NCBI GenBank assembly: GCA_905221615.1
Contig: CAJNDT010000602.1
Coordinates: forward strand, 927,444 to 991,443
Reading direction: 5' to 3'
DNA: 64,000 nt
Source of the DNA: Symbiodinium sp. CCMP2592
Taxonomy: Eukaryota > Sar > Dinophyceae > Suessiales > Symbiodiniaceae
Position numbers and translations under genes: made by a program. The notes under the pieces were generated by a model that did not search any database, was not told the origin of the DNA, and saw only the letters and a list, made by a program, of their open reading frames with translations. Shown piece after piece: positions 1-64,000 of the stretch (position 1 is the first letter of the stretch; each line of letters starts with the position of its first letter).

Positions 1-3000
1 CTCCGGATCATCATGAACCAATGACTTGGAACTCCCGGCACGAACGTACGGGATGTCACCGTTCACGAACAGAGATATTCTCTTGCCCTGCGGGTTGATC
101 ATGAATGGTTCCCTCCCGGGTGGCCACACAAACCCGTAACTGAAGTTCATGCATCTCTTACCTATGGAAAGCACCGACGGTGTGTCATCCAACACATAAG
201 CGTTGATCGGTTCCTCGAACGACTCAGTCTGGAAATTCGACACGAGATCGGTATCGGTGATTCCATTGGCTGTCTGACATGATATGGGCTCTGGAGTCAC
301 GAGTGTTTCGAGACTGTGCTTCTCGATCTTCTTCTGAGATATGAGGTCATGACCACACCCAGTGTCCATGAGAAACTTGATCTTCTTCTTGAGGATGACT
401 GGTTGGACCATGCATTTGAATAAGCCCTGATTGATGATCCGTTTGCTGTGTGCAGCATCGAGTTCGCGCTCGACGATGGAATCTTCACCGTCGTAGAACG
501 AAACTTCTTCCACTCGAGACGTTCCTGGGATTCGTACGAATGAAACTCGATCTCCGCATTGATCATCATCGTCGTCAACCATGTCCCTCATGATCTGTGC
601 CCTCAATCTCGCTTTGTGCTTGGCGAATTCCAAGCTCACGGCGCGATCCTCATCATTGACAAACGCTTCCATGTCGACGTACTTCACCTTCCGCTCTTTT
701 TCTTTCTTCGATCGTCTAGGACACGAAGAAATGAACTTCACGTCATTGGCGAATGTCACATTGCGCTTTATCACTTTTCGGGTCGACGTAGTCGTTCCCG
801 AGGATTCGTCATCTGTTGAACAATCCGAATCAGCGTCGCTGTCAACGGATGGACAATCTGACTCCTCCTCATCTTGTCTTGAAGATCGCCTCCATATAGC
901 CGGAGCTGATGGATTCCACCTTCGACACAATCTGATGGCGGGTGCCGCAGGGAGTGCCTTGGCCTTGGCATTCGGCTTCGCTGGAGCTGCCTTCGCTTCG
1001 GATTTAGCTTTAGCTTTTGCCTTTGGTTCCGGAGCTGGGGTAGCTGCTGCCTCATGCTTTAAAGGACAATTCTCTCTTGAGCACGAGCCTGTGTTCTTGA
1101 ACGAGTAGCATATCCTGTTTCCTCCTCCTCCAGATGGACTTGGAGTTCTCGTCCTCGGCGTGAAGGGTCGCTCTGGAGTCTTCTTCGAGTGACTGAATGG
1201 ACACTTATCACCATTTCGACACCCTGCATCTGTGAAATGGAACTTGCAGCGGATTTGCTTCTTGCTTTTGTCACCTCTTTTGTCCGCTGACTCACTCCTC
1301 GTCTTCTTCTTGGGCTTTGGCTTGGTCTTCGCATGACTCTTCGCTTTGCTTTGAGGTAGTACAGGTGTTGCTTTCTCCGGCTTGGTCGGCGAAGCCTTGA
1401 CCTTTGCGGATGGAGCTGCGTTAGGCGTTGGTTTCTCAGGTACCTTGGCCGGTGCAGCAAGCAAATCCTTGCCCTCAAGCATCTGGCGCAAGCCAATTTG
1501 GGTCTGAGTGAGATTTGATTGTTCTCGTCTCCGCATGATAGTACGATCAATGATCTTCATCAGGTTGTCGTACGATCGGTCTTCATGATTGTAGGGCAAA
1601 TGTTCGTAATGCATACCCAACTCCATCTTCATTGCGGGCGAGTCCTTGATCTTGCTGTACAAGCAATCACGGAGAGCTGTTTTGGATGGAATGTCCTCTG
1701 GTCTCATCCGTCCCAGAACTTCCAACCACGTCTGCTTGAACGTATGAAGCTTGTTGTCGCCTTGGTACTGGAGCTTCCCCAAATACTCAAGAGTGATGAT
1801 CATGTCGAGACGATCGTGCGTTCGAAAACTTTCATACATCATCGCAATGATTTGTCGTCCTTTGATGATCTTCCCGTCGGGCCTGCTGATGTAATCGTTA
1901 GCCTTCCGGTTCACCTCAAGTTACAGGTCAGCTGATTTGTCACCACCGGCACGTAGCATTGCGACCATGGCGATCCCCAATTTGACGTCTATGCTCTTGA
2001 ACTTCTTGTGTCCTGAATCATTCAATGCTTCGACATCAGGGAATGGGTTGAACGCTGGTGCCAGCCATAACATCCAGTCCTCATGATGTGGGTCGGCTGA
2101 TGCCCCTAAGACATTGGCCGTGCACACGGATCGCCAGTTATTGAGATGAGTGAGAGTAGGCCATGGAGGAACAGTCACCTTGTCGGCTTCCCTCCTGGAA
2201 ATTCTCACCTCTGTGACTTCAGGATCCGCATCTCCATCAGGATCACGTGCATGCGAGCCAGGATCCGATTCAGGCTTGCCTCCACCGCTCTTCTTCTTAT
2301 CATCATCATCGTCAGGCGGGTCAGGAGGGTCATACCCCGTGCCGGTTCCTTCATCGTGCTCTCCATCTTCGTTCTCGTCGCCACCCTCGTCACCGTCACC
2401 GTCTCCATTATCCTCCTGAATCGTTTCAGCAAATAACCTCCATTCATCACGATCAGCTCTGAGACGTTGCTCGGCTTTCTGGGCCTTGAGTACTTCGCTT
2501 CGCAGATCGGCAATCTTCTCCTCGTACCGTTCCGCGACCTCTTTCTCGATCTGACGTCTTCTTGCTTCATGAATGGAATCGTCATAGGCAATAGGGGGAC
2601 CGATGAGGTCGTTGCCCTTCGTAGATGCGGTAACACCGTCGATGCCAACAGGTCTTGAGGAGCTGGCCGATGCTGTGGACTGCGATCCCAACATCCCGCG
2701 ATCCCCCAAGAGTTCGCGTAGCTGTCGATCACGCACGGCTGCCGCATCACTTTTCCCATGAAATCCGCTTGGTATGCCAAACAAAGTGGCTGCACTAGGC
2801 GTGGAACGCGCAAGTGCTGGGCTGCTAATACCTGGCACGTAGTGCTCGGGCATTGCATCCGCCACAATTGGCATTGAACTGCGGCCAGTGAAGAAGTTTC
2901 CACCGGTGAATGGAATTCCATCCATCACAAGGTTCTTGTCCTTGTCCGATTCCGAGAATGCGAACTTCTCCTTGGCGACTGGACTAACTTGACTTGGGGA

Positions 3001-3957
3001 CCGTATTTCAGGGGATCGTACCTCATCTCCTACGGAAAATGCAGGCATTACTTCCTTTCCTACGTGCTCCCAGCCAGACTCAGTAGTCCTCGAAGACATG
3101 GGCATGCTCGAAGGTCGCGTCGCTCCTCCTTGATTGGAGTTTCGCGCTGCCTCCAATTCGCTGCGTGTCCTCGCTTTAAGATCTTCTTGTGCTTTGAGCG
3201 TTTTCCTGAGTTCACTCAGCTCGTCGTGCAAAGTAGGCAATGATCGCCTTGCATGATCTTCATTCTGATGAAGTCGATCCTCTGCATCTTGCATCCTCTT
3301 CACAGCCATTTTGCGGTACTCTTCCTCTTCACCAAGACGTTCGCGAAGCCGAAATCGTTCTTGATCAATGGCTGCGCTGTTTCCAGCTAGCCCTTGGATC
3401 TCGTTCACAGCCCGCAACTCCTGGTTCTTGACCGAGTGGAATCGTTCCTGCATTGCTTGTAAGGCTTGTTCCGAACTTGCTGTGTTTGACCGGAGGACCA
3501 AGTTCTCTCTGGCGTGTTCATGAAGTTCATGAGTCAAACGCTCATACTCACGTGCCATAAGCTCACCATCGCCTTGCGCTCTTGCCTCCAACTGCACAAA
3601 GTTAGTGGCTGCCTCCGTGCGGAACACGTGTAGCTGTTGAGCTAACTCCTCGGCAACGGCATGTGCTTGACGTTGTTGAGCAGAGTTCTGTTCATCCATT
3701 CGAAACAAAGCTGTTTCATAGTCTCGCTTCATCTCCTGATTGACATTGTTGATGTGCCTCATGGCTAAGCATGCATGGTCACGTTGTCGTTCCAATTCTT
3801 CAATGCGAATTCCAGATCCTTCATCTTCTTGTTGCATCTCCTTGATCTTGTCCATCAGGGTTTGGACGATTCCTTCGTATTCTTGCACCTGACTGCGATA
3901 GTACATCTGCTGTGCAAGGTTCGATGTTTCGAACTGTTGCGAAATCGTCAGTTCCTG
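1..3957 (-). mobile_element. Partial Ty1/copia-type element, gag and protease part (copy 1)
   Basis: This stretch matches 21164-25120 of the complete copia element almost base for base, at a constant offset of 21163, with scattered single-base differences. It therefore carries the same gag coiled coil, capsid-like region, two CCCH fingers and the start of the aspartic protease (DTG codons near 361-373). It runs off the left edge, so integrase, RT and the 3' LTR would lie outside the window. Its 5' gag end and 5' LTR are lost in the N gap. It has the same orientation as the complete copy. It is a separate genomic copy, or less likely an assembly artefact of the complete one, because the sequence differences argue for a distinct copy. 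Confidence 0.9.
1..3957 (-). pseudogene. gag-pol fragment with premature stop
   Basis: The reading frame equivalent to residues ~180-850 of the intact gag-pol is open from the gap down to 1921. There a TAC tyrosine codon of the intact copy is TAA (plus-strand tta at 1921-1923). In the intact protein this point reads ADLYLEVNRK, so translation would stop inside the capsid-like region, before the CCCH fingers and protease. The sequence beyond still aligns in frame with the intact copy, including the DTG protease site near 361-373. The N-terminus is missing because of the gap. The copy looks recently inactivated: one nonsense change against an otherwise well-preserved frame. Confidence 0.8.
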
Positions 3958-4057
3958 NNNNNNNNNNNNNNNNNNNNNNNNNNNNNNNNNNNNNNNNNNN
4001 NNNNNNNNNNNNNNNNNNNNNNNNNNNNNNNNNNNNNNNNNNNNNNNNNNNNNNNNN
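3958..4057. other. Assembly gap, exactly 100 N
   Basis: One hundred consecutive N, the usual placeholder for a gap of unknown size. Copia sequence stops at its left edge and unrelated sequence starts at its right edge. The missing 5' end of copy 1 (about 0.5 kb of gag plus a 432-bp LTR) presumably belongs here, so the true gap is larger than shown. Confidence 0.98.
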
Positions 4058-4135
4058 TCCGGGGCCCTCTCGCAAAGCGCAGTGTGCTCCTCGAGAAACC
4101 TCGCAGACAGCATCAGAGGCTCGAGACTCTCGAAG
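4058..4135 (-). CDS. Candidate truncated exon next to the gap
   Basis: Read on the minus strand, this short block follows a plausible acceptor (…cttacatag, AG at 4136-4137). It gives an open, protein-like peptide containing LMLSARFLEEHTALCER before it enters the gap. I do not recognise the family. It lies outside the copia copy and could be the last visible exon of a host gene. An open frame of this length can occur by chance, so this is a weak call. Confidence 0.25.
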
Positions 4136-5078
4136 CTATGTAAGTATCATGTAAACCTAAAATTCGGTATAAATACATACATATACATATATACAGGCAA
4201 AACGAGAAATGCATAAATAGATACACAGAAATAGGATATATAGGCATATTATTGTGTGCATATACATATACAGAGGTATATAAGTATATGGATGTAGAGA
4301 TATACAGATATTATACAAATGCCGTATAGAGAGTATATATAGACAGTAAGCAGCTATTACCTAGATATCATACAAACAAGTATTATGTAGATAACATATT
4401 CAATATCTAGGTTGATATACATCTATAGGTGTACATATATATATATGTATATATGCTACCCCCCCCCAGATACCAATAGAATTGTGTGTTTTGTGCTCTA
4501 AACCCTGCAATTCATGACACCAAGACACTCGAAGGTCTCAGATACTTCTAGTGCACGACCAGAATAAGGTGATTTTGTTCATCCCCTAGATCCCGCAATT
4601 CAAGACGCATGCATCCAGGAGGCGCTTAATACAGGGCCAGGCAAGCCTGACTACATTGATGCCATACACATACAGGATGCTTCAGCACATGATAGGTCTG
4701 ATAGGTAGTAACGGTTTAATGGCACCCTCTGTATTACTTAGACGTGCCTCTAATCTATCACCCATCCTTCCTTATCACACGCTAATAATAGTACAACCCT
4801 AACACCAACAACTACCACTACCACTCCTCCTCGTGCTGCTGCTGCTATTACTGCTACTACCACATTACTACATGTTTAGTTAGGTCTATGTGTTTCAGCG
4901 TCATTCCACATCTTGCCCCAAATATATCCAAGCGACCTTTTCCTAGACCATGTTTTCTCACCATATTGCTCCTGAATATCGTATCATGATATTAAGTTAA
5001 ATCCTGTCACATATCCAACTATTATCAAGGTGGTCATAACAAACCATCACAAGAACCGTACTACGACTACAATCTACT
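4136..5078. other. Non-coding, AT-rich with degenerate simple repeats
   Basis: Degenerate (TACATA)n-like sequence occupies about 4150-4460 and is followed by a run of nine C at 4461-4469. After that comes unstructured intergenic sequence with short (ACC)n and (TGC)n runs near 4800-4870. I see no gene. Confidence 0.7.
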
Positions 5079-5083
5079 ACTGA

Positions 5084-5150
<67 letters not shown>

Positions 5151-5167
5151 GCTGCTGCTACTAACTA
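5079..5167. repeat. (CTA)n microsatellite, left half
   Basis: Near-perfect ACT/CTA trinucleotide repeats end in GCTGCTGCTACTAACTA. The same repeat resumes at 26160 on the other side of the copia element, so the microsatellite was the insertion target. Confidence 0.95.
5163..5167. repeat. Target-site duplication, left copy (AACTA)
   Basis: AACTA directly abuts the outer end of the 3' LTR and is repeated exactly at 26160-26164 outside the 5' LTR. Five base pairs is the usual duplication length for Ty1/copia integrases. Because the target is a CTA repeat, some of the match could be coincidental. Confidence 0.85.
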
Positions 5168-5599
5168 TGCGTGGGGGATTGATCTCGACTTGGTTGCTGC
5201 TCTCCCCACCAGAGCTGTAATGAATGTAGGTGTGGCTGGCTATCACTCTCCACAGACTGGACCCTGTCTCTCCCTCTTACTTCCACACGTGCGATCCTAT
5301 GCAGGCAGAACCGGCGGCCGTTCCTTTTGCACTCACTGCCGGCGGCGGTTCGTCTGTGCAACGGGATAGCTCTGATTGCTCAGGATAGAAGACACATCTA
5401 GCACTTAGCTATGGGCATTGACTTGAGCCAAACGTTGCGTTGGCGGTCACATAGAAAGGTAAAGACGAGGGATGCGTAGCATGCCCCCTAGAGTCGAGGG
5501 AAGCGTAGCGTGCCCCCTTCTCCTGCACTTTACACGGTCTTGCTCACAGCTCTTATAGTGACACCTTAGAACTTGACAAGGCATCGCAGTCCGTTCGCA
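5168..5599 (-). repeat. 3' LTR of the copia element (432 bp)
   Basis: Aligns end to end with 25728-26159 without gaps. The four differences are at 5243, 5398, 5466 and 5502. On the element strand it begins TGCGAACGG and ends CCACGCA. A short internal direct repeat of GCGTAGCRTGCCCCC lies near 5474-5517. Confidence 0.96.
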
Positions 5600-5605
5600 C
5601 CCCCC
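5600..5605 (-). promoter_or_regulatory. Polypurine tract (plus-strand primer site)
   Basis: Six G on the element strand (CCCCCC on the plus strand) sit directly against the TG start of the 3' LTR, where a polypurine tract is expected. The tract is short, preceded by CTCAT, so it is a minimal example. Confidence 0.6.
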
Positions 5606-5864
5606 ATGAGTTGCGTCTCCGCCGCTGCTCACCCGGAAGATGGCACGATAGGACAACAGAAAATGTTCCGCCGCAACGTTGACATTGAAAAATCAGAGCT
5701 TTGCATCCCAATTAGAAACGTTGTGACACTCATCTACGTCAGTAACGATCCCCTGAAATGGCAAACGAATCAGGCGTCACCGAAGAAAGAAGCATTCGCG
5801 ATGGCATTCCACGGGCGAAGCTCAGAGGTCACAAACTGAAAGACGAGGTAGACCAAGCGTTGAT
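5606..5864 (-). other. 3' untranslated part of the copia element
   Basis: Sequence between the ORF3 stop and the polypurine tract. It has no open frame of note and I see no further structure in it. Confidence 0.7.
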
Positions 5865-8800
5865 TCATCTCCATCTTCGCGTGGTCGCAGGATCGCGGTC
5901 CCAGGGCCGGAGGTTTTCCTCTGGATACTGTTCCCGATGCTTTCCCTTGTCCTTGCCTTTGTTTCGGCCTTTGCCGGCGGTGTAGTCGTAGTAGGAGTTG
6001 GAGTTCCATCCTCCATGCTGCTCACCTCCGGTTCTCCCACGCCCTTTTGAAGGTCCCTTGGAAGAAGAAGCGCTTTCACGTTCCTCCGTAGTGACAGGCG
6101 TGTCCAGGATGGAAGTACCACCTGGAGGGAGATAGTCAGCGGCCGAAATGTGGTGTAGGGCTTCAGTACGCTTGGTCGTCGGGTTTTGCTGTCTCGCAGC
6201 CTTGGATCTGTTCAATCTGTCCATGAAATGCGCAGGCATTTGCACACTGTGGTCCACCAGCAAGCCGATGGTCTGGACTGACTGATCAGAATGAGTCAGC
6301 AGAATACCGACGGGGTCGATGTACAAGAAGTCCACTGGTCCAGTTGGCGTTGGTCGTAGGACTGAGAATTGTTGGTGTCCCGTCACCATTGGAATCACCT
6401 CGCACAGGACGTTCAGGCAACAAAAGTGCATAGCCTTCACATCTTCATCCCTTTCGCTCTTCAAGTAAGTAGTAGGGTTGAAGTTGTCCCTGCCAATTCC
6501 CATCATGTTGGCTCCCCGTGTAAGTAAAGAAAGCATCTGGTTCGTCCGGAAGCGCTTCAAGGTGTAAGTCCCGTTGGGATCATACTGCTTGAGGTTCTCA
6601 GGTTCCTTGGCAAAGCGAATGATCTCCTCATCAGTCACATCCTTGCTCACACCCGTTTCCCTATCCACTGCCGCCAAAGATCCCCACTTTCCAAGCACAT
6701 CATAGCGTTGGCCAAGTGCGAAACTTTCCCTCATCTGAAACAACGGCATAGTCGCCCACTTTGCGAATCCTGACCAAGCCTTGTAGATGGATCTGCATAC
6801 CACGTATGCCATGTACGAAAGAGCGGTCATGTTCGCGTCAATGCAATGGGCATTTCGCTTTCCAGAATAGTAGGATGGCTGCATGGCGGTACGTGCAAGT
6901 TGTAGCTCAGGATCGATGTTCAAAGACTGGCCGGTAACGAAGACGGGACGACGTTCCTGTGCAATTGCTTCTGGCACTGCGTCATCAAAGTCCTCTCCAG
7001 GCTCTATGTCCATTTCTTCATCAGGTTCCTGTTCTGGATCGTCCTCCGCGATGACAGATGGTTCTGGGATTTCTTCAGGTTCCGCAACGGTCTCTACCTC
7101 CATGGCTTCCTGCTCCTCCTCGGGCGCCTCAGGCACTGCGGCTGCTGCGGCTTCCATTGTTTGAGCAATGAAGTCACTGGGGATCTCCGTAGGAGTCTCC
7201 CGTTGTGGAGAACCTTGGTAATATCCGCTTGAAATGAACTGTGACCAGCAAGACGTACATCGGGAGAAACATGCTGGAACGATGTTGTAGCATGCCGGGC
7301 ATACCCTCATTCTCCGTCCATCCTCGTCTCTGCGTAGGTCTTCGGGTCGCCAATTCTTGATGACAAACTTGATTCCTTTGTCCATGTAGTGATGCCGAAC
7401 CGTGTTCTCCCTGTGGGACTCCAGGACAGTCGTGAGGTCTCGAATGATCTGCTCCTTGCTTGTGTCGTGGGGTCCAGGAGGCATCTCGCAAAGCAATTCC
7501 ATGATCTTGCTTGGCGTTCGGTATCTCTCGAACTCAGGAAGCAACGGTGATGCATTGTAGTCCAACACCAGCTCTTTCTCCAACCGTTCATCGTAGATCT
7601 TTTCCACCAGAGCGAAAGAGTGTGTATCTCGAGGATCAGGGACGCAAAACCATACCTCCTTGACGAAATGGAAAGGTATCGTTCGACCAACGATCATGAT
7701 GCCGCTGTCTGTGATACGTCCATCCTCTCGTGCAAGATCTTGCGATGGGACATGAAGGACCGCCAATGGCATGTGCTTGGCGTCTCGTCCATGTACTCGC
7801 ATCTTGGTCGTTGCGTTCCGGTGATCGAACGGCGCAAACACCCCCCAATAGCTGTGGAGTCTGCCACCTTGGTTGCCTCGGAATTGGCGCCTATGGTCGA
7901 AGTCCCCGTCGGGGTCCTCCGAACCAGGCATGATGCCTTGCGTGACAATGGAATCCAAGTTGCGGCATGCCGTAGCGTGGAACGCACCTCCAAGACGTTG
8001 CAAGAGGGTCATAGATGGAGATATTGCGAACCTGTTCTTGTCCAACTGAAGCAAGTTGTTCTGGGGATCTGAGTGCGCAGAGTGACCACTCGTAGCCCGA
8101 ACTGCCCATGGCTTCACCCAGCCGTTGCATATGTTCAGGTACCTCTGGCCATGCCGGCAATGATCGTTGTTCTGGATCTCCGTGATCTGGTCCTTAACCG
8201 ATACCAACCTGTTCGAACCTGCTGATCCAAGAACTTCCGTGCCGGGGTCCTTCACTCTCACACCCAGGAACTGCAACCGAATCTTGGCCTTGTTGCGTTT
8301 CGTGGCTGCAATCATGTTCCCCTGGAACAATAGCTGAAGTCTTTCATTGTACACTCTCTTCTTCTGTTGGTCATCGGTCCTTGAGACCCCTTCGGTGATG
8401 CGTCTGCTTTCATGGGTCCATAGTGGCTCATGCCTCACCAAGTCTTCGATCATCACCCATCCTCCTTCATCACATTTGATGACACTGTTGAATGCCACCT
8501 GGCACCTGTTGTCAAGCCATTCCGAGCCTGGGCGCCTGGCGATTCTGTGGCGCAAGTCAGATTGGATGCATGATAGCGCCCAATCCGCGTTCAGTCTGCG
8601 CTGACGGGTGATGTTGCGAAGGACAACTTCGTTCACGAGGTCCCACCGATTGTTGATGAAGCTTGCACCCTTGGTTGGGATCAGGTCGAGAATCCCGCAC
8701 CGGATTGGCCTTCCGCCGCCGATGGATTCATAGCCTGCATTGGTGTAGCTATGAGTGTTTTCATCGTAAGCAAAGCTAGGACGGTCTCCTCGTTGAGGTA

Positions 8801-11348
8801 GGCGTCGGTCGCGATGGTCCGAAAGCTGCTCAATGATGTCCACCACTCGCTGGCTATTCTCTGGTCCCGATTCCTGCAATGGTACGCCACAAGCATCATT
8901 TAGGCCCCGACGATTCTCCACATCCGTGCAGAGATTGTGTTTGTTCTCATAACGGATCAAGACCACATCACCCCGTACGGCTTCGCCTCCGCGTCGCGGT
9001 CGGGCTTTGGCCTTGGGTCGTCGGTCCGAGGATGCAACACTCACATGATCTGTGGTGTCAACGTCCATTGGCTCAGCCTCTTGTGTAGGTACTCGACGTG
9101 GATATCGAAGAAGACTTTCCTTGATAATCTGGACGCCTCGAAGTACCAGATCCCGGGTTGCAGCATTTTCTGTGCAATTGGACAGAGTGTGTAGATCACT
9201 GCCACAAGCGACACAGAACGTGATGCGGTCGCTTCCGACTGACATTTCGCCCTGAGCGAGTACGCCCACATAGTCCTGAAGCTGCGCGACAAATCCTTCA
9301 CGAATTGCATGCCTGGGATCAGGGCCTTCTGCACCTTGTTCTTCTTCGGGTTGCGCATCCACATCTACATCCTGTGCAGGTATTGGTGGAGCAACTGAGA
9401 ACCCTGGATCGTCCGTGACGTTGTCAGCGGCCTGTGTCTCGTCGGTTCTCGCAATCTCTACAGGGTAGATATCACCATCGACGATCACTGTGAAATCAAT
9501 CACGAGGTCAGCGGACATGTTGTTGACGATCTCAGCGACTGCTTCATTCTTCTTGGGCGGTGTCCTTTTGCGCGGGGAGTCAACCGTGATCAGCTCGATA
9601 GCTTCGGCCGACGCGTAGCGGAAGAATGATCTTTCGATTCCCCTCGCGCACGCATTTGCTCCCTCAAGGCCACCCCAATTCGGAAAATGACTTGGGTGTC
9701 TCATTGCAATTGTAAGAAGCCCGAGCGCCAGCTCCACTGTGTCACCCAGGAGCTCTTCCTTGGGCAAGACTGACCCTCTGTAGCATTCTTGGCGCTCTTC
9801 CGGAGTCAAAAGCATCCTCATGAAACCAGCATAAGCGCAGTTCCCGGCATCGTAGTAGCAGATGTAGCATGTCTTGCCTTCGGAGTCGTACCCTCTGTCC
9901 CACGCCAACTGTTTGGCCTTTCCCCATGCCGCGTACTCGATGGCCTGACTGGCTGTGATTCGGAGACCACCGTAGTGAGAAACCGTCTTGCCGATGTCTT
10001 CATAGACCATCTCTGCACAAACTTTGAGGAACTCCTTGATGTCCACGCGAGGATCCACGAATTGAAGCCTCAGGTCATAAAGGTGCTTTGCGCAAGCCAA
10101 GGTGTACTTCTGGGACGTGATCAAGTCATTGAAGGAGCCGATTTGATGCTGCATCTTCAAGGCTGAAGTATGCGCGCACCCAATGCAGTGTCCAGGATAC
10201 CCGTTTCCGGTCGGCTTGAAGAAGGCTTGTGCGTAGCACTCAGCCAACTTCATTGCTTCACATCCAGGGCAATAGAACGTTCTCCCTTTGACATAACCAG
10301 TGTTCAGGGTCGCATAGGTGTCGATCCTGAACCAGTAGTGCCTGTTGTCGTAGTAGGCTTCGGGAACGGTCATGGCGATGTCAAAATCCTGCCAGGTGAC
10401 TGTGGACGATTCAGCGACCGTGTCACCCTGGGCACCCGACCTGATCTGTTGCTGCTGTTCCCCCGTAAACCATGTCTGCGAAATCTTGGTGGACGTCTTG
10501 ACTTCACTCTTGTCCTCCCAAATCTCGACAAGCGACGGGTGAGCGACTGAGTCGGTTCGGACAGTTTCGTCCCATGAGCGAACTTTCGATGCCTCAACAA
10601 AGCACGTGGATACCATCTTCTCGCAGAACAGCTGCTTCTCGTAGATAGCGAGGCCCAATTTGAACCTGACCCGATTGTCCGGTGGTGGCACCTTTTCGAC
10701 TGACAGTGTATGCACGCCTGACGACGCATGTTTCGCCTGGCTATACATTCTTGACCAAAACGAAGATCCATGAATCACCACGCATGCTCGGGCCCGCAAC
10801 TCCAGTTCAATATACATTCCCAGCGCATGGAAACCGTTGAACATAGAAGCTTTCTGTCGAAGGTAATTGCTGGCTGCTCCTACGAACCGCAAGTCATGAT
10901 TGATGTTGACAATTGGAGGGCGCGTGGTACGCTTCCCTGCCGCAATGATAGGGTCAACGTACGTGACCTTGAGCTGTCGCTGCAAGTCAGCACGAATCGC
11001 TGCTCCGTCTCCGACCTCACTCATCGGAAATGATATGTTCTCGATGAGGATCGCCTGGAGAGACAGATGGTAATGCAACGTGACGGTTGCAAGCTGCTCT
11101 TCAGTCAAGCCATCCAATGTCTCATTCACAGATTCCAACGATCCCTTTGTGACTTGGAAGTTGTAGTTGGCACCTGCGGTGATCGACGGGCTCACAATGT
11201 AGATCTCACTCCATCCATGCATGACGAGATTTTCTCTCACTGTATGCGATGATCCTCTGGTCCTTGCGATCATGTCAAAGTCTTGGACGAGGATTGTGCA
11301 TTGAGAGCGCATAGTCGCGGCATCAGGCTTGCCACCCATGGATGGCAC
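5865..11348 (-). CDS. Copia ORF3: 1827-aa protein with Tpt1/KptA-like RNA 2'-phosphotransferase domain
   Basis: A single uninterrupted frame starting at MPSMGGKPDAATM. Residues ~920-1230 resemble Tpt1/KptA enzymes, which move an internal RNA 2'-phosphate to NAD+. I see an LRHRI motif (~932), a winged-helix-like segment GGWVMIEDLVRHE, RATSGHS (~1087) where the family has RANQGHS, AFHAT (~1123) for the HGT motif, GIMPG, and GRLHSYWGVFAPF (~1165). This retains candidates for the conserved Arg-His-Arg-Arg set. The N-terminal ~900 residues are unrecognised, with Cys pairs at ~363-391 (YCPGC, HCIGC). A CPAC...CTSC cluster lies at ~1363 and an acidic stretch at ~1390-1460. The C-terminus is rich in Gly, Lys and Arg and looks RNA-binding. 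The ORF lies inside the LTRs, so it is element cargo. How it is expressed, by subgenomic RNA or trans-splicing, is unknown. Confidence 0.8.
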   Translation of the reverse strand: MPSMGGKPDAATMRSQCTILVQDFDMIARTRGSSHTVRENLVMHGWSEIYIVSPSITAGANYNFQVTKGSLESVNETLDGLTEEQLATVTLHYHLSLQAILIENISFPMSEVGDGAAIRADLQRQLKVTYVDPIIAAGKRTTRPPIVNINHDLRFVGAASNYLRQKASMFNGFHALGMYIELELRARACVVIHGSSFWSRMYSQAKHASSGVHTLSVEKVPPPDNRVRFKLGLAIYEKQLFCEKMVSTCFVEASKVRSWDETVRTDSVAHPSLVEIWEDKSEVKTSTKISQTWFTGEQQQQIRSGAQGDTVAESSTVTWQDFDIAMTVPEAYYDNRHYWFRIDTYATLNTGYVKGRTFYCPGCEAMKLAECYAQAFFKPTGNGYPGHCIGCAHTSALKMQHQIGSFNDLITSQKYTLACAKHLYDLRLQFVDPRVDIKEFLKVCAEMVYEDIGKTVSHYGGLRITASQAIEYAAWGKAKQLAWDRGYDSEGKTCYICYYDAGNCAYAGFMRMLLTPEERQECYRGSVLPKEELLGDTVELALGLLTIAMRHPSHFPNWGGLEGANACARGIERSFFRYASAEAIELITVDSPRKRTPPKKNEAVAEIVNNMSADLVIDFTVIVDGDIYPVEIARTDETQAADNVTDDPGFSVAPPIPAQDVDVDAQPEEEQGAEGPDPRHAIREGFVAQLQDYVGVLAQGEMSVGSDRITFCVACGSDLHTLSNCTENAATRDLVLRGVQIIKESLLRYPRRVPTQEAEPMDVDTTDHVSVASSDRRPKAKARPRRGGEAVRGDVVLIRYENKHNLCTDVENRRGLNDACGVPLQESGPENSQRVVDIIEQLSDHRDRRLPQRGDRPSFAYDENTHSYTNAGYESIGGGRPIRCGILDLIPTKGASFINNRWDLVNEVVLRNITRQRRLNADWALSCIQSDLRHRIARRPGSEWLDNRCQVAFNSVIKCDEGGWVMIEDLVRHEPLWTHESRRITEGVSRTDDQQKKRVYNERLQLLFQGNMIAATKRNKAKIRLQFLGVRVKDPGTEVLGSAGSNRLVSVKDQITEIQNNDHCRHGQRYLNICNGWVKPWAVRATSGHSAHSDPQNNLLQLDKNRFAISPSMTLLQRLGGAFHATACRNLDSIVTQGIMPGSEDPDGDFDHRRQFRGNQGGRLHSYWGVFAPFDHRNATTKMRVHGRDAKHMPLAVLHVPSQDLAREDGRITDSGIMIVGRTIPFHFVKEVWFCVPDPRDTHSFALVEKIYDERLEKELVLDYNASPLLPEFERYRTPSKIMELLCEMPPGPHDTSKEQIIRDLTTVLESHRENTVRHHYMDKGIKFVIKNWRPEDLRRDEDGRRMRVCPACYNIVPACFSRCTSCWSQFISSGYYQGSPQRETPTEIPSDFIAQTMEAAAAAVPEAPEEEQEAMEVETVAEPEEIPEPSVIAEDDPEQEPDEEMDIEPGEDFDDAVPEAIAQERRPVFVTGQSLNIDPELQLARTAMQPSYYSGKRNAHCIDANMTALSYMAYVVCRSIYKAWSGFAKWATMPLFQMRESFALGQRYDVLGKWGSLAAVDRETGVSKDVTDEEIIRFAKEPENLKQYDPNGTYTLKRFRTNQMLSLLTRGANMMGIGRDNFNPTTYLKSERDEDVKAMHFCCLNVLCEVIPMVTGHQQFSVLRPTPTGPVDFLYIDPVGILLTHSDQSVQTIGLLVDHSVQMPAHFMDRLNRSKAARQQNPTTKRTEALHHISAADYLPPGGTSILDTPVTTEERESASSSKGPSKGRGRTGGEQHGGWNSNSYYDYTAGKGRNKGKDKGKHREQYPEENLRPWDRDPATTRRWR

Positions 11349-11349
11349 T

Positions 11350-11550
11350 GGATTTCGATTTTAATTGTCAATTAAAATCGAGTTTAATATCCGCCCGGAG
11401 GGCGGGCCGTGTCGGCCAGGGACATCAATTAACATCGATTTTAATACCTTCCAGGGTGACCTGACCAGGCACACGGGTGTATTTAAATCGATTTTAATAC
11501 ATATGGACGGCCACTCCGCCCGGGAGGTATTAAAATCGATTTTAATACTT
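11350..11550. repeat. ATCGAT palindrome array, ORF3-proximal cluster
   Basis: About five copies of the palindrome TTAAAATCGATTTTAA or close variants, at ~11351, 11369, 11431, 11484 and 11530. They lie directly upstream of the ORF3 start on the element strand and are separated by GC-rich spacers. The position suggests a regulatory or RNA-structure role; that is inference. Confidence 0.75.
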
Positions 11551-11669
11551 TTTGCTTGGAGGACGGTTTCCAGAGCGGGTCAAGGTTTCGGGAAGAGTTT
11601 CGGGTTGACGTCCTCGGGTTTCACAAGAGCTGTGGGTTCAGGTCTACGGGCTTTGCAGCACTCTGAGGG

Positions 11670-12205
11670 TAGACGGTCTAGGGTTTAAGGTTTAGGGTTG
11701 AGGTCTGTGGGGTTAATAGTGGGTGTCGGTTTCAGGTTGTCGGGCTTCACAGGGCTCCTTGTTGGGTTTAGGGCGCAGGGCTTTGGGTTCAGGTCTTTCG
11801 GCTTTGCAGGACTCTGAGGGCACTGTAGAGCGTTGAGGGCTTAAGGTCTAGGGGTGAGGTCCGCGGAGCTCGGTCCTTGGGTTTCAGGTTCACGGCTTTG
11901 GGTTCAGGTCTTTCGGTTTGCAGCACTCTGACGGTAGAGAGTTTAGGGTTCAGAGTTTAAGGTTTGTGTTCAGGTCTCAGCACTCTGAGCGCAGAGGGTT
12001 CAAGGTTTAGGGTTTGTTTGGCATTGTCTGTTTCTTCACTCTGCTGCGCGCAGTCACAGAGTGGTCAAAGGAAAAACAGAGACAGGGTTTAGGGGTTGGG
12101 GTTTAGGGGTTGGTGTTTAGGCTTAGGGTTTAGGGTTTAGGGTTTAGGGTTAAGGGTTAAGGGTTAAAGGTTAAGGGTGAAGGGTTAAGGGTTTAGGGTT
12201 ACATT
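11670..12205. repeat. Degenerate TTTAGGG telomere-like repeats
   Basis: Many GGTTTAGGG-like words, becoming near-perfect at about 12123-12200. Plant-type TTTAGGG is the telomere repeat reported for dinoflagellates. This is an internal block within the retrotransposon, not a chromosome end. Confidence 0.8.
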
Positions 12206-12257
12206 GGGGCTACAGGTAAACCCTCAAAACCCCAAATCCCCAAGCCCTGAAGCTCTA

Positions 12258-12351
12258 CTTGGGGGTTCATGGGACTTAGTAAGTACAGTTATAGGTACCT
12301 TAACTGGGCTTATTTATAACCATAGTTACTAAGTCCCATGAACCTTTAAGT
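12258..12351. repeat. MITE-like foldback element (94 bp)
   Basis: The ends are inverted repeats of about 26 bp with three mismatches, sharing GGTTCATGGGACTTAGTAA, around a short AT-rich centre. A related element is at 53228-53333 (shared TCATGGGACTTAGTAAGTA). No coding capacity; the transposase source is unknown. Confidence 0.75.
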
Positions 12352-12465
12352 ATAGCACCTGGGTACGAAAGCCTAGATCACGAAACCGTAGGGTTGCTAT
12401 CGCCCCCTTAATGCTTTAAACGGTCCCAAGTCCTGTCATCCAGGTGTACAAATGCGTCCCATATC

Positions 12466-12715
12466 AATTAAAATCGATTTTAATACCCTGTGCAGGGGTC
12501 CCAATAGCCAAATCAATTAAAATCGATTCCAAGTGTTGTCACGAGGCGGACCAATTAAAATCGATTTTAATACCCTGTGCAGGGGTCCCAATAGCCAAAT
12601 CAATTAAAATCGATTCCAAGTGTTGTCACGAGGCGGACCAATTAAAATCGATTTTTATACCCTGTGCAGGGGTCCCAATAGCCAAACCCATTAAAATCGA
12701 TTCCAAGTGTTTCCG
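12466..12715. repeat. 87-bp tandem repeat (about 2.8 units) with palindromes
   Basis: TACCCTGTGCAGGGG recurs at 12484, 12571 and 12658, an exact 87-bp period. Each unit contains two ATCGAT-centred palindrome copies spaced 49 and 38 bp apart, plus the inverted repeat CCCTGTGCAGGGG. Degenerate copies continue at ~12740, 12788 and 12842. The cluster lies just downstream of the ORF2 region on the element strand. Confidence 0.9.
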
Positions 12716-12822
12716 AACCCAGAACCTCTGGACCAGGGTATTAAAATTGATTTCAAGTCATTGGCAAGAGAACATTTGAGAAGGTATTAACATCGATTTT
12801 AATTGTTTCTCGAAGCTAATCC

Positions 12823-13236
12823 CTAAAACCCGCAATGAGGTATTAGAATCGGTTTTAAAACATAATTGAAATTGAAATCCAGACTTATTTTGCCACCCAT
12901 ACCCAAACTATTGCGAAATCCGTTCAGCGTGTTCATGGTGTTGATCCTTGCTTCTGCCGGAATTTCATCGTTGTCGACAAGATCGCTGTCTGCCTCGATC
13001 ATCACTGCCGAGGTAAGCATTGGAGGAGAAGGAAGATGCACGCACGATACCAATGCCAATGCATGGTACAACCGCGAATACATCCGTAACCACATCTTCG
13101 TGCTCAGCTTCACGTAGACCTTCAGGTTGAGACCCTTGTCGTCACTTTGAGAGACGGAACGAATCCTTGCCAAGTAGGTCACCAGTCTTCTGACGTAATG
13201 CTGAATCGGTGTGGTCCCCACGTCGTGGTTGGCCAC
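12823..13236 (-). pseudogene. Copia ORF2, C-terminal segment
   Basis: Open for 137 codons in the same frame as the N-terminal segment (stops at 12823 and 13792 differ by a multiple of three). It overlaps the end of the middle segment, which reads another frame. Composition is protein-like (HYVRRLVTYLARIRSV near the start), but I recognise no family. Together the three segments look like one ancestral protein of about 600 residues whose middle third is shifted. Confidence 0.5.
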
Positions 13237-13856
13237 TTTGGCGTCTCATCCTTTGGCGTCTCATCAATGGACAGGTGGGTTTTCATCTCGTCTTGATCAC
13301 GGGTCGTCGCCAGCAAGCTCGAGCGACAGCCCTTTTCATCGATGTTGACATAATGGTACCAACTTTCCTGAGCGCCAGCGGGGATTGGAGCTTCCTCCCA
13401 TGTCGGTTGCGATGGTTCCTCTTCCGGTTGCGAAGTCGATGGTTGTGGAGGAGGTGCCGCAGAAGATGACGACGCCGATGCCGTTGCCTCGTCCGTCCTT
13501 GCCCTCTTTGGTCCGTGGCTAGGGGTGGCTCGAGGCTCAGCAGCGGATCCTTGCGATTGTCCCGGCGTTCTTCCATGCTCAGGGTGCACGATTCCTTCCG
13601 GTTCGAGGTTGCTTGCCGTAGGCATCGCAACTCTCCCCGTTGAGTATACCCAGCTAGGATGCCGTTGGAGATTGGGCGGAAATAGGCCATCATCTTGCAT
13701 AAGCGGACTTGGTGCCCCCATCTGTTGGAATTCTGCTTCCCATATGCTCAACGTGGCGCGTTTGGTAGAGCAGTCGACCACATACCCAGATTCAACTCCG
13801 CACCGTAGCGCCATCGTTGTTCGCTGCACATTCTTGGTTGTAGGTCCGTAGTCCAT
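13179..13856 (-). pseudogene. Copia ORF2, middle low-complexity segment
   Basis: 225 codons rich in Ser, Pro, Glu and Gln, including a PSTSQPEEEPSQP stretch typical of a disordered linker. It overlaps the N-terminal segment by 65 bp, one base out of phase, and the C-terminal segment by 58 bp. The two phase changes cancel out. Either two indels damaged the gene, or the shift is programmed; the sequence alone cannot decide. No recognised domain. Confidence 0.5.
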
Positions 13857-14628
13857 ATCCAGTGTGTTTTGCGAACATGTACATCAGCTTGCACACCCTA
13901 CATAACGTAGGCTCCGCCAACAGGTCTGATTGGTCAGGTGCTCTACCCGACATAGGCAACTTGTGGTAGTAGTCCTGATTCACCGTATACCATTGTTGAA
14001 TTCTCGTGTCTGTCACAGTCTGGTAGGGCGTCTCCACGGAGTTGATGAGAACGGCGAGGTTGTAGTACCCGTCCGCACTGACGATGTTCCTTGTTGCAGT
14101 GTTCAAGTCGAACCGAACTTGCTTTCGTTCTTGTTCCAGTTCAACCACAGCCAATTTTGCATCATCGCGGATCACTTCCTCATCCACCATAAACCTGGTG
14201 ATGGCATTGAACTTCCCCTCGTAGTCAGCAACAATGTGTTTGAGACCTCCACCAAACTTGATGACCATGGCGAGTATCTCCCCATAGGGTTTGTCCATGT
14301 ACTCCTCAGGGGCAGCAAATAAGCAAGCTTTGAGGATTTCTCGGACTCGAATGGAAAGATCCCCTCCTGGCGACAGATTTGCACACGTGAACAGCAAGAC
14401 CAACGGAGGTGCTTTGAACGCTGCCCATGTGCGAATGAGATCATTGTCGACCACTTTGTCTTTCGTAATCTTCGGCGGGAGCGAAACGCTCTGCGACGAA
14501 TCCCCAGAATACATCTCCAGGAACTTGTGGAACTTCAGAAACGTTCGCATCATCCCACCAGACGGGAAAACTTCTTCGTGGTCCACTCCTTCGAAGGCCA
14601 GCTCGTAGGCATTGTAGCTTTCAGCCAT
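13792..14628 (-). CDS. Copia ORF2, N-terminal segment, unknown protein (278 aa)
   Basis: Starts at MAESYNAYELAFEG, 112 nt downstream of the gag-pol stop on the element strand. It is a mostly helical-looking acidic protein, with no zinc motif, no signal peptide and no hydrophobic segment. A Cys pair (CRVCKLMYMF) lies near residue 250. The position between pol and the spacer is where some copia lineages (for example SIRE-type) carry an extra env-like ORF. Nothing here resembles a membrane protein, so I do not call it env. Function unknown. Confidence 0.6.
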   Translation of the reverse strand: MAESYNAYELAFEGVDHEEVFPSGGMMRTFLKFHKFLEMYSGDSSQSVSLPPKITKDKVVDNDLIRTWAAFKAPPLVLLFTCANLSPGGDLSIRVREILKACLFAAPEEYMDKPYGEILAMVIKFGGGLKHIVADYEGKFNAITRFMVDEEVIRDDAKLAVVELEQERKQVRFDLNTATRNIVSADGYYNLAVLINSVETPYQTVTDTRIQQWYTVNQDYYHKLPMSGRAPDQSDLLAEPTLCRVCKLMYMFAKHTGYGLRTYNQECAANNDGATVRS

Positions 14629-14740
14629 GGCTCGGGTTTCGGTCCTTCCTCCGTAGGAGGGAAGTCCCTACACCCTACTCGACTTCACGGTTCCGGGTTC
14701 TCCGTAAGAGGCACCCTTCCCCGATCCGTCTGGTCAGACC

Positions 14741-17700
14741 TTAGTTGTTCCTTAGTTGGGGCTGTCTAATAGCCCCTTCATCAGCGTCTACACACTGATG
14801 TTGCTGCCATGCAATGTCCTCAGATTCATGTGCAACATGACTGACACTGACATGAGCTCGAACAAGGCTGCGAACATTCCTCGCAATTGACCGCCATGAG
14901 ACATCAATGCGCTGCGACAAACTGCTCTTCGAATCATGGTCCAAGCAATCATCCGGTCTCATCACCAAACGGTCCGCTTCAGGCATGTTAGAGAACATGA
15001 TCCTGCGTCCACCACCATCGCCATCAGCACCAACACGATCATCAACCTTAACCTTCGTCACCTTGCCACTTGAAACAAGAGCATGCAACTCTGGCCAAGA
15101 CCAACATGAACATGAAGAAGGCATGTCAAGCGAAAAATAGACGTCGGAAAATTCCGCACACTTCTTCAGCAGGCGTTTGAGAGATTTCAAGACACTTCTG
15201 AAAACCTTGTACTTCCCACCAGAACGTTTCTCACCCCCCACGCAAGCCCCTTCACTACTTCCAGGACCAGCACCTGATCGCAAAAGCGATGCCACGAATA
15301 GCACAGGTGTGCGCAGGTCGTTCCGGCACGCATCCTTCATTGTACCGATAAGGTTGTCCTCATCGGCTTTGGAGCTGATCAGCTCCTTGCAAGTTATGCG
15401 AGAGCAACCCTTAGTGGACTTAGGCACGGCGTAGCCATTACCCAAGCCACAGAGGTCAACAATCATGCGGTCTGGCTTTCGTCCACCAGCCTTCGACGGC
15501 ATGGCTACCAATCTCCCATCGCCAGTTGCCTGAAATTTCAAGGCTTTAAGCAATCTTCTGGAGATTTGGCTAGTCAACTCGCATTTATCAGATCGATCCT
15601 TAGCGTCCGAATCAGTCATGTGCAAATGTTTGGACGAGCACACATCAGACGACTTAGGATGCAGCGCGACGTTTGCGGCAATGTACTCCCATTCATCCTT
15701 GCAGTAGCCGAGCTCAACGGCGGTTTCGGGAGATACAGGATCCCGAAAGGTATAACGTTGCCCGTGAGTGCACCCTTGGATCTTGATGCTCTTCCACATG
15801 GCATCTTCCTGAAGTCCCTTGTACTGCTTGGTTTCCTGGACTGGTACTCGAGGAGGCACTTCGATGATGATTTGGAACCCCCATGATGCCGCTCTGCGCG
15901 CAATTCTTTGGACGACCTCCCCCCATGGGTAGTCTGTCCGCAATTTGGCCCTTTCAGGGTTGTCAGCGATTTTCCGACTCAGCCACGAATTCTTGCCCAA
16001 CACCCCTGCACCAATGAAGATTACGGAGTTAGGGTTGTCTTTCCTTGCTTCCACCACATCAAAGATGTAGGCGCACATGGCGTCGTCAACTTCTCGCCCC
16101 ATACTCAGAACATTTACTTGCAGCCCAGGGTCGTAGTGAGAATCGGGAGCATGCTGGGCGATGCAATCCTTGCCTGGAGCATACTCATTCCACCAGTTCT
16201 CCTCATCGACTCCTATCAATGTCCATACCGTCACTGCCTTTGGAGCATCTTTGATAGTGATACGGTACTTCCACCGGCTGTAAGGATTCTTGTAAGCATG
16301 GACCAACCTTCCATCGTGGTCGAGGAATTGGATCACCAGACCCTCCTTGGGCTTGTTTTCGGCGAAATTGACCACGTGAGGCACAATTGCTCCATCATAT
16401 CCTTGATATTCCCTTTTCTGTTCCGCCGCATCATGCCATACATCTTCGTACACCGACGACCATACATCTTCGTACACCGACGACCATTGGTCATAACCAA
16501 ATTGAGAGGCTTGACTTTTGGACTGGCCGTTGAAACAAAATCCCTGGTGTAATGTAAAGCCCTGGTACCCCCCATGGATGGCACGCGCCAGTGTGACAAC
16601 CACCGCTCGCCATTTGGCGGGCAGGGCGCGCACATAAGACTGGCCTAGAGGCGGTTCAGGAGGAGGCAAAAACGGCGGCGCAAGGACGTCCGCAATGGCG
16701 GCGGGGCGCAAATGCCCCCGCACCGGATGGTACTGAAACACAGCACGCTCCACGTAGCGGTCGAACTTGCCCGGTGTGTCAAGGATAGCAGCACGATCCT
16801 CCATCTGGTGCCACTGCCCTTCACGAAGAATCCAAGTCGACCGAAGGTAACGACCAGGCGGCAACGCAGAAGGCGGCCCCCGCAACATGCGCGGGAACTT
16901 GACAACCAGGATGGGGTCCACACTGTCATGTTCTTGCAAGCCTTCCTTACTCGACAATCCAGCGCGATACAACACCTGAGGGAGGATCGGCGTCTGCGTG
17001 TAAGGAAAACAAGGCACCTCGCTCTTGAACGAGTAGTGCTGCTGACCCTTCTCATCCGTGCTTTGGGTATGAGTAGGTCGCATCAGATCCATAATCTCTT
17101 GGGAGCCGATGAGATCCGGCGGAAAGATGTTGATGAGCTGACACGCATGTGTCCAGGACACGGAATCCTTGAACGACTTGGTGTGTATGTCCGCTGACAT
17201 CTTGGCAGTGACCTCATAGGCAAGAGAAACGTAACCTTCCTGAAAGATAGAATGCATCCATCCAATGCAGATACCGTGGGTACGTTCCAAGTGACGCATA
17301 GTCGGATTCTTGCCCGTGCGAATCACCCCGATCATGGTCTGGTTGTCGTCGTAGAAGACGAAGTTGGGGTCTTGCCCCCCAAGCTGCTGCCACAACGTGA
17401 TAGCAGGCAATCCAAGACGTGACATGGCAAAGTCGGCCGCGACAATCTCGGCCTCAGGTGTGGAATGACTCAAGCATCCCTGCCTTTTGCTAAGTCCCGC
17501 CAAGGGAAATCGTGTGTGAGAACCTTGAATGTGCAAGTGAGCACCGGAGGTAGATTTCAAACTTTCTCCACAACCTGCATAGTCCGCATCTGCAAACAGC
17601 CCGATGGACGAGTCCTCCAAGGAGTTCCCGACCCATCCAATCATCATGTGATGTTTGGACTGGTGCACATAGGCCATGAGATGATGAAGAAGAGCATCCT

Positions 17701-20700
17701 CCTTCTTGGTCCATTTCGTGATCTTGCGTGCGAGATTGTTGATACTGCGCAGAAGATCAAAGCGGCAAATGCGCGCGGCATAAAGCAATTTCATGAGAAT
17801 GCTGGCTGCCTGCGGAGCAAGTGCGCCGCGATTAGCCTCGTTGATTTCCTCTTCCTCGGGCGCCTTGGGAATAGGTGGAGGCGGAACGAGCCGACCATCC
17901 TTATCAACAGGCATGGTGTGTCCACACCACGTGCATCGATGGCTTTTACCTGACTGTGCCGGAGCGCGAGCTGGGTGATTCTTAGTCTCCTCAGCCGGAC
18001 TCGGCGATGGTACCGTCTTGAATTTTGTCGGATCGAACCCAGTCACGTCGCAGTACTTCTTGACTGTCATGTCCAGGTACGTCTCCATGTCGTAGGTAAC
18101 GGTCTGCACCTTCGTTTTGTCATGCAACGTTGCCTCGCCCTTGGAGATGCGACAACCCAGATACAAGCCCAGCGGCGTTTCCTCTTCCAAGCGAAGTTCC
18201 TGGCGCAGCATGTCCCAGCCCTTGGGTAGATTCTCTTTGGGTCCTGCCATCTTGAGATCATCCACGTAGATGACAAGTAAGAGCTTCATTTGCGGGTGGA
18301 AATACAATGATGGCCATTCATCGCCAATCGGCTTGAATCCTACTTTCTGTACCGCGGTGTGGCAATGTTGTTCCCACATGGTTCCTGCGTCAGGATGTCC
18401 ATATAGAGCTTTGATCAGGCGACATACCGGCCTACGGAATTTGTGCCGTTTCGCAGATGGATGCCAGGCTTCATCAGGCAGTTCAACCCAACATGGAGTG
18501 CCCGATAGTCTCGCCTGAATGTATGCTTGGATAGCATCCGCCATCTGGACATCGTTGCCAGGAAGGCATCCGTAGTAATCTGCCCACCGTGAGGCGTCAA
18601 ACGTAGCCGGGGAATTCCCCAAATCCTGAAACAATGCGGCTTCCATATTCTGGTCTTTGACCTGATCACCGAGTAGTACACCTCGCCCTTTGAACTTCCT
18701 GGCAGGATCGTCCTCTTTGAGCTGATAGTTCTTCTCGTATATCAGTCCATGTACTCGCGCCATGTGTACTTTCTCACCTTTCTTCTTTGCCTCAGCGACG
18801 ACGTCGTCATATTCACGCGTAGTTGAGAAGTCAAACACCTCTTGGTCCCACAATCCCTTCCATTCTTTCATGAAAGCTTCCATGGCCTTGGGATTGTTGA
18901 TCATCTCCTTGCGTGTGACGGGTCGAGTGACCATGGCATTGAAGCACGATCCTCCTGCATGGTTCTTTTCCCGATGTACGTTTCTGTGAGAAGTCGTACA
19001 CGGCATAGAAGGAATCCAGTTATCATCCATGACCATATGCGCCGGAACGGCCGGCACGACATCTGCCAAGAATTGTTCCTGTGTGTATTGATCCACATAG
19101 GACTGTGCCCATGACCAACCATCGTCGTCATCAATGGACACGTTGAGTTGCAGATCAATTTCTTCACATGGGACAATCTTGGGAAAGATCATGTTGTCTA
19201 AAATCTTGGTGACTATCTTCTTTCCTATCACAGCCTTCTTCCGGTCTTTCTTGGCAACTCGAGCTTTGTCTCGCTTTTCTTTCTTATATGCTGCCTTCTT
19301 CTCCGTTTCGCTCATCTTCTTCCACGCTTCCGGAGAATAAGAATGGATAGGTCGCCGTGTAGGAAGTGTTCGTCGACCATCACTTCGGATCTTGTACGGA
19401 ACTCCCCTTTTGTCGATCTTGCAGGCTTCACCGTCATCGGTGAGATATACAATGCCGTCCCCTTTCTTCCCCGTACTCCAATGTTCAATCTCCTCGGGAG
19501 CCAACTTCTTTTCTTTCAAGATCTTGATAATCTCTCCAGGTTCTTCGATGTCTCCTTCGGGGATGAGTCTACCGGTTGGACCGACTTCGCGGGGCGATCG
19601 TCGATCTTTCCCAGTGACCTTTGGTTCAGAAGGAGGCGGTGCTGCACGTAGACCCAGCTCTTCGTCTAGTTCTTCGAGTCTTTTGTCTCCTATGGCATCA
19701 ATAGCTTCATGTTCTGCTGACTTGAAGACTTCGCCGGACGGCTCCGTCTCTATGTCAGATGGATCTATGTCCTGTAAGTCAGGATCTTCTCCGGGATCCG
19801 GTGGAGGAAGAAGTCCATTTGGATCATCATCATCCCCGTCGCCACCATTTCCTCCGGGCGGACCGTCATCACCGTCATCGACGTCTTTTATCTCCTTGCC
19901 AGCGAGGTCAACGTTGTCCCTGAGTCCCTCAATGGTTGAATTCATCCTTTCGTACTCGGCTTTCAGGGGAAACGTTATCTCCTCTGGGAAGTAGATAACT
20001 TCTGTCTCGTACGGTCTCATCAACTTCCTGGGAACAGATGCGTCCATCGACAAGTTCGCGTTGGCAAATTCCTTCATATCCCAAACGCGATACTTCTTGG
20101 ACCACCCTTGACCAGCAGTGATGATGTATCCGGCAAAAATGCCTGGAATCCCTTTTGGATCGAATTTGTTGCCATATGTCTTCGGCCTCGTGTCCGTTGG
20201 CTTAAAGAAGACCTTGGCCCCAAAGGGTATGGCTTTTCCCTCGAAGTCCTTTCCAGTCATTCGCTTCCATGCTGAATCACCATCGCCCTCCACGTCTTCA
20301 ACGTTGAGGTTCTGCATCACGCAATTAAGCGCAAAGGACCAGTATTGAGCGGGCAATCCGGCGTGTAGCATGGATGCTGCGACTGTGTTGATCACTTCTT
20401 GATTTGATCGTTCAGCGAGTGAATTGTTACTGGGTTTCCCTGGAAGGGAATGATCTATCACGATCTTCAACTGCGCCATAGCTGAATCGAACTCTGGTGC
20501 TTCATCACTATACGCCATATGAATCTTGCGTCTTCCCATAAGGCGTCTGATGGCCATGACGACTTCATCAGTGCTCCTTGAAGCCGTGGGAATCGCTGCG
20601 ATCATTTTGGTGGCGATGTCTCTGATAACTAGAACTTCACGTGCTCCGTCATCGAGTCCGATGCCTGCTTCGGCGGCCTTGCGCATGTCAAGGAAGTCGA

Positions 20701-23700
20701 ACGTCACAAGATCTCCCCAGTGTTTGATCACACGTTGAAACGCACCTCGTTGTGTTCGCAAGTGCTTCATCTTCGCGCGTATGCACGATTCGCAATATGG
20801 ATTGCGGTAGCGATGAGTACACAGATGTGCCAACGTCTTAGCTTCGGCTTTCAGTGTCCCGACTCTGGCCTTGCGGCTCGGCGCACCGTCGCCTTCTACA
20901 TCAATGATCACCTCATCGTCACCATCCAATGGAATTTCACCCACTCCTTTTCCTTCGTCGTCGTCCGGAGGTCGTCCGGCCTCGGACTCTGGTACTTCTT
21001 CTATAGGAGGTTCTTGGGGTTCAGGATCAGGAGGTCGTTCGTGATCGTCACCTTCTTCTTCTGCTTCAATCTCGCTCGGTGCAGCTTCAGCGGCAGCTGC
21101 GACGCTGACGTCAACGTTGCCCGCTGTCAACGCACCCTTGAAGATTTCGGTGATCGCTTTGGCCTCCGGATCATCATGAACCAATGACTTGGAACTCCCG
21201 GCACGAACGTACGGGATGTCACCGTTCACGAACAGAGATATTCTCTTGCCCTGCGGGTTGATCATGAATGGTTCCCTTCCGGGTGGCCACACAAACCCGT
21301 AGTTGAAGTTCATACATCTCTTGCCTATGGAAAGCACCGACGGTGTGTCGTCCAACACATAAGCGTTGATCGGTTCCTCGAACGACTCAGTCTGGAAATT
21401 CGACACGAGATCGGTATCGGTGATTCCATTGGCTGTCTGAAATGATATGGGCTCTGGAGTCACGAGTGTTTCGAGACTGTGCTTCTCGATCTTCTTCTGA
21501 GATATGAGGTCATGACCACACCCAGTGTCCATGAGAAACTTGATCTTCTTCTTGAGGATGACTGGTTGAACCATGCATTTGAATAAGCCCTGATTGATGA
21601 TCCGTTTGCTGTGTGCAGCATCGAGTTCGCGCTCAACGATGGAATCTTCACCGTCGTAGAACGAAACTTCTTCCACTCGAGACGTTCCTGGGATTCGTAC
21701 GAATGAAACTCGATCTCCGCATTGATCATCATCGTCGTCAACCATGTCTCTCATGATCTGTGCCCTCAATCTCGCTTTGTGCTTGGCGAATTCCAAGCTC
21801 ACGGCGCGGTCCTCATCATTGATAAACGCTTCCATGTCGACGTACTTCACCTTCCGCTCTTTGTCTTTCTTCGATCGTCTAGGACACGAAGAAATGAACT
21901 TCACGTCGTTGGCAAATGTCACATTGCGCTTTATCACTTTCCGGGTCGACGTAGTCGTTCCCGAGGATTCGTCATCTGTTGAACAATCCGAATCAGCGTC
22001 GCTGTCAACGGACGGACAATCTGACTCCTCCTCATCCTGCCTTGAAGATCGCTTCCATATAGCCGGAGCTGATGGATTCCACCTTCGACACAATCTGATG
22101 GCGGGTGCCGCAGGGAGTGCCTTGGCCTTGGCATTCGGCTTCGCTGGAGCTGCCTTCGCTTCGGATTTAGCTTTAGCTTTTGCCTTTGGTTCCGGAGCTG
22201 GGGTAGCTGCTGCCTCATGCTTGAAAGGACAATTCTCTCTTGAGCACGAGCCTGTGTTCTTGAACGAGTAGCATATCCTGTTTCCTCCTCCTCCAGATGG
22301 ACTTGGAGTTCTCGTCCTCGGCGTGAAGGGTCGCTCTGGAGTCTTCTTCGAGTGACTGAATGGACACTTATCGCCATTTCGACACCCTGCATCTGTGAAA
22401 TGGAACTTGCAGCGGATTTGCTTCTTGCTTTTGTCACCTCTGTTGTCCGCTGACTCACTCCTCGTCTTCTTCTTGGGCTTTGGCTTGGTCTTCGCATGAC
22501 TCTTCGCTTTGCTTTGAGGTAGTACAGGTGTTGCTTTATCCGGCTTGGTCGGCGAAGCCTTGACCTTTGCGGATGGAGCTGCGTTAGGCGTAGGTTTCTC
22601 AGGTACCTTGGCCGGTGCAGCAAGCAAATCCTTGCCCTCAAGCATCTGGCGCAAGCCAATTTGGGTCTGAGTGAGATTTGATTGTTCTCGTCTCCGCATG
22701 ATAGTACGATCAATGATCTTCATCAGGTTGTCGTACGATCGGTCTTCATGATTGTAGGGCAAGTGTTCGTAATGCATGCCCAACTCCATCTTCATTGCGG
22801 GCGAGTCCTTGATCTTGCTGTACAAGCAATCACGGAGAGCTGTTTTGGATGGAATGTCCTCTGGTCTCATCCGTCCCAGAACTTCCAACCACGTCTGCTT
22901 GAACGTATGAAGCTTGTTGTCGCCTTGGTACTGGAGCTTCACCAAATACTCAAGAGTGATGATCATGTCAAGACGATCATGCGTTCGAAAACTTTCATAC
23001 ATCATCGCAATGACTTGTCGTCCTTTGATGATCTTCACGTCAGGCCTGCTGATGTAATCGTTAGCCTTCCGGTTCACCTCAAGGTACAGGTCAGCTGATT
23101 TGTCACCACCGGCACGTAGCATTGCGACCATGGCGATCCCCAATTTGACGTCTATGCTCTTGAACTTCTTGTGTCCTGAATCATTCAATGCTTCGACATC
23201 AGGGAATGGGTTGAACGCTGGTGCCAGCCATAACATCCAGTCCTCATGATGTGGGTCGGCTGATGCCCCTAAGACATTGGCCGTGCACACGGATCGCCAG
23301 TTATTGAGATGAGTGAGAGTAGGCCATGGAGGAACAGTCACCTTGTCGGCTTCCCTCCTGGAAATTCTCACCTCTGTGACTTCAGGATCCGCATCTCCAT
23401 CAGGATCACGTGCATGCGAGCCAGGATCCGATTCAGGCTTGCCTCCACCGCTCTTCTTCTTATCATCATCATCGTCAGGCGGGTCAGGAGGGTCATACCC
23501 CGTGCCGGTTCCTTCATCGTGCTCTCCATCTTCGTTCTCGTCGCCACCCTCGTCACCGTCACCGTCTCCATTATCCTCCTGAATCGTTTCAGCGAATAAC
23601 CTCCATTCATCACGATCAGCTCTGAGACGTTGCTCGGCTTTCTGGGCCTTGAGTACTTCGCTTCGCAGATCGGCAATCTTCTCCTCGTACCGTTCCGCGA

Positions 23701-25663
23701 CCTCTTTCTCGATCTGACGTCTTCTTGCTTCATGAATGGAATCGTCATAGGCAATAGGGGGACCGATGAGGTCGTTGCCCTTCGTAGATGCGGTAACACC
23801 GTCGATACCAACAGGTCTTGAGGAGCTGGCCGATGCTGTGGACTTCGATCCCAACATCCCGCGATCCCCCAAGAGTTCGCGTAGCTGTCGATCACGCACG
23901 GCTGCCGCATCACTTTTCCCATGAAATCCGCTTGGTATGCCGAACAAAGTGGCTGCACTAGGCGTGGAACGCGCAAGTGCTGGGCTGCTAATACCTGGCA
24001 CGTAGTGCTCGGGCATTGCATCCGCCACGATTGGCATTGAACTGCGGCCAGTGAAGAAGTTTCCACCGGTGAATGGAATTCCATCCATCACAAGGTTCTT
24101 GTCCTTGTCCGATTCCGAGAATGCGAACTTCTCTTTGGCGACTGGACTAACTTGACTTGGGGACCGTATTTCAGGGGATCGTACCTCATCTCCTACGGAA
24201 AATGCAGGCATTACTTCCTTTCCTACGTGCTCCCAGCCAGACTCAGTAGTCCTCGAAGACATGGGCATGCTCGAAGGTCGCGTCGCTCCTCCTTGATTGG
24301 AGTTTCGCGCTGCCTCCAATTCGCTGCGTGTCCTCGCTTGAAGATCTTCTTGTGCTTTGAGCGTTTTCCTGAGTTCACTCAGCTCGTCGTGCAAGGTAGG
24401 CAATGATCGCCTTGCATGATCTTCATTCTGATGAAGTCGGTCCTCTGCTTCTTGCATCCTCTTCACAGCCATTTTGCGGTACTCTTCCTCTTCACCAAGA
24501 CGTTCGCGAAGCCGAAATCGTTCTTGATCAATGGCTGCGCTGTTTCCAGCTAGCCCTTGGATCTCGTTCACAGCCCGCAACTCCTGGTTCTTGACCAAGT
24601 GGAATCGTTCCTGCATTGCTTGTAAGGCTTGTTCCGAACTTGCTGTGTTTGACCGGAGGACCAAGTTCTCTCTGGCGTGTTCATGAAGTTCATGAGTCAG
24701 ACGCTCATACTCACGTGCCATAAGCTCACCATCGCCCTGCGCTCTTGCCTCCAACTGCACAAAGTTGGTGGCTGCCTCCGTGCGGAACACGTGTAGCTGT
24801 TGAGCTAACTCCTCGGCAACGGCATGTGCTTGACGTTGTTGAGCAGAGTTCTGTTCATCCATGCGAAACAAAGCTGTTTCATAGTCTCGCTTCATCTCCT
24901 GATTGACATTGTTGATGTGCCTCATGGCTAAGCATGCATGGTCACGTTGTCGTTCCAATTCTTCAATGCGAATTCCAGATCCTTCATCTTCTTGTTGCAT
25001 CTCCTTGATCTTGTCCATCAGGGTCTGGACGATTCCTTCGTATTCTTGCACCTGACTGCGATAGTACATCTGCTGTGCAAGGTTCGATGCTTCGAACTGT
25101 TGCGAAATCGTCAATTCCTGATAGGCATTCGGACCATCAGCTATGGCAGGCGTGGCCACGGATGACGCATCACCACGTGCAGGAATCGTATCCAGAGTCA
25201 TATCCAGATCGTCAGCATCGCGTGGTTGATTGGTAACCATCCGATTCCAAGTCATGGACTTGTCACGCCCACGAGTAGCCGAAGTCCTCGACCGTGCTGA
25301 AGAGCTTCTCGAAGATGATGGTCTTGACTTCTTTTCCAAGGTCTTGACTCCTTTGTCCTTGGCCCTGGACGTAGTCCGAGGTGCCTGAAAACCAGACGCT
25401 TCGGCCCGTCGTTCCGAAGCCTTGCCCGTCCTCGAACCTGTGGATGTCGGACGCGAAGGCGTAGATGCTCTTGGTAGACTCTTTGCTTTCCCCTTGGGAA
25501 CTGCCTTTGCAATGGCAAGCGCAGAAGATTGACCTTTGTCATCTTCCGTGGAGCTATCAACGGATTGCACCACTGTGTCGTCAGCTGTTGACTCACCAAC
25601 GGCTGGCGCTGCCACATCGGCACCGAAAGTCATTGTCGTATCTTGGCTTGATCCTGAGTTCAT
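14741..25663 (-). CDS. Copia gag-pol polyprotein (3640 aa)
   Basis: One intact 10.9-kb frame starting 65 nt inside the 5' LTR. A basic Ser/Thr-rich N-terminus is followed by a long coiled coil (~190-480), an acidic hinge (~690-720) and a capsid-like helical region (~760-990). Two CCCH fingers lie at ~1083-1103 (C-x8-C-x5-C-x3-H) and ~1130 (C-x8-C-x4-C-x3-H). The protease has FLMDTGCGH (~1378). Integrase has a His/Cys region at ~1610-1630 and Asp ~1654, Asp ~1719 and Glu ~1750. RT has YVDD at ~2466. RNase H has LFADADYAG (~2690) and DDNQ (~2771), ending near 2860. About 780 further residues form an unrecognised tail. Copying, integration and proteolysis functions all look present. A single frame without a gag/pol shift is known in many plant copia elements. 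Confidence 0.95.
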   Translation of the reverse strand: MNSGSSQDTTMTFGADVAAPAVGESTADDTVVQSVDSSTEDDKGQSSALAIAKAVPKGKAKSLPRASTPSRPTSTGSRTGKASERRAEASGFQAPRTTSRAKDKGVKTLEKKSRPSSSRSSSARSRTSATRGRDKSMTWNRMVTNQPRDADDLDMTLDTIPARGDASSVATPAIADGPNAYQELTISQQFEASNLAQQMYYRSQVQEYEGIVQTLMDKIKEMQQEDEGSGIRIEELERQRDHACLAMRHINNVNQEMKRDYETALFRMDEQNSAQQRQAHAVAEELAQQLHVFRTEAATNFVQLEARAQGDGELMAREYERLTHELHEHARENLVLRSNTASSEQALQAMQERFHLVKNQELRAVNEIQGLAGNSAAIDQERFRLRERLGEEEEYRKMAVKRMQEAEDRLHQNEDHARRSLPTLHDELSELRKTLKAQEDLQARTRSELEAARNSNQGGATRPSSMPMSSRTTESGWEHVGKEVMPAFSVGDEVRSPEIRSPSQVSPVAKEKFAFSESDKDKNLVMDGIPFTGGNFFTGRSSMPIVADAMPEHYVPGISSPALARSTPSAATLFGIPSGFHGKSDAAAVRDRQLRELLGDRGMLGSKSTASASSSRPVGIDGVTASTKGNDLIGPPIAYDDSIHEARRRQIEKEVAERYEEKIADLRSEVLKAQKAEQRLRADRDEWRLFAETIQEDNGDGDGDEGGDENEDGEHDEGTGTGYDPPDPPDDDDDKKKSGGGKPESDPGSHARDPDGDADPEVTEVRISRREADKVTVPPWPTLTHLNNWRSVCTANVLGASADPHHEDWMLWLAPAFNPFPDVEALNDSGHKKFKSIDVKLGIAMVAMLRAGGDKSADLYLEVNRKANDYISRPDVKIIKGRQVIAMMYESFRTHDRLDMIITLEYLVKLQYQGDNKLHTFKQTWLEVLGRMRPEDIPSKTALRDCLYSKIKDSPAMKMELGMHYEHLPYNHEDRSYDNLMKIIDRTIMRRREQSNLTQTQIGLRQMLEGKDLLAAPAKVPEKPTPNAAPSAKVKASPTKPDKATPVLPQSKAKSHAKTKPKPKKKTRSESADNRGDKSKKQIRCKFHFTDAGCRNGDKCPFSHSKKTPERPFTPRTRTPSPSGGGGNRICYSFKNTGSCSRENCPFKHEAAATPAPEPKAKAKAKSEAKAAPAKPNAKAKALPAAPAIRLCRRWNPSAPAIWKRSSRQDEEESDCPSVDSDADSDCSTDDESSGTTTSTRKVIKRNVTFANDVKFISSCPRRSKKDKERKVKYVDMEAFINDEDRAVSLEFAKHKARLRAQIMRDMVDDDDDQCGDRVSFVRIPGTSRVEEVSFYDGEDSIVERELDAAHSKRIINQGLFKCMVQPVILKKKIKFLMDTGCGHDLISQKKIEKHSLETLVTPEPISFQTANGITDTDLVSNFQTESFEEPINAYVLDDTPSVLSIGKRCMNFNYGFVWPPGREPFMINPQGKRISLFVNGDIPYVRAGSSKSLVHDDPEAKAITEIFKGALTAGNVDVSVAAAAEAAPSEIEAEEEGDDHERPPDPEPQEPPIEEVPESEAGRPPDDDEGKGVGEIPLDGDDEVIIDVEGDGAPSRKARVGTLKAEAKTLAHLCTHRYRNPYCESCIRAKMKHLRTQRGAFQRVIKHWGDLVTFDFLDMRKAAEAGIGLDDGAREVLVIRDIATKMIAAIPTASRSTDEVVMAIRRLMGRRKIHMAYSDEAPEFDSAMAQLKIVIDHSLPGKPSNNSLAERSNQEVINTVAASMLHAGLPAQYWSFALNCVMQNLNVEDVEGDGDSAWKRMTGKDFEGKAIPFGAKVFFKPTDTRPKTYGNKFDPKGIPGIFAGYIITAGQGWSKKYRVWDMKEFANANLSMDASVPRKLMRPYETEVIYFPEEITFPLKAEYERMNSTIEGLRDNVDLAGKEIKDVDDGDDGPPGGNGGDGDDDDPNGLLPPPDPGEDPDLQDIDPSDIETEPSGEVFKSAEHEAIDAIGDKRLEELDEELGLRAAPPPSEPKVTGKDRRSPREVGPTGRLIPEGDIEEPGEIIKILKEKKLAPEEIEHWSTGKKGDGIVYLTDDGEACKIDKRGVPYKIRSDGRRTLPTRRPIHSYSPEAWKKMSETEKKAAYKKEKRDKARVAKKDRKKAVIGKKIVTKILDNMIFPKIVPCEEIDLQLNVSIDDDDGWSWAQSYVDQYTQEQFLADVVPAVPAHMVMDDNWIPSMPCTTSHRNVHREKNHAGGSCFNAMVTRPVTRKEMINNPKAMEAFMKEWKGLWDQEVFDFSTTREYDDVVAEAKKKGEKVHMARVHGLIYEKNYQLKEDDPARKFKGRGVLLGDQVKDQNMEAALFQDLGNSPATFDASRWADYYGCLPGNDVQMADAIQAYIQARLSGTPCWVELPDEAWHPSAKRHKFRRPVCRLIKALYGHPDAGTMWEQHCHTAVQKVGFKPIGDEWPSLYFHPQMKLLLVIYVDDLKMAGPKENLPKGWDMLRQELRLEEETPLGLYLGCRISKGEATLHDKTKVQTVTYDMETYLDMTVKKYCDVTGFDPTKFKTVPSPSPAEETKNHPARAPAQSGKSHRCTWCGHTMPVDKDGRLVPPPPIPKAPEEEEINEANRGALAPQAASILMKLLYAARICRFDLLRSINNLARKITKWTKKEDALLHHLMAYVHQSKHHMMIGWVGNSLEDSSIGLFADADYAGCGESLKSTSGAHLHIQGSHTRFPLAGLSKRQGCLSHSTPEAEIVAADFAMSRLGLPAITLWQQLGGQDPNFVFYDDNQTMIGVIRTGKNPTMRHLERTHGICIGWMHSIFQEGYVSLAYEVTAKMSADIHTKSFKDSVSWTHACQLINIFPPDLIGSQEIMDLMRPTHTQSTDEKGQQHYSFKSEVPCFPYTQTPILPQVLYRAGLSSKEGLQEHDSVDPILVVKFPRMLRGPPSALPPGRYLRSTWILREGQWHQMEDRAAILDTPGKFDRYVERAVFQYHPVRGHLRPAAIADVLAPPFLPPPEPPLGQSYVRALPAKWRAVVVTLARAIHGGYQGFTLHQGFCFNGQSKSQASQFGYDQWSSVYEDVWSSVYEDVWHDAAEQKREYQGYDGAIVPHVVNFAENKPKEGLVIQFLDHDGRLVHAYKNPYSRWKYRITIKDAPKAVTVWTLIGVDEENWWNEYAPGKDCIAQHAPDSHYDPGLQVNVLSMGREVDDAMCAYIFDVVEARKDNPNSVIFIGAGVLGKNSWLSRKIADNPERAKLRTDYPWGEVVQRIARRAASWGFQIIIEVPPRVPVQETKQYKGLQEDAMWKSIKIQGCTHGQRYTFRDPVSPETAVELGYCKDEWEYIAANVALHPKSSDVCSSKHLHMTDSDAKDRSDKCELTSQISRRLLKALKFQATGDGRLVAMPSKAGGRKPDRMIVDLCGLGNGYAVPKSTKGCSRITCKELISSKADEDNLIGTMKDACRNDLRTPVLFVASLLRSGAGPGSSEGACVGGEKRSGGKYKVFRSVLKSLKRLLKKCAEFSDVYFSLDMPSSCSCWSWPELHALVSSGKVTKVKVDDRVGADGDGGGRRIMFSNMPEADRLVMRPDDCLDHDSKSSLSQRIDVSWRSIARNVRSLVRAHVSVSHVAHESEDIAWQQHQCVDADEGAIRQPQLRNN

Positions 25664-25705
25664 TGTGGTCGTAGTAGATCAAGTAGTCGTTGCTGTAGAA
25701 AGGCA

Positions 25706-25727
25706 GAGCCGCGTACGGCTGATAACC
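25706..25727 (-). promoter_or_regulatory. Candidate primer-binding site, half-tRNA type
   Basis: Directly inside the 5' LTR the element strand reads GGTTATCAGCCGTACGCGG. It lacks the TGG start expected for priming from a tRNA 3' CCA end. It resembles the Drosophila copia site, which pairs with the anticodon arm of a cleaved initiator tRNA and begins GGTTATGGGCC. The tRNA species is not identified. Confidence 0.5.
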
Positions 25728-26159
25728 TGCGTGGGGGATTGATCTCGACTTGGTTGCTGCTCTCCCCACCAGAGCTGTAATGAATGTAGGTGTGGCTGGC
25801 TAGCACTCTCCACAGACTGGACCCTGTCTCTCCCTCTTACTTCCACACGTGCGATCCTATGCAGGCAGAACCGGCGGCCGTTCCTTTTGCACTCACTGCC
25901 GGCGGCGGTTCGTCTGTGCAACGGGATAGCTCTGATTGCTCAGGATAGAAGACACATATAGCACTTAGCTATGGGCATTGACTTGAGCCAAACGTTGCGT
26001 TGGCGGTCACATAGAAAGGTAAAGATGAGGGATGCGTAGCATGCCCCCTAGAGTCGAGGGACGCGTAGCGTGCCCCCTTCTCCTGCACTTTACACGGTCT
26101 TGCTCACAGCTCTTATAGTGACACCTTAGAACTTGACAAGGCATCGCAGTCCGTTCGCA
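25728..26159 (-). repeat. 5' LTR of the copia element (432 bp)
   Basis: Pairs with 5168-5599 without gaps (4 mismatches, about 99% identity). On the element strand it starts TGCGAACGGACTGCGATGC and ends CCCCACGCA. It should hold the promoter and RNA start, but I cannot place a TATA box with confidence. Confidence 0.96.
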
Positions 26160-26164
26160 AACTA
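26160..26164. repeat. Target-site duplication, right copy (AACTA)
   Basis: Identical to 5163-5167 and adjoining the outer end of the 5' LTR. Confidence 0.85.
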
Positions 26165-26262
26165 CTACTACTACTACTACTACTACTACTGCTACTACTA
26201 CTACTACTACTATCACTACTATCACTACTACTACAACTGCTACTACTACTACTACCACTACT
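26160..26262. repeat. (CTA)n microsatellite, right half
   Basis: ACT/CTA repeats with a few interruptions (GCT, ATC, CAA). They continue the tract seen at 5079-5167, split by the copia insertion. Confidence 0.95.
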
Positions 26263-26636
26263 AGTCAATCCATAGTATTAAACACGATTACACTGTACCT
26301 TTATCCTGTTATACTACTACCGCCATACCCTTATGCTAATCATCATATTCCTGCCACAATGCCTTAAGCAAGCTTTTCCATCCTATCATAAATCAAAAAG
26401 CTACCCATATTTATGGGTTTAGATGTAATTAAGGACACAGTATTAACATATCATTCACTTACATCAGTCTATCTCATTTACCTAACACACGTAAACAGTG
26501 CTCACTGAAGTAATCAAATATCACACTCATCACCCTAAACATAAAACGTCAGTGAGACTGGCAACCAGAAACAAAACACACCCTTCTACCATCTCCAACA
26601 AACACTTACAAAAATAAGGGTACATCAACTAATCAT
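26263..26636. other. AT-rich intergenic sequence
   Basis: No open frame, RNA gene or clear repeat seen. Confidence 0.6.
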
Positions 26637-26747
26637 AGTGAACCCCAGAAAGTTGGAACATTGATTTAGGGTGATTAGTGTTTGATTTACTTTGCCTTTA
26701 GTATAAGGGCATTAGGATACTGATGTTTCAACTTTCTGGAGTTCACT
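26637..26747. repeat. MITE-like foldback element (111 bp)
   Basis: The terminal inverted repeats are about 25 bp, AGTGAACYCCAGAAAGTTG at each end with two to three mismatches, around an AT-rich centre. Too short to code. Different family from the 12258 and 53228 elements. Confidence 0.75.
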
Positions 26748-26934
26748 GTAGAATAATTTACAATGAAACCAGATCTCAAGTTGACGGCAAAACAAAAATC
26801 TGCTGTAAGTCAAAGCTAACAGAGCGCGAGAAGAAAATCTGCAGTGCGTTTTGCGCGGGCGCCGCGCGCGTGACGGAAACCTTCCAAAAGATCGTTTGAT
26901 TGAGACAGTACAGTGGTTTCGTTAATTTTATTCT

Positions 26935-27310
26935 AAAAGTGCTGTACTGTCCCAAAAAAATCAATCCTTTTTTGCAAAAGTGTTGTACTGTCCCAAAAAA
27001 ACCAAAAAAAACAATCTTCTACAGTCTTGGAGCAGCTGCCGTGTAGGGGCCTCCAATAGATTGGTTTTTTTGGGACAGTACAGCACTTTTGCAAAAAAGG
27101 ATTTGTTTTTTGGGACAGTACAGCACTTTTGCAAGAAAAGCAACAAAAAAACACTGTACTGTCCCAAAAAAACCCATCCTTTTTTGCAAAAGTGCTGTAC
27201 TGTCCCAAAAAAACCAATCTATTGGAGGCCGCTACACGGCAGCTGCTCCAAGACTGTAGAAGATTGGTTTTTTTGGTTTTTTTGGGACAGTACAGCACTT
27301 TTGCAAAAAA
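26935..27310. repeat. Large imperfect palindrome built from GGGACAGTACAGCAC units
   Basis: The word AAAAGTGCTGTACTGTCCC and its reverse complement occur repeatedly with poly-A/T spacers. The outer arms share GGAGCAGCTGCCGTGTAG and CCTCCAATAGATTGG in opposite orientation, and the centre is near 27140. The structure would form a strong foldback. No coding sequence is credible here. Confidence 0.85.
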
Positions 27311-27780
27311 ATATTGGTTTTTTTGGGACAGTACAGCGCTTTTGCTAGTTTGCGGAGAAGTGTGATGCAGAGCGAGTACTCAAGTGCTGAGCATCCTGCT
27401 GCTATACTCAAAGTGGTGCAAGCGCCCTCTAAGGCCACAAAACGTTCATGGAGAGTCTTGTCACAAGTCTCAGCCAAGAGGGTGCTCGAATGCTCTGTTT
27501 TTGTCTTACACGGCAGCTGCTCCAAGACTGTAGAAGATTGGTTTTTTTGGTTTTTTTGGGACAGTACAGCACTTTTGCAAAAAAATATTGGTTTTTTTGG
27601 GACAGTACAGCGCTTTTTCTAGTTTGCGGAGAAGTGTGATGCAGAGCGAGTACTCGAGTGCTGAGCATCCTGCTGCTATACTCAAAGTGGTGCAAGCGCC
27701 CTCTAAGGCCACAAAACGTTCATGGAGAGTCTTGTCACAAGTCTCAGCCAAGAGGGTGCTCGAATGCTCTGTTTTTGTCT
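27231..27780. repeat. 274-bp direct tandem duplication
   Basis: CAGCTGCTCCAAGACTGTAG starts at 27240 and again at 27514, and both units end in GAATGCTCTGTTTTTGTCT. The two copies are nearly identical over their length. They overlap the right arm of the foldback repeat, so the duplication happened after, or with, foldback growth. Confidence 0.9.
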
Positions 27781-27837
27781 CATGGTGCTGCCTGCAGAAG
27801 GAAAACACAGGAATGTATTGGTAACTGGGGGGGGGTA

Positions 27838-27876
<39 letters not shown>

Positions 27877-27906
27877 ATAGATTGATATATATATATATAT
27901 ATATAT
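27838..27906. repeat. (TA)n microsatellite at the LINE 3' side
   Basis: About 30 TA units with a small interruption (27870-27885). It lies about 90 bp beyond the RT stop codon on the element strand and may mark the 3' terminus, since some LINEs end in simple repeats rather than poly(A). Confidence 0.85.
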
Positions 27907-27995
27907 GTATACATATGTAATAGTTCTGTTCTGTTCTGTGCGGATTGTCCGAGCCGCCTCGGGGAGGCAGCGCATCCCAAAATTCCTGCAGTGAA

Positions 27996-30185
27996 TTAAG
28001 TGCATGGTTCGAGTGAAACAGTGGGGCGTTTGTCCCAAAATGAGGCTGCCGTCCGCCTAGGCCCTTCTGTGGAGCGTTCGCTGAGGTGTCGCTCTACCCA
28101 ATCTACGACCTCCGGCGTGGGGATATAGGTAGGCTGCAACTGAGCAATATGGACGGACTCCTCTGGTAGGTCATCAGGAGGCCGTCTCTCAGACCAAGTC
28201 GGAAGACGTGGTCCTAGAGCCGTAGCCGCAAGACCTGGAGGGACATACTCCTTCCAGTGGCCGGCCTTGATCCGGCGCTGGTGCTTCTTCTCTGTAGCCT
28301 CAACTGCCTGAATGTCCTCTGGGGACATAGGTGGAATGAGGCGTGCTACCCGCCGGAAGCAGGCATCCGAGCCCTTCAGATGCTGCTGGACGCGAGAGAC
28401 GCGACCATACTCCCGATGGCAGGCTAAGCAATACGTGACCGGAGCGTAGTGCCGAGCCGGAGCGAGGACGTGATGCCGGCGGGAGAGGTGGACTGCAAGG
28501 TGCTTGCGCAGAGGGAACCGGGCTGAGCACAAATGGCAGGCAAAAGGTGTGGCTTCCGGGGAGAGCCGGGGAGGGACCTCGGTGGAGGTACCTTGACACT
28601 GTAGCCATTTGGCAAGATCACTCTGAAACACATCGGCAGCCTTGCGAACTTGTTTGGGCCACCACTTTCGGTCGTTTAGAAAGGAATCCAAAACGACATG
28701 AACGGCATTGGCCCCCGAGAACAGGTTCGCCAAGTCCGGCAAGTATAAGCAGACATGCCGTACATCATCCGTGAGCTGGCCGAGCCATGAACTTGCAGGA
28801 TGATGAATCCAATGATCGTAGAGCAGCTGTGCTAGGAGGCCCGGGCCAGTAGCAGTTAGGCGTGCTAGAAAGCGTGCCCGGGCAGAAGCCAATGCCAGGG
28901 GAGGGGACGGGGTCTGGGCCGCATGGAGGACCCTGTAGGCATGGGTCTGGCGATCCCTTCGCACGCGTGTGAAGAGAGCGCGCCATAGGCTGACATACTG
29001 CTGAGCCCACATCCGCCGATGGAAAGCGGCGGGAAGGACAATGGCTGCAGCGGTATGTACAAACTTGGAGAGTGCGAGCGAATGGAGCAGCATGCGTCGA
29101 GTCGTGAGAGGAATCTGTTTCGCTCCAAACAGTCGTCGCTGCAATGGTTTGACAACGGCCGCAGCACGTGCGTGTCGGTGCTGCAAATCGGGAACGGGGC
29201 TTCCCGTGGAGACCGTGATGCCGCCCAGGTGCTTGTAGGCTTGCACCAAGCTCAGATGGTGGGTGGTGCTGGCAACATGGTCCTGTACCGGTCCTTCGTC
29301 GTCCAAAAGCAGGGTGACTGTGTCGTGGCCGGTGACCCAGGGAGGCATGAGCACGGCTGTCTTTTGAGGCCCGTAAGAGAGCGTCATACCTAGCGAGGTG
29401 GCCCGTTCGGTGAGGACCTGGGCGGTCGATTGCACAACCACCACAAGACGTGCAGGAGAGTCTGCAACGGAAGGTTGAACAAAATCATCTGCCCAGCAGG
29501 GGCTACGGATGCGGAGCTCCTCGGGAGGGGACGCCCATGGATGGCGTGATGCTGGAGCGGGCATGGTAGGCAGGAGATCACGCTCCTGCAAAGCTGCATC
29601 AATGTGCGTGAGTAGGGCCGCCATCGCAACACTGAAGATGGCATCCGCTGCCGGGTCGCCTGGCCGCGTGGCCCGGCGGGTGAGGGTCAAAGTCGACCCG
29701 CCCATCATATAGAAGTAAGTGCCTCGAAAAAGGTCACTAACTAGAGCGGTCAGATGCGGTGAGGCGCCCATGCTGGGAAGTAGCGCCATTTGCTCCAGTT
29801 GTTTGCGGAGCTCCAGGTAGGCTTCCTGAGGGAGCTGGAGGTCGTGGAGGAGTTTGAGGAGCTTGGCATCTCCGGTGCTGCTAGGTGCAACTGCCTCACG
29901 AACGACCTGATAGAACGCTGCCTGCAAGTCCACAAAGAGCAGAGCCCAAGGGGTACGAAGGGCTTCAAACTGCAGCTGGAAGCTCTTAGCTGCCAAGCAG
30001 ATACTCTCGATGCCCTCCCCTGGGAAAGCACCGGCATGAAGTGGATGCCGATGATGCCGGAGGACGCCAAGCACTTGCTCTCTGAGCTTGCGATGATAGA
30101 TCTTTCCAGGTACACTGGAAATCAGGATGGAACGGAAGTCCTTTACCTGGAAAGCCGCTCCCGCACGTTTGGCCAGGGTAACCAA
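27996..30185 (-). pseudogene. LINE reverse transcriptase with C-terminal zinc fingers (729 aa)
   Basis: Begins in the fingers region (DFRSILISSVPGKIYHR, the family's RPISL-like block), continues through FVDLQAAFYQV (motif A) and GDPAADAIFSVAM (motif B), to SPCWADDFVQPS (motif C, residue ~231). The catalytic pair DD is present, but the first residue is Trp where most LINEs have Tyr or Phe. C2H2-like fingers FACHLCSARF (~548) and YCLACHREYG (~585) probably bind nucleic acid. The start shown is just the first Met after a frame break at ~30190; the true frame continues upstream. RT would copy element RNA from the nicked target. Confidence 0.85.
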
Positions 30186-30202
30186 CTCGCCACCCCTAAA
30201 GG

Positions 30203-30606
30203 TCAGCGGAGACCCGCTTCTTGCTCCGCAAAGTGTCGTCGCCAGACCTCAAGACGGTCCTCGCTGGTGACCGCTAGCTGACCATCAGGCCTTTGAACCG
30301 CCGGAAGGGGCTGGTAAACGCTCTGTTTGCCAGAGCGCGTGGAAGGGAAGGCTCGGCGTACAGCAACAAAGAGAGAGGCACGTTGAGATAATTGGCCCTG
30401 TCGCGCGCGACAAATTTGCGAAGGTAAGCACCAAGGTTGTGGAGACGGTAGAGTGCTTCCGCCTCGCTGTAATCCAAAACCAGAAGCCAACGGTGAGCCA
30501 GCTGCTGCTGTGCTGGGGTGAGGACATCTGCGCGGTGAGCGCGTGTCCACGCCAAGAAGCCTATAGCGAGGAGGCAGACCCGTCTCTGTGCGCACTCTTG
30601 CCTCAA
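30203..30606 (-). pseudogene. LINE endonuclease-RT linker, frame-broken
   Basis: Two overlapping frames share this stretch. The upstream part (30274-30606) has helical sequence with YRLHNLGAYLRKFVARD. The downstream part (30203-30595) ends with DGQLAVTSEDRLEVWRRHF, the linker that precedes RT in many LINEs. The frame changes at ~30320 and again before the RT segment. A stop at ~30606 separates it from the endonuclease. Confidence 0.65.
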
Positions 30607-30607
30607 T

Positions 30608-32161
30608 TTAATAATGTCGCAACGCGCGACGGAGCTGGATTAGAGCGAGGGTATCCTGAGCAAGGTAGGGCTGCTTGGGTGTCTCAGCAGCAATGGGTGT
30701 CATGGCCGCGCCGGCACGGCGCCAAAAGCTGGCTAGGGCATTATAGTGAGAATCAACGTCGACATGCCATGGCACTGGAGCAAATTGCTGAAGGGCCGCT
30801 TCGGCAGCAGAACGCTCCTCAAGAGTACCGGGCTTAGGCGGTCGGTGGACAGGGGCCTTGGTGCCGGTAGGCGGTCCTGCTGGGGCTCTACGCTGAAAGG
30901 CTGCACACAGTTTGACCGGCCAATGATCGTCTCTTTTTTGGAGTGATTCAATGTCGTCAATGACCTGGGATGATAGGTCAAAGGAGAACCAGGCCTGTGG
31001 GAGAGCAATGAAGTCGAGTCTGTGTTGTGTTCCCGTAGGCGAGGCCCACGTGTGACCTTGACCCCGATGGTGTTCAGGGAAAGTGGATGGTAGGAAAGCT
31101 CCTGCTTGCTGGAGGAAGTGGTGGAACAGCTCGCCCGCAAGGTTTTCGGCTTCCGGTTGGTGAGAACCAACGCAACTCGTAGGGAGACTGCCCACATGGG
31201 CATTAGCGTCACAGAGCAAGACGAAATCCGCTCCAGCAGGTCGTTTGTGGACCTCTTCCAAGCGCTGAGCCCAGAAGAGCTCGACATCATGCTCCGGCGT
31301 GCGTAATGCACCTGGGGCATGCAGAACGATGACAAGAAGGCTGAGGTATGGCGCTGTGATGGACACGGCTAGATGGCGCGGTGAGAAGCCGCAAACATTG
31401 CAATGTGCGATTTGAAAGGTGAGCGGCTTGCCTTTGTGATAGGCGTAGGGCTCTCGCTTAGAAACCCACAGGCTGACGCCGTGTGATCCAGCCTGGGTAG
31501 CGCCGGATTGCAGTATGATAAAATCACGGTCGCCCTGCACGCTCGTGTCATCGATTCGGGTTTCCTGAAGGCCAACAAGGTGAGGCTTGTGCGGGATGAG
31601 TTGGGACTTGAGGACGTCTTTACGTCCTGGGAGACGGAGCCCAACTTGGGTAGTGCTGGTAGTCCCGGCTGTCGGAGCATCACGGAGTGTCAGGACATTG
31701 TAAGAAACCATACAGAGCTGGATCGAGGTCTCGGCAGCCGTGCTGGAGCAGTGTGGGGCACGCGGCTGCGGAGCGGCAGTCGGCTGTTGTGGTTGGGTCT
31801 GTAGGCGATGAGCCTCAGACTCGAAAGCATACACTGTTGGCAAGTCCCAGCTCGGCTGGCATTGTAGCCAGGCCCACTGACGCAGGCTGTGCTGGACTAG
31901 TTGGCCCGGCCAGAGTGGTGTGATACGGTTCCAATAGTCCGTAGAATGGCGTCGTGCTCGCTTGGCGAGCTGATCTGCCAGCTCATTACCGATGGAGCCG
32001 GTATGTCCTTTCACATGTGCAAATTTGAGACTGACCAGGCGCTGAGCCAGTTGACGCAGGCTAACTAGGTAACTAGAAAGCTCAGGGCAAACAAGCTGAC
32101 TGTCGGCGACAGACTGTCCTGGCGGTCGCCAGTCTCCAAAGGCTCCCATGCCTGCGCCCAT
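30608..32161 (-). pseudogene. LINE RNase H plus AP-type endonuclease (517 aa)
   Basis: The N-terminus is the second half of an RNase H domain: HVKGHTGSIGNELAD at residues ~47-62. The preceding part, including VVVFFDAMGAG, is readable upstream in the same frame without a Met. An exonuclease-endonuclease-phosphatase domain follows from ~150: NVLTLRD, LVGLQETRID (catalytic Glu), LLCDANAHVG (~315), RLDFIAL and DHWPV (~412). It would nick target DNA to prime reverse transcription. RNase H upstream of the endonuclease is the opposite of the usual order, in which it follows RT. Confidence 0.8.
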
Positions 32162-33614
32162 AGCATCGAAAAAGACAACGACTTCGACCGCGAAGGGCTG
32201 TGCATGCTGGGCTATCCAGGCGTAGCACCAAGCGAGAGCGAGCTGTTCGAGAGGGGCAGCCCTGGGAATGCCAAGTTCGCACGTTCAAGAAGGCAGTGCG
32301 TTGCTCCAGCGGTACCCGTGGATCTCGCAAAAGTGAGGTCAGATCGTTGTCTAGCCAATCGTCACCAGCTGGTGTCAGATGTGCCAGAATGGCATCAAGT
32401 TCGAGGGAGGCTTTTTGATGTGGCGTAATCGGCAGCGAGCTCTCCAGGCTGAGGGTAGGCGGGGGGCTGACACGGCCAAGATCTCGGGGCCTTTGGTGAG
32501 GGGCACAAGCTGGTGATGGGAAATGCGCAAAGGTAATGCGTGTGGGCCCCGTACTGTCGGGAGCGGCAGCTCTAAAGTGGTCTTCGAGAGTGTCCAGGAG
32601 TGTCGCGGCCAGGAAGAAAGCCTGACAATCTGCGTGTTGAGCTGCTTGCTCCAGTAGGGTAGGCCCTGGAAAGGAAGTGCCAGGGAAATGCTCCGATACA
32701 GTAGGGTCAGCATGGGACAGGGCGGCAGCGTGATGAGCGATGTCCCAAGGCTGGCTGCCCCCACCGGTCAGGCCATCGCCGGGCATTGCGAGAGGCTGCG
32801 GTTCGCTGTGCTCTTCATACCAGCTGCGCGAACGACACGGAGTGGCAACCGGTCGCCAAGACCCTGCAGTGGTTGGCTTCCCAAAAGGCAGACCGAAGGG
32901 TGGGTGTTCATGGCAAACTCCGCGGGTCTGTACCGCAACACAGGGGGTGGCGGTAGACACCAGGCTTGCGCAAAGTAAGACACTCTGAACATGCCTACGC
33001 CGGCCAGCAAGAACGAGGACCAGCGGTAGCCAAGGTGTTGGCGCAGGGGAAAGAGAGGCGAGAAGGAAGCCTAGCATGGCTATCCAAGCAACCTTAATGC
33101 CTATGGCCCCGAAGTGCGACAGGAGGATAGAGGTGGTCCTCAGAACAGCATCCTCATGGAGGCTGAAGAGCTGGGGCCACATAGCTACTCGACTGCGCAC
33201 ATTGGGTTTGGATGCGGCCAGAGGGTCAGGGGGAGGAAGCATGTCTGAAGTCCCCGTAGCTGCAGTAGGGCGGAGCTCATTGGAAGGCTGGTAGGGCACT
33301 TCGCGGACATAACTGCAGACGATGACCTGACCAGGATTGATCCACGTCCAAGTCCAGTGGTCCGGAATGCCTGAAAAAGTGGCAGTCCAAGCTGGAGGAG
33401 CACTCTGTGTAAGCGCATCTCGGAGCAAGCCAATGTCAACCCAACCACCCTCTGAGCTAAGGGGAACCCAACCCATGAGCAGAGGTCGACAATCTATGAA
33501 GCCTACGCATGGTTCGGCTGCGGTTGGGGTGTGGTCCCTTGTGTCCAGTGCGACAGCAGTCCTACACGGGCGCCCCTGCAGGCTGAATATGCATGTCAGA
33601 AAGGGTGTAACCAA
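32082..33614 (-). pseudogene. LINE modular-region segment with hydrophobic stretch (510 aa)
   Basis: Starts in the end of module 3 (TAVALDTRDHTP) after a frame break at ~33590. A hydrophobic stretch at residues ~170-220 (WIAMLGFLLASLSP, then VLLCASLV) may be membrane-associated. It is followed by Pro-rich linkers and a helical part (LDAILAHLTPAGDDWLDN). The last ~50 residues overlap the RNase H coding strand in another frame and are probably not real. No known domain recognised. Confidence 0.6.
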
Positions 33615-34851
33615 ACTGGGTGGCTAGATCAGCCCGGTAAAAGAAGGACCGTTCTGGCAGCAGGCGGAAAGTACGATGTCCGCCATCGTACACCACACAG
33701 TAGTGCTCTGAATCTTGCAAGTGGCCTAGAGAAGGCATTTGCGCCCAACCCTGCGTGGAGCGGAGCATTGCTTGCAAGGAGAGCCTGGGGGGGGGCCTAC
33801 TGCCTGGGGGCTGAAGAGTACCATCCTGGAGTGGGGCAGTGTCGCCAAACAGATACACATCCACTTCCGCTGCTGGACTAAGTCCAGCCGTAACGAGGAT
33901 AGCATACCGATCCGCGATGGATGGTGTCACTGCAGCGAAAAGACGTCCATCGAGACGTGTCGCATCGATGCAAACGACTGGGGTGCGCTCCTGCCATTCT
34001 GGGATTGCAAGGACCGTGGCCCACCGCTGATCTGGCTGAGGCCACACCGCTACAAGTCTAGGGAAGAGAGACTTATGTGGTTCCTCTCGGCAGGTATGCG
34101 CCACATCAACGAAGTCGCCGAATCCCTGTGGGATGGCGACATGCATGGATATCGCTTCAGAGCGATATTCGGGTGTGAGGACACATGTCGTGATCTCGAC
34201 GATACGAGGCTCACGCAAGAGGAGGTCTTCGTTCTGTGGATCTGTGTCTGGATCCTGTAGCCATGGCTGGTATTCCGGGGCCGCAGGCCATCGAAGGCCG
34301 AGTTGCCATGTTGCTTCCCGAGCATGCCGTGCGACTTGATCGGCAGCGGTATCACCTTGAGCTGGATCCCTGAGAAGCTTGAATCCGAGACAAGGTGGTG
34401 AGTGGATCTCAACAGGCCAATGCAGACATGTGCAGGAGGTGAGGGTTGGTAGAACTAGGGCTGCATTGGCGGGCTGGGGTGAGGTTACTGCAAACGGCCA
34501 ACTTTGAGGGGTAGGTGGCCTGGCCTGTCCGAGCACTCGAGTGCTCTGGCGGGGAACCTCTATAGCCCCATCGGTCGCAGTTACATGCGAAGGAGGGCCC
34601 TGTGGCAGGGTGTCTTCAAGACACAGCAGGCTAGTGGGAGCGCTAGCTGACAAGAGGACAGGGGTGCAGGGATGCTGGCCTTCAACAAAGGCGTCATCAA
34701 CGACAGCAGTACCGCACGTGACTACTCGATTATCAGCTGAAAGATCCCATGATCTGCGGACGAGGCAAAGGGACCGCTTGACGGGACAGGCTGTCCCGGC
34801 TGTCTCGGTTGCTGGAGGCGCCCAGGATAGGCTGCGGGGAATATTAGTCAA
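33562..34851 (-). pseudogene. LINE modular-region segment, module 3 (429 aa)
   Basis: From residue ~215 it holds the third copy of a repeated module: ITTCVLTPEYRSE, then WPQPDQRW, VVCIDATRLDGRLF, VDVYLFGDTAPLQDG, HYCVVYDGGHRTF and RADLATQFGY. Each matches a counterpart in module 2. The N-terminal ~200 residues are low complexity. The frame is broken at both ends relative to its neighbours. Function unknown; three-fold repetition suggests a structural or particle-forming role (inference). Confidence 0.6.
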
Positions 34852-34955
34852 CAGGAGGACAGGGGTGTGGACAGGCTGGCCTTCAACAGAGGCGTCCAGA
34901 CTGAGAGGAAGGCCACACGTGACTACTCGACTGTTGGCGGAAAAAACCCCCGGCC

Positions 34956-35321
34956 CTAGAGCTTGAGCCTCGGACCTGAGCTTGGCAGCAGCAGGTTGGA
35001 TCTGGATTTTACCCTGAGGCGAATGCTTAGGGGACCGGCTGCGTGGGCCGGCTGGCTTGTGATTAGGGCCGGAGGCGCTCCCTGCAGGAGGGGCAGGAGG
35101 TTGTGGGCCATGTCCCTGTGAGGCATGTCAGGTGGAGGTATCTCATCATCAAGACCATCGGAGAGCAAGTCCTCAACATATTCCACCGAGATGACTTGAC
35201 CCTGTCGCACAAGCAGGACAGGGCCTGTGGTCCGGTTTTCAACCTCACCCCCTTTAATAGTAACCGCATACCCCGCAGGACAACCTTGATGAAACTCATT
35301 TGAGAGTGCCGCAATGGCCAC
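34956..35321 (-). pseudogene. LINE segment between modules 2 and 3
   Basis: A 121-codon frame continuing module 2 after a frame break at ~35350. GYAVTIKGGEVENRTTG and VISVEYVEDLLSD correspond to the end of module 3 in the 32082-33614 segment (FIDCRPLLMGWVPL, GLLRDAL). It ends at 34956, about 100 bp before module-3 sequence resumes in a different frame. Confidence 0.5.
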
Positions 35322-35342
35322 AGCTGGTTCCTGGAGGATGCG

Positions 35343-37604
35343 CTATTGGATGCCACGACAGATTCTCCTGAGGTCCAGGACAAGGACCACCCGACCATCC
35401 CGAAATCGGGCAGGAGGAAACGGTAAAGGGGAGAGTTGTGTGGTCGCGATCAAAACCGTCGTCACCGGCACGCCTGCATAGAATCCATCGAGGACTCTGG
35501 GCCAAGCCGGCCGGATCACGAGCTGGTGCTCAGCTACACCCAAGTGCGAAGCAAGGTCCTGCCGGAAGTGCACACGGCGGCCTGCAGGTACAGCAAAGAC
35601 ACATGGCATACCGTCGGTGAGGACTAGGAAATGGCTGCCTGGAAAAGCGTCCGGACCGAAAGGGAAAGCACGGCAGTCCCATCCATCCGAGTGCTGCAGG
35701 TGAGTGGCCAAGTCTCCACCCGCTGGGGCCCCGGTGCCTGCAGGAAGCACAGTAACGGTCATGCCGCTTACAAGCGTGACGCGCTGACCCCGAAAAAGAG
35801 GCTGAACCAATCCGTGCAGAAAAACGCTATAGTCCTCTCTTGGGTCCAGGTCACACAGGTGCAGTAGAGACTCACGGTTGGGTCGGCACGGGGCATAAGC
35901 AGCTTGTAGGCATTGGTTGACTCTCCTGGTGTCCAACAAGACGACTATCTCATGCTGTAGCCACTGAGGCGCCGCCAGTAATAGCGCATGTTCGGGATAT
36001 GGCTGCGGAGTAGCGGCGTATAGCTGGGGGAACGCAATGTCTCTGTCCTCAGCTCTATCCTCCTTCACCGCACGAAAAAGCTCTGCGACGCTACACGGGA
36101 AAGTGACCGCAACGTGACACATCTCAGGCATAAGATGCGGAGTGTAGACCAATGCCGTGAGTTCTCGCCGTTCGGGGTCACTCGACCCTGCCACCACAGG
36201 GACAGGGCCCATAGAGGCGTCAGCTGGATTACCATGCATGTCGAACGCTTCTTGGGAGTTCTGACCTGGATGATTGACCTGGTTGGTGGTGGAGCCGGTC
36301 TCAGGCAGAGGACCAACAGGTCCTGAGTCGACATCCATGGCTGGGCTATCAACCGGGCCAACAAGCGCTTCCCACAGAGGGGACCATTGTGCAGTGAAAG
36401 TTGGTGCTCCTTGCAGAACTGGAGGAGCTGGCGGGTGCGTGCCAGCGTTCCAGCTATGTCCGGCGGGAAGGGTGGCGTCCTCATGTGTAAGGACAATGTC
36501 GGGAGGGACAGAGTTCCCATGTTCAGAAGCGACGGCCTGATCCGAGTCAGCGCCCAAGGTGGAGCTGCTGCTTTGAGACGATCCCGAGTTGTCTGGTCGG
36601 GAAGGAAGGCCAACCTCTTCAGCATAGAAGAGGAGGGTGCAACTGCCATCGACATGGATGTCGTCTCCTTTACGTTCACCTCCTATCACCGCCACACGAT
36701 AGACCGGTTGCAGGGCGAGGTCAAACTGGACAATGAGGCTAGGTACGTGCACCGCGGGGAAGTTGGTGTACACAAACCTCGGTTTCAGGCCGAGTGGTCT
36801 GAAGTCCAACAGCAGGAAGATGTCCCGGACTTGCTGTCGTGGCAGAAACCCAGGTGGGGCTGTATCAGCGATAGCAACGACAAAGGGACAATGATCTCCT
36901 TGCACATCAAGGTCGTGAATCGGGAATGCACAGGTAGTAACCCTATGTGGGTCGATTTGTAACCTCTGGAGCAAGAAATCAACGGATGTCTCACCGGGAT
37001 GGTGATGATGCAAAAAGGTGTACCGCTGATCCCGATACAAAGCGCACACCCCTTCGGCAGTCTCCACAGTTGGGAAATGGTGCAAAGGTCCCCAAACAGC
37101 CTCTGGAGTGAAAAGACCTTCGTACCTGATGCGTGGAAACCTGGCTTCGGGAGATCTGGAGAAGGTAATTGCGAGGCCATCGTTCAACTGCACTTCATCA
37201 TGTTCCGGCCACGGTTGTTCTTGACATCCGACATAAAAGATGAGTGGTGCCTCGTCATGCCAAGTGAGCGGAGTCACGAAATCGAGCAATGCCTGCACCG
37301 CAATTCGTCTTGGAAGAATGGTAGGAAAATATCGACCCCCTACCCTTGTAAGATCCAAGATGATGGCAGCCCATCCTGCATCACCACAACCCTGAATGGC
37401 CCTAGGCACCCGAATAAAGGACGCATAGGAGGCAAAACGTTGTGGCAGAATGGGCACATAGACATTGAAGAGTCCATGTGGAACTCCGGAAGCAACCTCC
37501 GACACGAGGGTGATGACCTCATGGGGGTCTCGGCACGTCGGCTTGACTGCTAGGCTAGTGTCTCTGCTTTGTAGTGCGGCGTATACACTATCACGCCAAG
37601 CCAA
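35343..37604 (-). pseudogene. LINE modular-region segment, modules 1 and 2 (753 aa)
   Basis: Module 1 covers residues ~15-330 (VYVPILPQRFASYA, AAIILDLTRVGGRYF, YRDQRYTFLHHHH). Module 2 covers ~480-750 (LVYTPHLMPE, PQPYPEHALLL, VVLLDTRRVN, YSVFLHGLVQPLFRG, FLVLTDGMPCVF, FRQDLASHLGV). A Ser/Pro-rich linker separates them. The first ~14 residues, from the Met at 37604, are not real. The correct frame enters from the upstream segment, where a CTAGC-CTAGC 5-bp duplication at ~37551-37560 shifts the phase. No known enzyme motif. Confidence 0.65.
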
Positions 37605-39230
37605 CCTGGGTCTGGTACAATGTCAGGCCCTGGGTCGGGGCAGGGAAGCGGGCCTTCGAACCGGAGGCATTTGCGTTGTTCAGGCAGAACCGGTCGGTCC
37701 CATGGGAGATCGTTGTGGCACGAGCCCACGTGTGCTGTGAGCTCGTCGGCTGGGATGAGCTGCGGTCGCCGGAGGCTTAGATGATGTCCAGGAGGCTCGT
37801 CCGGATGAGGAGGCCTGCCCATTGCAGCAGCGCCGGTCGCAAGGACCCATGTACAGGACAGGCCCGGAACGGCCTGTACAGGAACTGGTAGGGAGCCTAA
37901 ACCCAAGAACAGAAAAACAAGGGGTCTAAACCAAAAGGGGGAGGAGAAGGCTCGGTGCATGGGCATTGGGGCCTCACGGCACTTCGAGTGGCTTGGTTCC
38001 TGCAAAACTGGCTCCCATTGGAGGAAGCTGCCGCCACCTCTGAAACCCTGGCATACCTGGAAGACCGAACGGCTGAAGCCGATGCCTGTGTTCCTGCATC
38101 GCGGAAACCAAGGATGTCTGCCGGTCAGAAGTGGGCGCGCACCCAACTGCAAGAGAGCGCAGAAAAGACAGATCCAGAGTGTGCGGAAGAAGGGAAGGCA
38201 AACATCTGGGATCCAGCCGGGGGAGTGGCTTTGAGGGAAATGCAAACCGACATCGTGCTCCATAGCAGGAAGATGCGTAGGTCTTTCCTCACAGGAACCG
38301 GAGAGGTTCTTCGTAGTGCAAGTGGTGGCCCTTGCCCGATCCATACCTCCAGGGGGAATGGAACGGAACGAACAGCAGAAACTATCTGTTACTCCTCCAG
38401 ATGCGAAAGGAAGGAGTCCAAAGTGGTCAAGCCGAAGAGGAGTCCGAAAGGAAACAAAATGGAAGGTTACGACCCCAGAGCCACCGATGTCGTTATTAGG
38501 CACACTTCCTTCTTTCGAACATAGAAAACTGCCAGACTCGGGCTGAATATCGTGTGAGTCTGCTCTCAAAAACCAGCAAGGCAAAACTGTCAAGGCGGTA
38601 CGCCAGTCAGCGCGAAGCCTGCGTGGCACTGGACGGGGACAACCACTAGTGCGAGCCCTTTCCCAACAGAAGGTTACTACCCCAGAGCCACCGATGTAGT
38701 TATTAGGCACACTTCTGTTAGGTTGGCAAGTAGCGGACCAGTCTGGACCGTGCAATCTTGGCGGGGCCGAACCACAAAAACATGTAAATCCAATGTCTTT
38801 GCGGTCGGCAGAGGAGGAGGCTGAGACCTGGACCGTATACACCAAAGCCCAAGGTGATCCGGCCAGGTCCCAGCAGGCAACGAAGCCATGGGCAAGATGG
38901 AGGTTGCAGAATCCGCCGGAGATCGGGGTCCACAGGGGCACTTCAAAAACCCATTCTGTACAGCTGTCCTCTGTACACTGGAGGAATCCACGGCCAGCGA
39001 GCTCGGCCGCCATGTGAAAGGCACATTGACCGGGGAACTGCTTGGGAAAGCCGACTTCCATCAGTCGACTGACCTCTGGGTTCCACAGCCTGTGGCTCTC
39101 ACAGGGCGCCAAAGCCAGCGATCGGGACTCCTCCACTACGGTCAGGAAAGTCCGTGTAGTCCTGCTTCGGTCTGGGCCGCCTGAACCGCCTGGGCCTGGA
39201 TCTCCAAGTCCGGGTCGTCTTCCATGAACA
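37550..39230 (-). pseudogene. LINE ORF1 central segment with hydrophobic stretch
   Basis: Only the part below ~39230 of a longer open frame looks like protein. SRLMEVGFPKQFPGQ, CAFHMAAELAGRGFL and GGFCNLHLAHGF are plausible folded sequence. A hydrophobic stretch, PLVFLFLGLGSLPVPVQA (~37850-37900), precedes a Pro-rich linker and the start of module 1 (GVIVYTPHYKAE), after which the frame stops at 37550. Above 39230 the same frame is Arg/Gly/Cys-rich and merely overlaps the gag-like ORF. It also contains the 47-bp direct repeat at 38462 and 38669. Confidence 0.55.
38462..38715. repeat. Pair of 47-bp direct repeats inside the LINE
   Basis: GAAGGTTACKACCCCAGAGC through CACACTTC occurs at 38462-38508 and 38669-38715 with two mismatches, a 207-bp period. 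It puts the peptide NIGGSGVVTF-like motif twice into the minus-strand frame. Confidence 0.85.
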
Positions 39231-40482
39231 GTGAGTTCCTCGCTGCTTCCGGTCTTGGGCCGCCGCCCCCAAAGGGGAGCATAGCCCGCCGTTCTTGCTC
39301 CCTCCTGGTCTCCAACTTCGATGCCAAACTGGGTCCTTGCGGCGGGGGCGTTGGCGCTGTCGAGGCAACGGAAGCTGATTTGATGTCGGACCGGGGTGGT
39401 GCTTGCGAGGTCGGCTGTCTGGTCTGTGCAGGGTCCCTCTGTCCTGGATGTAGTGGGGAAGTGAGAACAGCCCTCTCCGGGAACGCCTTTACATCTGTCA
39501 TGCCAACCGGTGTTGGCCCTGGTGATGTTGTGCAGAAGGGGGCAGCCGGCACATGGTTCTCGTCCAAACCTGGAGGAGCCGCCGCCTCCGGAGGCTCGGC
39601 ATGGTATGCGAGCATGCCATCTGGGACAGGTGGCGCACCTCCAAAGGCTGAACCCATAGCTGGACCAATGGCGGGGCCAAGCATCCCAAGTAGCTGGTGG
39701 AGGATCTCGGGACGAAGCTGTCGAGAAGGCGCGGCCAGATTTCCGGCTTGAGCAGCCGCCAAAGTCTGTGCAAGCAGCGGCCCTGGTTCTGCTGCCGGAG
39801 GAGGTTGCATCAGGGCTTCCCACTGTGCTCTGCCGGCAGTAGCGTCCATCTCCTGATCCGGCTCTGGGATCCCATGGGAGACCAGTTGCCTTGCCTTGTC
39901 CGCAGCGTCTCGTCCCGCAGCGAGTGCCGTCACTGTCTCTTGCTCCAACCTTGCCATGTCCTTCTCGAACATCTGTCTCTGTTTGACAAACTTGGCTTTG
40001 ACCCCTGCCGCATAGGCATGCCACTGCCTGGTCTTCAAGGCCTTCTCTTCCTCGATTTTTCGGATCCGGGCGTCCATCTTGCGAGCATGGGCTGCTGTCT
40101 TCTGGAGCTCCTGCATGATGCGGGAGTCCCCATCCGGTAAAGCTCCACTTTCCGGCCGGCTGCCAGAGCTCGCTTCCCTGTTCGCGGGTCCGACATCCAC
40201 CTGATCGTAACGGGTAGGCGAAGCATTGTTCCCCTTCCCTGGCGACCAGGGTCCACGCCAGTATTCCCAGTACTTGGAGTCCTTGCCGTCGTATCCTCCG
40301 TACTGCCCGCGATGTTGCGGGTACTGGTCCTTCCATTTGCCTCCTCGTCCCATCAAGAGCTGCAGCCGTCTCCGATAGGCGGGACAAGTCCCGTGGTGCC
40401 CAGCAAGAGCACCGAGGCAGGCTGGGGTCGGTAGACTCCCCTTCCTGAGCCGCGCTCGTATCGCAGAGCGCCGGGCGCGCAA
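39142..40482 (-). CDS. LINE ORF1 N-terminal gag-like protein (446 aa)
   Basis: A likely start is the Met at 40353 (MGRGGKWKDQYPQH), because the ~43 residues upstream are Arg/Leu-rich and atypical. A Gly/Tyr/Trp-rich N-terminus (KDSKYWEYWRGPW) looks RNA-binding. A coiled coil follows at ~110-190 (MQELQKTAAHARKMD, KFVKQRQMFEKDMARLEQE), and then an Ala/Pro-rich region. This is the layout expected of a LINE ORF1 that packages RNA. The frame stops at 39142; the probable continuation is in the 37550-39230 frame. A longer overlapping frame on the same strand was rejected in favour of this one on composition. Confidence 0.65.
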   Translation of the reverse strand: MRARRSAIRARLRKGSLPTPACLGALAGHHGTCPAYRRRLQLLMGRGGKWKDQYPQHRGQYGGYDGKDSKYWEYWRGPWSPGKGNNASPTRYDQVDVGPANREASSGSRPESGALPDGDSRIMQELQKTAAHARKMDARIRKIEEEKALKTRQWHAYAAGVKAKFVKQRQMFEKDMARLEQETVTALAAGRDAADKARQLVSHGIPEPDQEMDATAGRAQWEALMQPPPAAEPGPLLAQTLAAAQAGNLAAPSRQLRPEILHQLLGMLGPAIGPAMGSAFGGAPPVPDGMLAYHAEPPEAAAPPGLDENHVPAAPFCTTSPGPTPVGMTDVKAFPERAVLTSPLHPGQRDPAQTRQPTSQAPPRSDIKSASVASTAPTPPPQGPSLASKLETRREQERRAMLPFGGGGPRPEAARNSLFMEDDPDLEIQAQAVQAAQTEAGLHGLS

Positions 40483-40495
40483 GCGCCGATGCCAA

Positions 40496-41400
40496 TTAGG
40501 CGATCTAACAGCCGTTTTAGGCTGGCACTACGTGCTGGGGCCTCAAACCCTTCCCGCTGCTGGGATCCTCTTGGGCCCTCATATGTAATAGTAGTAATTA
40601 AGTTCACTCTTGGGACAACTTCTTGGGCTCCGGGCTCCTTGTAGAGCTTCTTGTAAGTAAAGCCCTGGCGCTCCGTTTGCAGCGACCTGAGCGGCAGTTC
40701 CGCGCGGTCCGCGTGCAGAGCGTAGCGATTTTGGGGTTCGGGCTCCAGGAGCTTTGGGGTTTTGGGGTCTAGGATTTATGGTCTAGGGTTTAGGGTCTGG
40801 GGTTCGTGCTTCAGGAGCTTTGGGGTTTTGGGTCTGGGATTTAGGGTTTAGGGTTAAGGCTCTAGGATATAGTTTTGTTTGAACGCCTTTTTCCCACTGC
40901 CAGAAAACAGACAGAATCCCTCCAAGGGAAGGAGCTCTGGTGCACCCTCATGCTTCCTTACGACTTCAAGACCCTGCTTGATCATCACATACTCTAACAG
41001 GAGCTCTAGGGTTTAGGGTGTAGGGTCTAGGATTTGGGATTTAAGGCTAGAGTGTAGGGTTTAGGCACATGGAATCGATGTTTGCAAGTCACACCAGACG
41101 TCCCCTTCAATCCCAGGTTAGCTCGTCCCGTCATCTCATGCAATGCACTACACCAGAGGATCACGCAACTAGAATCTCAAATGCAATGTCACGCCCGTTG
41201 GTTGGTCGGCTCTGAAACACCAGAGTCCTGAGACCCCCCCCCAACCCTCCACTGCGTGCCCGAAGCAAAGCAAGATCAGTTCTGGGCTCGATGATGCTCA
41301 GAGTGTGGAGCTGGCTAACGACGGTCTCCTGTGCACTCAAATTCTGGCATTCGCGGATTAGGCCCTGGTTCGGGCTCTCAGTCTAGGGTCAGGAGTTCGA
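40496..41400. other. Intergenic DNA with degenerate TTTAGGG words
   Basis: Contains scattered GTTTAGGG and GTCTAGGG runs (about 40740-40870 and 41010-41070) and a C10 run at 41233. No convincing open frame seen. Confidence 0.6.
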
Positions 41401-41424
41401 GCTATTGGGTCTAAGGCTCCTCCC

Positions 41425-41690
41425 TCTAGCTACCTGCAGAAGCTGTATAGAAGTGTCACTCCTCGTGATCTTCAGGCTCCCGATGTCGGGTATGCTTGAA
41501 GCTTGACCCGTGGCTCGCTCCGGGGATCTAGGCAGCTTGGCTGGGGTTAGGCAGCACATGCCCTGCAAATTAGGAGAATTAGACGCCGCTGAGTCCTCCT
41601 CCATGACCATGGGTTTCTTCTCCTTGTTGCTCTTCACACACTTGACAAACCTGCGGATGGCACGGCCATACCAGCATGGATACCCAAAAA
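41425..41690 (-). CDS. Candidate exon, unknown protein
   Basis: A minus-strand open stretch with natural composition: YGRAIRRFVKCVKSNKE, then SPNLQGMCCLTPAKLPR and DIGSLKITRSDTSIQLLQ. It may follow the 41770-41890 block in one gene. I recognise no family and the splice sites are unsettled. Confidence 0.35.
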
Positions 41691-41769
41691 CCCCAAACCA
41701 CGAAACCCTTCGATAAGCATGCTAGCTTCCTGAGAAGTCGTCCATGTTGAGCTGGAAGAAACACTGCAA

Positions 41770-41890
41770 ACATCAATCTTCGATTTAGTTTGTATTCCTC
41801 AATCATCTGGCAACATCTGGCCATCGTCTGATAATTCCTTAGCCAGGCATCGTTCTCGTTCGGAATGCCTGCAGACTGCACAAATCCCTG
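41770..41890 (-). CDS. Candidate exon, unknown protein
   Basis: After a plausible acceptor (…tggtgcag) the minus strand reads GFVQSAGIPNENDAWLR, then NYQTMARCCQMIEEYKLNR. The helical, charged composition suggests real coding sequence. Family unknown. Confidence 0.35.
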
Positions 41891-41947
41891 CACCAGCCCT
41901 GAAGCCACAAGCCCAGAGACCAGAGATCTTTAGAGGCTAGGCTATGG

Positions 41948-42086
41948 GTCATTTCGGGTTTAGGGTTTAGGGTTTATGGGTGATTTCGGGTTTAGGGTTT
42001 AGGGTTTATGGGTGATTTCGGGTTTAGGGTTTATGGGTGATTTCGGGTTTAGGGTTTAGGGTTTATGGGTGATTTCGGGTTTAGGG
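41948..42086. repeat. Interstitial TTTAGGG tandem repeat with TTATGGGTGATTTCGG spacer
   Basis: Four to five units of GGTTTAGGGTTTAGGGTTTA plus TGGGTGATTTCG, each about 32 bp with one shorter unit. A telomere-derived higher-order repeat. Confidence 0.9.
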
Positions 42087-42269
42087 CTCTAGGGCTCCAG
42101 GGTCTTACGGCTTCAGGGCCCTGGGGCTTTTGGTTCCAGGTCTTAACCTGACAGCGATCTGTGAACAAAATCGTGAGAAGAAAGAACAGGCACGACCGGG
42201 CCGTGTGTGGTCATCCGAGAATTCACGTGACATGGCAGCGCTTGGACTTACTTTAGGGTTTCGGAGTAC

Positions 42270-42430
42270 GATCAGGAACCCTGATGAGTAGGAAAGGAGT
42301 ATGTGGGCCTTAATGGCTACAGCAACCCCAAAATTCGCAATGGTAAGCCCTTGGTAGACGCCTTTAGCGGAACCTTCCACAAACACATATGCCACTATCA
42401 CCGAAATGCGCCGACGCCGAAGCAATCTTG
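42270..42430 (-). CDS. Candidate exon with a membrane segment
   Basis: The minus strand reads VIVAYVFVEGSAKGVYQG, then LTIANFGVAVAIKAHILL and SYSSGFLIVLR. The hydrophobic core would span a membrane. It could belong to the same gene as the two candidate exons at 41.4-41.9 kb. Family unknown. Confidence 0.35.
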
Positions 42431-44756
42431 GCGGCGCGCTTGGGCTCGCTGGATCGCAACCTCAGCTGCTTTCGCTGCTTCAGGGCCCTGGGTACTTCCG
42501 TAAACCTTTGGGTGTAGGGTTTTGGGGTTGGGCTTTCAGGGAACGTAGGTTTGGGTTTGGGGTAAAAGATTAAGGCCCAGCGTCTAGAGTTTAGGGTTTC
42601 GGAGTTAGGTTTAGGTTGAGGGGTTAGGGCTTGCAGCATTTGGGCTTGGCAACTCAATCTCCCAGCAAGATCACTTCCGGGACAAGCATCAACACAAGAA
42701 CCATAGTGGCTCCTTGTGACAGATTGCGCTGCAAACAGCTCGACATACTAATTAGTCTAGGTGCAACTGCGGTCCTACAAGACGTCCAGAATCCTTCAGC
42801 GACGCGATGCCAGCAATGCGATGTACGAGGCTCCGGCAGCGTGAACAGCGAAGACACGGACCGCAGCAGCTGTGCGGCGATGAAGCCCTTCTTTGGCCTG
42901 GTACCACAGCAGGGGCCTTAATAATTAGAATAGAGTTTTGGGTTATACTGCTTATAATACTCACGATGAGGAACCACCAAAATATTGGTAAAAAATTCAG
43001 GCCCCTATGTTATGGTCATCGTCGTGGCTACAGCAACAACAGCAGCAGCAGCAGCAGCAGCAGCGATGTGGATTGTGACGGCAACGGTGATGGAGATGAT
43101 GCTTGCAAACAACAAGTGATAACAGCAATCCGTCACAACATGACCATCATTGCAATGACAATGAGCAGCCGCCAAGCACATGTGATAATCGCTGCTAGCC
43201 GCAATCACAAACCAACACCTCGAATATGAGCCGCGGTATGATCAGATTTCGGTACGAGTAGAAGCAGGAACGTGTGCTAACAAGGATACTGATACACCTT
43301 AGAAACTATGCCAACGAAAATCTAATTCTTAGGTCCGGAGATAGCTGGGGCAGTGCAGCGAGTAGACTTGCAACATGTGCAAAAACATTGGAACCTGGGC
43401 CAGAAAAGCCCAGCAGTGGACGTGAACGCTGTTAGTGTCACCTTCTTCCTGCAGCTGGACTAAGTCGCTCAATCAGAAGCTACGTCCGAATCCCCAAAGT
43501 CCAGAAGCCTCCATCGCACCTGCAAAGCTTTACATTCGAAATTCCACCAAACACCGAAATCCCGCACTGCAAACGCTGAACTTCTGCGTTGCTTCCGGGC
43601 CGTCACCTTTGCCATCCCAGCAACTCCCTCAATCCCGAGGCAAACACTTGTCAGTGGGAGCGGACTCGTTCAAGGAGCCTGCTTGACGCCCGCTGAGGCA
43701 GGGAAGACGAAGCTAACAGTGTGGCAAGAAGAGCAATGATACTGGCGCCAGCCGGCAAAATCAGCTCAGCACAAACCCCCACACCCTTAACCATGCACCT
43801 GGACAAAACCCTCCTTTGAAGTCATGATGCATGCGACAGCCCACCTTGCATCGTTTCCCGGACGAAGGCTTTGCTGCTCCCGAGGAGGAGCTGAACGTGC
43901 GGCGCTCTCGCTTGGGGGTTAGGGCGGCTATAAGGGGATGGCCCATCTCAGCAGGCATATGCAGACCTCTGAGGGCACAGGTCGGTTTCCAAAATTTCCG
44001 GCACCTGGACGACCTCGGCCGGCATGATGTCCATATTCTTCTCCCTGAAGTGGTTGGTGTTGTAGCGTACCTCTGGCGTTTCGACTCAAGGGCTGGGCAA
44101 CGGAAAGAAAACTGCCAAGAGCTAACCTTTGGTACACTTGCGTGTTCTTTCCTTTTGGTTTTCGGGAACGTGCACAGGGCACAGGGCAACAGGAGTGCAG
44201 AATCTCGAAATGCTCCCTGGCCGCCATCTTTGGCTCCACGTAGCACTTGGCAGGACTCTTTCCGAACCTGACACTCAAGGTTGGAAGTTTTAGGGTTAAG
44301 AGTGGCACTGGGGTTTTCGGGATGTAGGGTTGAAAGGGGTCTCTATAAGGGCACTGTAAGGGTGAAAGGCCTCAGGCCTCGGGTTCGGAGGACGGCGGGC
44401 CCATGACTCTGAAAGCTGCGCTCAAGTACAGCTAGCAAGCCAAGAGCCGCTGATAGTTGCCCGAGGTTTTGCGGACGACTATGGGGGCCTGAATAATTTC
44501 ATTAGGGTTCCTTTAAAAGGATCTTTAAAGGGTTCTATAACGGATCTACAATAAGGTTCTAAATTCGGGGTTACCGGGCATACCGCACGGCCAAGCTTGA
44601 CCCGTGAACCGCTGGCAACCGAGTCCGCGACCGCCGGTGGCAGGACTGCGTGAAGGCCTCAAAAAGGTTGCCACTGCCGCCAACGAGAGCTGCTGTAGGC
44701 TGTATGAAATGGCAGGGTAGGGGTAACGGACAAGCGTCTGGAAGCTTTTGAGAACA
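42431..44756. other. Intergenic or intronic DNA with simple repeats
   Basis: Contains TTTAGGG-like words near 42500-42630, a (CAG)n tract at 43033-43065 and degenerate repeats near 44280-44570. Minus-strand frames at 42654-42857 and 43928-44308 are open but show nothing I can place. Confidence 0.5.
43033..43065. repeat. (CAG)n microsatellite
   Basis: About ten AGC/CAG units following (CAA)n. Not in a credible reading frame. Confidence 0.9.
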
Positions 44757-44785
44757 AAAGCTGCAGTGCACATTGCCCAGATCCC

Positions 44786-45092
44786 TCAGCTGCTGCAGTG
44801 TTTGCAACCACTGACTTGAAAATACTCGAGGAAAAACCTCTGCTGTTGTCGGAATGAAAACGTCTGGAATCTGGAAGCTAAGCAGGCAGTCCCGAGAGAG
44901 ACGGGCTTGATTGGCAAAGTGCAGTAGATGCCAACACCATGTCTGCAATGGTTGCGGCTGGTTTGTGCTCTCACATCTCGGACCTGCCAGATCAGGTTTC
45001 AAGGTTTCGCTTGCAACTGCAAAAAGTGACACATGTGACGCCCAGTCGAGCACAAACAACACTTGCAAGGTCTGCAAGGTGTGGGGCATCAC
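44786..45092 (-). CDS. Conserved open stretch, possible 3' exon of the duplicated unit
   Basis: The minus strand is open in both copies (44786-45092 and 59484-59813), with MMPHTLQTLQVLFVLDWASH at the start and FQIPDVFIPTTAEVFP-like sequence later. Preservation of the frame across two diverged copies is mild evidence for coding, but short duplicated stretches stay open by chance. Function unknown. Confidence 0.3.
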
Positions 45093-45347
45093 ACGTGTGT
45101 TGGGCTGTCACAGACTTTGCTGGCGGAGGGCTGGCCTATCTCATCTCACATGGAAGAGTCAGTCGTCCATCCAGCGCAGGTCCTGGCTGCCTGGCCAGGG
45201 CACGTCCTCCCTCTTCTTGTTCCGGAAGTACAGGCACGCAGCTTTCATCTGCCTGTGCGTGCGGGCCGCCGCCCGAACCAGCTCCCAGTCGCTGTTGAAT
45301 CCCAGCCGCACGGTGGAGGACCGACCTCGTCGCTTGCCATTTTGCTC

Positions 45348-46175
45348 TTAAGCTGAAGGATGTGAAGCGGAGCCATCGAAACTCTCACTACTGCGACTGT
45401 CGATGGATGGTGTTGAAGCCGTCCTCCGTGCAGAGTGATTTTGCAGCCTGGTCAGATCTCCAGGCTCCTCTGCACCAGGCTCTTGTGACGACCGTTTCAG
45501 GCAGCCCAACGGCAGCTGCAACTGCGTCGCGACCTGCACGCCGCTGCTCACGGGGCTTTCCTTGTGCAGACCCTGGCCAGCTAAAGTTGTCGCTTCCCCA
45601 GCCTGGGGGCTGCCAAGTAGTGACGGCAACCTTGCGCTCACTGGGCTGGAATTCTGGCGACTCATGGCTCCAATCTCACATGCCTCACGCAAGCCTTCAA
45701 CGAAATCGCGCGCAGCGATGGCACGCTTCAGGTCCGCGCGGTGTGCCGCCTCCTTCGCTGGCAAGCAGAAGCACGCCTGTGAATTCCGAGGAGGCCGGGC
45801 AACACCCAGGGCCACGCAGAAGGCCTCGGAGAAGTCGACGGAATTGGGCCGGATGCAGTGGTACTCGGAAGCCACCCATGTTGAATCAAGACGGTCCAAG
45901 AGCATGTTTGCCTCATTCTCCGACAAAGCCATAGTTCCCAGCATCACAGACTCCCTGCGGAGATTGTATGCGAAGTGCCGAGGGTGGCATGCAAAAATGC
46001 CGTTGCTTGAAAAACTCCATTCGCGGCCATGAACTTCGACTCCCGTGTGATAGAATCCCGGCATGCCCTTGAGAAAAGTTCCTTCACACGCGGAGAGTCC
46101 ACCAGTGAGTTCGCCTAGCGTCGGCCATAAAGCCCCGCAGCGTACTGCTACAGTAAGCAGGCTTCTGCTGCACAA
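45348..46175 (-). pseudogene. PPPDE/DeSI-like peptidase, main part, catalytic Cys replaced
   Basis: Residues ~40-150 match the PPPDE (DeSI) cysteine-peptidase pattern, enzymes that remove SUMO or ubiquitin. I see GFYHTGVEVHGREWSF with the catalytic His, GIFACHPRHF, LRRESVMLGTMALSENE, and YHCIRPNSVDFSEAFC, where the family has a catalytic NC-x-F-S. Here Cys is Ser (PNSVDFS), so activity is doubtful. The family's N-terminal strand (V-x-L-x-V-Y-D-L) is missing here and appears 1.5 kb upstream at ~47690. The C-terminal ~110 residues are Ser/Gln-rich and probably disordered. Copy B keeps only that C-terminal part. Confidence 0.6.
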
Positions 46176-46414
46176 ACTACTTGACTCGCAGAGCAGTCAA
46201 GAGGCTGCCCCTTCCCCTTGGACGGGCGCAGCTGTGAGCTAGAGATGAGGGGATAGCTATGCCCCTTTCCAAAGTATGCCAAGGAGAACCCTCTACCAGG
46301 CAAGTGAAGAGTGAAAATCTACCCCGTGAATGAGGCGAGAGAGGGTAAACCTCATCAAACCTTCATTCTCATAAGTGCAAGTGCAAGCGAGGATAAACCT
46401 CAACTCACCTGGCT

Positions 46415-47230
46415 TCAGACTGAGGGCTGAAGTGTACACAGCAAAAGATACGAGTTTGATCTCACCACTTTCAGCAGCTGAGGGTTGATCAGGCGTGCTC
46501 CCATTTCATCATCAGTGACAAAGTGACGTCCCTGATGCAGCAGGCAGGTATGGTAGTGACATGTAGTGACCAGCATAGGGGGTCCGTCCCTCGTGGAAGG
46601 CCCGTGCACTGAGTTGGTAGCAAGCCTGTGTGGTCCACAGCGTGCTGACATCCTCCCAGATGGGCACCTGGAGGACGGGCTCAGCGAATTGAACCGGTGT
46701 CACGGTCCTATGCACGATTCCAGTGCGCACATTGAACGCATACCTTTTTATTTGGAGGCAGAGCAGTGGCGCGACTGAGGCAAGAGCACAGCCGCGGTCC
46801 TGAACCCGGAAGAACTGCTCAACACAATCCTGGAAAGTGAGTGCCCGTCCATTCGCCCGTGTGGCAGGGATATGAAGGGGGATAGGCGTCTGAAGCGAGC
46901 CGACATCCAGCACACGAAGCACTGGTCCCCTGATTTCCCGTGTCTGCCAACACTCCTGTTCAAAGCGCATGCGACAGAATGACACGAAATGAGGAAAGAA
47001 CTCTGCAATGTCATGCTGCCTATTCGGGTTCGCCCACAATCGCATCATAGCCTGGATGAGGGGAAGATCCCGAAGCACGATAGGACGGTCCGAGTCAAGC
47101 AAGGCCTGCAGTCAAGTGCCCAGCACCGCAGGCGGCATACCCTCCGGCGCCCAAGCATGCCCAAGAAGGAGAAAAGTAGAATTTACATAACATGCGTTGG
47201 TTCCCCTTGGGTTACGAAGCCTGAGCCGGA
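46415..47230 (-). CDS. Ubiquitin-specific protease (USP) catalytic domain, interrupted
   Basis: Ordered USP landmarks lie on the minus strand. The Cys box is RNPRGTNACYVNSTFLLL (~47160-47225), then RQHDIAEFFPHF for the Q-x-D-x-x-E-F box, APLLCLQIKRYAF, YAGHYMS (His box, ~46560), and FVTDDEMG with SNSYLLLCTL at the end (stop at 46415). USPs cleave ubiquitin from proteins. The frame is broken by a TGA at 47112-47114 and a phase change after the His box. Both lie in ~30-35-nt intervals; the first has GT...AG borders and its removal restores the frame. At about 270 residues the domain is short but has Cys and His. Host gene or captured fragment is undecided. Confidence 0.65.
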
Positions 47231-47773
47231 TCGCCACGTCAGATTGCGAACCTCCTCCGCTTCTCGCCCACGTTTCTGCCTCTCCTTGTGCATGTTGGCT
47301 CCGATAAGCTGCAAGACTGCTAGCCCTGCCAGCTTCGCAAATGCTTCGTACAGGATCTGGCACGGAGGGCCCGGAAAGCCCACCGTCACCTTGAACGCTA
47401 CGGAGGCACCCTGCATGTTTTCCACCAATTTCCTCTCGGCTGTAAACTGGTTCAGGGCCGCTGGGTCTTGCTTCAACGCTTCGCTCATGGCCTCCAGCAG
47501 GATCTTGACATCCTGGTGCAAGAGTCCCGGTAGGCTCGGATCGTGCACAAGGAGCTGTGCATCCGGATCCCATCGCTGGTAAAGCCACTTTCGGGGCTGC
47601 TCGGTCACCCAAGTGGCCTGTTCCGCCGCTGCAATGCTTTCGTTCAAGCCACGAACTAGTCGGTGAAGATCGTAGATGTGCAGCGTCACAGCGTGGTGCT
47701 CCAAATCCGGAGGCCCAGCTGGCCACGGACTAAAGCAGGAGCGCGCCTCGTGCAAGCCTCGCATCCGTGCCAT
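47183..47773 (-). CDS. N-terminal part of the PPPDE/USP unit (196 aa)
   Basis: Starts MARMRGLHEARSCFSPW; the Met is kept at the equivalent place in copy B (~60517). HHAVTLHIYDLHRLVRGLN at ~25-45 matches the N-terminal strand of PPPDE domains, which is lacking in the 45348-46175 segment. The rest (LLHQDVKILLEAMSEALKQD, CQILYEAFAKLAGLAVLQL) is helical and unrecognised, and runs out of frame just before the USP Cys box. So either the USP sits in an intron of a PPPDE gene, or the two are fused. Confidence 0.5.
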   Translation of the reverse strand: MARMRGLHEARSCFSPWPAGPPDLEHHAVTLHIYDLHRLVRGLNESIAAAEQATWVTEQPRKWLYQRWDPDAQLLVHDPSLPGLLHQDVKILLEAMSEALKQDPAALNQFTAERKLVENMQGASVAFKVTVGFPGPPCQILYEAFAKLAGLAVLQLIGANMHKERQKRGREAEEVRNLTWRSGSGFVTQGEPTHVM

Positions 47774-48055
47774 GGCGCTGACCCGTAGAGTACAATAAGC
47801 CGCTCGCTTCGTCTACGAATCGGACCTACGACCTACGAAAGTCTCGAAAGGCTTTGCGGCATTGCAACTGCACCGTCAACAGAAACATAACACGACCCTT
47901 CAATGACTTATTCCGATGGCTCCTTTTCTAGGGATACGAAGACTTGATGTTCAAAGTTCCCTCGTCAAGCTTCGTCCTATGATGTCGCTCTGTGATGCTC
48001 CTGCGACCGCACGGTCTCAAAGTGCCGAAAACCTACTATCCTCGCTTGCGGTCGC

Positions 48056-48251
48056 GGAGCGAGACCCAAGCATAAAATGCGGCATGGCAGAAGCATGCTT
48101 GCAATTAATCATTTAGGATCCTCAGACGATGGTTCAGCTTACGTGTGACCTGGTGGCAAGATGTGGGGCCTCGTTGCTGCCGGCTTGAAGGCCACATTGC
48201 TCCTGGCAAGGCTTGCACATCGCGAGTTCAGGGCCACAGACAAGTTACGGA
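48056..48251. other. Flank of the duplicated unit
   Basis: No repeat or open frame of interest seen. Confidence 0.5.
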
Positions 48252-48518
48252 TTAGCTTCTCGGGTTCCTTGCTGTATTTGGCTGGCACGAGTCGGCTTCC
48301 TTACTTGTGAATGATGCAACGCCGTCGGGGTAATACGAAGACCAGCAGATCGTAAAGAGATCTCCAGGCATTCCAGTCGGAATACCAATGTCTCTGAAGA
48401 CAGGCCTGACATCTGCAATGAGCAACCCCCCTCCTTCCGAAAACACAAAAACGGATGCGTCTCTTTGAGCGTTAGAGCGCCTCCAAAAGGGGAAGGATAC
48501 CCAGGCCCAGCTTGGCAT
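48252..48518 (-). CDS. Candidate exon, unknown protein
   Basis: The minus strand has natural composition: ASVFVFSEGGGLLIADV, RPVFRDIGIPTGMPGDLF and TICWSSYYPDGVASF. It lies upstream, on the coding strand, of the USP/PPPDE unit. Family not recognised; splice sites not settled. Confidence 0.35.
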   Translation of the reverse strand: MPSWAWVSFPFWRRSNAQRDASVFVFSEGGGLLIADVRPVFRDIGIPTGMPGDLFTICWSSYYPDGVASFTSKEADSCQPNTARNPRS

Positions 48519-48835
48519 CCTCGAAACTTCAGCTCTTGGGGCTTCACGGTTTAGGGGTTTTGGGTTTAGGGTTGCTCTTTGGGGGTGCAGGGTTCAGGGT
48601 TTGAGAGGTGGTTTGTCAGAGTCGAAATACAACAACCATAGCCATCATCCTTTGATACAACTTCAAATCTTGTACTAGCTGCTAGGATCTTCCTTTTCAC
48701 ATGCCGAGGCATAGCAGTCGTACTGGCACAAGGATTTTTTTCAGACGTGGGTTCGGAACGTGGGGCTCCAGGCTTGCAAGGCTTAAGCTTAACACGCCCG
48801 GGATGTTGGGGCTTGGGTCTGCCCGGGCCGAAGTC

Positions 48836-49027
48836 CTACACACCGTGAATTCCAATTGCAGATGCCTGGCAATCAATGGCAGCCAAGATGTGGGCGTTGT
48901 CCTGCAGATTCACCGTCAGGAAGAAGCTATCCACATCAATAGGACCCCTTGGCACGAAATCTCCATCTTCCACATATGTGTCTAAAAGCCAATGAATACA
49001 TAAGGTTTTGGGACACCTTGCAGGCAT
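48836..49027 (-). CDS. Candidate exon, unknown protein
   Basis: The minus strand reads DTYVEDGDFVPRGPIDVD, then SFFLTVNLQDNAHILAA. Protein-like but unplaced. It may belong with the 48252-48518 block in one gene. Confidence 0.3.
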   Translation of the reverse strand: MPARCPKTLCIHWLLDTYVEDGDFVPRGPIDVDSFFLTVNLQDNAHILAAIDCQASAIGIHGV

Positions 49028-49504
49028 CTAGCGTTCATCACGGTATACTTTTTTGCGCCTTTAGGCACTCTCTCATCCTGCAGACTCCCTTATGAAGCCG
49101 AGTCCACGGGCTGTGGGGGGCTGTAGGGTTGCAGGGTTCAGGGCTTAAGGGCTTCAGGGTTTTTAGGGTTTTGGGGTTTAGGGTTTAGGGGAGATGTCCT
49201 GGAACTTCAGAGTAATGGTGATGCCCTCCTCTTCGCACATGGCCTGACATCCGGGCGGCTGACGACATGAAGTGGCCGTAACTGGCTTCCTAGGAGCCCT
49301 CATAACCGTTCTGGCAAACTTGTAGTATCCCTTATAGAAACCCTCATAAGAACCCTCGCAGTAACAATCCTCATAGAAAGCCTTACACGAACCCCCAACA
49401 AGCCGCGAAGCGAGCCCTCAAACTTCGCCAAACCGACTCCCGAATCCTTACGGAGCCGCTTACAGGAAGGACTCTTTTGTTGGGGGCCTCACAAGGTAGG
49501 ATGA
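49028..49504. other. Intergenic DNA with telomere-like words and CCTTATAGAA repeats
   Basis: TTTAGGG-like words occur at ~49130-49195, and degenerate CCCTCATAAGAACCC-type repeats at ~49320-49400. No gene seen. Confidence 0.6.
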
Positions 49505-49566
49505 AGGTAGGTGTGATAGTCCCAAATAAGAGTCCTTATAGAAGGGATCCTTAATCCCACCTACCT
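49505..49566. repeat. Short foldback (62 bp)
   Basis: AGGTAGGTGTGAT at the left end pairs with ATCCCACCTACCT at the right end. It directly abuts the CCCTAAA array. Confidence 0.5.
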
Positions 49567-49645
49567 AAACCCTAAACCCTAAACCCTAAACCCCAAACCC
49601 TAAACCCTAAACCCTAAACCCTAAACCCTAAACCCTAAACCCTAA
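49565..49645. repeat. Interstitial (CCCTAAA)n array, about 11 units
   Basis: Near-perfect plant-type telomere heptamer on the C-rich strand, with one CCCCAAA variant. Sequence continues on both sides, so it is internal. Confidence 0.95.
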
Positions 49646-49737
49646 GGCTTCCGATTTTGGGAACCCCGAAAGGAGCCGCAACCCCCGCCAGATAGCCCGG
49701 GGGCCTGCTCCCGCTTGAAGGCAGCCTCGATAAAGAA

Positions 49738-49925
49738 CCTCATATTATAGTAAGAATAATAATAACAATAGTAATAATAATACTAATAATACTAGTAATA
49801 ATAATGGTAATAAGAATAATAATAATAATAATAGTAACAATAATAATAATAATAGTAATAATGATAGTAGTAATAATAGTAATAACAATAGTAATAATAA
49901 TTAATATGAATAATAATATATTATA
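49738..49925. repeat. (AAT)n-rich microsatellite
   Basis: AATAATAATAGTAATAAT-type trinucleotide repeat over ~190 bp. The plus-strand frame through it is an artefact. Confidence 0.95.
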
Positions 49926-50699
49926 CTATAATTTACTCGGTAGTGGTCTAGGGGGTCTAGGGCTATTCGGGTTTACAGGTTCGGGGTCTAGGCTTTAGGG
50001 CTACGGGGTGTTCAGGGCTTGGGGATTAGGGCTACTCGGGCACAGGGTTGCGGGCTACTCGGGTTTAGGGCTTCGGGCCATGTGATATCACACGGATGTT
50101 TACGGGTCCGGTAAGAGGTATTACAAGAGGTACTACAAGGCTAAGGGTTTGGGGTCAGGGTTTGAGGTTTTATGTGCTGTTCGAGTTTACGGTTTTCCAA
50201 GTTTTCCAGCTTCAGGATTTTTGTTTGGGTTCGGTTGTTCGTGGCCCGGGGTGGGTGGTCATGAGTGTTCATTTAAGGACCAGCCTGCTTCTGGGAGACT
50301 GCAAAGAGAGGTCACTAGCCAAATGCTCATTCTCTGCTTGCAACTTGAAAACTCAATCACAGTAGGCGATTACTTCGTTGAACGTTTCCAACCTCCAAAA
50401 TCTGGCCCTCGGGAGTAATTGTGCTGACTCTCTTTCGTCTGCTGGCGATTGATTCAACACAGAAATTCTACTGCATGCTCAATAGCAGCGCTGTTGTCGG
50501 ATAGGCCCCAGAAGCTGTAACCTAGCAAATTATGCTTTGCAGTCTATACCCTGTGAACACCGGCTCGTCAACATCGCTGACGGAAGAGGTTAGCGTGTGT
50601 CCGCCACAACACAATAGGATACATCTCCCCTGGGTGCTGCGATAAGCAGATGCAGCACAAGACCCGGCAGTTGGCCATAGCGACAGCCCCACCATTACA
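49926..50699. other. Intergenic DNA, G/T-rich degenerate repeats
   Basis: GGGCTACTCGGGTTTAGGG-like words occupy ~49940-50090. The rest is unstructured and no gene is seen. Confidence 0.6.
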
Positions 50700-53195
50700 G
50701 GTTGAATCTCCCTTGGGTAATGCCGAAAGCAGATGCCCCGCAGGGCCCGTCAGCCGGCGACCGTCGTAGGAGGTACTGTTCTGCCGTGGCTCTGGTAAGG
50801 GACCAAACCGAAATTCCAGTCTCTCCCTGTGGCAAGCGACGGCCGAAAGGGTAGAATAGAAGTCTCACCCATTGACCCCCCATCCTCCCGCATCCCGTGC
50901 CAGAGACATATGTTGCAGGCCAGGGAGCATTTAAATGCTGCAATGGCCCTCGGAGTCCAAGACACATCTGTCAGGTCCATGTCTTAGTGAGAACTGCAAA
51001 GTCTTCTGACCGCATGGACGGTACGCGGCGCGGTAGGATGCCAACACACACACACACACAATGCAACTCCCTTGGGTAATGCCGAAAGCAGATGGCCCGC
51101 GGGCCTGTCAGCCGGCGACCGTCATAGGAGGTAGTGTTCTGCCGTGGCTCTGGTAAGGGACCAAACCGAAATTCCAGTCTGTCCCTGTGGCAAGCGACGG
51201 CTGAAAGGGTAGACTTCTCACCCATTGGCCCTACATCATCCCACATCCCGTGCCAGAGACACATGTTGCAGGCCAATCCTTCCCCTACGAGGGTTGTTCG
51301 TAGTGGTTGATAGAGCCAGGGAGAATTGAAATGCTGCAATGGCCCTCGGAGTCCAAGACACATCTGTCAGGTCCATGTCTTAGTGAGAACTGCGAAATGC
51401 GACAGCTCTTCTGACCGCATGGACGGTACTCGGCAGGACGCCAACACACACAATGCAACTCGCTTGGGTGATGCCGAAAGCAGATGCCCCGCAGGGTCTG
51501 TCAGCCGGCGACCGTCGTAGGAGGTATTGTTCTGCCGTGGCTCTGGTAAGGGACCAAACCGAACTTCCAGTCTGTCCCTGTGGCAAGCGACGGCTGAAAG
51601 TGTAGACTTTTCACCCCTTGGCCCTACATCATCCCACATCCCGTGCCAGAGACATATGTTGCAGGCCAATGCTTCCCCTACGAGGGTTGTTCGTACTGTA
51701 ATGGTCGATACAGCCAGGGAGAATTGGAATGCTGCAACGGCCCTCGGAGTCCAAGACACATCTGTCAGGTCCATGTCTTAGTGAGAACTGCGAAATGCGA
51801 CAGCTCTTCTGACCGCATGGACGGTACTCGGTAGGACGCCAACACGCACGATGCAACTCCCTTGGGTAATGCCGAAAGCAGATGCCCGGCAGGGCCCGTC
51901 AGCCGGCGACCGTCATAGGAGGTATTGTTCTGCCGTGGCTCTGGTAAGGGACCAAACCGAAATTCCAGTCTGTCCCTGTGGCAAGCGACGGCCGAAAGGG
52001 TAGAATAGAAGTCTCACCCATTGACCCTACATCCTCCCGCATCCCGTGCCAGAGACATATGTTGCAGGCCAATCCTTCCCCTACGAGGGTTGTTCGTAGT
52101 GGTTGATAGAGCCAGGGAGAATTGAAATGCTGCAATGGCCCTCGGAGTCCAAGACACATCTGTCAGGTCCATGTCTTAGTGAGAACTGCAAAGTCTTCTG
52201 ACCGCATGGACGGTACGCGGCGCGGTAGGATGCCAACACACACACACAATGCAACTCCCTTGGGTAATGCCGAAAGCAGATGGCCCGCGGGCCTGTCAGC
52301 CGGCGACCGTCATAGGAGGTAGTGTTCTGCCGTGGCTCTGGTAAGGGACCAAACCGAAATTCCAGTCTGTCCCTGTGGCAAGCGACGGCTGAAAGGGTAG
52401 ACTTCTCACCCATTGGCCCTACATCATCCCACATCCCGTGCCAGAGACACATGTTGCAGGCCAATCCTTCCCCTACGAGGGTTGTTCGTAGTGGTTGATA
52501 GAGCCAGGGAGAATTGAAATGCTGCAATGGCCCTCGGAGTCCAAGACACATCTGTCAGGTCCATGTCTTAGTGAGAACTGCGAAATGCGACAGCTCTTCT
52601 GACCGCATGGACGGTACTCGGCAGGACGCCAACACACACAATGCAACTCCCTTGGGTAATGCCGAAAGCAGATGCCCCGCAGGGCCCGTCAGCCGGCGAC
52701 CGTCATAGGAGGTATCGCTCTGCCGTTGCTCTGGTAAGGGACCAAACCGAAATTCCAGTCTGTCCCTGTGGCAAGCGACGGCTGAAAGGGCAGACTTTTC
52801 ACCCATTGGCCCTCCATCATCCCACATCCCGTGCCAGAGACATATGTTGCAGGCCAATCCTTCCCCCGCTGTTGATCGAGGGTTGTTCGTAGTGGTTGAT
52901 AGAGCCAGGGAGAATTGGAATGCTGCAATGGCCCTCGGAGTCCAAGACACATCTGTCAGGTCCATGTCTTAGTGAGAACTGCAAAGTGCGACAGCTCTTC
53001 TGACCGCATGGACGGTACTCGGCAGGACGCCAACACACACACACACACACACAATGCACCTCCCTTGGGTAATGCCGAAAGCAGATGCCCCGCAGGGCCT
53101 GTCAGCCGGCGACCGTCATAGGAGGTATTGTTCTGCCGTGGCTCTGGTAAGGGACCAAACCGAAATTCGAGTCTGTCCCTGTGGCAAGCCACAGC
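50700..53195. repeat. Tandem satellite, about 6.3 units of 359-413 bp
   Basis: CCTTGGGTAATGCCGAAAGC (or a one-base variant) starts at 50711, 51070, 51462, 51860, 52258, 52650 and 53063. The periods are 359, 392, 398, 398, 392 and 413. Each unit contains the conserved blocks GGACCAAACCGAAATTCCAG, CCGTGCCAGAGACA and GGCCCTCGGAGTCCAAGACA, plus a (CA)n tract of variable length that accounts for part of the length variation. The first unit lacks the CCTTCCCCTACGAGGGTTG block. Minus-strand frames of 75-156 codons run through the units but shift with (CA)n length, so I do not call genes. No rRNA, tRNA or spliced-leader sequence seen. Confidence 0.93.
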
Positions 53196-53227
53196 CGCAA
53201 CCAAACCTTCAAGTTGGACAACCTCCA

Positions 53228-53333
53228 CTTGGAGGATCATGGGACTTAGTAAGTAAGGTTATAGCTAAGGTACAGTTACTTATAACCCCAATTAAGGTAC
53301 TTGTAACCTAGCTGACTACCATGATCCTCCAAG
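53228..53333. repeat. MITE-like foldback element (106 bp)
   Basis: Perfect 15-bp terminal inverted repeats CTTGGAGGATCATGG / CCATGATCCTCCAAG flank a core that shares GGGACTTAGTAAGTA with the 12258-12351 element. It sits between the satellite and the myosin exon. Confidence 0.8.
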
Positions 53334-53357
53334 CACAGCTCGAAGCTTAGGCCAGGG

Positions 53358-53420
53358 CTGGTGCAGGCGCTCGTTGCAGTAGTTAATGAAAAGCTGCTCC
53401 AGCGAGTTGTGCTTGAAGGC
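53358..53420 (-). CDS. Myosin motor-domain exon fragment (relay helix)
   Basis: On the minus strand, after a CCAAGAG acceptor, the sequence reads AFKHNSLEQLFINYCNERL. The myosin head signature here is N-S-F/L-E-Q-L-C-I-N-Y-x-N-E-K-L-Q, so the match is strong over 15 residues. The upstream D-I-F-G-F-E block is not adjacent, so it would be in another exon. The donor is non-canonical (possibly GC), as reported for dinoflagellates. It may be part of a live gene with long introns or an isolated remnant. Confidence 0.6.
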
Positions 53421-55700
53421 CTCTTGGCAATATCCTCTTCACGAGAACTCAAATCACGGCTGTCGGACCGTTTGGGGTTTAGGGGTTTAGGGTTTAGGAA
53501 CAACCGTCACAATTTCTCCAAGAACCCGGCCTAAATAAGAGGTTTCACGTGCTTTAACTGCAGCTGCTGCTGTCATCCCCTGGACGCTGCCGCAGACCAA
53601 CCCATTGCAATATAAAGCATCATCACATCCCACCGTGTATGGTAACAAACGTCCCCCGCCCTCTTCAGAAAAAAGAATCAAGCCATCAAGCCCCGAACCC
53701 CATAAACCAAATACCAAAACTCAACCCCGACTCAACCCCTGCAAGCCCAAAGCAATGCCTCGAAACCGAAAATGTCCAAGACGCCAGCAAACCTCAGCGC
53801 AGCAAGGCGGCCGAGAACATGGAGAACCCTTACGCCTGAAGCTCTGCGTCAAGGGTTGCATGATGGATCTAGTCCAAGGCGTTAGAGAGTGGCCCGAGCT
53901 TTGCAATCTTTGAATGGCGCACGTGTGTGACTTCGGCATCCGATAAAGCCCTTAACCCTAAACCCAAAAAAAAACAAGAGCCCAAACAGAATTGCAAGCC
54001 CTGCCGAGACGACGGCGGCAGATTCGGCGATGTGGCCGCACCTCCGAGGTTTTCTCTGGTTTGCAAGGTTTGTCTTAGGGCACACTCTCTCCTGCCAGCC
54101 TCTTCTGCTGCTCTGGCTTGATCTTATGGTCAAAGACAGCCTCTCTGGAACCCTTGTGAAGCCGTGATAGCAGAAATTCATCAAATGGTTTGCGATTTCC
54201 TTAGCAAAGCCATGTAAATCCATTTTGAAACCTCTCTGCAGAACCAGTTTAAAACCCTCATACAACCCTTTCAATCCGCTGGACGCCGGTTTGAAAACCG
54301 TATAGCTCTCTTTTGTTCAATAAGCGGCCTAAAAAAGTTCTATCTTTAAAAAACTAGACCAAGATGCATAAGGCATAAGGTCAGAAAGTTTAAAGTTCTC
54401 CCATCGTCTAAATCAGATAGGACCCTTCCAAAACCTTCACAAAGACCGTATAACAGTTTCAAGTGCGTGGAAACTGAAGCCCCTGGGTGCACCTCCCCGG
54501 CTGCGGGTGTTGATCAGGCGCACGGCCCAGAGGAAGAGTGCCTCTCTACGCGTTCTTGTTTCCCTAGAACATGTTCAGGAATTTAGGTTTTAGAGACTTT
54601 AGAGGTTAAGGGTTTCAGGTTTAGGATTCAGGCTTCAGGGTTGCAGGGCTTGGCGTTCATTTCTGTGTGGGTTGAGGATTTGAGCTTTTCAGGCCGCTTC
54701 CTGAGCCGTTGCGCTTCCGAAGAACGCGGGTTTGGCACTCGCAGGTGGCGAGCGACCTCACCATTACCAACACAAACCGACGGCCTCAACCGGGCTTGAC
54801 AGCCTCAGCATTCCTCAGCCAAGGCAGGCACGCCAAATCGCTGTCAAGCAGAAGTAGGTCCTAACTGCACACCGCTTGCATCGCCCATGCCGCTTTCGAC
54901 GGTTTCCTCCACACTGGTGCCTCACGGCGCAAGCCGCTTTCTGTGAGTCCAGAGCGCCACAGCGCGCCCGTGTGGGGATTACGTACGTGTGATGGCGGTG
55001 GCGAGCAAGTATGCACGAGCCAAGCTCCGCACGTCACCATCTCCCGCACATGCGTATCTTCCAAACGCCAACACATGCTTCAAATCCGAGCCTGTTGCAA
55101 CTCTTGCGCTGTCAAATGTCACAATGCCACTCACGAAAAAGGCTGTAATGTGAATTCATGGCATGCCGCAGTCGATTCGCATCATCAGCTCGTATCACCT
55201 CTATGCTGCAAAACCCTATAGTTGGGCATGCCCATGCTCCTATGCGGGGCTTCGGGAGATACGGAAACGTCTGGCATCGTCTGGCCATGTGATGCTAAAT
55301 TTGTTCCAATAGCCTTCGCAGGTCTCCGCTTCGGCAACTCTGCTCTCGTACAAGTCCCCATCAGTATCGATGATGTAGAAGTGAGTGTAAGGCCAGGAGG
55401 TGACGCAGAGTATGTATAAGTCGGACACGTACTCCGGTTGTCAGCAGACTTCAACTCGAGATGCTGACACACCATGCTCTTTGCAGCAAGCTTCAAGGTA
55501 TCTTCTGAAATAAAGCACGCAGTCTGCTTCTTCGTGCTTCTTCCATCTGACCGAACACGTGCTCCACTCGCAAACACCAGGCAGTCAGGTTGTCTTATGC
55601 AGCACGCCAGAAAAGCCCTACGAGCTGAACTTCGCATCTTCACACGACGCATGACAGACGACCTGCATTACGAGCGCTGTGGTCCTTCCCGTCGCGATGT
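53421..55700. other. Probable intron or intergenic DNA
   Basis: Holds TTTAGGG-like words (53470-53495, 53950-53970, 54570-54650). Minus-strand stretches at ~53510-53690 (LYCNGLVCGSVQGMTAAAA) and 55240-55428 (HFYIIDTDGDLYESRVAEAE) look protein-like but are unplaced. Confidence 0.45.
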
Positions 55701-55734
55701 GTATACTCCCCAACTCCTGTGGCTAGTGTTCGCC

Positions 55735-55795
55735 GAAGGCCTCGTACAAGGATCGCGCGATGGACTGGGTCAGCTCCGCAGCCTGGGTGGGCCTG
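55735..55795 (-). CDS. Possible second myosin-type exon (weak)
   Basis: The minus strand, after a polypyrimidine-AG acceptor, reads AAELTQSIARSLYEAFGEH. This resembles the A-L-A-K-x-x-Y-x-x-L-F segment that precedes the relay helix in myosin heads, and it lies 2.3 kb upstream of the relay exon on the coding strand. The match is short and could be chance. Confidence 0.25.
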
Positions 55796-55849
55796 GGCTG
55801 AAGAAAATGCAACCGGAATTTCAGGAATCTTAGGCAAAGCTGAACTGCT

Positions 55850-58094
55850 GAACCGCCAGCAGGCCTACATGTAAGAAAGCTTGAAATACATTGAAATACC
55901 ATAGAACCCTAAACCTGAACACCTAAACCTTCAAGCCCAGCACCGGAAACCTGCAATCCTAAACCCCAAACCCTCTACGACTTTCCTCAATGCTCTCGGG
56001 CTCCCGGCGTGAGCGGAGAGGACACGATGGAGCCCCGCGGCCTTGCTGAAAGCAAGGTCACAGGGCTTGGGGCCCCGACTTCCGAAGGCTCTGAAGGGTC
56101 TGAAGGCTGGACTGGTTCCGAAGGCTCAGAAGCCCTTGAGCCTTTGCAGCAGAGAACTCATCGTCATTACTTTCCCTTCTTGCTGATCATGTTATGTCGT
56201 GCATACATACATACACACATACATACATACGTACGTACATACATACATACATACAGACATACATACATACATACATGTGTGTAGACATATATATATATAT
56301 ATATATACCATTATGTATGTGCACATGTGCTGGCCATTAACGAGATGAAACATCAAACTCATGACGAGGCAGTATGATCTTCGTCAAGCACAGTAGAAGC
56401 CGATACAGTAGTTCATGGAAGCAGAATAATGACAACTTCCGTGCTTTTCGAACCATTCTCTGGGGACTTCTCTCGGGCATGGGTCCCGATGGTGCAGGAA
56501 CTACTTTAACAATCACCTGAAAAAACAAAAAAACTAAATCCTTAACACCCTTACCCTTGAGCTAAAGGATCCATCACACCTGATCATCTCCACATGATGC
56601 TAAGTACCATGCATCTTCCGCTTCTTGGTGCTGAGTGCCACCTGCACTGCCACGCGCATGCATCCGGGCTTCGGGGTGCAGGGTCAACGCGTTTCGGGCT
56701 GGGGGGAGCTGGCACTGCTGCAGGGTTCAGACTTAACCTTTGCTGGAAAATATGAGAGACCCCTGCAGCGAATAGCTCGGTCCAGAGATCTCGAGCAAAA
56801 GTTCCCTTGGCTTGGGAGCTTAAGAGTCTGGAGGCGATAGAAAGCCACGTCGGATGCAGTCGGCTTAGGATTACAGGATAACGAGCCGGACATTCACCTC
56901 CCTGGCTGCCCCATCACCAAGAAGTAAGAAAAGACGACAAAGCAAAGACAAGCAGAAAAGAATAAGGAAAAGAAGAAAGAGTGGCAATAACCAAGAATGA
57001 GCAAGCAAGCTGAGACGCAATGGAACGACGGCCACGGCCACAGCCGTGGCAAACGACAATGGTAAGAGCACCAGGAGATGGACGAGCAGAAACATGTTCA
57101 GTAGAAAACTGCTGTGTCGTTGACTTCTCGCTTGAAGGAAGCCCTTTTTCAGATTGCCTCCAAGAGGGCAGGCTGCACTCCCAGCAAGGCGGCGAGGTCC
57201 TCAAAGGTCTCCGGGGTGGAGCAGACCTGAAGTCCGACTCAGCTTTGATTTGGTGTTCTAGGGCTTTGCTTCGATGATTAAGGGGTTTGGGCCTTTGGTG
57301 GACTTTCGTTCATGTTTAGGGATGTTTTCAACGTTCCCAAATTAGGGTGTGGGGTTTAGGGATGTCTAGTGACTCACGCAGGCCTCTGCGATTTGGGGTT
57401 CTCGGTTCAGGGTTTGGTGGGGTTCTGAAGCATGTGGGCTTCCGAGATGGGTACGGGTGTTTCGGGTTTGGTCAAGCCGGGCCTTATTGCACGGTCCATA
57501 TTACGGTGGAGGGTCTTCTTTCCAGGATCAAAATACTCAGCCAGGTTATACGCAAAATTATGAGCCCCCCTCGTCTACCTGCTGACAAGACGTAGCTATC
57601 ATCTGTACAAGAAGGGCGATGGGAGTCAGGAATTCGGGCTTCGTGAACACAGCGGATACGTAGCGTCGAGAGTCTCAAATCTACCAAACCACCCCAGCCC
57701 TCAGAATGCTAGAATGCTTCTGAAGCCCTAAAATCGATCAAGCCAGAACAGGTCATATCCTTGAAAAGACAAGAATCGTGAAAGGCTTCTTCGGCACATC
57801 CTGTTTCGGCTTGGAAGCCTTGACTCCCACACGAACCAGCACACTCTCGGACCCCTGTAGACTCTAAGCATCTTGGCCAAGGTACAGCTGCCTCACCACC
57901 GTGAGATTCCCCGACCCACTGGACCTGCTGTGGGAGGCAGGGTCTCAGGATTCTCCTAGCTCTGGGCTTCAGATGAACCTTTGCCTTGGGCTCTGTGCAG
58001 ATCTTCGGATCGGGAGCTCCAGGCCGAGCAGCTTTGCGGGAGTTCGGGCTTGGGATGGCCGGTCTTCACGAACTGATGCCTATGATGACCGTGT
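55850..58094. other. Intergenic or intronic DNA with telomere-like words and microsatellite
   Basis: CCCTAAAC-like words lie near 55910-55975, (CATA)n at 56200-56310, and TTTAGGG-like words near 57310-57420. Frames here are short or compositionally odd; I call none. Confidence 0.5.
56200..56310. repeat. (CATA)n and (TA)n compound microsatellite
   Basis: CATACATACATACACA repeats with GTACGTAC interruptions, followed by about 12 TA units. Confidence 0.95.
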
Positions 58095-58196
58095 GGGAGT
58101 TTCCGAAAGTTAGGGGTACCTTGTGTTGGGGCCATTATAATAAGGATCCTACTAAGTGGGGTACTATATTCGGGTCCCCTATTTTCTGAAACCCCC
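58095..58196. repeat. MITE-like foldback element (102 bp)
   Basis: GGGAGTTTCCGAAAGTTAGG at the left end pairs imperfectly with CCTATTTTCTGAAACCCCC at the right end. The arms continue nearly to the centre (AAGGATCCT). No coding capacity. Confidence 0.55.
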
Positions 58197-58408
58197 GTGT
58201 ACGTGTGTAAGCCGGAAGACCGATGTCCTAGGCACAGGCGACGAAGTCTCACGGAAAAGCATCCCGAGACAGTCGGCAAGCAGGTGTCACGCGGCCACTC
58301 TTCTCGCAAGCAGGTGGGGTCTGTTTGGAGTTTCTTCGTAGGAACACTCTTTCCAAGATCCTACAGTAAGCCGATGAAACGATATGGAGCTTTGCCACAG
58401 GCATTTCG

Positions 58409-58763
58409 TTAACACCATCCGTCTGTACAGTCGTTGTCACTTCCCGATGAAGGCGCCTGGGCTCCATCTGGGACAAGGGGGAGGGCAATGTGGTTGAGAG
58501 ACGTCCGCGCGTTCGGACTCACTTCGGTGAGCTGATGGCAGTATTTAACGTGCTTGTTGTAGTACTCGATGGACACGACGTCAGCCGGCCTTGCTGGAAT
58601 CACGAATTGGATCCCCGCCTGCAGGAGAAGCACTGCGTGCTCTGCGATGATGAAGCAAATCAACTGCATGCCGAAGGAATACGTGCTCATCGGGTAGAAG
58701 AACACCGTGAAAAGCCCAACATTGGCCCCAACGGCGAACACATTGATGGCATTGAAGATGTTC
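58409..58763 (-). CDS. Anoctamin/TMEM16-like terminal exon
   Basis: After a good acceptor (CTATTTCCTTCTTGAG) the frame runs 118 codons to a TAA. It holds NIFNAINVFAVGANVGLF (membrane helix), a second helix from QLICFIIAEHAVLLLQAG, and QFVIPARPADVVSIEYYNKH. Anoctamins end with exactly this layout: a helix, then an E-H-containing helix followed by I-P-D-x-P-x-x-V and a charged helix. They are calcium-activated channels or lipid scramblases in membranes. The Asp of I-P-D is Ala here. The remaining ~45 residues are a hydrophilic tail. Family call is by pattern only. Confidence 0.5.
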
Positions 58764-58799
58764 CTCAAGAAGGAAATAGGCTATAGGCGAAGCCGGGCG

Positions 58800-59466
58800 A
58801 TTACTCCGGCGTTCTTAACTGGGGCCGGAAAACCCCTCTAGATCACTAGAGTCCAACAAATGCAAAACTGCAAGCACCAGAAACTCAAAGTCACAACCCT
58901 TAACCCTAAAAGCCGCAAAGGCTACCACCCTAAAACCCCAAGCCCGCAACCTCCGTGCCTCCACACCCCCAAGCCTGCGCTCGCCCGGGGCGAAGGCCGC
59001 CGGGTGACGTAGAGCATCCTCCCGAAAAGCTGAGGCTCAAAAGAGGCTCCGTGGAACAACAGCAACAACAACGACAACGACATCGACAACCACCACCACC
59101 ACCACCACGACAACGACGACGACGATGACGACGACAGCCACTGGATGATATCTACTACCCACTGACTGCCCCACTCCCTCTATACCGTTACCACTACCAC
59201 TGTCACCACTGCCACTGCTGCCGGTTGTCCAGGTGCGGCATGTGCATCTGGGTTGGTGAATTGCGAAGATCTCGATGTGTGACTATTCTAAATTCTGTAA
59301 GGAAAACTACGTCTCTGTTTCTGATACAACAGCATACCTGTCGTGCAAATGTGTCTGCCTGCATGCAAGGCTTCGCAATCGCTCTGTTAGGAACCATAGC
59401 TGAAACGGTGGGTGCGAATAGCTCGGTCCTTGGTGCCACGGACAAGCATCGGGAATTTTTTTAACC
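58800..59466. other. Probable intron of the anoctamin-like gene
   Basis: CCCTAAA-like words (~58890-58940) and an (ACC)n/(ACG)n tract at 59060-59135. No exon seen. Confidence 0.5.
59060..59215. repeat. (ACA/ACC/ACG)n microsatellite cluster
   Basis: Trinucleotide repeats CAACAACGACAACGACA, CCACCACCACCAC and ACGACGACGACG, followed by degenerate (CCACTA)n. Confidence 0.9.
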
Positions 59467-60785
59467 AAGAGCTGCAGCGCACTTTATTCAGATCCCTCAG
59501 CTGCTGCAGTGTTTGCAACTACTGACTTGAGAATGTTTGAGAACACTTCAGGAAAACCCACTGCTGTTGTCGACATTGAAGCTTCCGGAATCTGGAAGCT
59601 AAGCAGGCAGTCCAGAGAGAGATGGGCTTGATTGGCAAAGTGCAGGAGATGCCAATACCATGTTTGCAATGGTTGGGGCTGGTTTATGCTCGCACATCTC
59701 GAATTTGCCAGATCAGGTCTCAAGGTTTCGCTTGCAACAGCGCTAGGTGACTCATGTGACGCCCAGTCGAGTACAAACAACACTTGCAAGGTCTGCAAGG
59801 TGTGGGGCATCACACGTGTGCTGGGCTGTTACAGACTTTGCTGGCAGAGGGCTGGCCTATGAGTCAGGCGTCCATCCAGCGCAGGTCCTGGCTGCCTGGC
59901 CAGCGGAAGGTCCGCCCGCTTCTTGTTCCGGAAGTACAGGCACGCAGCTTTCATCTGCTGGTGTTTTCGGGCCGCCGCCCGCACCACCTCCCAGTCGACG
60001 GTGGGGACCGACCTCGTCGCATGCCCTCTTGCAGCTGAGCTGAAGGACCGGAGCCATCGGAACTCTCACTACTGCGACTGTCGGTGGATGGATTCGAAGC
60101 CGTCCTCCGTGCGAAGTGACTTTGCAACCTGGTCAGATCTCCAGGCTCCTCTGCACCAGTCTCTTGCGACGACCGCTGCAGGCAGCCCAACGGCAGCTGC
60201 AACTGCGTCGCGATTGGCCGCGGGCTTTCCTTGTGCAGGCCCTGGCCAGCTAAAGTTGTCGCTTCCCCAGCCTGCGGGCTGCCAAATAGTGACGGCAAGC
60301 TTGTGCTCACTGGGCTGGAATTCTGTCGACTCATGGCTCCAACCTCACATTCCTCACGCAAGCCTTCAACGAATTCGCGAGCAGCAATGGCACGCTTCAG
60401 GTCGGTGCTGCGTGCCGCCTCCTTCGCTAGCAAGCAGAAGCACCCCTGTGAATTCCGATACACCCGGGACGAAAGCAGGAGCGCGCCTCCTGCAAACCTC
60501 GCATCCGTTCCATGGCGCTGACCCGCAGAGACAATAAGCCGCTCGCTTCGTCCACGAATCTGACCTACGAAAGGCTTGAAAGGTTTTGCGGCATGGCAAC
60601 TGCACCATCAACCAAACAAAACCGGACCTTTCAATGACTCATTCCGATGATTGTTTTTCTGGGGATGCGAAGACTTGATGTCCAGCTTTCCTCGTCAAGC
60701 TTCGTCCTGTGATGTCATTCTTTGATGCTCCTCCGACCGCACGGTCTCAAAGTGGCGAAGTCCTACTATCCTCTTGCCGTCGCCT
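59467..60785 (-). repeat. Duplicated gene unit, copy B with internal deletion
   Basis: Collinear with 44757-48055 but lacking about 1.9 kb. The junction is at ~60462-60470 (GAATTCCGATACACCCGGGA), where PPPDE C-terminal sequence meets the region just inside the unit's start codon. It lies between anoctamin-like exons, so it was probably copied into an intron. Confidence 0.85.
59951..60463 (-). pseudogene. PPPDE C-terminal remnant (copy B)
   Basis: Corresponds to the last ~150 residues of the 45348-46175 protein: CFCLLAKEAARSTDLKRAIA, EFVEGLREECEVGAMSR and a Ser/Gln-rich tail. The catalytic part and the USP are deleted. The start codon region of copy A survives at ~60517 in another frame, so no functional peptidase can be made. 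Confidence 0.75.
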
Positions 60786-61014
60786 GGGGCGGCCACCTTT
60801 TCTCTGGCTGATGTGGAAGCTACAAGTCACGATCACCGATTTTCGCACAGTTTTCTTGGGCGTTGCCCTTTCACCAGGTGCCCTGCGAGCCCTGCTGATT
60901 TTGCAACTCTGAAAGCTCGACAAGATGGAACGGCGGCATCCACCAGGGCTCAGCGATTAGGGCCACCCGCTGGTGCACACTACAACCGAGGCACAGCAAA
61001 GAGGGCGCTCCTGT
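60786..61014. other. Right flank of copy B
   Basis: No convincing coding or repeat structure. Confidence 0.4.
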
Positions 61015-61099
61015 AGAGGCGAAGCCGCAGGGAGAAGCTCACAAAAACGATGGCCATGAAAAACAACAGCGGGCAGATGGAGCCCCAGCAAGCCACCAC
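61015..61099 (-). CDS. Candidate membrane exon
   Basis: After a CCTGATCCCAG acceptor the minus strand reads VVACWGSICPLLFFMAIV, then FVSFSLRLRLYR: one membrane helix with a basic end. Its position between anoctamin-like exons suggests the same gene, but I cannot align it to a defined helix of that family. Confidence 0.35.
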
Positions 61100-61890
61100 C
61101 TGGGATCAGGATTCTTCGAGACTGCAGGACTCTGAAGTTCGTGCAGAGTCATGTATGTAGCTCTACATTTAAGCAGGAGTGCTGCTACGTAGCTATGTAG
61201 GTGTGTAGGCATGGTATGTGTGTGTGTGTGTGCGAATGTGAATATGTATGCATGTCTGCATGTGCGTCCGTACTAGTGTACGTGTAGGTATGTAAGTATC
61301 TACGATTTGTTCGTATATACATATACTTAAATGCACACAGTAGCAGCTATGATGCAAATCTATGTTAATCGGTTGTGCATTTCCCCGAAAACTCTCGGAA
61401 ATGGCCAGCGGCTCACGGACTAGAGTTCACTAGAGGAAACGAAGATTGAAGAGCAAGTTGTCGGCCCTCGACTTAGTCCCCAATTGTGGGTTTCTGGGTA
61501 GGGGTTTGGACCCAAACGAAGCGGTCTGGCAACCCTAGACGCCTGGGTTTGGGGTTGAGCACCCAAAGGCGGAGGGCTTGCATCTCGCTGTTAACTCGAG
61601 GCCCGTTGATCCCCTGAAAAATGCGGCGGTTCAGAACCAGGCCGCCTTTCTCACAACATAAAGACGGAAGCTGCTTCAAAAGTTAATAGTCGAAATGCTT
61701 GTGCAGTCTTGTCCTACTGCCAGCTGTTTGCAAATGTGGCTGACCGCAGAAGCTGGTTTTCGGGTCAAGGCTGTGCAGTCATAGGGTAAGGCCGGCAGAT
61801 TGAAAATGTCAAGTGCCAACCCTTTCGCAGCAAGGGCCTGAGAACGGCCCACAGGACGAAAGGTCTAGAGTGGAGCTCGATCCTCACACT
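61100..61890. other. Probable intron with (GT)n and (GTAT)n repeats
   Basis: ATGTGTGTGTGTGTGTGCG near 61216 and degenerate GTAT repeats to ~61320. The rest is unremarkable. Confidence 0.5.
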
Positions 61891-61899
61891 CGAAGATAG

Positions 61900-62226
61900 A
61901 TGCTCAGACGTAAGTTCGGCCAGAGCCACAGAGTAGCTGATGGCGAGATCCAGGAAATCGTTGATCCTCGACAAGCGCACTTCGCAACGAGCCGCTTCAG
62001 GGCGGTGCAACGCTGCACTCAAGACCGGCTTTCCCGCCGCCAGCAAGCCCAAAAACGCCGAGACAACACAGAATCCCACCGCTACAGCAAGCCGATCCCC
62101 TGCAGGCAACGAAAAGCAGACCCTGGCCACGTATCCTGTCGCCACCCCAGGAGTTGAACTCATACTTGAACTTCTTGGCCTCCCACTGCCTTTGCTGCTT
62201 TCGGGGATAGGGTTCCTCTCGCATGA
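61900..62226 (-). CDS. Anoctamin-like exon(s)
   Basis: After a CCTTCAG acceptor the minus strand reads REEPYPRKQQRQWEAKKF, then KYEFNSWGGDRI. A hydrophobic stretch (AVAVGFCVVSAFLGLLA) and CEVRLSRINDFLDLAISY follow in another frame. The order Y-x-x-x-F, membrane helix, E-x-R-x-x-x fits the anoctamin segment before the last helices. A 31-nt GTGGCC...TGCAG interval at ~62100-62130 would put the two halves in one frame. Pattern-based and uncertain. Confidence 0.4.
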
Positions 62227-62699
62227 CTGAAGGTTTAGCTGCTTACAGACAAAGTTCATTGTCGCATGTCCCTGAGGCCCTCTTACGAGCCTTGGGTTGA
62301 GGCTCTAATAGAAACAAGGACCGCAAGACAGTCAAAGACTGACAACAACAAGGCCAGGACCGTGGCTGGCTCAAGACTACAGCCACCGCTACATAGCCCA
62401 GGAACCCGAACCCTTGCGCTTATCGTGATTAGGAGGAGGAGGGGACGAGAAGGAGAATGAGAATGCTGACGATCCTGCTCGACTGCTCGTGCTCCTGCAT
62501 GTACTTGGCCTTCAACTCAACCCCAAGCCCAGCTGCAAGAAGGAGTATGGTGCCATCTCCTCTTCGGAGGACGAATCATCGGAAGCAGCTTGCCTGTGGC
62601 GAAGCTGCACCTTCCAGTACTCCTGGTTGGGCACAGCACTTTTTCAGGGCTTATGGCCGAGGGCAGGGTGGAAGGGGGCTTGCAGGGTTTAGTAAAGTT

Positions 62700-62850
62700 T
62701 GGACTTCGTTGATAGCTTCCCGCTCTCGTTCACGGCGGGCCTTCCGAACCTCCCAGAAAGACAGCAGCAGGGGCACCACCAAAAAGATTATCTCCAGGCC
62801 AAAATTGAGCAAGAAAAACGTCAGCAGGTTCGCACGCACGTTGACATCGC
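62700..62850 (-). CDS. Anoctamin-like exon, helix before the Ca-binding region
   Basis: After a CCACACAG acceptor the minus strand reads DVNVRANLLTFFLLNFGLEI, then IFLVVPLLLSFWEVRKARRE. It resembles the anoctamin helix with N-x-x-E-x-x-x-P and a charged C-terminal stretch (REREREAINEVQ). It lies upstream of the 61900-62226 block on the coding strand, in the right order. Confidence 0.45.
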
Positions 62851-62974
62851 CTGTGTGGCTCTGGCCAGGGATCTTGGAACCGGAGACCACTCAAAACAGG
62901 GTTCAGAGTTTTAGGATTTAGGGTTTAGGTTTAGGGTGTATCTTAGGATGAACCTATCATCTTCAAATCCCTTT

Positions 62975-63095
62975 GCAGCCCAGGCACAGTTGGTTGGCGT
63001 GTAAGCTTCAGCATCTGCCCAGCTAGAGGGATAACAGCCTTTGAAGCAGACCAGCCGTTCACCCTCCTTGTACCGGAAGAACGCGAAGGTTCTGA
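62975..63095 (-). CDS. Possible upstream exon of the anoctamin-like gene
   Basis: The minus strand reads KVLRTFAFFRYKEGERLV, then CFKGCYPSSWADAEAYTP and TNCAWAA. It could correspond to the anoctamin segment F-x-F-x-N-x-Y with a following Cys-rich loop, but similarity is thin. Further hydrophobic sequence (FWTLSGILAASVVESYIL) is readable at ~63140-63220. Confidence 0.3.
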
Positions 63096-63429
63096 GGACC
63101 TTCGGGGCCATGCAAGCACCGACGTTGAGCGCAAGCCATCAGAACCCCGAATTCAAGAATGTAACTCTCGACAACTGAAGCCGCGAGAATGCCAGACAAA
63201 GTCCAGAAGGCCGGCACACAACAACCGTGCTCCACCCGAAGATTTCGCAAACCGTTCTTACGCCTTCCGTGTGTGGTCGTCTGCCGCGGAATGGTTGTAG
63301 TCTGGCCACACCATCTTGGCCGCCTGTCTTTGGGTTCATGAGACCAGCTGTGGCAAAACAACCATGGTCAATGACTAGCAAGCGGTTTCAAGCGCAACAG
63401 CAGCAGCACTAAGAGGAGTTGAAGAAGCG

Positions 63430-63625
63430 TAGTAGCAATCATCGTCATCGTCCGCCGTCGTAGTCGTCGTAGTAGTGGTCGTAGTCGTCGTCGTAGCAGT
63501 AGCAGCAGCAGTAGTAGTCGTTGTCGTAGTGGTAGCAGTAGTCGTCGTCGTCATCGTCGTAGCTATCTGGTAGCAGTAGTCGTAGTATTCGTCGTGATCG
63601 TAGTAGTGGTAGTAGTGGCTGTGGT
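63430..63625. repeat. (CGT/AGT)n microsatellite
   Basis: GTCGTCGTAGTAGTGGTCGT-type degenerate trinucleotide repeat over ~190 bp; read as protein it gives meaningless Asp/Tyr or Thr runs. Confidence 0.95.
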
Positions 63626-63919
63626 AAATCTTCCAAGGAGCCCTTGGGAAGTTGGGTCCACAGATCTGCTCCAGCCAGTTGGTCAAGAAGCACCTGAGCT
63701 GTTGGGCTTGGGGCCTTAGGGTTTGGGGTGTAGAAGTACTGACATTGCGGCGCTTCAAGGTTGAAGTTTTGGGGCGTACTGCTTTCAACATTCTTTCCAC
63801 CATCAACAACAACAAAGCAACAGTAGCTTACGTTGGGTATGAAGACAGCAAAGCTTGAAGCTCGAAACATGATTAACTCGATTGTTCAACATCCCTGCTG
63901 TAATGCTGAACCCTGTCTC

Positions 63920-64000
63920 CCAAAGCTCAGAGGCGCTGAGAGAAGAAGGGGAAGTTGCCCACAAAAAGCTTCACCGCCGCAAGCATGACAGCCAGCTTGT
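63920..64000 (-). CDS. Candidate exon at the right edge
   Basis: The minus strand reads KLAVMLAAVKLFVGNFPFF then SQR, open to the window edge. It is amphipathic and protein-like; it may be an upstream exon of the anoctamin-like gene or unrelated. Confidence 0.25.

What the first reader, a model, noticed from the sequence alone, without database searches (positions are those of the whole stretch)
5865..11348. A Tpt1/KptA-like RNA 2'-phosphotransferase domain carried by an LTR retrotransposon
The sequence shows, in order, LRH, a GGWVMIEDL winged-helix-like block, RATSGHS, AFHAT, GIMPG and GRLHSYWGVFAPF inside an intact 1827-aa ORF flanked by matching LTRs and a target-site duplication. Tpt1/KptA enzymes normally finish tRNA splicing by removing a 2'-phosphate using NAD+. 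I know of no retrotransposon described with such cargo. The family call is from motif order only.
Basis: partly seen in the sequence, partly recalled or inferred. Interest (0 to 1): 0.88.

Follow-up and report, generated by a model that had tools for sequence, protein, structure and literature searches.

The report
Retrotransposon carrying RNA-repair enzyme domain
A copia-type jumping gene, probably from a coral-symbiont-like alga, has an extra gene whose middle part is a distant relative of Tpt1/KptA, an RNA-repair enzyme; its key active-site residues are kept in related sequences, so the element itself may process RNA chemically.

Summary
The finding holds. Window 5168-26159 (minus strand) is a ~21 kb Ty1/copia LTR retrotransposon: 432-bp LTRs (4 mismatches), TAGTT target duplication, 3640-aa gag-pol. 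A third ORF follows gag-pol, and its middle is a Tpt1/KptA-type domain: Pfam PTS_2-RNA 29.4 bits (cut-off 26) for residues 900-1240; profile-profile E 1e-7 against nine KptA proteins, 0 of 200 shuffles as good. [quoted passage not shown] 42/44, 44/44).

Two corrections. The 1827-aa frame is not an intact gene: a 2490-aa predicted relative shows that ORF3 starts at 14628 and here carries frameshifts, an apparent deletion and a ~1.55-kb insertion. And it is not a one-off cargo: 66 related proteins were found, three of the nine long ones also carrying pol or pol-flank sequence.

No fold could be computed, so activity rests on sequence. Most likely ORF3 acts on RNA by NAD+-dependent phosphate chemistry. 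A bolder idea is healing of a half-tRNA primer. My searches found no published retrotransposon with this domain.

The parts
5168..5599 (-). 3' LTR (432 bp, TG...CA)
   Evidence: 428 of 432 identical to the 5' LTR
25728..26159 (-). 5' LTR (432 bp)
26160..26164 (-). target-site duplication TAGTT, 5' side
   Evidence: flank ends ...gtagtagtt
5163..5167 (-). target-site duplication TAGTT, 3' side
   Evidence: flank starts tagttagtag
25716..25727 (-). putative primer-binding site GGTTATCAGCCG, directly after the 5' LTR; its complement reads like an anticodon arm ending at nt 40
   Evidence: reading as half-tRNA site is inference
5600..5605 (-). run of six G directly before the 3' LTR, possible (short) polypurine tract
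   Evidence: the role is inference
14741..25663 (-). gag-pol, 3640 aa: CCCH zinc finger and RVT_2 (above Pfam cut-off), aspartic protease and integrase SH3-like (below cut-off), RNase H-like region (my reading, no Pfam hit)
   Evidence: DTG 1379, YVDD 2466
13792..14628 (-). start of ORF3 (278 aa, ATG at 14628)
   Evidence: 192 of 267 aligned positions identical to P0001 1-267
12890..13830 (-). continuation of ORF3 in other frames (frameshifts, apparent deletion)
11340..12889 (.). about 1.55-kb insertion in ORF3 with imperfect inverted ends and an 11-bp flanking repeat (ATGGGTGGCAA)
5865..11339 (-). C-terminal three quarters of ORF3 (open frame listed as 5865-11348, 1827 aa)
   Evidence: 75% identical to P0001 671-2490
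9174..9215 (-). CCHC knuckle-like motif CVACGSDLHTLSNC (residues 712-725)
   Evidence: pattern present in 7 of the 9 long relatives P0001-P0009
7614..8591 (-). Tpt1/KptA-like domain (residues about 920-1245): RNA lobe and NAD lobe
8547..8552 (-). R933-H934, tetrad positions 1 and 2
   Evidence: 42/42 and 42/42 rows with a letter
8097..8099 (-). R1084, tetrad position 3 (AVRATSGHS)
   Evidence: 45/45
7971..7979 (-). H1124-A-T1126, NAD-contacting H-x-T
   Evidence: H 42/44, T 44/44
7860..7862 (-). R1163, tetrad position 4 (GRLHS)
   Evidence: 38/40
7248..7301 (-). CxxC...CxxC motif (residues 1350-1367) after the Tpt1 domain

Best explanation
The element is a Ty1/copia LTR retrotransposon with a recurrent third ORF (2,490 aa in one uninterrupted predicted relative) after gag-pol. 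ORF3 carries a Tpt1/KptA-type ADP-ribosyltransferase domain at its centre, between CCHC knuckle-like and CxxC motifs. Shown here: family resemblance, both lobes, active-site residues kept, linkage to pol sequence. Inferred: the protein binds nucleic acid, is made in active copies, joins the element's RNA particle, and uses NAD+ to remove 2'-phosphates from (or ADP-ribosylate phosphates on) RNA the element needs, i.e. genome RNA or primer tRNA. The confidence below is for identity plus retained active site in an element-encoded protein; I put the phosphate-directed RNA chemistry at about 0.4. The first two rivals are special cases of it.
For: PTS_2-RNA 29.4 bits, above the cut-off of 26; 9 of 10 domain rows match PTS_2-RNA at E<=0.1. 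hhalign against 9 KptA: prob 94.3, E 9.9e-8, 0 of 200 shuffles as good, reversed profile 12.1. That alignment covers 96 columns from the AVRATSGHS stretch on; the RNA lobe came out when run alone: score 34.2 over 35 columns, prob 76, against best shuffle 16.4; the rest alone 55.0 against 21.7; 100 shuffles each. Tetrad and HxT 42/42, 42/42, 45/45, 38/40, 42/44, 44/44 of rows with a letter, window included; all six lie among the 42 of 410 columns with >=95% identity, p 8e-7 if columns were drawn at random. These residues are the essential or NAD-contacting ones in Tpt1 (PMC6333775 passages; human TRPT1 tetrad mutants inactive on 5'-P RNA, PMC6582358 passages). Linkage: P0005 has an RT YVDD and the Tpt1 motifs in one predicted protein; P0006 and, weakly (25% identity, E 2e-6), P0008 begin with the late part of the window's gag-pol.
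Against: The whole ORF scores 23.8 bits, below the Pfam cut-off. No Tpt1 chain in the PDB is hit by the single sequence, and the family profile reaches only E 0.032. NCBIfam KptA models score 15.3 bits or less against cut-offs of 231-239. Of 10 of the 57 further relatives scanned, 7 match PTS_2-RNA at E<=0.1, none above cut-off. In the 37-row alignment A4 with many fragments the tool's near-invariant list holds R1084 and T1126 but not R933, H934, H1124 or R1163; in the 10-row alignments all six are listed. No structure was obtained. ORF3 of this copy is broken. No expression data, and no DNA of relatives for a dN/dS test. A long stretch before WAVRATSGHS has no counterpart in the KptA set.
Confidence: 0.85

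Rival explanations
1. Primer healing: the element primes reverse transcription with a half-tRNA cut in the anticodon arm. If the cut leaves a 2',3'-cyclic phosphate, opened to a 2'-phosphate, the Tpt1 domain removes it and gives a clean 3' end for RT.
For: The sequence directly after the 5' LTR is GGTTATCAGCCG; its complement CGGCTGATAACC reads as stem GG, loop C-U-GAU-A-A, then C39 C40. Hemiviruses such as copia start cDNA from the 3'-OH of tRNA nt 40 in the anticodon stem-loop (PMC1181622 passages). No TGG (complement of CCA) lies in the 12 nt after the LTR, and no LTR match to the complement with up to 2 mismatches was found.
Against: The anticodon would be GAU, not the CAU of initiator Met; no dinoflagellate tRNA set was at hand, and ARAGORN finds no tRNA in the window. 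Copia and Ty5 have no Tpt1 domain of their own (general knowledge). A 12-nt pattern is short.
Confidence: 0.15
2. End capping: the domain ADP-ribosylates 5'-phosphate ends of element RNA (or cDNA) and shields them from nucleases or sensors.
For: Human TRPT1 and S. coelicolor KptA ADP-ribosylate 5'-phosphorylated RNA in vitro, and in TRPT1 this needs the tetrad (PMC6582358 passages); the tetrad is kept here.
Against: Nothing in the sequence separates this from 2'-phosphate removal; no macrodomain or other partner was seen in the Pfam scans of the element's ORFs.
Confidence: 0.15
3. The domain is an inactive Tpt1 fold reused only as an RNA-binding part of a particle protein.
For: It is divergent, with long insertions, and sits among motifs typical of nucleic-acid binding.
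Against: Catalytic and NAD-contacting residues are among the most conserved of 410 columns, which binding alone would not require.
Confidence: 0.12
4. Accidental passenger or assembly artefact: a host gene or another element lies between two copia copies, and the Tpt1 link to the retrotransposon is chance.
For: The scaffold has a 100-N gap at 3958-4057 beside a second gag-pol copy; this ORF3 is broken.
Against: LTRs and TSD enclose ORF3, and the gap lies outside the element. P0005, P0006 and P0008 show the same pol-to-ORF3 order, P0008 by a weak match. P0001 gives ORF3 as one predicted protein.
Confidence: 0.03

Closest known systems
Tpt1/KptA RNA 2'-phosphotransferase (PF01885; CthTpt1, PMC6333775, passages)
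   Same: Order of LRH, GGWV/GW, K.R, (V/I)RA..GHS, H.T, R, R motifs; Arg-His-Arg-Arg tetrad and HxT; RNA lobe and NAD lobe both match.
   Different: Set in the middle of a very long retrotransposon protein, with added stretches; very divergent (26% identity over 96 aligned columns). Activity untested.
KptA domains in viral proteins (nidovirus and picorna-like virus polyproteins, Bodo saltans virus, sawfly baculoviruses, jumbo phages; PMC9503650, passages)
   Same: A selfish genetic element carries a KptA domain, in some cases within a large polyprotein.
   Different: Those are RNA or DNA viruses, and the paper's text has no hit for retrotransposon or retroelement; here it is an LTR retrotransposon of the copia type.
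SymbioLINE-Dnmt and SymbioDIRS-Dnmt3 (PMC5890265, passages)
   Same: Symbiodinium retrotransposon families with a conserved extra nucleic-acid-modifying enzyme domain, multi-copy.
   Different: The enzyme is a DNA methyltransferase and the elements are LINE/DIRS; that paper says Copia elements lack any DNMT domain and, in the passages seen, mentions no Tpt1.
Hemivirus/copia elements with half-tRNA priming (PMC1181622, passages)
   Same: Copia-type pol; the PBS complement fits an anticodon arm ending at nt 40.
   Different: Primer tRNA not identified; those elements have no Tpt1 ORF (general knowledge).

Membership tests
Tpt1/KptA (PF01885) | Arg-His-Arg-Arg tetrad | tested here: met
   R933, H934, R1084, R1163 kept in 42/42, 42/42, 45/45, 38/40 of rows with a letter (70 rows from 67 sequences, window included; 25 to 30 rows have a gap there)
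Tpt1/KptA (PF01885) | H-x-T NAD-contact motif | tested here: met
   H 42/44, T 44/44
Tpt1/KptA (PF01885) | Both RNA lobe and NAD lobe present by profile | tested here: met
   each piece alone beats 100 of 100 shuffles (I cut the profiles before WAVRA/IRA, so the second piece holds the end of the RNA lobe too); the uncut comparison aligned only the later 96 columns
Tpt1/KptA (PF01885) | Pfam gathering score | tested here: inconclusive
   29.4 and 28.3 bits for the domain alone but 23.8 for the whole ORF; cut-off 26; none of 10 further relatives above it
NCBIfam KptA equivalog (PRK00819) | curated cut-off | tested here: not met
   15.3 bits against 239, so not an orthologue-level KptA
Tpt1/KptA (PF01885) | winged-helix plus ART fold | not tested
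Tpt1/KptA (PF01885) | NAD+-dependent 2'-phosphotransferase activity | not testable with these tools
   needs an enzyme assay
Ty1/copia LTR retrotransposon | LTR pair with TG...CA and TSD | tested here: met
Ty1/copia LTR retrotransposon | PR-IN-RT order with RVT_2 | tested here: met
   RVT_2 2410-2508 at 33 bits (cut-off 31.6); protease 1371-1418 and SH3_retrovirus 1814-1864 in copia order but below their cut-offs; DTG 1379, YVDD 2466
Hemivirus (half-tRNA priming) | PBS complementary to an anticodon arm up to nt 40 | tested here: inconclusive
   pattern fits, tRNA identity unknown

The most novel reading that the evidence does not exclude
The first known LTR retrotransposon lineage that encodes its own RNA end-healing enzyme: the Tpt1 domain of ORF3 removes the 2'-phosphate from a cleaved half-tRNA (or from nicked and re-joined element RNA) with NAD+, so that reverse transcription can start or pass, making transposition depend on NAD+.
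Probability: 0.2. Interest if true: 0.92.

Novelty: new variant of a known kind. Interest (0 to 1): 0.75.

Why it matters
Tpt1/KptA genes are found in many organisms where their role is unclear (PMC6582358, passages). A selfish element that keeps its own copy with an intact active site points to a job in RNA processing during retrotransposition, and makes the question testable: mutate the tetrad and follow cDNA and primer ends. It also adds another kind of enzyme, beside the DNA methyltransferases of PMC5890265, to the genes known in dinoflagellate retrotransposons.

Tried and rejected
Rejected: chance motif order; assembly accident; TGG/CCA-type priming directly at the LTR edge and LTR self-priming (besides the site itself, 5 matches with 2 mismatches, none in an LTR; 6 in all against 4.1 expected).

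Led nowhere: viral contigs and genome contigs hold no relative by this search (27 and 25 pattern matches, none confirmed). A homologue search from P0006 found only itself among 1628 candidates, although one search shows relatives exist, so the word filter has limited reach. Among the 57 hits of the profile search (3480 candidates) I recognised no canonical Tpt1 (by listing; I read the sequences of 6 of the 57), so the source of the domain (host gene or virus) is unresolved. Single-sequence PDB search: one weak unrelated hit. ORF3 outside the domain and the 278-aa ORF: no Pfam family. Literature searches: retrotransposon with Tpt1, PTS_2-RNA, ADP-ribosyltransferase domain or KptA, dinoflagellate with Tpt1 and tRNA splicing, and LTR retrotransposon with additional ORF and Symbiodini: 19, 0, 1, 3, 0 and 1 papers; by title none of those listed (15 of the 19) describes such an element. 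Searches served background. Chen et al. on heat-activated Symbiodinium copia elements is not held, so not read. Passages of PMC11453091 and PMC7472051 gave background only.

Full report
What is there. On the minus strand, window 5168-26159 is one LTR retrotransposon of 20,992 bp. The LTRs (25728-26159 and 5168-5599) are 432 bp, differ at 4 positions, begin TG and end CA, and are flanked by TAGTT on both outer sides. A run of six G lies just before the 3' LTR and GGTTATCAGCCG just after the 5' LTR. The element lies in a TAG microsatellite, so the 5-bp duplication alone is modest evidence; with the LTR pair it is enough.

Coding content. Gag-pol (14741-25663, 3640 aa) has a CCCH zinc finger and RVT_2 above the Pfam cut-offs, and protease and integrase SH3-like matches below them, in copia order, with DTG at 1379 and YVDD at 2466. 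ORF3 starts 112 nt after it in another frame. The 1827-codon frame of the finding is the later part of ORF3. P0001, a 2490-aa predicted protein 75% identical to it, matches first the 278-aa ORF at 14628-13792, then pieces in other frames, then, after a gap of about 1.55 kb, the 1827-codon frame. The gap is an insertion with an 11-bp flanking repeat and imperfect inverted ends. So this copy's ORF3 is broken, while at least one uninterrupted predicted relative exists.

The Tpt1 call. Residues 900-1240 give PTS_2-RNA at E 1e-6, 29.4 bits against a cut-off of 26; the whole ORF gives 23.8. Nine of ten domain rows match that family at E up to 0.1, and 7 of 10 further relatives (of 57 found), none above cut-off. 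I aligned nine KptA proteins (E. coli and eight from the plasmid collection, one of these unannotated) and compared profiles: E 9.9e-8, probability 94%, over 96 columns from AVRATSGHS on. Column-shuffled versions never came near (best 28.7 against 58.4 in 200; reversed 12.1). Cut in two before WAVRA/IRA, the first piece (RNA lobe with LRH and GGWV) scores 34.2 over 35 columns at probability 76%, best shuffle 16.4; the second 55.0, best shuffle 21.7; 100 shuffles each. By sequence alone the PDB gives Tpt1 chains as the top four of five profile hits, but only at E 0.032 and weaker; NCBIfam's KptA models are far below cut-off. This is a distant member, not an orthologue.

Active site. The essential tetrad of CthTpt1 is Arg18-His19-Arg68-Arg121, with an HGT motif at the NAD ribose (PMC6333775, passages). 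Aligned to KptA these are R933, H934, R1084, R1163 and H1124/T1126. In 70 rows from 67 sequences (window included), counting only rows with a letter there, they are kept in 42/42, 42/42, 45/45, 38/40, 42/44 and 44/44; 25 to 30 rows have a gap at each, many hits being fragments. All six fall in the 42 of 410 columns with at least 95% identity to the window residue, while the median column is 56%. In the 37-row alignment A4, which holds many fragments, only R1084 and T1126 of the six are on the near-invariant list. Two labels's table (G and H of GHS) were off by one; H1089 is 95%.

A family, not a passenger. Search from the domain gave 9 proteins among 1473 candidates, search from its profile 57 among 3480. 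Three bear organism names, all Symbiodinium (P0005, P0017, P0030); the rest are unnamed, mostly ENA, a few EukProt. The assignment of the window to a dinoflagellate is my inference from these. P0005 joins an RT to the Tpt1 region in one predicted protein; P0006 and, by a weak match, P0008 begin with the late part of our gag-pol. A CCHC knuckle-like motif precedes the domain in 7 of 9 long relatives. The clusters of P0007 and P0006 hold 166 and 80 member sequences, though the contig count given is 1; this suits a multi-copy family but does not prove it.

How it may work. The inference with most support is an RNA-directed, NAD+-dependent enzyme in the element's particle. Three jobs are open: removing 2'-phosphates from nicked and re-joined RNA; capping 5'-phosphate ends, as human TRPT1 and a Streptomyces KptA do in vitro (PMC6582358, passages); or healing the primer. 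For the last, the complement of the primer site, CGGCTGATAACC, reads like an anticodon arm that ends at nucleotide 40, where copia-type hemiviruses start cDNA (PMC1181622, passages). The apparent anticodon GAU does not fit initiator Met, so the tRNA is unresolved, and the link to Tpt1 is speculation that can be tested.

Novelty. KptA domains are known in some viruses, a few of them within polyproteins (PMC9503650, passages), and DNA methyltransferases in Symbiodinium LINE and DIRS elements (PMC5890265, passages). My searches listed no retrotransposon with a Tpt1 domain; subscription papers are mostly not held, so this is not proof of absence.

Limits. No fold, no expression, no DNA of relatives for selection tests; the machines for structure prediction and genome search did not complete.

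Noticed in passing
window 14741-15500 (minus strand), P0006 1-520, P0008 1-290: Between the RNase H-like region and ORF3 the element encodes a further region; in P0006 and P0008 it has EFCC, LPCTGG and FELP motifs that look methyltransferase-like (my reading; no such Pfam hit). In the window copy these motifs are changed.
   Followed up: partly
window 11340-12889: About 1.55-kb insertion inside ORF3 with imperfect inverted ends, 11-bp flanking repeat, CCCTAAA-like telomeric repeats and an 87-bp tandem repeat.
   Followed up: partly
window 1-3957, gap 3958-4057: Part of a second copy of the same gag-pol, 98.7% identical to 21164-25120, ending at a 100-N scaffold gap.
   Followed up: no
window 27996-40495 (minus strand): Several long ORFs of what looks like a non-LTR retroelement: RNase_H (above cut-off) and weak Exo_endo_phos matches at 30608-32161.
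   Followed up: no
window 50919-53189: Tandem array of a 398-bp unit, 5.7 copies, 90% matches.
   Followed up: no
window 45348-46175 (minus strand): ORF with a PPPDE peptidase domain (PF05903, E 1.1e-15); the stretch 44726-45789 is 85% identical to 59438-60458.
   Followed up: no
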